DNA of 23,267 bases, from positions 1 through 23,267 of the IMG/VR virus record IMGVR_UViG_3300017971_007926; one strand, 5' to 3'. The position numbers and the translations under genes were made by a program. This stretch comes from a virus. A model generated the notes under the pieces. The model made no database searches, was not told the origin of the DNA, and saw only the letters and a list, made by a program, of their open reading frames with translations. Below are positions 1-23,267 of this stretch, one piece after another (within the stretch, counting starts at the first letter, position 1; every line of letters begins with the position of its first letter).

Positions 1-2697
1 TTATGTAAACACCCATACCCAGTCCACGTTATCCCGGATCGCGGTTATGCGGGCTGTGCCGTCGTTCAGGTTCTTTTCTATCTCGGTAATTACGAAAACC
101 GTTTCATCGAGAAACACAATTTCATTCCCCTGCCCATCCTTCTCCTTCCATGTGAAATAGGCCTTGCTGAATGGCTCGAGAAGGAAAGCCTCCATGCCGA
201 GGGTGACGGCCAGCTTTTCAGCCGGATCCCGGTGCATCTTCATGCAGTTTTCAGAGAGCTCTATGGCTCCGAGCTGGAGATAAAGAGCCGTGTCGAAATC
301 TTGGCCTCCATGCTCGCCGTGTTCCCAGCCTACGCTTTCAATCTGCTTCGATTCTTCATATCTATATTCGTTATAGAACTCCCGGAATTGGCTCCGGAAT
401 GCGATCCACTTCTTGCATTGCTCAGAGTCATAAAACAGCCGCGGCTCATCTTTATTGTCATTCCCTGCCGTGCCCATATAGAAGCGGGGGGCATCGGAGG
501 GCACATCAGAGTCGAAATACCGGGCTGTGAGCTTCCCCTCCAGATTTACGAAGAAATGGGAGACCGTGCTGATCTTGAGGAGCGACAGAATCTCCTCGTT
601 AGCCTGCATTTCCGTCCCCTTCAAAAACAGACCGAGCACCTGCTTCCGGGCCGTATCGAGATCGAGGAGAGACTTGGCATCGATAAGATCCTTATTGACG
701 CGGTTGCCGATCCTCCAGATGGCAAGCAGGAGGCCGCTTAGGAAGCCGGCCTGCTTTGAGCCGCCTATCTCCGAGAAGCTCCGATCGATGCCAGCCAGAT
801 CCACGCTGATAAGATCGCTTCCCGGGTTAACTTTAACGTCAATAGTTCCATTCGAGAGATTAGTGATATATTGCGTTGTCGGCGTCAGCTGCGTTTCGCC
901 CTTATAGACATTATCTATTGATTGAAGGGCATAGGTGACGCTGTCGAAGCTAGTGCGGGACGGCTGATATCTCCAATAAGTTGAGCCGTCGGTTGCGATC
1001 TGAGGCGGGAGAATACGCCTCATTTTGCCTAACATCATGGGCATCGGTCGGCCGCGCCAGGATTCATCGGGGATAGAGTTATCATATCGGTTATCCGGCC
1101 GCGGCAGCTTCTCGAATACCAACTGCTTGTCATCGATCCCGATCTCAGTTATAGAGCCGAAGGTGGGATTTCGCGTGATCGCCGTTCCGAAGGCGGCAAG
1201 ATCTTCATACTTCTCGTCGATTTCACCTACCCAGAGCCGTGCGGTCCTCCCATGCCATAACCATTCCCCTCGATAGCGTGCCCAATATTCCGGATGATTG
1301 AAGCGGAGCGTTCCGAAGTCAAGCCGAGTATCCGGCTGGGAGAACTCGCCCACGCCCTGTAAGACGCTCGGGATCTCAGCCAGATACGGCAGCACATAGT
1401 CCGGCTCATAATATTGCAGCACTTCGACGTCATCAATAAACATAGATGCGCTGCCGAGCGCGGCTTTGCCGCCGATAAACACATCATAATACCGATAGGA
1501 ATCATGGACTATAAAAGTGATTTCATAGGTCGTCCATTTGGTAGAATTCGGGACGGTTAACGCCCAATAGCTTGTCTGCCATTGCATATTATTGTTAAGC
1601 CAAATATTCGCCCCGACATCGCGCATAAGGACAAAGCCGGTTACGCCGCCGGTGCTGTGTTTATACTTGAATCGCAGCATAGCCTTTTTTGCCTGATGAA
1701 GGAAAACATTCGTCTGCTGCAGATAGACGGTATTTGCGCTGTCGCCTGTAAACTTGGCGCTGTAAGCCGATTTATCGTTATAGATCTCGGTATCTTCACG
1801 CGCAATAGCGGTGCTGCCGCCGCAGTATTCGCCCCAATCCTCGACATTCGCGCTGGTAAGCCACCAATCTAGGGTGCCGTTTTTTATCATGTTTGCCGTG
1901 CGTACAATGTCACGGCCTTTATTGCCGTACATCTGCATAAAAAGCGCGATATAGGACCATTTGGGCTCCCCGCTTACCTGCTCGGCCGGCGAGTCATCAT
2001 CATTAGTATGGACAAAGAGACGCCCCTCTAAATGATCCCAATAAAAGCCAGCGGAGGCGATATCCACGTTAGGAAGATCAAAATACTGCATCAGCAAATT
2101 CCCGCTTTCCATCACATCGTGAACCTCTGCCGGAAAATTCCTTTCACCTTTTTTGCGAACATGCGCACGATCGTAATAAAATGTCGTGCCGCTTGAGGCA
2201 ACGGCCTGCTGCTCAAGTAATATACGTACGCTTGTCGTGCCGCTTGCTATCGTCGGTGTGGTAAATTCCAATATATAAAATGTCCATTCAGCCGGCGGAT
2301 CAATCTCAAGTTGCGCGATATTTGTCAGAGTCTCAAGATCATAAACACGGATGCGGCCATCTGTCTCGGTGCCGGCCTTTGCCCAGATGCGCAGCTCATA
2401 TGCCTCACCCGGGGCGAGTTCTATATCCTGATGAGCCCGCGGCAGGGTGCCGCCATTTTCGGTTATCCGAAGACAGTTTCCGATAACGCCGCCGGCAACG
2501 CTGGCCAGTGTCGCCTGTGTCGCTGTCCATCCGGTCGTATTTAGATCAAATTCTCCATTGTCCAGATATTGACCCAATTCATAGGCGCCATTCCCGGTTT
2601 TCCCCCATCGCAAAGTCTGCATCCGGCGGCCGAATTCAATCTCCGCCATCGCAAAAATGTCAAGGTGTGATTTCCGGGCGAGCTCTGCCAGCTTCAT
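1..2697 (-). CDS. Tail tip/hub protein with carbohydrate-binding-like domains
   Basis: Complete 898-residue protein, last gene of the tail block, starting with ATG in an ATGA overlap with the upstream tail gene. Residues about 45-185 and 268-430 look like two beta-sandwich modules of the CBM4/9 type: each opens with an 'NG-F' or 'NGTLDWW' segment, continues with alternating beta strands and closes with a 'YYDRAHV' or 'FIDDVEV' strand. The flanking segments (1-40, 185-265 and 430 onward, with 'RLDFGTLRFNHPEYW') read as a tail hub/tip fold, so the modules look inserted into loops. Being downstream of the tape measure fits a distal tail location and a role in host adsorption. The binding target cannot be read from sequence. 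Tail location is well supported; the exact hub function is inferred. Confidence 0.72.
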   Translation of the reverse strand: MKLAELARKSHLDIFAMAEIEFGRRMQTLRWGKTGNGAYELGQYLDNGEFDLNTTGWTATQATLASVAGGVIGNCLRITENGGTLPRAHQDIELAPGEAYELRIWAKAGTETDGRIRVYDLETLTNIAQLEIDPPAEWTFYILEFTTPTIASGTTSVRILLEQQAVASSGTTFYYDRAHVRKKGERNFPAEVHDVMESGNLLMQYFDLPNVDIASAGFYWDHLEGRLFVHTNDDDSPAEQVSGEPKWSYIALFMQMYGNKGRDIVRTANMIKNGTLDWWLTSANVEDWGEYCGGSTAIAREDTEIYNDKSAYSAKFTGDSANTVYLQQTNVFLHQAKKAMLRFKYKHSTGGVTGFVLMRDVGANIWLNNNMQWQTSYWALTVPNSTKWTTYEITFIVHDSYRYYDVFIGGKAALGSASMFIDDVEVLQYYEPDYVLPYLAEIPSVLQGVGEFSQPDTRLDFGTLRFNHPEYWARYRGEWLWHGRTARLWVGEIDEKYEDLAAFGTAITRNPTFGSITEIGIDDKQLVFEKLPRPDNRYDNSIPDESWRGRPMPMMLGKMRRILPPQIATDGSTYWRYQPSRTSFDSVTYALQSIDNVYKGETQLTPTTQYITNLSNGTIDVKVNPGSDLISVDLAGIDRSFSEIGGSKQAGFLSGLLLAIWRIGNRVNKDLIDAKSLLDLDTARKQVLGLFLKGTEMQANEEILSLLKISTVSHFFVNLEGKLTARYFDSDVPSDAPRFYMGTAGNDNKDEPRLFYDSEQCKKWIAFRSQFREFYNEYRYEESKQIESVGWEHGEHGGQDFDTALYLQLGAIELSENCMKMHRDPAEKLAVTLGMEAFLLEPFSKAYFTWKEKDGQGNEIVFLDETVFVITEIEKNLNDGTARITAIRDNVDWVWVFT

Positions 2698-3821
2698 CCT
2701 CGAGCATCCTCGATCGAGAAATTCAGCTCATAGAGCGGCGTTGAATACACGATACAGCGCAAGGTCCAGGCTGCTATGTGGACGAAGAAGATCTTCGAGG
2801 TCAGAGAGCCAGGATCTTCGATAAAGAAAAAGGGCTTGCTGATCCCGAAATTATCAAAATGGCTCCGGTAGGAAGCGAGATCCGAGCTGCCCTTGATCCG
2901 GACCGAATAAGCCCGGGAGGTGAAGTGATCGTAGAGCAGGGCGCTTTTCTGGCCGCCCAGCGCCGGCGTGATAATACTCGGATCCTCCGGCGCCTCCTCG
3001 GGATCATAGCGGAAATTTCTCGAGGGCTGAAAGATTGTGCCGGCCGCGGGATAGCCTATGGCCACATAGCCGTCCGGATTTTTGGGATCAATGATCGCCA
3101 GGCGGGCATAGGAATAATTCTGTGCTGTACTCCAGACATAAGCATAAATATTATCCCCGCATTTTGTTAGCGCCTGGTCGACCGGAGTTGAAGCAAAATT
3201 ATCATTCGAGAATTGGACCTTGATCACGACGCTTGAAGTCAGATTGTGTCCTATAAGAGCAAAATATTTAAAAGGCTTTGAGGATCCCATAATCCATTTA
3301 ACGGATTCCTGCGTATGGAGCGCTATATCGTCGCCATAATAGGTCGTGCCGCCTGTTCGGTCGGCGGCGTCAGAGTAGCCGATATATGTATAAATGCTGC
3401 GTGCTTTATTGGTTCCAGTATTGCAGCGCAGATTGACAGGACTTGAGCCTGCAGAGCGTGCGATCTTCCATTTGAACTCATAGGAGCCCGCCTCCTCAAA
3501 ATTTACATAATAGGTATTTGCACCCACGGCGTCCATTTGCGCCTTGATATGTGCGGCAAGCGTGCTCGCGCTATAATTTCCAGGTGTTAGATTGGCCGTG
3601 AGCTCGCCGCCGCCCTCGTCGAAATCCAGGCGGTCATTCACTGAGGCCGTAATTGTAAAGAATCCCCATTCGCTGCCGTATCCGTGCCGGCTGTGCCAGC
3701 GCTTTTTCCAGTCCGGATCCGCCAGGTTTTCCTTTGGGAAATTTACCGCCTCGCTTGAGATGACCGGCGTTATATCAGCCAATAAATTCGGTCCGCAGAA
3801 TTTCATTATCTCAATCGGCAT
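2694..3821 (-). CDS. Distal tail protein, unknown family
   Basis: A 375-residue protein between the tape measure gene (1 bp gap) and the tail-tip gene (4 bp ATGA overlap), the place where siphoviruses carry the distal tail protein. The N-terminus ('NLLADITPVISSEAVNFP') and C-terminus are typical of phage tail proteins that begin by describing a strand-rich core. Residues about 55-150 contain a segment with 'LTPGNYSASTLAAHI' followed by beta strands, a pattern that recurs in phage virion proteins as a small inserted domain. No catalytic residues, signal peptide or membrane segment is seen. It is likely structural; a Dit-like role is inferred from position only. Confidence 0.6.
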   Translation of the reverse strand: MPIEIMKFCGPNLLADITPVISSEAVNFPKENLADPDWKKRWHSRHGYGSEWGFFTITASVNDRLDFDEGGGELTANLTPGNYSASTLAAHIKAQMDAVGANTYYVNFEEAGSYEFKWKIARSAGSSPVNLRCNTGTNKARSIYTYIGYSDAADRTGGTTYYGDDIALHTQESVKWIMGSSKPFKYFALIGHNLTSSVVIKVQFSNDNFASTPVDQALTKCGDNIYAYVWSTAQNYSYARLAIIDPKNPDGYVAIGYPAAGTIFQPSRNFRYDPEEAPEDPSIITPALGGQKSALLYDHFTSRAYSVRIKGSSDLASYRSHFDNFGISKPFFFIEDPGSLTSKIFFVHIAAWTLRCIVYSTPLYELNFSIEDARG

Positions 3822-3822
3822 C

Positions 3823-6024
3823 CTATCCCTCCACCAGGGCGTTGACGTGGATCTTCATCACGCCCCGCTTGGTGAGTTTCAGCGTGTAGCGTGCCATCGC
3901 CTTAGCAAATGTTATGCCGTCGACATCTAGAGAGATCGGCTGCGGTGCGATATTCGCGACAAACTTAGGCTTGAAGGTCAGGACGGATCCCTGGGGACTT
4001 ATCGCCTCAGTCGGTAGCCCGCCAGTAAATACGCTGGCCGATTTCCCGCTCATCATGTCGCTTTGATGCCAGAGAGTATCCCTTATATCGTCGAGCTGAA
4101 GGATTAGATTAGATCGGATATCCCATTTGATCTCATCTAGGTTCGCCCGGATATTTATCGATTCCATAGCAGTGATAAATCCGTATTCTTTGGTAAGGGA
4201 TACGTCCCGGCCGCTCGGCCCGCCGCTCAATAGGTTTCCGAGAAACGTCCCGGCAAAGGCTCCGAGTCCGGTCCAGACGCCGCCGGCCGCAGCGGCCCCG
4301 CCGAGTAATCCTCCGCCGCCTCCGCCCGCTCCCGCCGCAGCGCCGGCTGCGCCGGATACTGAGCCCGCGACTCGCTGAGCGCTGTCCGCCATCATGTTAA
4401 AAACATTATTTGCAAGCCACTCTGTGACCATATTTCCGATCATGCTTTTAAAACTGTCATAAATAGAATCGCAGAGGTTCTGTATGTCCTCTTCAAAAGT
4501 TGAGCCCTTTGACATTAGATCTTCAACTGCATCTCCAAAGTTGCGGGAGATATCTAGACCTAATTGCTCCCAGTGATCGGTCACGTCCTGGATATAGGCA
4601 ACAGTGTCATCCTTCCAGCCCTCGGCTGAATCGGTGGCATCATCAAAGGATCCGGCGGCCTGGTCGATAACGCCGCTGAGATCTCGAGCCTTGGGGATTG
4701 CCGTTTCCCCTAGTTCCTGATAGATCAGGCCGAAGGATTTAAACTTTGGAAGCAAGGGAGTAAGGATTCTGTCTACTTCATCTAGCGCATCGTTAAAGCC
4801 CTTTTGCTCTTTTTTCGCATTCTTAAGCTCATCCTTTATCCCTTTCAGCATATCCTCGTGTTCTCTATCAAGCTCTAAAAGTCGCGCTTGTATAGCGTCC
4901 TTGCGCTTCATCTCGTCGACATAGGCTTTCCAAGCATCCGGACCCTTCTCGATTTCCTTCCGCACCTCCTCCAGTGGCGGCTTGAGGGCCTCGAGGGAGC
5001 TAATGAAACTCATCGCCTTGCGCCGGCCTTCGCTTTCTAGCTGATCCATTGCATCGTCAATGCCAAGTATTTTATCGGCGACGTCACCAAGCCAGCCAGC
5101 GGGATCTATATTTTTGATATATTCAAGCGATTCAATAATGTCATCCAAAGCATATGTCATGTTGACAAAAAGATCGGTTACTTTAGTTATGTTTTCCCCA
5201 AGCTGTTGGGCCCATTCTTGGAGCCGACCTTCTTCTTTTAATTTATTCACCCATTCAAGGACGCCCTCCAGTCCTTCCTTGAGGGATTCCATAACGCCGG
5301 CATCCATGACATCTTTGCGAAATTGATACCAGGCATCTGAAAGCATGGAGGTAAGTCCCTTCCAGCTTTCAGCCATCTTCTCCGAACCGCCCTCAAATTT
5401 CCCCGTAAACTGATATAGAACATTTTCAAGCTCCGGTAAGGTGACTTTTGAAAGATCTTGGATACCTAATTCTACCTCTGCAAATTTAGTGATCATTGCA
5501 GAGATACCCTTTTCCCGGAAGAGATCTGCCGCGCCTAATCCGCCTTTTAGGGCTCGGGCGAATTGATCAGTCGCTGTCGGAAGATCTATGCCCATACCGG
5601 CGGCCACATCGGCAATTCGCGGAAGCCAATCTTTAAAGGGTACGTCAATCGCAGCAAGCCGGGTACCGGATGAAATTACTTCCTCAAGGGTAAATGGCAG
5701 AGTGGCAGCTACCTCATTGAAAAAATCAAAGGCATTATTTGCAGCCTCCTGGGAACCGAGGAGAATTTCAAGCTGCATTCTGTATTGTTCAGTTTGCACG
5801 CCTACGTCTACAAAGGATTGAATCAATCCCTTTGCGCCTCGAAATGCAGCCGATAATCCACCGACAGCAAGAATCCCCGCCGATACTTGTGCCCAAAGTC
5901 CCTTGATTGTTGGCGTCGTCACGTCTGCCTGAGTCTTTATCCCCTCCACGGCATCGTCTACCGCCTCAATGCTGCGGACCGCGCCCTTGGAATCGGCGGT
6001 TATAAGATATTTAATATCGGCCAT
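3823..6024 (-). CDS. Tail tape measure protein
   Basis: A 733-residue protein, start ATG two codons after the stop of the tail chaperone frame. Such proteins fill the tail tube, set tail length and help DNA entry. The N-terminal 250 residues show the pattern seen in tape measure proteins: an opening 'ADIKYLITADSKGAVRSIEAVDDAVEGI' style segment (shown here only as its theme), a hydrophobic helix near residues 45-70, then 'LLGSQEAANNAFDFFNEVAATLPFTLEEV' like text. Charged coiled-coil helices follow around 330-430. A Gly/Ala-rich run lies at about 548-598 and could be a membrane-active or flexible part. By the usual rule of roughly 0.15 nm per residue, the tail would be near 110 nm. Family call is firm from length, content and position after the G/GT pair. 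Confidence 0.88.
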   Translation of the reverse strand: MADIKYLITADSKGAVRSIEAVDDAVEGIKTQADVTTPTIKGLWAQVSAGILAVGGLSAAFRGAKGLIQSFVDVGVQTEQYRMQLEILLGSQEAANNAFDFFNEVAATLPFTLEEVISSGTRLAAIDVPFKDWLPRIADVAAGMGIDLPTATDQFARALKGGLGAADLFREKGISAMITKFAEVELGIQDLSKVTLPELENVLYQFTGKFEGGSEKMAESWKGLTSMLSDAWYQFRKDVMDAGVMESLKEGLEGVLEWVNKLKEEGRLQEWAQQLGENITKVTDLFVNMTYALDDIIESLEYIKNIDPAGWLGDVADKILGIDDAMDQLESEGRRKAMSFISSLEALKPPLEEVRKEIEKGPDAWKAYVDEMKRKDAIQARLLELDREHEDMLKGIKDELKNAKKEQKGFNDALDEVDRILTPLLPKFKSFGLIYQELGETAIPKARDLSGVIDQAAGSFDDATDSAEGWKDDTVAYIQDVTDHWEQLGLDISRNFGDAVEDLMSKGSTFEEDIQNLCDSIYDSFKSMIGNMVTEWLANNVFNMMADSAQRVAGSVSGAAGAAAGAGGGGGGLLGGAAAAGGVWTGLGAFAGTFLGNLLSGGPSGRDVSLTKEYGFITAMESINIRANLDEIKWDIRSNLILQLDDIRDTLWHQSDMMSGKSASVFTGGLPTEAISPQGSVLTFKPKFVANIAPQPISLDVDGITFAKAMARYTLKLTKRGVMKIHVNALVEG

Positions 6025-6674
6025 TTATTTTTCCTTATCCGGCCAGCGTTTGGCTATCGACTGCCACATGCCGTATATGATCCCGAGCTTTGTTATGAAT
6101 AATTCCCGGCCTGCCTTGGTAAGGTTCAGGGATTCAAATAACATAGGCATTAGGCCATAATCTCTCGAAAAGCTAGATTGGAGAACATTTCGATTAAACC
6201 ATTCCCAAACAAACCTGTCTGCTCCTTTCAGCGCCGGCGGATTGTCAAGCGGATGATCCGACGCGCCCACCGTGCACTCCGCCAGCTGCGGATACCAATC
6301 TTCATACCATGCACAGTAGGCCTCTAATTTTTTATAAAATTCTTTAGATTCTGGGAAAACGCGATGATCTCCGAGCCAAAGGTCTTGACCCGGATCTCCG
6401 GCTTTGTATATTTCGGATTCTTGATCCGGATCCGCGAGAGAATCGAAAGATATTTCCTCTTATTCTCGTCGTCATAGGGTACGCGCTTTTCTCCATCCAT
6501 AAGATCCCAATCCATGACAACCGATGAAATATAGCCCAGGAGATCCCCGTTCCAAAGATAGGGGATTCCGGTAAGGCTTTCGGGCAGAACTAAAACCTTT
6601 AAGGATCCGAATTCTTCATCCTCTGCCTCTAGCTCCAGCCATTCGCCGTCAAAGTTGACTCTTCCAATGTCCAC
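6025..6674 (-). CDS. Tail assembly chaperone GT fusion made by -1 frameshift
   Basis: Joined product: residues 1-116 are read from the GTG at 6674, then ribosomes slip back one base at the A AAA AAT heptamer (6327-6333) and continue with TTA at 6327 to the stop at 6025, adding 100 residues for about 216 in total. The second frame is open before the slip site and through it, with protein-like text such as 'LEAYCAWYEDWYPQLAEC', and lies exactly in the -1 frame. A short and a frameshifted long chaperone between tail tube and tape measure genes is the lambda gpG/gpGT arrangement; the pair binds the tape measure during tail assembly. A GTG at 6270 preceded by GGAG could also start a separate 81-residue product. 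Frameshifting is inferred from the sequence, not measured. Confidence 0.78.
6324..6674 (-). CDS. Tail assembly chaperone, G-like short form
   Basis: A 116-residue protein starting with GTG at 6674, six bases after an AGGAGG ribosome binding site, and ending with TAG two codons after the slippery run. It follows the tail tube gene and precedes the tape measure gene, the classic slot of the short tail chaperone. The sequence itself ('FDGEWLELEAEDEEFGSLKV', 'EIIAFSQNLKNFIKN') has no motif I recognise, so the assignment rests on size, position and the -1 overlapping frame. In related phages this form is made in large excess over the fusion and is absent from the virion. Confidence 0.75.
   Translation of the reverse strand: MDIGRVNFDGEWLELEAEDEEFGSLKVLVLPESLTGIPYLWNGDLLGYISSVVMDWDLMDGEKRVPYDDENKRKYLSILSRIRIKNPKYTKPEIRVKTFGSEIIAFSQNLKNFIKN
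6327..6333 (-). other. Programmed -1 frameshift slippery site
   Basis: Heptamer A AAA AAT in the zero frame of the chaperone gene, made from a run of six A followed by T on the coding strand. It fits the X XXY YYZ rule, is followed one base later by the zero-frame TAG, and the -1 frame continues for 100 codons. No strong downstream hairpin was spotted by eye. Confidence 0.72.
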
Positions 6675-6725
6675 GCCTTTCCTCCTACTTAGGATATCGG
6701 GCCCTTCGGAGCTCTTTTTTGCCCT

Positions 6726-7793
6726 TTATGCTAAGTAGTCCGTCGCCATATTGTTGATGAGCTCGGCATAAAGCCGCGCATAACTCATGCCGGTAGGCGC
6801 AGCGGCCGCCTCCTCGGCCTGCAGAACCAGCCCGGAGCGTACGATCTGCTCTACATCAAAGGTGGGGATCTGCATCTTGAGCCTGGGGAAATAGAGGGCC
6901 AGATCATAATAGTTGGAGCCGCTGATCAGAGCGCCGGTAAATTTGATCAGCATCTTCTGGGTTGTCTCGGCCAGGGCGGTCGTGAGATAAGTAGCATTCC
7001 CGGCATTCATCCTCGGGAATCGGAGGGTCACAAGGGCCCTCTCGGCCCCGCCGGCGTCCTCTTCCAGGGGCTCGATGATCGTGTCGGTACCTACGGTGTG
7101 AAGGTTATCGTCGCCCTCGAGCAGCCTTTCAAGCACGACAGAGAAATCCGTCAAGACCAGGGCGTTTTCAGTTGACACGTCTCCGTTGTTTTCCGCGTTG
7201 ATCTTGACCGATCCCTGCTTGAAGCGGATCGCCGTTGAATCGAAATTCGCGGGTACGGTGAGCGCATCCATCTGGGTAGCCTGATTGACCGTAGAGGTAT
7301 CAATACAGTTGTCCCCGCGCATAGAGATCCGGGCCTTGAGCATCCCGCCGGAGAAGCTGAGCTCCAGCCGGTAGGGTTTAGCAGAGGGTACCTCGAAGAT
7401 CTTGCCGGCCCGCTCCTCGGCCCATGTACCGAAAAGGCTTGAGATCTCATCCTTCCACTGGAAGACGTGCTGATAGGCGCCGGTGAGATCTGTCGGCGCC
7501 CCGGCCGTGCCGAAGAGCATGGCCAGGAGCGTCCCGAAAGCGCCCGGCTCGTAGCGCATAGCGACCGGCAAAACGAAATCCCTGGAAGGCTTGAGTCCGA
7601 AATCGCTATGCCTTACATAAGGGCGATCTGAACCCTTGTCCGAGATAATGGGGATCTCGGGCGGCTGCAGGCCGGAAGGTTCTTCCAGAACAACCTCGTC
7701 GCCAGCACCCAGCGCGACAGCTGTTCCCCATTCCGAGGCCTTCTTGAAGCCCCGGGCGTGTAGGCGTTTTTCAGGTGATGTAGGAGTTGCCAT
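6726..7793 (-). CDS. Major tail tube protein
   Basis: A 355-residue protein with strong SD (AAGGAG) and a TAATG overlap with the gene before it. Tail tube proteins stack as rings around the tape measure. The text fits the group of phage tube proteins that begin with a strand describing 'GFKKASEWGTAVALGAGDEV', continue with 'SDRPYVRHSDFGLKPSRDF' and alternate beta strands through to 'YDLALYFPRLKMQ'. The position after the terminator-like gene and before the G/GT chaperones is what a tube protein should have. No signal peptide or membrane helix. Abundant expression is expected. The call is from overall pattern and synteny. Confidence 0.8.
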   Translation of the reverse strand: MATPTSPEKRLHARGFKKASEWGTAVALGAGDEVVLEEPSGLQPPEIPIISDKGSDRPYVRHSDFGLKPSRDFVLPVAMRYEPGAFGTLLAMLFGTAGAPTDLTGAYQHVFQWKDEISSLFGTWAEERAGKIFEVPSAKPYRLELSFSGGMLKARISMRGDNCIDTSTVNQATQMDALTVPANFDSTAIRFKQGSVKINAENNGDVSTENALVLTDFSVVLERLLEGDDNLHTVGTDTIIEPLEEDAGGAERALVTLRFPRMNAGNATYLTTALAETTQKMLIKFTGALISGSNYYDLALYFPRLKMQIPTFDVEQIVRSGLVLQAEEAAAAPTGMSYARLYAELINNMATDYLA

Positions 7794-7966
7794 TATTCCT
7801 TCTCCTTTTTGGGTTTGGTTTCAGCTTCGGTCGCGGCCCCGGTGGTAATCCACCATTCGGCAACGCCGGGCGGAAAATCCGAGAACGCATAGACCTTGCC
7901 ATGTTCGAGAGGCGGGCCCTTTCGGGGCACCTCATCCCCTCTCAGCCAGACGAACTTTTTTGACAT
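7793..7966 (-). CDS. Small unknown protein before the tail tube gene
   Basis: A 57-residue protein. I chose ATG 7966 because GGAGG lies six bases upstream; an in-frame TTG at 7978 would add four residues but overlaps that binding site. The centre ('VPRKGPPLEHGKVYAFSDFP', 'WWITTGAAT') looks like the compact beta-rich small proteins often placed among head-tail joining genes, and the tail is Lys/Glu-rich. The stop overlaps the tail tube ATG, implying translational coupling. Function unknown. Confidence 0.6.
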   Translation of the reverse strand: MSKKFVWLRGDEVPRKGPPLEHGKVYAFSDFPPGVAEWWITTGAATEAETKPKKEKE

Positions 7967-7980
7967 TTTTTCCTCCAACT

Positions 7981-8439
7981 TTAGAGCGTCGAATAGTTGC
8001 CGGCGATCCTTACCGAGAACATCTGCTCAAAGACCTTGAAATCCTCAAAGTCCTCAGATAAGGACTCGGCTATGTTAACCAGGAGGCAGAGCACGCCGAG
8101 CGACCCCGCCGCCCCGCTCCTGGAATCGGTATCAATTGCATAACGTATATCTCGGAGTACCTTTTCGAGAACGCTCACCGGATCCTTGCGGTCATGAATA
8201 GCCCCCTGGACGGCGATTCGGAATTCCTCTTCATAATAGAGATCCGAATGGTCCTCAAGAGGTTCCCCGCCCTCCTGGGTGATCCAATAAACCGGACCAT
8301 ATTTTGCTTTTTCTAGGGAAATATGCGCTTTCTCTACCTTGTGTGGCGTATAAAAATAATCGGCACCGGCCTGGATAACGCTAAGTACGGCATGGAACCG
8401 ATTCAAGACCTGTAGCCGCATCGGGATTTCTGGCGCCAT
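7981..8439 (-). CDS. Tail terminator-like protein
   Basis: A 152-residue protein in a TAATG overlap with the gp10-like gene, SD GGAGG. Its place, between the gp10-like and tail tube genes, is where siphoviruses encode the terminator that caps the tail tube and joins it to the head (lambda gpU class). The pattern of an N-terminal helix, then 'YWITQEGGEPLEDHSDLYY' beta text, a helix 'PVSVLEKVLRDIRYAI' and C-terminal 'FEQMFSVRIAGNYS' is compatible with that fold. No diagnostic motif, so the role is inferred mainly from synteny. Confidence 0.58.
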   Translation of the reverse strand: MAPEIPMRLQVLNRFHAVLSVIQAGADYFYTPHKVEKAHISLEKAKYGPVYWITQEGGEPLEDHSDLYYEEEFRIAVQGAIHDRKDPVSVLEKVLRDIRYAIDTDSRSGAAGSLGVLCLLVNIAESLSEDFEDFKVFEQMFSVRIAGNYSTL

Positions 8440-9008
8440 TAGATCCTCCCTGCCACTTTATAGAGCTCATCCGCCCGCATCAGGCGGTCGAGCAGCGGCC
8501 GCTTTTGGTCGATAGACTGCTCCAGCCATCGGAATGGCGGGATCTTGACCATCTTCTTGAGAATGAATAGGAAGGTAAGGCCCCGGCCCTTTTTCTGGGC
8601 GATCAGGAGTTTTCCCCGCTTCGACTTATAGACGAAGGTTTTGCCCATCAGGCGATACATGGGAGCGGTGCCCTTAACGCCCTTGAAAGGGATGGTCAGG
8701 AATTTCCGCCGGCGGGGATAGATCCGCCCGCCCTTTTCCAGGATCCGGGCGTACTTCGTGCCCTCGGATCCGATCTCCAGCCTGTATTCCTGGCCGAAGA
8801 TGGTTATACTGTGCTTTATGCTCCGGCGCAGCTTTCCGGTTTTGACCCCGCCCTCATAGCGGCCGACGATCGGCCCGGAGATATTCCGGATGATTTGCTT
8901 CCTGGCCACACCAGCCCAGCGCTCGAGCTGGAGCCTCGAGGCCCGCGGGATATTTTTCAGCGTGCGGGTCTTTTTGATCGCGCCGGTGATATCGATCGTG
9001 AATTTCAC
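8439..9008 (-). CDS. HK97 gp10-like head-tail/tail component
   Basis: A 189-residue protein. I place the start at GTG 9008: it overlaps the preceding stop as GTGA and has GGAGAAGG five bases upstream, whereas an upstream ATG at 9128 would run far into the connector gene. Residues around 55-90 contain 'TGKLRRSIKH' followed by 'GSEGTKYARILEKGG', the recognisable core of the HK97 gp10 family, which takes part in head-tail joining or tail completion. The protein is very basic. Neighbours (connector before, terminator-like after) agree. Confidence 0.78.
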   Translation of the reverse strand: MKFTIDITGAIKKTRTLKNIPRASRLQLERWAGVARKQIIRNISGPIVGRYEGGVKTGKLRRSIKHSITIFGQEYRLEIGSEGTKYARILEKGGRIYPRRRKFLTIPFKGVKGTAPMYRLMGKTFVYKSKRGKLLIAQKKGRGLTFLFILKKMVKIPPFRWLEQSIDQKRPLLDRLMRADELYKVAGRI

Positions 9009-9607
9009 GGCAGCCTTCTCCGGTATTTGGCACAAATCTGCTTGACGGCCGGAAGCAGATCCTCCTTGACGATCGAAAAAAGCGTGGCAGAGCTTCCATC
9101 TGGGAAATTGCGACTCACTTCTCCCCAATCCTCCTTATCGCTCTGCTTCCACCACCAGCCGACTTGCATCATGCAGCCCTGTTGAATGTCCTTCGGCATG
9201 GGCAAGGTTCCATCTTCCGGATCAGTGTCTACCCAATAGCCGGCCTTATATGTGAGCTCAATGTTTTTTATCCCTTTGGCCCAAGTCGCGCCGTTCGCTT
9301 TCTCTAAGTAGCCCGCGGCATAATGGCAATAGAAGTCAGTATCCTCAGTGAGCGTGGCGTCGCTCTCAATTACGGTGGTAAGAATCACGATCGGCCGGTT
9401 CGGCACATAGAGTAGCGAGCGACCATTTCCGCTTACCTTCTGGCTCGTATAGGTTGTGTAAACTATGTCCTCCCGGATCTCCTTTATCATCAGGGTTGAG
9501 GCGGCATTTATCAGCATTTCCAGGATGGTGTCATAGTCTGCGGTAGTCTCCTTGAGATAGATCTTGAGCTGGGCCAGGGTGATCAGGGTATTCTCATCAA
9601 GGCTCAT
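9005..9607 (-). CDS. Head-tail connector, gp6-like adaptor
   Basis: A 200-residue protein starting in an ATGA overlap with the preceding gene. The opening 'ITLAQLKIYLKETTADYD' and 'LEMLINAASTLMIKEI' are characteristic of the gp6-like adaptor family, which forms the ring below the portal. The middle ('VPNRPIVILTTV', 'YAAGYLEKANGATW', 'IELTYKAGY') and the later 'MPKDIQQGCMMQVGWWWKQ' helix match the same family. It stops within the start of the gp10-like gene. Confident family call from sequence theme and position. Confidence 0.83.
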   Translation of the reverse strand: MSLDENTLITLAQLKIYLKETTADYDTILEMLINAASTLMIKEIREDIVYTTYTSQKVSGNGRSLLYVPNRPIVILTTVIESDATLTEDTDFYCHYAAGYLEKANGATWAKGIKNIELTYKAGYWVDTDPEDGTLPMPKDIQQGCMMQVGWWWKQSDKEDWGEVSRNFPDGSSATLFSIVKEDLLPAVKQICAKYRRRLP

Positions 9608-9915
9608 TTCTTTTTCCGTTTTCGCTTAGGCCGGGGCTTGGCCTTGTTTTCAGGAGCCGGGCCCTTGGCTTTATTCTCAGGGGCTGCAGGCATAGCCTTT
9701 TCTTCAAATGGTATAGCGATTCCCTGTTGCCGGATGAAGTTGTCGGCCAGGCTTTCACTCACCGTATAGACCTGGCCCTTCTCATATCGGCGGACATGGA
9801 TCCCATCACTTGCCCCATCTGCGGTTTCAAGCATTTGGATTCTCACGTTTTCCTCCATTGGAATGGGGAGGCGACGCAGGGCCGCCTCCCTCCAGGACTG
9901 CACTTTTACCGGCAT
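9604..9915 (-). CDS. Small head-region protein with basic C-terminal tail
   Basis: A 103-residue protein between the 133-residue capsid-associated protein and the connector; ATG 9915 has AAGG four bases upstream. The core 'IHVRRYEKGQVYTVSESLAD' resembles short beta-hairpin proteins common in phage head operons. The last 30 residues carry two copies of APENKAK and end in PRPKRKRKKK, an extreme positive charge that could touch packaged DNA or RNA. Function unknown; minor head role inferred from position. Confidence 0.6.
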   Translation of the reverse strand: MPVKVQSWREAALRRLPIPMEENVRIQMLETADGASDGIHVRRYEKGQVYTVSESLADNFIRQQGIAIPFEEKAMPAAPENKAKGPAPENKAKPRPKRKRKKK

Positions 9916-9921
9916 TCAGCC

Positions 9922-10323
9922 TTAAACCACAGGAGCATGACGCGGAAATCCCCGAACCACGATGGCGCCGAAAATGCCGCCGGTCGAGGGAGATCCGGAA
10001 ACGGTTTTGAGATCGACCCGAACATAGCGCTTGCTGCCTCGATATCCGACCGCCTTGAGCTTATCGTCATCATCCACTCCAAAGCTGGGATTTGATCCAT
10101 GCAGGGCCGAGGCTTCGGCCCCATCGCTCAGGCCGGAATCGTCGCCTTCGGTGATCTTGAAAACATAGGCCGTGCCGTCGGTGATGGTGCCGCTCATCAC
10201 GAAAACCATAGCGCCTTCATACCCTAGCAGGTCGACGATAACATCGCCGTTTCCCGCTGCGGTCTTTGCGCCATATTTCATGGAGATGACACCATCCTGA
10301 TTGTGATAAAGATCTCGGTTCAT
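9922..10323 (-). CDS. Capsid-associated protein, possible decoration protein
   Basis: A 133-residue protein directly downstream of the major capsid gene with SD AAGGAG. It is acidic, Gly-rich and beta-rich, with 'VDLLGYEGAMVFVMSGTI' and 'KRYVRVDLKTVSG' strands and no membrane segment or signal. Small soluble beta proteins in this slot are frequently head decoration or stabilising proteins, but I see no family-defining motif and the role is a guess from position. Confidence 0.6.
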   Translation of the reverse strand: MNRDLYHNQDGVISMKYGAKTAAGNGDVIVDLLGYEGAMVFVMSGTITDGTAYVFKITEGDDSGLSDGAEASALHGSNPSFGVDDDDKLKAVGYRGSKRYVRVDLKTVSGSPSTGGIFGAIVVRGFPRHAPVV

Positions 10324-10353
10324 TGTGTTTTCTCCTTTTAATTTTACAGGCCG

Positions 10354-11583
10354 TTAGGCGGCCACCTTCTGCTTCTGCAGGGCCTCAGCCAGAACCACCA
10401 TGCCGTCGACGCGCTTGGTCACTTTAAAGACCACCACATCGGTTGCGGCCTTGAGCTCAACCAGCCTCTCGACGGTCAAGCCGCGGCGATCCACGATCTG
10501 ATAGGCTCGGCGGATATCCCCGAAGATGATCGGATAGGCGTCGGCCGCCACAGCGGGCACGTCTGGGCATTCGATGATTCGGCGACCCAAAAGGGTCTCA
10601 GGTTGCCCTTCACGGTAGGACGCTTGCCAGAGATAGTTACCTTGACCATCTTTCAGGAGCCGGATCACCCGGACCGTATCACGCCGCATCAGGAAAAGGG
10701 CGTTGCGGGCATAGCCGGTCTTGATGGCATAGGCCAGATTGATAAGGCCGTCACCCTTAAGCGTTGCGGCGTCGCCGCTTTTGGTTTCGCCGACATCCGT
10801 ATTGACCAACATGCCCTCGGGCTGCAGCTTGGTATTGCCGGAAATGAAGGCCGTCCCCTCGGCTACATCGAACTGCTCCTGCGCCTCCTGGATGATCTCC
10901 TGCTCCAAATTGAAATCCGAATCCTCCAGATCTTCCTTGGAAACTTCAACCCAGGCATAGAGCTTGTGGGGGGTCGAGGTTTCAGCACCGTATTTCAGGC
11001 CAGCCGTTTCGGTCAGGGTCTGCAGCTCATTCGCCCAGGCAGCCGCGAAGGTTGCGGTCCGCTTCCGGACGATGGTTGATCGCTTCCCGATAGTCTTGAT
11101 CCTGGCCAGCTGCCGGACAGGTGACATTTCGGTAATACCCTTGATGATCTCATTCTCGATGTTCGGAGAAGCGAGATATCCCCCAAGGGTATCATCCGAG
11201 ATGAGCATCGCCTTGCGCTCGATCAGGATCTGGCGATCCTCGGAGGTGATCCCATCGTTGCCCTTGCGGGCCCAGTTCAAGAAGGCCTGGCGGTATTCTG
11301 CGGCATCCTTTTCCCGGCCTGCGTCAGCTCCGCTTATTCCCGGCTGGCCGAGCCGGGTCTCCAGCTCGTCGATCCGGGTATTCACAGCTTTGATCTCGTT
11401 ACCCTGCCGTTCGATCTCGGCCTTCCGCTTATCGATTTCATCCAGGCGGGTTTCGAGTTTTTCCTGGGCTGCCTTGAATTCAGCCTCGGTGATCTTGCCT
11501 TCCTGGGATTTTTCATGTTTCTCGCGGAGTTCCTTGATCGCCTTGTTATGCTCTTCAATGAGCCTCTTGAGTTCTTCGTTCAA
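10354..11583 (-). CDS. Major capsid protein, HK97 fold
   Basis: A 409-residue protein. Residues 1-85 form a Glu/Lys-rich coiled coil, the scaffold-like delta domain that is normally cleaved off by the prohead protease, followed by a linker and then the shell domain from about residue 128 ('LISDDTLGGYLASPN'). Typical HK97-group landmarks follow: 'ISEMSPVRQLA'-type text, 'WVEVSKEDLEDS', 'GTAFISGN' and a C-terminal 'VFKVTKRVDGMVV' strand. The start is TTG at 11583, five bases after AGGAGG; no ATG or GTG gives a sensible alternative. A weak start codon for the most abundant virion protein is notable. The protease gene lies upstream as expected. Confidence 0.92.
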   Translation of the reverse strand: MNEELKRLIEEHNKAIKELREKHEKSQEGKITEAEFKAAQEKLETRLDEIDKRKAEIERQGNEIKAVNTRIDELETRLGQPGISGADAGREKDAAEYRQAFLNWARKGNDGITSEDRQILIERKAMLISDDTLGGYLASPNIENEIIKGITEMSPVRQLARIKTIGKRSTIVRKRTATFAAAWANELQTLTETAGLKYGAETSTPHKLYAWVEVSKEDLEDSDFNLEQEIIQEAQEQFDVAEGTAFISGNTKLQPEGMLVNTDVGETKSGDAATLKGDGLINLAYAIKTGYARNALFLMRRDTVRVIRLLKDGQGNYLWQASYREGQPETLLGRRIIECPDVPAVAADAYPIIFGDIRRAYQIVDRRGLTVERLVELKAATDVVVFKVTKRVDGMVVLAEALQKQKVAA

Positions 11584-11584
11584 T

Positions 11585-11917
11585 CTATCCTCCTACGATA
11601 GAATTCAGAGCCTTAAGCTCTTTTAGGGAATCTGACAATAAGTGGATAATTTCCGGCTCATCGTCTATATGGTCCAAATGAGTGCCGTCGTCGATCGGGC
11701 CGATATCGCCGATCTTTAGGGGCGGCTCATAAGAATCGATAAATATCTGTAATTTCTCAATCGAGGCTTTAGCCAGAAGATAACTCTCCTCGGAAAGCCC
11801 GCCGGCCGCCTCAATCGTTGTGATCTTGGATAGCACGCCTTCGAGCGACTTTTCTGCCGGCTCAAAGCGCTCATATTTAACGCCGTTATCCTCCAGCCAT
11901 TCCTTGGCCTCGGCCAC
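11585..11917 (-). CDS. Unknown protein between protease and capsid genes
   Basis: A 110-residue acidic protein starting with GTG at 11917, three bases after the protease stop, and ending one base before the capsid start codon. It is largely helical: a central helix 'SEESYLLAKASIEKLQIFID' and a C-terminal 'EIIHLLSDSLKELKALNSIV'. No motif recognised. The position between protease and capsid could suit a scaffold helper, but nothing in the sequence demonstrates that. Confidence 0.55.
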   Translation of the reverse strand: MAEAKEWLEDNGVKYERFEPAEKSLEGVLSKITTIEAAGGLSEESYLLAKASIEKLQIFIDSYEPPLKIGDIGPIDDGTHLDHIDDEPEIIHLLSDSLKELKALNSIVGG

Positions 11918-11920
11918 GGT

Positions 11921-12592
11921 CTAATCCTTGACCGGGAACCGGAGGGCCTGGGGGATCGGATTGTCTTTCGGTCCGCTGTGCGCCTTCAGCTTGGCCCAGA
12001 TCACGGCTATGGTACTCGGGACCTTGATCTTGCCGTAGATCGTACCATCATTCTTACGACGGAAAGAATCAGGATCGAAGTCGCCGGGATCCCGCAGCCG
12101 GGCCGCGTGCTCGTTCGGATAGGGCTTGAATTCCATTTTTACGCTATCGATTTCAGCCCCCGGGCAGGCCTGGAAATTGAGCGTGATCGGCGAGATCTCA
12201 AAAACCCTACATTCTTTAAGCCTCCGGAGCTCTTTATCCCATGCGTCTTGTAGGGTTTTGAATCCGATTGAAATGCCCTTAATCGCACCCTGGGCCATGA
12301 GACTGCGCTTCTCCCGGGCTGATTGCACGTCCAGATTCAGATGGCCCTCGACCCTGAGGCCGGCCTTGGCATCTTTGGCATAGACCACGCCTAGCGGCTC
12401 CATCGGATTATGGAACCAGCACATCGGAAATTTACCCTTGTTCTCCTCCAAGGTCTTGTCAAAGGCGCCGGGCATGACGACTTCGTTAAAGCTATCAACG
12501 ACGCCATAGACCGAAGCTAGGCCGGTGAAGATGCCTTTTTCCTCATCCATGTCATTTAGTTTGAATTTAAAATCCTTGGTTTCTAGGATCAT
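11921..12592 (-). CDS. Prohead protease, HK97 family (U35)
   Basis: A 223-residue serine protease that cleaves the capsid delta domain during head maturation. I start it at ATG 12592, seven bases after AGGAG and two bases after the portal stop; a further upstream ATG would overlap the portal by more than 40 bases. Family signatures are visible: the catalytic His in 'CWFHNP' (residue 61), the catalytic Ser in 'KGISIGF' (residue 108), and the acidic 'VFEISPITLNF' strand (Glu 132). Sits between portal and capsid genes as in HK97. Confidence 0.9.
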   Translation of the reverse strand: MILETKDFKFKLNDMDEEKGIFTGLASVYGVVDSFNEVVMPGAFDKTLEENKGKFPMCWFHNPMEPLGVVYAKDAKAGLRVEGHLNLDVQSAREKRSLMAQGAIKGISIGFKTLQDAWDKELRRLKECRVFEISPITLNFQACPGAEIDSVKMEFKPYPNEHAARLRDPGDFDPDSFRRKNDGTIYGKIKVPSTIAVIWAKLKAHSGPKDNPIPQALRFPVKD

Positions 12593-12594
12593 TT

Positions 12595-14703
12595 TTATGC
12601 TCCTGCACCTATGCTCACATGAGGGAAGGTCGAGCACAGGCAGTTGATGACATTTCCCGCACTGCCCCGGTAATCTCCCGGATACATCAGCTCTTCACCG
12701 CCTACGACAAAAGGCTGGTCAAGTGACAGCGGATTATTACTATATTGGGCATCAGCATCCATGTGGGTCTGGCGCGTATCATCTGTGAAGGCTGAAAGCC
12801 AGCCGCGGGCGTTCACGAATTCGCTCTGCTCGTAGCCTTGATGCTGACCCCAATTTTCCACCTTGGCCGTCTCGGTCCGGGCGATCCGCCGGGCGCGGTG
12901 ATTTATGAACGAGCGGAGTTTTATTCCGATCTCCTGGGTAAACTCCTCTACGGTCCAAGAGTCGGCGATTGCGATTTTTAGCATGTCCTCGATCAGGCTC
13001 ATGGTAAATTCATTGATCTTGGTCCCGGAATGGGTAATTATTTTGTGGAGCAATTTTTCAAGCTCAGGGGTGAGAGAAAAAATACCCCCCAAAATATCAT
13101 CATCCTTTTGTTCCAGCGTATAAAGCTGCCCTTTGGACGTTACCATCCCGGCATTGCCGGCACTCTGGGCAGCGTCCGTATACCAGGGGAGCATTTTCTT
13201 GAGATAGCGGTCGCTCTCGGCCTCTTTATCATGCAGTCCCTCGGCCAGGCTGCCCTGTAGGGTCTTGAGCTTGCCGGCAGCACTCACGATCTTTTTGACC
13301 TGGCCCTCTAGAAAGTCCTCGGCTAATGGTACGACCGGCTTTTCCTTGGCCTCGATCCGCAGCACAAAGGAATCCCAGAGCAGCCGTTTCCGCTCCGGGG
13401 CCGCCCAGAATGATTTTGTGTCTGCCTTTATTTCCCGCTGGTAGATAAGGGGGACAGATTTTATGGATCTAGATGCCGTCGCATCCGATCCGATTGGAAC
13501 TAGGTTTATCGGCTTATAGATCACATCGCCAGCCGGGCCAATATTGTCATAGCCGAGGATTTCTCGTTTTTCATTGTCTGTTATGCAATCAACCTTTGAT
13601 ACGTACTCGAAGACGGTCTTCCGGTCTTCTTTTAGGGCATCGATCTTATCTAGATTTAGCCGGAGCTCCAGGCGCTCGCCGTACCGCGGCGTAAGCCATA
13701 TATTGAAATCATCCCGGAAGATATACATGAGCGGCAATACGGCCTCAATGTAGAGGGCCTTCCTGGCCTCGGGATAATTGCTGTATTTCTTCTCAGTGAA
13801 TCCGATAAGCTCCGGAGCCACATTGAAGATCGAGCAGACCTTCTGAGCCGTAGTCTTATCCGCATTTAGCCAGTCCATATCATGGGGAGACATGGATAGT
13901 TGCTCCCACGTAACCTCCCCCTCTGTAATGATCGGCTTTCCGGCATTCTTATAGCCGGCATAAGATTCCAAAATAGCTTTTTCAAATAGCTCTTTATCCT
14001 CCTTAGATTCAAAACCAGCCTTCGCATTAATAGCCATCGGCGGCTTGCAATCGTTCTGCAGGAGTCGCATATTCCATTCAAGTGACATATTGAGGATATC
14101 GACTCCCTTGCTTGCCACAGAGATCGGGGAAAGCCCATAAACCTCATCGTTCGGATGAAAGAGTTTTGTATGCAGGACCTCATCCGGTCCATAAACATCA
14201 GGCTTGCCGGCCCCATAGCTATATTCGTAGCCGCCGACAGGGGCGAGCTTATTCCCTGGAAGAACCTTCGTACGATCTGGGAAAAGTAACCCCAAGGCCA
14301 TGATTTTTCCCTTGTTCTCCCCGGTCAGCGGGCCGGATCCCTTGATATAATTATTACCGGCTAGGAGTAAAAATCCGGAAGCCGATTCGATCAGCTTTCG
14401 CTTACTCATTCGCTTCTGATCATTCGGATGATGGAGGCGCCAGAGTAACGGATGAGATTCGTCCATTTCCTCGATCTTGCCTCCGCGAGATCTCGGAAGT
14501 TGGACCAGTTTCCATTCAATCCCAGCCGCCGTCGTAGCTATCAGGCGAACGCATGAATAAACAGTCATGCAGTTTTCATATCCGGCCTTGGATAATTTCG
14601 AGTAGTCTTTCGAAGTCCAGACCGCCTGCGGGAGTCCGGCCTGGATGACACCTGACCAGGTACGGCTAGCCTTCCGTTCAAATATTCGCTTGAAAATATT
14701 CAT
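12595..14703 (-). CDS. Portal protein fused to Mu gpF-like head morphogenesis domain
   Basis: A 702-residue protein whose start overlaps the terminase stop as TAATG. Residues 1-400 match HK97-type portals, which form the DNA entry ring: 'CVRLIATTAAGIEW' near the N-terminus, 'YGLSPISVAS', then 'WLNADKTTAQKVCSIFNVAPELIGF' as the clip/stem theme and 'YSNYPEARKALY'. From about residue 520 onward a second module appears, with 'ARTETAKVENWGQHQGYEQS' at 608, 'WLSAFTDDTRQTHMDADAQ' at 636, 'MYPGDYRGSAG' and a closing C-x-C at 688/690. That is the conserved core of the Mu gpF/SPP1 gp7 family of minor head proteins. Many phages encode these two functions as adjacent separate genes; here they are one chain. 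Confidence 0.87.
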   Translation of the reverse strand: MNIFKRIFERKASRTWSGVIQAGLPQAVWTSKDYSKLSKAGYENCMTVYSCVRLIATTAAGIEWKLVQLPRSRGGKIEEMDESHPLLWRLHHPNDQKRMSKRKLIESASGFLLLAGNNYIKGSGPLTGENKGKIMALGLLFPDRTKVLPGNKLAPVGGYEYSYGAGKPDVYGPDEVLHTKLFHPNDEVYGLSPISVASKGVDILNMSLEWNMRLLQNDCKPPMAINAKAGFESKEDKELFEKAILESYAGYKNAGKPIITEGEVTWEQLSMSPHDMDWLNADKTTAQKVCSIFNVAPELIGFTEKKYSNYPEARKALYIEAVLPLMYIFRDDFNIWLTPRYGERLELRLNLDKIDALKEDRKTVFEYVSKVDCITDNEKREILGYDNIGPAGDVIYKPINLVPIGSDATASRSIKSVPLIYQREIKADTKSFWAAPERKRLLWDSFVLRIEAKEKPVVPLAEDFLEGQVKKIVSAAGKLKTLQGSLAEGLHDKEAESDRYLKKMLPWYTDAAQSAGNAGMVTSKGQLYTLEQKDDDILGGIFSLTPELEKLLHKIITHSGTKINEFTMSLIEDMLKIAIADSWTVEEFTQEIGIKLRSFINHRARRIARTETAKVENWGQHQGYEQSEFVNARGWLSAFTDDTRQTHMDADAQYSNNPLSLDQPFVVGGEELMYPGDYRGSAGNVINCLCSTFPHVSIGAGA

Positions 14704-16130
14704 TATTCTCTGTTCCCTGGAATCCAGGCTCTGGGCGGAACGCTGACTACCGGCTGAGCAAGCGCATAAATAACGCCTTCTGCAAAATCCGGAGATCTCC
14801 CCAATCTTTCTTTGATCTTTTCCTTCGGCTCGATCACGATCTGGCCGGCCGAATTCTGGCTGTATTTGATAGCCATGAGTTGAGTCACCAGCTCCCGGTC
14901 ATCGGGAATATCCAGGTCCTCCAGCAGCTCTTGCAGTCCCCAATGGATCTCTGCTCTTTGGTTTTTGAAGTGTATTGGATCCCGAGCCTTGCCTGCTCCG
15001 TGGATCTCAATTATCTTGATCTTCAGCTTATATCCGGACTTTTTAAGCTCTTCTCGTCGCGCCTGAGGGGCGAGCTGCAAAACCAAATCCGTGTAAAATT
15101 GCTGTTTTTCTGTTTTCTGCTCTTTCAGCCTATCAACAACGCCTCCTCCCACTCCGTCAGCGTCGACCTTGATTGTTATAAGGTCTAAGGTATCCTTCCA
15201 TTTAGGGATGATCCGGTCCTGGCAGCAGCGCCAGATCTCACCTGTGGTCCTCATAGTGTCATGGCCCTGAGCCTTGTTGAAAAGCGAGATCTTCAAACCC
15301 TCCCTTAAAATGATGACAGTCTCATCGTCTCCAGATCTTGCAACGTCTGTGCCGATCTCTACCGGAAGCCCTGGATCCAACTTTCGCAACTTAGCCGCCT
15401 GGACTGCAAGATAGTTGTAAACATCATCCGGTTCGCCCACCGCTTCCCAATCCCCCTCAAGCAGGGCTTTGATATAGACTGGGGTAAGAATGCTTTTCAT
15501 GTTGTCGATATAATTTGCCGGCAAATTTGCCAGGTTGTCCGTCGGCAGCGATGGGATGAAAATATGATCATCCAAATTCCGCTCTATGAATCGCTCCTTA
15601 ATCCAGCCGATATTCGGGTTGCAGGAAAGAAGAAAATAGTATCGAATCTCCGAAAGATTGAGCCGCAGCCGCGTGGCCAGCATCATGAACTCTTTCTCTG
15701 TGAACTGTTCGGCCTGGTCTAAGGCGATCCAGCCGTACTCTCCGGACATGAATTTTTCCCAATCATCCGGCTTATCGCCTGTGCCGCCATATCGAAGCCG
15801 GGATCCGTTGATAAATTGAATGATCTTTTCGCTCTGGTTCCAATTCGAGACCAGGCGCATATCCAGGAACTTCTCGAGCTGCGGCAGCACGGTATCTCGA
15901 AAAGACGGCCAGGTCTTCCGCATCAGCAATCCGAAATTGCCCGGATAATCGAGATTGAGCTGGATTCCTTCATTGATGAGCGCTGCGGTTTTCCCGCCGC
16001 CCATGGCTCCGCCGAACAGTTTGTAAGTTTCGGGAGCTTTATGGAATTGGATCTGTTTCTTATTGCGGCGGGGATCATAGATCCGGCTGAGATCCACGAT
16101 GTTTTCACTGCTTTGGCTCAGCTGCTGCAT
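14703..16130 (-). CDS. Terminase large subunit
   Basis: A 475-residue packaging motor with ATPase and nuclease domains. The Walker A motif GGAMGGGKTA is at residues 40-49, Walker B 'WIALDQAE' at 134-141 and the coupling motif 'LLSCNPN' at 167-173. The RNase H-like nuclease domain shows acidic residues in 'GTDVARSGDDE' (Asp 262), 'KVDADGVGGG' (Asp 323/325) and 'RSPDFAEG' (Asp 448). ATG 16130 lies in the end of the small-subunit gene (26 bp overlap) with AAGGA upstream. It acts at the portal vertex to cut and pump DNA. Confidence 0.94.
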   Translation of the reverse strand: MQQLSQSSENIVDLSRIYDPRRNKKQIQFHKAPETYKLFGGAMGGGKTAALINEGIQLNLDYPGNFGLLMRKTWPSFRDTVLPQLEKFLDMRLVSNWNQSEKIIQFINGSRLRYGGTGDKPDDWEKFMSGEYGWIALDQAEQFTEKEFMMLATRLRLNLSEIRYYFLLSCNPNIGWIKERFIERNLDDHIFIPSLPTDNLANLPANYIDNMKSILTPVYIKALLEGDWEAVGEPDDVYNYLAVQAAKLRKLDPGLPVEIGTDVARSGDDETVIILREGLKISLFNKAQGHDTMRTTGEIWRCCQDRIIPKWKDTLDLITIKVDADGVGGGVVDRLKEQKTEKQQFYTDLVLQLAPQARREELKKSGYKLKIKIIEIHGAGKARDPIHFKNQRAEIHWGLQELLEDLDIPDDRELVTQLMAIKYSQNSAGQIVIEPKEKIKERLGRSPDFAEGVIYALAQPVVSVPPRAWIPGNRE

Positions 16131-16581
16131 CTTTCTTGTTTTCCTTGTTTTTAGATCTCGGCACCGCCGAAATGACTGTGATGCTCATGTCTCCTGATAC
16201 ATCCAGATCCTGCTTATCCCTCCATTCTTCGGGATTGCGATTAGTGAGTATGAATTTCTGGGCTGCAACGGATGGCAGGACCATCTTCCGGACTTTTTTG
16301 ATTGGAATATGTGCTATTTTTGTGTGATCCTTGTTAGCTATTGCTTTATATTCAGTCTCCGTATATCGAAATCCCTTGGCGGTTTTATAGAGCGTGTTTT
16401 CAACCTTCCTATCGGGGATGGCCATAGCCCGGTCGACCGTGTCAGAAAAGTCAGGTTTTGTTTTTTTCCATTGATGAAAAGTTTCTCGTGATATCCCCGC
16501 GGCAGCACATGCAGATTTGATCGAAGAACCCTGTTTTAGATGTTTACAGAGTCTTTCGGTAAGCTCCTTGCTGTACTTCAT
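16105..16581 (-). CDS. Terminase small subunit
   Basis: A 158-residue DNA-recognition subunit of the packaging motor. Start ATG 16581 overlaps the preceding stop as ATGA; an upstream in-frame ATG at 16629 would run deeper into that gene. Residues about 8-40 form a helix-turn-helix ('SIKSACAAAGISRETFHQWKK'-type text), followed by 'DFSDTVDRAMAI', a helical segment and 'QKFILTNRNPEEWRDKQ', which is typical of phage small terminases. The C-terminus is charged. Immediately upstream of the large subunit. Confidence 0.85.
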   Translation of the reverse strand: MKYSKELTERLCKHLKQGSSIKSACAAAGISRETFHQWKKTKPDFSDTVDRAMAIPDRKVENTLYKTAKGFRYTETEYKAIANKDHTKIAHIPIKKVRKMVLPSVAAQKFILTNRNPEEWRDKQDLDVSGDMSITVISAVPRSKNKENKKDAAAEPKQ

Positions 16582-16910
16582 TCTGTCTTTTCCAGCCGAT
16601 CCAGCCGGCGCTTCACATCTTTTAAACACTGCTCAAGTCCGGAGATCTTCTCGCCCTGCTTATCCAGCTTGTCATCGATTTTCCCCAGCCATTCTTTATT
16701 ACCCTTGCAGATCGGTGATTCTCCGGGTGCATGGGGATTGCATTTATTGAGAATGGGCTCGCCCTGCTGGACAGCCTTCTCAAGCGCACGGACTAATTCT
16801 TTGATATCTAAGCCTTTTTTCTTGGCTTTGTTGTCCAAACACGCCTTGATAATGAGCCCAAGAGTAGCGAACCCATTACAGATCAAAGCGACGATAACGG
16901 CCTCTGACAT
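16578..16910 (-). CDS. Membrane-anchored coiled-coil protein, possible lysis protein
   Basis: A 110-residue protein starting at ATG 16910 (TGATG overlap, AGGAGG four to five bases upstream). One hydrophobic helix at residues 3-22 is followed by a Lys-rich stretch, a loop with two Cys ('NKCNPHAPGESPICKGN') and a C-terminal heptad-like helix ('LDKQGEKISGLEQCLKDV'). The positive charges after the helix suggest the bulk stays inside the cell, which argues against a classical inner-membrane spanin and leaves a holin or anti-holin role possible. It follows the lipoprotein gene and the M15 endolysin, so a lysis function is likely but unproven. Confidence 0.6.
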   Translation of the reverse strand: MSEAVIVALICNGFATLGLIIKACLDNKAKKKGLDIKELVRALEKAVQQGEPILNKCNPHAPGESPICKGNKEWLGKIDDKLDKQGEKISGLEQCLKDVKRRLDRLEKTE

Positions 16911-17197
16911 CAATCCTCCTGACGGCGGAGATTCAAGATCTCTTCTTTGAGCTCCTGGACCCACATGAGAAAGGCTTCATTGACAACAAAGTTTCCGTCC
17001 TCGGTCGTCCGGAGCGGATTTTTGCGGACTTCCGGGCCTGGATTTAAAACATCATAGCTGGGATAAAGCGCCGGGTTATAGGCCGTACAGCTAGAGATCG
17101 TCAAATAGCTGCTTGCGATAATCAGCCAGATAAGAATCGTCGCGATTCTTGACGGCTTTACGCAATGCTGTAAGCGCCTTTTTTCTTTTCTTTGCAT
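16910..17197 (-). CDS. Small lipoprotein, spanin-like position
   Basis: A 95-residue predicted lipoprotein. ATG 17197 is chosen because AAGGAG is four bases upstream and because it leaves a proper signal: basic n-region ('MQRKEKRRLQH'), hydrophobic core ('IATILIWLIIASSYL') and a lipobox ending in ISSC at Cys 37. The mature part begins 'CTAYNPALYPSYDVLNPGPE' and ends with an amphipathic 'EAFLMWVQELKEEILNL' helix. Its first 107 bases overlap the previous gene in another frame. Close to the endolysin, so an outer-membrane spanin component is a reasonable hypothesis. Confidence 0.72.
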   Translation of the reverse strand: MQRKEKRRLQHCVKPSRIATILIWLIIASSYLTISSCTAYNPALYPSYDVLNPGPEVRKNPLRTTEDGNFVVNEAFLMWVQELKEEILNLRRQED

Positions 17198-17291
17198 TTT
17201 TCTCCTTGCGGATGGCTTTCTCGGCCATATCGATATAGCGGATCCCGAGCTTGGCAATCGCCAGAATTTCATCCAAAGATTTAAGATTCAC
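17091..17291 (-). CDS. Small basic helical protein, unknown
   Basis: A 66-residue protein starting with GTG at 17291, right after the endolysin stop, with GGGGGA upstream. It is a continuous amphipathic helix rich in Lys/Arg in the middle ('AIRKEKNAKKRKKALTALRK') and acidic at the end. No membrane helix or signal. The last 107 bases are shared with the lipoprotein gene in a different frame. Helical regularity and tight spacing argue that it is translated, but function is unknown. Confidence 0.55.
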   Translation of the reverse strand: MNLKSLDEILAIAKLGIRYIDMAEKAIRKEKNAKKRKKALTALRKAVKNRDDSYLADYRKQLFDDL

Positions 17292-17292
17292 A

Positions 17293-17682
17293 TTATTCCC
17301 CCAGCTCGAAGTGATAGATATCGAAATCGCCAGGATCTACTTTATCGTCAGCATTCCAATCTCCCCCCCAGCGGAGCTTTAGTATCTTTGCGATTTTGCC
17401 CAGGATCTCGTACTCCGACCCGCGCTGCCAGATGAGTTTTCCATCTTTATAGATGCAGAAGTCGATGGCTTCCCAGATCTGATGCTTCGAGATCTTCGTC
17501 ACGCCGTCACAATTTGTTACCGGCTTGCGATCGAGCTCCTTGGTGCGGCCGATGGCATAGAGCTCCTTCTGCTCATCCCGGGTTCTGTGAAAGCATGTGG
17601 GCAGCAATTGGATCCTGCGAAGGCGGGCAAAAAAGACGAGTAAGGCGATCTTGTAAAAGAATATAACTCTACGTAGGGTCAT
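17293..17682 (-). CDS. Endolysin, M15-family peptidase
   Basis: A 129-residue peptidase of the M15 group (T5 endolysin / D-Ala-D-Ala carboxypeptidase-like), expected to cut peptidoglycan cross-link peptides. 'CFHRTRDEQKELYAIGRT' at 30-47 is the family's N-terminal signature. Zinc ligands are His 67 and Asp 74 in 'SKHQIWEAID' and His 124 in 'DIYHFEL', with Asp 121 in the catalytic D-x-x-H position, and 'RWGGDWN' at 104-110 is conserved. The Gly normally found three residues after the first His is Trp 70 here. No signal peptide, so it needs a holin. ATG 17682 has no good SD and lies just below the repeat-bearing gap. Confidence 0.85.
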   Translation of the reverse strand: MTLRRVIFFYKIALLVFFARLRRIQLLPTCFHRTRDEQKELYAIGRTKELDRKPVTNCDGVTKISKHQIWEAIDFCIYKDGKLIWQRGSEYEILGKIAKILKLRWGGDWNADDKVDPGDFDIYHFELGE

Positions 17683-17718
17683 TACATGGAATAATATAAG
17701 GGGTGGTTTTTAGCAGTT

Positions 17719-17752
17719 TCAGGTTAAGCGATGATTTTGGTCAGGTTAAGCG
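17719..17752. repeat. Two 12-bp direct repeats, 22 bp apart
   Basis: TCAGGTTAAGCG occurs exactly at 17719-17730 and again at 17741-17752, start to start 22 bp, about two turns of the DNA helix. Such phasing is typical for binding of two copies of a protein on the same DNA face. No other copy was noticed in the window. Confidence 0.8.
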
Positions 17753-17765
17753 TACCCTGGGTACG
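17751..17765. repeat. 15-bp perfect palindrome
   Basis: CGTACCC T GGGTACG: seven-base arms around one central base, sharing its first two bases with the second direct repeat. The one-base centre and the lack of a U-run on either side make an operator-like DNA site more likely than a terminator. Confidence 0.7.
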
Positions 17766-17784
17766 GCTGAAGTGAATAAATTAG

Positions 17785-18093
17785 CTATTGACATTTATTT
17801 TTCTGTATGGCAGAAAATCCGCGAATACCATGTTTTTTACACCAGATTTCAACGCTACATTCGCTTGATAGCTCATATTCTTCTTTCAAGTCTTTTAGAA
17901 TGGCTGTATCTTCCTCGGTTATTTCATCAAGTGTTATTCGAATTAATTTAGTGTCTTTGGCACCCAAGGCAACGAGATGAAAATCGCCCCCATGGGATAT
18001 GATGATTTTATATTTAAAGGGAGGAGAACTTAGATATTTAACGGCACTCTCCACTGCCCTTTTTTTCCGTTGCTTGATTATTGTTTTTGACAT
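17785..18093 (-). CDS. Unknown protein resembling the N-terminal half of the next gene
   Basis: A 102-residue protein overlapping the GIY-YIG gene by 16 bases. I do not recognise a named family. 'SHGGDFHLVALG' followed by 'KLIRITLDEI' recalls the beta-strand core of PD-(D/E)XK nuclease-like folds, but no complete active site is visible. Residues 36-95 align by eye with residues 31-95 of the upstream GIY-YIG protein, sharing F-x-(L/M)-(V/I)-A, I-x-(L/V)-x-EI and EIW positions. The local DNA is AT-richer than its neighbours and contains no GATC. Confidence 0.6.
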   Translation of the reverse strand: MSKTIIKQRKKRAVESAVKYLSSPPFKYKIIISHGGDFHLVALGAKDTKLIRITLDEITEEDTAILKDLKEEYELSSECSVEIWCKKHGIRGFSAIQKNKCQ

Positions 18094-18740
18094 TGGCTTT
18101 CAATATATCTCTTTAGTTCACCTCGATATTGAAACCACTCTCCCTCTATTCGATATTTTGCAAATCTTTTGTGGAGGCTCAATTCGAGTTGATAGGGAAC
18201 CTTACTTTTTATTGCCCCCAAGAAATTTAAATCAGGGCCAAGGGTCTGATAAATTTTTAGGCGTTCAGGTAAATTAGTCGTTTTCCCGATTTTAACAATA
18301 TTGCTATGAGGAGAATAGATGAAATAGACACATCCAGTTTTGCGATCAATGCGGCCGCGAGAAACCGCCGCCATCTGATCAGATTTTCCGCGCGGAATTA
18401 ATTTGGCAGAGAATATTTCCCCGTCTCGACCGCACCAGTTCTTTCCATCATAAACATATGAAGTGAATTGTTTGCATCGTTCATCCGCCAGCCAAATTTC
18501 TTTTGTTGCTTCGCCATACTCAAATTTAATTGCTGGCCATTTTTCTAGCTTCGCCATTTGCCATTTCACTAGATCTTTATCAATTTCAGAAACAATTACG
18601 ATGATAAAGCGAATATCTAATCTCTGTGCCGCAATCATACAAAAAGACATTTCATCAATATCATATGCAACCATTTTCAATAGTTTTTTTGCATTTTCTT
18701 TGGCTCGTAGAAGCCGTTTTTCAGTAAATGATTTATTCAT
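18078..18740 (-). CDS. GIY-YIG (T5orf172-type) nuclease-like protein
   Basis: A 220-residue protein with two parts. Residues 135-205 form a GIY-YIG-related domain of the T5orf172/Mug113 kind: 'CVYFIYSP' at 137, 'VKIGKTTNLPERL' at 149-161 with the key Arg 160, Glu 187 and His 190 in 'ELSLHKRF', and 'EGEWF' at 199. Such domains may cut DNA or only bind it. Residues 1-130 are a separate domain that resembles the next, 102-residue protein. ATG 18740 lacks a good ribosome binding site. AT-richer DNA suggests a recent arrival in the phage. Confidence 0.8.
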   Translation of the reverse strand: MNKSFTEKRLLRAKENAKKLLKMVAYDIDEMSFCMIAAQRLDIRFIIVIVSEIDKDLVKWQMAKLEKWPAIKFEYGEATKEIWLADERCKQFTSYVYDGKNWCGRDGEIFSAKLIPRGKSDQMAAVSRGRIDRKTGCVYFIYSPHSNIVKIGKTTNLPERLKIYQTLGPDLNFLGAIKSKVPYQLELSLHKRFAKYRIEGEWFQYRGELKRYIESQCQKQ

Positions 18741-18794
18741 ATCAATACCGTAGCTTGTTTTTCTTCTTTGATCCAGATCTCAGATCCTCTTCGC

Positions 18795-19175
18795 TCAAAC
18801 ATCTCTCACCACGATCTCGGTTCTCGGATTATCCCGGTCGATCTCTTGATAATATTCGGCGTCGAGATATTCCGGGCTATCCTTCCAGATGATCCCCATC
18901 TCCTCCAGGGCATCCCGCAGCATCTTGAAGCCCTGGATCAGGTTATCATCGTCTAGGAGGCGCTTTCGAAAGGATCGAAATTCCACTCGCCGCTTCTTTT
19001 GAAAAGTGCATTTAAATTCTATCCGATCTAGCTCGTTGATCTTCAGCTCCCACAGAAAGCCTTCTTTCTCACTTTTTATACGCTTCCAATTCCGGCTCCG
19101 GTCCCATTGCCGGGTTTGATTGCCGGAGGGAGTGACAAGGGGAAGAGTGAAGCGGAAAGATCTAAACTTGACCAA
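18795..19175 (-). CDS. RusA-like Holliday junction resolvase
   Basis: A 126-residue RusA-family endonuclease that would cut four-way DNA junctions during recombination or before packaging. The active-site region 'LLDDDNLIQGFKMLRDALEE' (residues 73-92) has the clustered Asp 75-77, conserved Asn 78, Lys 84 and Asp 88, followed by 'GIIWKDSPEYL', matching the family's D-x-DN...K...D...G-I-x-D-D pattern. The start is TTG at 19175, six bases after AGGA and overlapping the upstream gene by 14 bases. Length matches the family. Confidence 0.85.
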   Translation of the reverse strand: MVKFRSFRFTLPLVTPSGNQTRQWDRSRNWKRIKSEKEGFLWELKINELDRIEFKCTFQKKRRVEFRSFRKRLLDDDNLIQGFKMLRDALEEMGIIWKDSPEYLDAEYYQEIDRDNPRTEIVVRDV

Positions 19176-19383
19176 TTGTTTTCCTAGTTTCTGCTACGAT
19201 GTCTCGAGCCTCTTCTACTTCTGTAAGACGTTCTGACAATGTGTTGATTTCAGCTTTCAGCTTCTTGATCTTTTTATGCCGCGCTTCGATATCGGCATTG
19301 ATCATCGTGACATCGGTCTCCAGGACATTAAAAACCTTGTCTTCTGGGCCGTAAAGATTCGGTTGTGCTCCTTTTTTTGCCAT
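19162..19383 (-). CDS. Small coiled-coil protein, unknown
   Basis: A 73-residue protein with ATG 19383 and AAGGAG six bases upstream. After a short 'NLYGPEDKVFNVLETDV' opening it is one long heptad-like helix ('KKLKAEINTLSERLTEVEEARD'-like, about residues 30-65). It overlaps the resolvase start by 14 bases, suggesting coupled translation. No family recognised; a DNA-associated or partner role with the resolvase is possible but only from position. Confidence 0.6.
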   Translation of the reverse strand: MAKKGAQPNLYGPEDKVFNVLETDVTMINADIEARHKKIKKLKAEINTLSERLTEVEEARDIVAETRKTIGQV

Positions 19384-19410
19384 ATTAAGCTCCTTTTCCC
19401 CTATCCCTCC

Positions 19411-19424
19411 CGCCCCGAAGGGCG
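19411..19424 (-). other. UUCG-type RNA hairpin between genes
   Basis: On the coding strand CGCCC-TTCG-GGGCG gives a five-pair GC-rich stem closed by a C(UUCG)G tetraloop, one of the most stable small RNA hairpins. It sits in the 52-bp gap after the holin-like gene. No U-run follows, so a terminator is unlikely; it may set mRNA stability or expression ratio. Confidence 0.6.
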
Positions 19425-19435
19425 TCCGGTTTAGA

Positions 19436-19699
19436 TCAGGCGGGCCGCAATTTGGTCGGCACCTTCAATAGTTGATAGCCCATATTCGATCCCGCGAAAA
19501 CCTGAACTGCGATGGTCAGGAATTCCACGACATTGAACGCCTTGCCCTGCTTCAAAAAATCGAAGCCGACAACGCCGAGCGTCACAACCGCCGTCAGCAC
19601 CACGGCAATCCAGCCTTTGATCTGCAGGCCGGACAGCACCTTGACCTTTATGAATTCGGTCACGGCTGCTACCAAGGCGATCATTTCAACTATAGTCAT
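19436..19699 (-). CDS. Holin-like small membrane protein
   Basis: An 87-residue protein with an ideal ribosome binding site (AAAGGAGG). Three hydrophobic segments are seen: about 3-18, 27-47 ('IKGWIAVVLTAVVTLGVVGF') and 57-76 ('VEFLTIAVQVFAGSNMGYQL'), with a short basic C-terminus ('KVPTKLRPA'). Size, three helices and the nearness of a hydrolase-like gene and lipoproteins fit a phage holin that opens the inner membrane for endolysin. It could be another small membrane protein; the call is structural, not by motif. Confidence 0.65.
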   Translation of the reverse strand: MTIVEMIALVAAVTEFIKVKVLSGLQIKGWIAVVLTAVVTLGVVGFDFLKQGKAFNVVEFLTIAVQVFAGSNMGYQLLKVPTKLRPA

Positions 19700-19711
19700 G
19701 TTGGCCTCCTT

Positions 19712-19903
19712 TCAGTCTTCGTCTTCATCGCTAAATATGTGATGGCCCCACAATTCGCGGGGCGTGCGATCTTCTGGTCGGTCGCCATCTTTCACAATGA
19801 TCGAGGCGGGATTTTGTTTTTTCTCTTTTTCCTCATCATTTTGGGGATAACAACTTTTCAGAAGTTCTAATTCTTTCCAGGGTTCGTATTTTTTAATCGT
19901 CAT
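19712..19903 (-). CDS. Small acidic protein, unknown
   Basis: A 63-residue protein starting at ATG 19903 (AGGA six bases upstream) and overlapping the preceding lipoprotein gene by 11 bases. It is highly charged, with 'NDEEKEKKQ', a 'RPEDRTPRELWGHHIF' stretch and an acidic SDEDED end. No signal, membrane helix or motif. Function unknown. Confidence 0.55.
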   Translation of the reverse strand: MTIKKYEPWKELELLKSCYPQNDEEKEKKQNPASIIVKDGDRPEDRTPRELWGHHIFSDEDED

Positions 19904-20042
19904 CTGAAATCCTATGTATGCCCATGCTCACGGTCCGCCGCGGCTTTTCATCCAGATAGCCGTCGGGATCGCAGATCGTCGGCTGCTTCTTGCAGCCAAA
20001 TATCACCATGAGAACAATTCCCAGAATAAGCCTTTTAATCAT
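19893..20042 (-). CDS. Tiny lipoprotein-like protein A
   Basis: A 49-residue product read from ATG 20042 to TAA 19893. It has a classic lipoprotein signal: 'MIKRLILGIVLMVIFGC', with the lipobox Cys at residue 17. The mature peptide is only 33 residues and ends 'PRRTVSMGIHRISDDD'. The motif RRTVSM-x-I is shared with the gene just upstream. GGGGAAAG precedes the start. Located between the hydrolase-like gene and the holin-like gene; a lysis or envelope role is plausible but not shown. Confidence 0.65.
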   Translation of the reverse strand: MIKRLILGIVLMVIFGCKKQPTICDPDGYLDEKPRRTVSMGIHRISDDD

Positions 20043-20088
20043 TTTGGCTTTCCCCGATTATTTCCATGCTTACTGTCCGCCGCGCCTT
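19922..20088. repeat. Imperfect 25-bp direct repeat in the paired lipoprotein genes
   Basis: Copy one at 19922-19946 and copy two at 20064-20088 match at 22 of 25 positions. They encode the RRTVSM ends of the two small proteins in the same frame. The coordinates span both copies; only the ends match. Confidence 0.75.
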
Positions 20089-20214
20089 CCATTCTGCCGT
20101 CCGCTTGCTTATCCGCTCCGCGCAGCTTGAAACGAATAGCATCAGGCACCAAACGAAGACAATGCAGAGCATGACGGCGATCAGACATTTGCTCCATCTA
20201 TCAAGCATTTGCAT
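20035..20214 (-). CDS. Tiny membrane/lipoprotein-like protein B
   Basis: A 59-residue product from ATG 20214, seven bases after a perfect AAAGGAGG, overlapping protein A's start by 8 bases. A long hydrophobic segment at 10-30 ends with FVSSC, which could be a lipobox (Cys 31) or part of a plain membrane anchor. The end, 'EWKARRTVSMEIIGESQND', shares RRTVSM-x-I with protein A, and the coding DNA shows a 22/25 match there, so the two genes seem to be duplicates. Confidence 0.68.
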   Translation of the reverse strand: MQMLDRWSKCLIAVMLCIVFVWCLMLFVSSCAERISKRTAEWKARRTVSMEIIGESQND

Positions 20215-20227
20215 CGAATAGCCTCCT

Positions 20228-21535
20228 TTAAACTCTCGCTTTATTGAGATATGCCAGGCGTTCGAGCGTAGAGTCGAAATCATTCCACTCGATATAGGCG
20301 TTGTGAGGATCGTCAGGCGTCCGCCGCCACGGAGCCATGGGAAGATCCTCGATGATATCTTTAGGCCAGAGACCCCATATTGCCTCTCCCAGGTGTTGCA
20401 GCTCGGGGCCGGTGGTATCGCGCCAGGCTTTACCATCGGGCTTGTTTTCATGAAGCACGTATTTGGTCCCGGATCCATGGACAGATCCATCGGAGCTCCA
20501 GCGGCGATAGGCCCAGCGCCACATCGTACCGGTGGCCCATCCGTACCACGTACGCGAGTGTCCAGGCTCTACGGGATTATCGAGGTTTTCGGCAATGCCG
20601 AAGCCATGGATTGCGATAGCGTGGTGGTGATCATTCCGGGCATACTTATCGTTTCCTACCCATATTCCGTCAGGATCCTGATGGCGCTCGACGAGTTCCG
20701 CCGGCACATAGTCAGAATGGGATGAATCAAGCAGGACCTTCTCAAGCTCGAGGCCGGTTGCGCCGAACCACTGCTCATGAGCTTTGGCCAGGATCCTGCC
20801 GAAATCGTGATCCCCATGGTGTCCGATTTCATTCGAAAGGCTTACCTCGATGTCCTTTTCGGTATAGAATCTTCGTAGGATCGCCATGAGCCGATAGATA
20901 TGGTCCTGTTGATATGGGAGAATAGCCGGATTGAATAGATCGCTGTATGGCCAGCTCCTTGATTTCTGAGCGATATCAGAGTCATCGTACATGTATTCAC
21001 AATAGTCACCTGGGAAATAATTCGGGATGAGGAGAAACTTTGCTTCAGCTCCGGCCTGGATGAAGCCTGTAACAAGATCATAGTATTCCTCGTTTGGCTC
21101 ACGCATCCTCCATATCCCGCTGACTCGCTTGAATGGGGTGATCTTTTGGTATTGTTTATAGATCTCAGCCGTGCTTCTCGGTTCGAGATCTACAGTGAAA
21201 AATACCGCTCGATCAGTCCCGGTTTTAATCCGGATATTTTGAAGCAAAATTACTAGATCTACATAGCTTAATCGGCCGATAGCGAAATCCATGAACAAGG
21301 AATAAAGCGCCAGCTGTGACCGATAGACTTTTTTCAGATCTAGCGGATCCGGTTTAAAATTAGGGTTATCTGGATCATTGACTTCCTTCATGATGAGATC
21401 CCACATTCTGCCGGCTTCCTTGCCGGTCTCGCCGGCGATCATCTGTTCTCGAGTCCGTCCCGCTTCTCTCTCAATGACATACTTGTAACTGGCATCAATA
21501 AATTTGCCCTTAAATCTTTCTTTCAAATCATTCAT
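20228..21535 (-). CDS. TIM-barrel-like putative glycoside hydrolase
   Basis: A 435-residue protein, ATG 21535 with AAGGA seven bases upstream, that I cannot place in a named family. Residues 108-420 show a regular series of strand-ends as in a beta/alpha barrel: 'AVFFTVDLEP' (110), 'AKFLLIPNYF' (165), 'IEVSLSNEIGHHGDHD' (229), 'EKVLLDSSHSD' (265), 'HHAIAIHGFG' (304) and 'TKYVLHENKP' (357). An Asn-Glu pair at 235/236 after the fourth strand and Glu 363 near a later strand imitate the acid/base and nucleophile of clan GH-A. Helices fill the N-terminal 100 residues. No signal peptide. Position before lipoproteins and a holin-like gene would fit a cell-wall hydrolase. Fold and role are inferences. 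Confidence 0.6.
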   Translation of the reverse strand: MNDLKERFKGKFIDASYKYVIEREAGRTREQMIAGETGKEAGRMWDLIMKEVNDPDNPNFKPDPLDLKKVYRSQLALYSLFMDFAIGRLSYVDLVILLQNIRIKTGTDRAVFFTVDLEPRSTAEIYKQYQKITPFKRVSGIWRMREPNEEYYDLVTGFIQAGAEAKFLLIPNYFPGDYCEYMYDDSDIAQKSRSWPYSDLFNPAILPYQQDHIYRLMAILRRFYTEKDIEVSLSNEIGHHGDHDFGRILAKAHEQWFGATGLELEKVLLDSSHSDYVPAELVERHQDPDGIWVGNDKYARNDHHHAIAIHGFGIAENLDNPVEPGHSRTWYGWATGTMWRWAYRRWSSDGSVHGSGTKYVLHENKPDGKAWRDTTGPELQHLGEAIWGLWPKDIIEDLPMAPWRRTPDDPHNAYIEWNDFDSTLERLAYLNKARV

Positions 21536-21686
21536 GGTCTTTTCCTTCTGTTTCTTGTAAAAGGCGATTGATTTCTTCCCGAAAGGATTTCACCTCAGAG
21601 ATCATGTCGTCATCGCCGTCGTGGTAGTCTATGAGATCATCACAGAATTGCTCTAAGGTTTGCCTGAGCCCGATATATTTAGCCAT
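21528..21686 (-). CDS. Small acidic protein, unknown
   Basis: A 52-residue product from ATG 21686 to TGA 21528, too short for routine calling but tightly packed: 8-bp overlaps with the genes on both sides and a GGAAGAGAG binding site. It is a predicted helical hairpin with a central acidic 'DYHDGDDDMIS' turn. No family recognised. Confidence 0.58.
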   Translation of the reverse strand: MAKYIGLRQTLEQFCDDLIDYHDGDDDMISEVKSFREEINRLLQETEGKDHE

Positions 21687-21954
21687 TTGTACTCTCTTCC
21701 TTTATGGGATATGGAAATCGGAGATGGACCGAATAACTATCTCCAAACCGGGTTAATAAAACATTTTCAGAAGCCAGCCGGATATGAGCATGAGACACTT
21801 TTCCGTGTCCGCAACAGCTTGCTAGGGTTTCAATGCCATAGTCGTTAAGGATCTGGATAAGTGAGGCTATGCAAGAATCCACCTTGATCACGGTCCGTCC
21901 GCTCGGGCCCGGACGCCTTACCCTGATCTCAATATCAGCTCCCCATTTGCACAT
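21679..21954 (-). CDS. Conserved phage protein with CCGHG motif
   Basis: A 91-residue protein. ATG 21954 is chosen because it overlaps the prior stop as TGATG and matches the usual 'MC-WG' opening; a GTG three bases earlier is also possible. Landmarks 'KVDSCIASLIQILNDYGIETLASCCGHGK' (theme at residues 25-52) and the opening 'MCKWGADIEIRV' are those of a small family I know from actinobacteriophages and other phages, annotated as unknown. Cys and His residues in CCGHG may bind a metal. Biochemical role unknown. Confidence 0.75.
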   Translation of the reverse strand: MCKWGADIEIRVRRPGPSGRTVIKVDSCIASLIQILNDYGIETLASCCGHGKVSHAHIRLASENVLLTRFGDSYSVHLRFPYPIKEESTNG

Positions 21955-22124
21955 CACCCCTCCGTCACTACAGGTCCGCAGGCTTCCACGCTAGAATTCC
22001 CTCCGCCTGTATCCCGATCTACCAAGTGATATGTCATGCCATCCTCATGGTCGTACCAGATATCAAAGTTTTGCTCTTCGCTATTTTCGCCACATTTATG
22101 GCATATATATTTAGGCTCCTTCAT
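21954..22124 (-). CDS. Small zinc-ribbon-like protein
   Basis: A 56-residue product from ATG 22124 (ATGA overlap with the HTH gene) to TGA 21954. 'YICHKCGENS' at residues 6-15 gives one CxxC pair; a lone Cys lies at 49, so a complete four-ligand site is not evident. The rest is acidic and loop-like. Possibly a metal-binding adapter; function unknown. Confidence 0.6.
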   Translation of the reverse strand: MKEPKYICHKCGENSEEQNFDIWYDHEDGMTYHLVDRDTGGGNSSVEACGPVVTEG

Positions 22125-22480
22125 CCTCCAGCTCCACCTTCAGCCTCCTCTTTCGCCTTTCTAGATATCTTTTCTCCATTCCTGATTAAATATTCTAAGA
22201 TTGCAATCCTGACCATCCGTAATAACGCTATATTTTTTCGCTCACAATATCGCCGCACGGCGCTATAAAGCATATCTCCGAGCTGATCTTTAAGATTGAA
22301 TTTTGATGGCCCAACTATAAAAGACGCTCTATTGCGCCGAAGATAAATCCCTGTCCGTTTTTGTGCATGATAGATCGAACTTCTGTAGAGATTATATTTT
22401 TTCGCCATTTCTAATACTGTGAGCCCTTGCTTCTTCGCTTCTTCCAGCAAGGTATCGCTGATAACTATTCTTCTTGTCAT
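22121..22480 (-). CDS. Helix-turn-helix DNA-binding protein
   Basis: A 119-residue basic protein. Residues 12-46 read as a helix-turn-helix: 'LEEAKKQGLTVLEMAKKYN' then 'LYRSSIYHAQKRTGI', the second helix being the likely DNA reader. A second helical block (62-100, 'LKDQLGDMLYSAVRRYCERK') could mediate dimerisation. ATG 22480 has a weak ribosome binding site. It may regulate the operon or act in DNA metabolism; targets are unknown. Confidence 0.68.
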   Translation of the reverse strand: MTRRIVISDTLLEEAKKQGLTVLEMAKKYNLYRSSIYHAQKRTGIYLRRNRASFIVGPSKFNLKDQLGDMLYSAVRRYCERKNIALLRMVRIAILEYLIRNGEKISRKAKEEAEGGAGG

Positions 22481-22483
22481 CGC

Positions 22484-22759
22484 TTATTTATTTTGCGGCC
22501 GCGATGGATCCCTTTTGTTTTCCTCTTTGGGCTCGCGGTTCTGCTTGAGGGTATTTTCTTTGAAGGTCTCAAGAGTCTTGACTTTCTTCCGCAGCCAATG
22601 AATGAGCCAGACAAAAAAAGCGGCGCCAGCGACATAGCCTACATCGTAGGCGGAATCGCCGGACCCTGTTTTTGTGTGCTCAATTAAGGTCGTGACGGCA
22701 CCGAAAAGGCCTATCCAAAGAAACACCAGCCAAATAGTGATTACATGGGATGGTTTCAT
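22484..22759 (-). CDS. Two-helix membrane protein, unknown
   Basis: A 91-residue protein with AAGGAGG four bases before ATG 22759. Hydrophobic helices at about 6-26 ('VITIWLVFLWIGLFGAVTTL') and 40-57 ('VGYVAGAAFFVWLIHWL'), then a basic, hydrophilic tail rich in Lys, Glu and Arg to the end. By charge, both termini lie in the cytoplasm. Could be a superinfection or envelope protein or an anti-holin; no family recognised. Confidence 0.65.
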   Translation of the reverse strand: MKPSHVITIWLVFLWIGLFGAVTTLIEHTKTGSGDSAYDVGYVAGAAFFVWLIHWLRKKVKTLETFKENTLKQNREPKEENKRDPSRPQNK

Positions 22760-22781
22760 TTTTCCTCCTTATCCTCGGCCC

Positions 22782-22988
22782 TTATCTCCATGTCCGCTCT
22801 ACCTTCTCAATAATCCAGGCATCAAAGCCGCGATCTGAGAATGTTCCGCCAGGGCCGCCTAATTTTCGCCTGGCTGCCAAGACGGCCGCATCCTCATTTT
22901 GGGCATAAACATCAACATAGCCGTCATATCGCTCCCAAAATCCTGGTTTTGACCGCATCCAAACTCGGTAGCTTTTTGCTTCATCCAT
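22782..22988 (-). CDS. Small unknown protein
   Basis: A 68-residue protein with GAGGAG seven bases before ATG 22988 and an 8-bp overlap with the gene upstream. 'SYRVWMRSKPG' and 'YDGYVDVYAQNEDAAVLAARRKL' suggest a beta-beta-alpha fold of the kind seen in many tiny phage proteins, followed by 'GFDAWIIEKVER'. Function unknown. Confidence 0.62.
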   Translation of the reverse strand: MDEAKSYRVWMRSKPGFWERYDGYVDVYAQNEDAAVLAARRKLGGPGGTFSDRGFDAWIIEKVERTWR

Positions 22989-23112
22989 CGGCTTGCTCCT
23001 CGGCCTCCATCCTCAGCCAGTCCTCCGGGGCCAGATCGGCCAGGAGAGGATAGCCGCTTTCCTCATTCATCCGGAGCAGATCCTCTGGGCAGGGATCATA
23101 TTGGTAGATCAT
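22981..23112 (-). CDS. Tiny acidic protein, unknown
   Basis: A 43-residue product from ATG 23112 to TGA 22981 with a strong GAGGAGG ribosome binding site and overlaps with both neighbours. It contains a duplicated look, 'CPEDLLRMNEES' and 'APEDWLRMEAEE', two 12-residue repeats with P-E-D-x-L-R-M. Possibly an interaction peptide; function unknown. Confidence 0.6.
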   Translation of the reverse strand: MIYQYDPCPEDLLRMNEESGYPLLADLAPEDWLRMEAEEQADG

Positions 23113-23267
23113 TTTCCTCCTCTTTCGGCTTGACCTGATTCGGCCACAGGCTGACCAGCTGTGGGGTTTGGCATTCCGGATCCGGGCAGCGCACTTTTAC
23201 CGGCGACTCCTCGGCCGGGATCCTGACCGAGATCGTCCGGAGGCAGCGCTTGCAGAGGACGTAGATG
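23096..23267 (-). CDS. Zinc-ribbon protein, 5' end outside the window
   Basis: The last 56 codons of a gene that enters from the window's right edge and stops at 23096, overlapping the next start by 17 bases. 'LCKRCLRTISV' and 'VRCPDPECQTPQL' give two Cys pairs spaced like a zinc ribbon (CxxC and CxxxxC). The N-terminus is missing, so domain content upstream is unknown. Only this frame has the Cys pattern; a second open frame across the same bases lacks any motif. Confidence 0.6.
   Translation of the reverse strand, partial: IYVLCKRCLRTISVRIPAEESPVKVRCPDPECQTPQLVSLWPNQVKPKEEENDLPI

Follow-up and report, generated by a model that had tools for sequence, protein, structure and literature searches.

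The window, a virus record of 23,267 bases, carries minus-strand genes around the locus in the order coiled-coil protein (19162-19383), RusA-like resolvase (18795..19175; PHROG 34, E 1e-6), GIY-YIG protein (18078..18740), p102 (17785..18093) and M15-type endolysin (17293..17682; PHROG 465 endolysin, E 1.5e-18), followed at some distance by the small and the large terminase. The GIY-YIG gene encodes 220 amino acids, with an N-terminal domain homologous to p102 (residues 1-98, 18447..18740) and a C-terminal MUG113/T5orf172 nuclease domain (residues 135-206, 18123..18338), whereas p102 is a standalone protein of 102 amino acids. The last 16 bases of the GIY-YIG gene overlap the start of p102, and this start codon is backed by the family, as its members begin at the same methionine. 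Both genes run together with the late genes and in the same direction, and the moron architecture expected in the preliminary description was not seen here. Directly downstream of p102, the sequence TCAGGTTAAGCG is present twice (17741..17752 and 17719..17730, 22 bases apart), adjoined by the perfect dyad CGTACCCTGGGTACG with one central base (17751..17765). A conserved sequence, AAAAACCACCCCTTATATTA (17692..17711, minus strand), is predicted as a promoter-like block ahead of the endolysin gene.

A domain common to p102 and the N-terminus of the GIY-YIG protein had been suggested from an alignment by eye. Pairwise BLASTP alone misses this match (13.9 bits, E 1.2, not significant, alignment starting at residue 1), but profile comparison of the sequences confirmed that both proteins carry one homologous domain. 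Using the large terminase we fetched 14 close relatives (TerL 65-85% identical), and three of them (L017, L019 and L023) contain standalone p102 homologues of 95 amino acids. With a profile of four relatives, the first of 7799 ORFs to score behind the members themselves was that of the GIY N-terminus (E 2.2e-4; next ORF 0.4). An 11-member profile without any window protein gave E 2.3e-4, a 12-member profile E 7e-6 and the 13-member profile recovered the GIY-YIG protein over residues 1-92 (E 6.8e-7 in 9176 ORFs); in a shuffle control the real N-terminus outscored 5000 of 5000 shuffled sequences. The family comprises 13 members after three further scans, all of them standalone and 91-107 amino acids long, with one ending at a contig end. 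The similarity spans about 92 residues instead of the roughly 60 aligned originally, but the F-x-x-x-A, EI and EIW marks noticed at that time are included. A duplication in place was not demonstrated: the identity of the GIY N-terminus is 24% with p102 but reaches 34% with other members of the family, and sisterhood of the two is neither supported nor rejected in the tree of the domain (p-AU 0.16), in which the GIY N-terminus and L023 are located on very long branches. Profile searches assigned the domain to no Pfam, PHROG or NCBIfam family, and a match to Phage_HCP1 (E 0.037) was under the cut-off and was dropped. A search for p102 relatives in phage and plasmid collections and in genome contigs found none, and the standalone relatives come only from phage-like records. 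Judged by its sequence, the p102-type domain is a new, undescribed family.

Structure prediction had been recommended as a check, and the models of p102 and of the GIY N-domain both match the archaeal resolvase Hjc (1gef) best. The AlphaFold2 model of p102, built on a 12-row family alignment (pLDDT 84, pTM 0.76), has the order alpha-beta-beta-beta-alpha-beta-beta (H3-21, E29-32, E40-43, E48-55, H60-72, E79-86, E95-100), which is the order of the PD-(D/E)XK core. Top Foldseek matches of this model were nearly all archaeal Hjc (1gef with E 4.7e-4, prob 1.0), and the second aligner VIA gave a Z of 9.7 to 1gef over 89 residues at 2.9 A. The model of the GIY N-domain (residues 1-100, pLDDT about 70-87) shows the same order and a Z of 9.9 to 1gef, but it is not independent evidence because it shared alignment rows of the p102 family. 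The GIY-domain part of the AlphaFold2 model had a pLDDT under 50 and was left out of use.

The family profile also finds an Hjc nuclease in one related record (L075:2776-3381, E 0.0018 in 9176 ORFs; Pfam PF01870, E 2.8e-8), with FDLVA...LIQIK of the nuclease aligned on FHLEA...KIRIV of the family. A PF01870 match was found only for this protein and not for p102 and six relatives, an hhalign run of the family against four Hjc sequences, profile to profile, gave no signal and a search of PDB sequences by means of the profile returned nothing. The L075 nuclease instead provides a sequence bridge to Hjc, although a weak one. The domain resembles archaeal Hjc in predicted fold, strand order and spacing of the first and second catalytic columns, which is 13 in 1gef (D33-E46), p102 (H39-R52) and L075, whereas the catalytic residues differ. 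In the family, D is replaced by H, N or C, E by R (once C) and K by V or T (once E). The positions of D, E and K are occupied by H39, R52 and T54 in p102, which does not contain the catalytic D ... E-x-K of Hjc and PD-(D/E)XK, and the GIY N-domain has C34, I47 and I49 in these columns. As modeled, the domain has the fold of a resolvase but not its canonical active site. An acidic site may have migrated in other family members (E at D+2, Asp after IRIV), but p102 has V41. The L075 nuclease combines an N-terminal part rich in CxxC-like pairs with the C-terminal Pfam-Hjc nuclease domain, and the same record also holds a standalone gene for the dead-Hjc-like domain.

A nuclease-like domain fused to one of the two copies had been assumed, and this was borne out, as the GIY part exceeds the curated Pfam cut-offs for PF13455 (40.7 bits, cut-off 22.3) and PF10544 (35.1 bits, cut-off 20). 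Y13, K24-I25-G26, R34, E60, H64 and E75 (domain numbering) are kept, and Y, KIG, R and E are invariant in an alignment of the GIY domain with proteins of L002, CL131 and Vibrio phages. As all these family-typical residues are retained in the sequence, the GIY-YIG domain is likely active as a nuclease. A search for a Zn-finger binding domain with the Pfam profiles, among which CapR is not represented, gave no match for residues 1-130 beyond the GIY part; residues 1-98 match the p102 family instead. Aphanizomenon phage CL131 and the Vibrio phages 1.265.O and 1.016.O were considered as sources of whole-protein relatives and rejected, because the clearly common part is the GIY domain only and the N-terminal parts look unrelated by eye. 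PADLOC reported a weak match to PDC-S57 (E 1.7e-4) within the GIY domain only.

The two genes differ in their distribution. The MUG113 domain is present in one of 17 virus records, namely the window, and absent from all 16 others, which are partial records, whereas standalone p102 homologues occur in 12 other phage records. With this spread, p102 does not qualify as a moron peculiar to this phage. In seven of the 12 records (L017, L019, L058, L066, L067, L069 and L075) the domain gene is located directly upstream of the endolysin gene, as in the window. In L023, with a TerL 85% identical to that of the window, the domain gene follows the endolysin gene and its product is 20% identical to p102. 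Record L070 shows the order coiled-coil gene, RusA-like gene, gene for a small membrane protein and domain gene without a GIY gene, and a RusA-like neighbor was recognized only there and in the window. An HNH-like gene, read by eye, is found in L059 near the spot of the GIY-YIG gene of the window, and in L058 (3098-3904) and L075 (4221-4799) the place of the GIY gene is taken by an Xre-type HTH gene that shares 19 bases with the beginning of the domain gene, compared with 16 in the window. What lies upstream of the domain gene hence varies between the phages. Because the GIY-YIG gene is absent from the 16 related records and L070 shows the gene order without it, it looks acquired by this phage. 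Such a polymorphism of presence and absence at one locus, which is a trait of homing endonucleases, was found for the GIY-YIG gene in the comparison with the 16 other, partial records. In L023, a protein of 340 amino acids, trypsin-like by eye, is encoded between the coiled-coil gene and the endolysin gene (1817-2839), a position occupied in the window by RusA, the GIY gene and p102.

The pair is AT-richer than its surroundings, as described before: its GC content is 0.374 compared with 0.507 for the window, it forms the lowest-GC 956-bp stretch of the window and its GC3 of 0.31-0.32 is the lowest, with 0.375-0.73 in all other genes of the window. Family members elsewhere range in GC3 from 0.27 to 0.86 and move with their genomes. 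The low GC3 of both genes fits a recent joint arrival, perhaps with replacement of an older domain gene. The reported depletion of GATC is correct as a count, with three sites in 956 bp being below 99% of windows, but it follows composition because a dinucleotide model expects just 4.7, and we rejected it as a sign of foreign origin. The stretch 15001-15400 used for comparison was a high spot with 20 GATC per kb, whereas 11.5 per kb are found outside the cassette. Outside the cassette (1-17784 and 18741-23267) GATC is about 1.5 times as frequent as expected from dinucleotides (257 seen, 166.5 expected), and a similar excess is present in the relatives L023, L024 and L070. The idea of a moron cassette is retained in part: the GIY-YIG gene is absent from relatives and the composition differs, but p102 is widespread.

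A detailed look at the noncoding region after the domain gene revealed a common layout in most relatives, consisting of TTGTCAA...CTAAT.CCCCC, two to three tandem repeats (period 21-28) or dyads and AAAAA...GGGcTTATATT; in the window this block extends over 17692-17765. The promoter-like part was aligned in 10 phages and has a near-invariant A-run and TTAtatT. The repeat sequences vary by phage while the layout is constant. Tandem repeats with a period of 21-28 are located ahead of promoter-like blocks in L058 (4202-4273, CCCCAAAGGGGTTGACCATTTCGG), L069 (197-268), L065 (4290-4350, CCTTAGGTTCACTTTTTGGTGA), L066 (991-1041, ACCTTCTCGCCAAAATGGGAC), L023 (3968-4005, ACTAAAACCCCCAAATT) and L070 (7606-7658), and L075 has two dyads CCGTCC...GGACGG. 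Apart from the repeat after p102, the 23 kb of the window contain no tandem repeat with a period of 18-28 and a score of at least 11. Repeats with a score of at least 12 were found in six of 13 regions downstream of the domain gene, compared with one of the 272 remaining noncoding windows in these records (Fisher p 1.7e-8, a value to be read as a guide only, as the threshold was set after seeing the data and the kinship of L058 with L069 and of L059 with L070 is ignored). The one exception among the 272 windows is the repeat of L070, which lies ahead of the lysis genes of this phage. In L023 and L065 the repeats follow the domain gene although the next gene is not the endolysin gene. In L017 and L019, domain gene and promoter block are both present but tandem repeats are lacking (L019 has one dyad), in L059 and L070 the repeats are 0.8-2 kb away from the domain gene, and L018 keeps the promoter-like block without repeats, with no domain gene seen in the fetched stretch.

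The location of a dead nuclease fold next to repeats, tandem and often dyad, which reach into the upstream part of a promoter-like block is suggestive of a regulator that binds DNA. We assume, with a probability of about one half for the explanation as a whole, that the domain is a dead-Hjc DNA-binding module, p102 a regulator and the GIY fusion a nuclease aimed by the same fold. As predicted from the models, an Hjc-type PD-(D/E)XK fold would have lost its catalytic residues and would serve as DNA-binding part. The most likely role of p102 would be dimeric binding to the tandem repeats or dyads commonly located behind its gene; these overlap the region upstream of a lysis- or late-gene promoter, which p102 would regulate. 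The GIY-YIG protein, with a diverged copy of the domain and the MUG113/T5orf172 nuclease, would be a chimeric nuclease aimed at such repeat sites in other phages or satellites, either as a free-standing homing-type endonuclease or as an Odn-like weapon against competitors. DNA binding by the domain, the repeats as its site, the regulation as well as the cutting and its target are what we infer, and we found no report in the literature on DNA binding or cutting by the p102 family. Several points count against this explanation: the genome of the window has the repeats beside the gene, and therefore the nuclease would have to spare them, the repeats are missing as tandem copies in L017 and L019 and far from the gene in L059 and L070, and in L058 and L075 the Xre-type HTH protein encoded by the overlapping gene could be the actual binder. 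In its most far-reaching form, which we put forward only tentatively, a dead resolvase fold would have become a sequence-specific regulator with phage-variable operators and the GIY fusion would cut the operators of competitors, with an origin independent of CapR and Odn.

It is conceivable, if rather doubtful, that an ordinary free-standing GIY-YIG homing endonuclease inserted beside a resident gene, with its N-domain recognizing a target near p102 or RusA and with the repeats being unrelated. The occurrence of the gene in one of 17 records, the foreign composition of the pair and the HNH-like gene, identified by eye, near the same spot in L059 are in line with this, as is the frequent location of T5orf172 genes near terminase and other essential genes (PMC10448857). 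However, random insertion leaves unexplained why the recognition domain is homologous to the adjoining gene, and the Zn-finger domains usual for T5orf172 homing nucleases were not detected with Pfam. Similarly, the tandem repeats might be a packaging (pac/cos) site or an Xre-repressor site unconnected to the domain protein, since the region lies upstream of the terminase in several phages and, in L058 and L075, the gene ahead of the domain gene encodes an Xre HTH protein. We regard this as possible but unlikely, because the repeats follow the domain gene despite a different terminase and gene order (in L065 between TerL and portal; L067) and no HTH gene adjoins in L023 and L065.

Hjc cuts four-way junctions as a dimer. 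As it is also the best fold match, p102 and the GIY N-domain might be dimerization or junction-binding domains, with p102 holding or restraining the GIY nuclease at branched DNA in recombination or packaging and RusA as the neighboring resolvase. The gene overlap, which suggests co-expression of p102 and the GIY protein, and the RusA-like genes upstream in the window and in L070 would agree with such a role. Nevertheless, we consider it improbable, as the domain protein occurs without any GIY protein in every other relative, the catalytic Hjc residues are lost and a RusA-like neighbor was recognized in these two records only. Least credible is a true moron, in which the pair would form one accessory defense or anti-defense cassette that arose by duplication in place; it would account for the low GC3 of both genes and for the weak PDC-S57 match of the GIY domain, but p102 is widespread without the GIY gene and the GIY N-terminus shows no greater similarity to p102 than to the rest of the family.

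Our preferred reading of a regulator and a nuclease aimed by the same fold has its closest parallel in phage ICP1 and its satellites, where binding domains are common to T5orf172 nucleases and CapR, a regulator that stands alone (PMC10448857). In the same survey, a Zn-finger binding domain (CapR, DUF723, DUF4397) was found in 87% of the T5orf172 homing nucleases, and their genes are located in the vicinity of the terminase gene and further essential ones (PMC10448857). In both cases a GIY-YIG-class nuclease has a binding domain that also stands alone, and the gene is located near the terminase and only in some relatives. In contrast, the putative binding domain here is a predicted nuclease-dead Hjc-like fold instead of a Zn finger, and the standalone protein is encoded in the phages themselves, adjoining the fusion. 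In Odn of ICP1, a nuclease of this kind is fused to a RepA-type domain, and the origin repeats of a satellite are cut (PMC8263062). Odn is a chimera comparable in size (its gene has less than 700 bp) with a T5orf172-type domain and a binding domain that also occurs standalone, and repeats are the target, as proposed here, but Odn uses RepA_N and not the fold described here.

GIY-YIG homing endonucleases of the I-TevI type are modular, with a nuclease module and a separate DNA-binding module. The protein of the window has the same modular build, whereas its putative binding module is N-terminal, its nuclease C-terminal and no intron was seen. A nuclease fold probably turned into a DNA-binding module, and the theme of CapR and Odn, a nuclease sharing its aiming domain with a standalone protein, would be met, with a different domain, in an unrelated set of uncultivated phages. 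In many relatives, the repeats next to the domain gene provide a ready candidate binding site, and their variation between phages offers a direct way to ask how sites and proteins change together. Directly after the endolysin gene, the window contains two overlapping ORFs in different frames (17091-17291 and 16910-17272), which resemble a spanin-type lipoprotein pair and recur in the relatives L012, L058 and L069.
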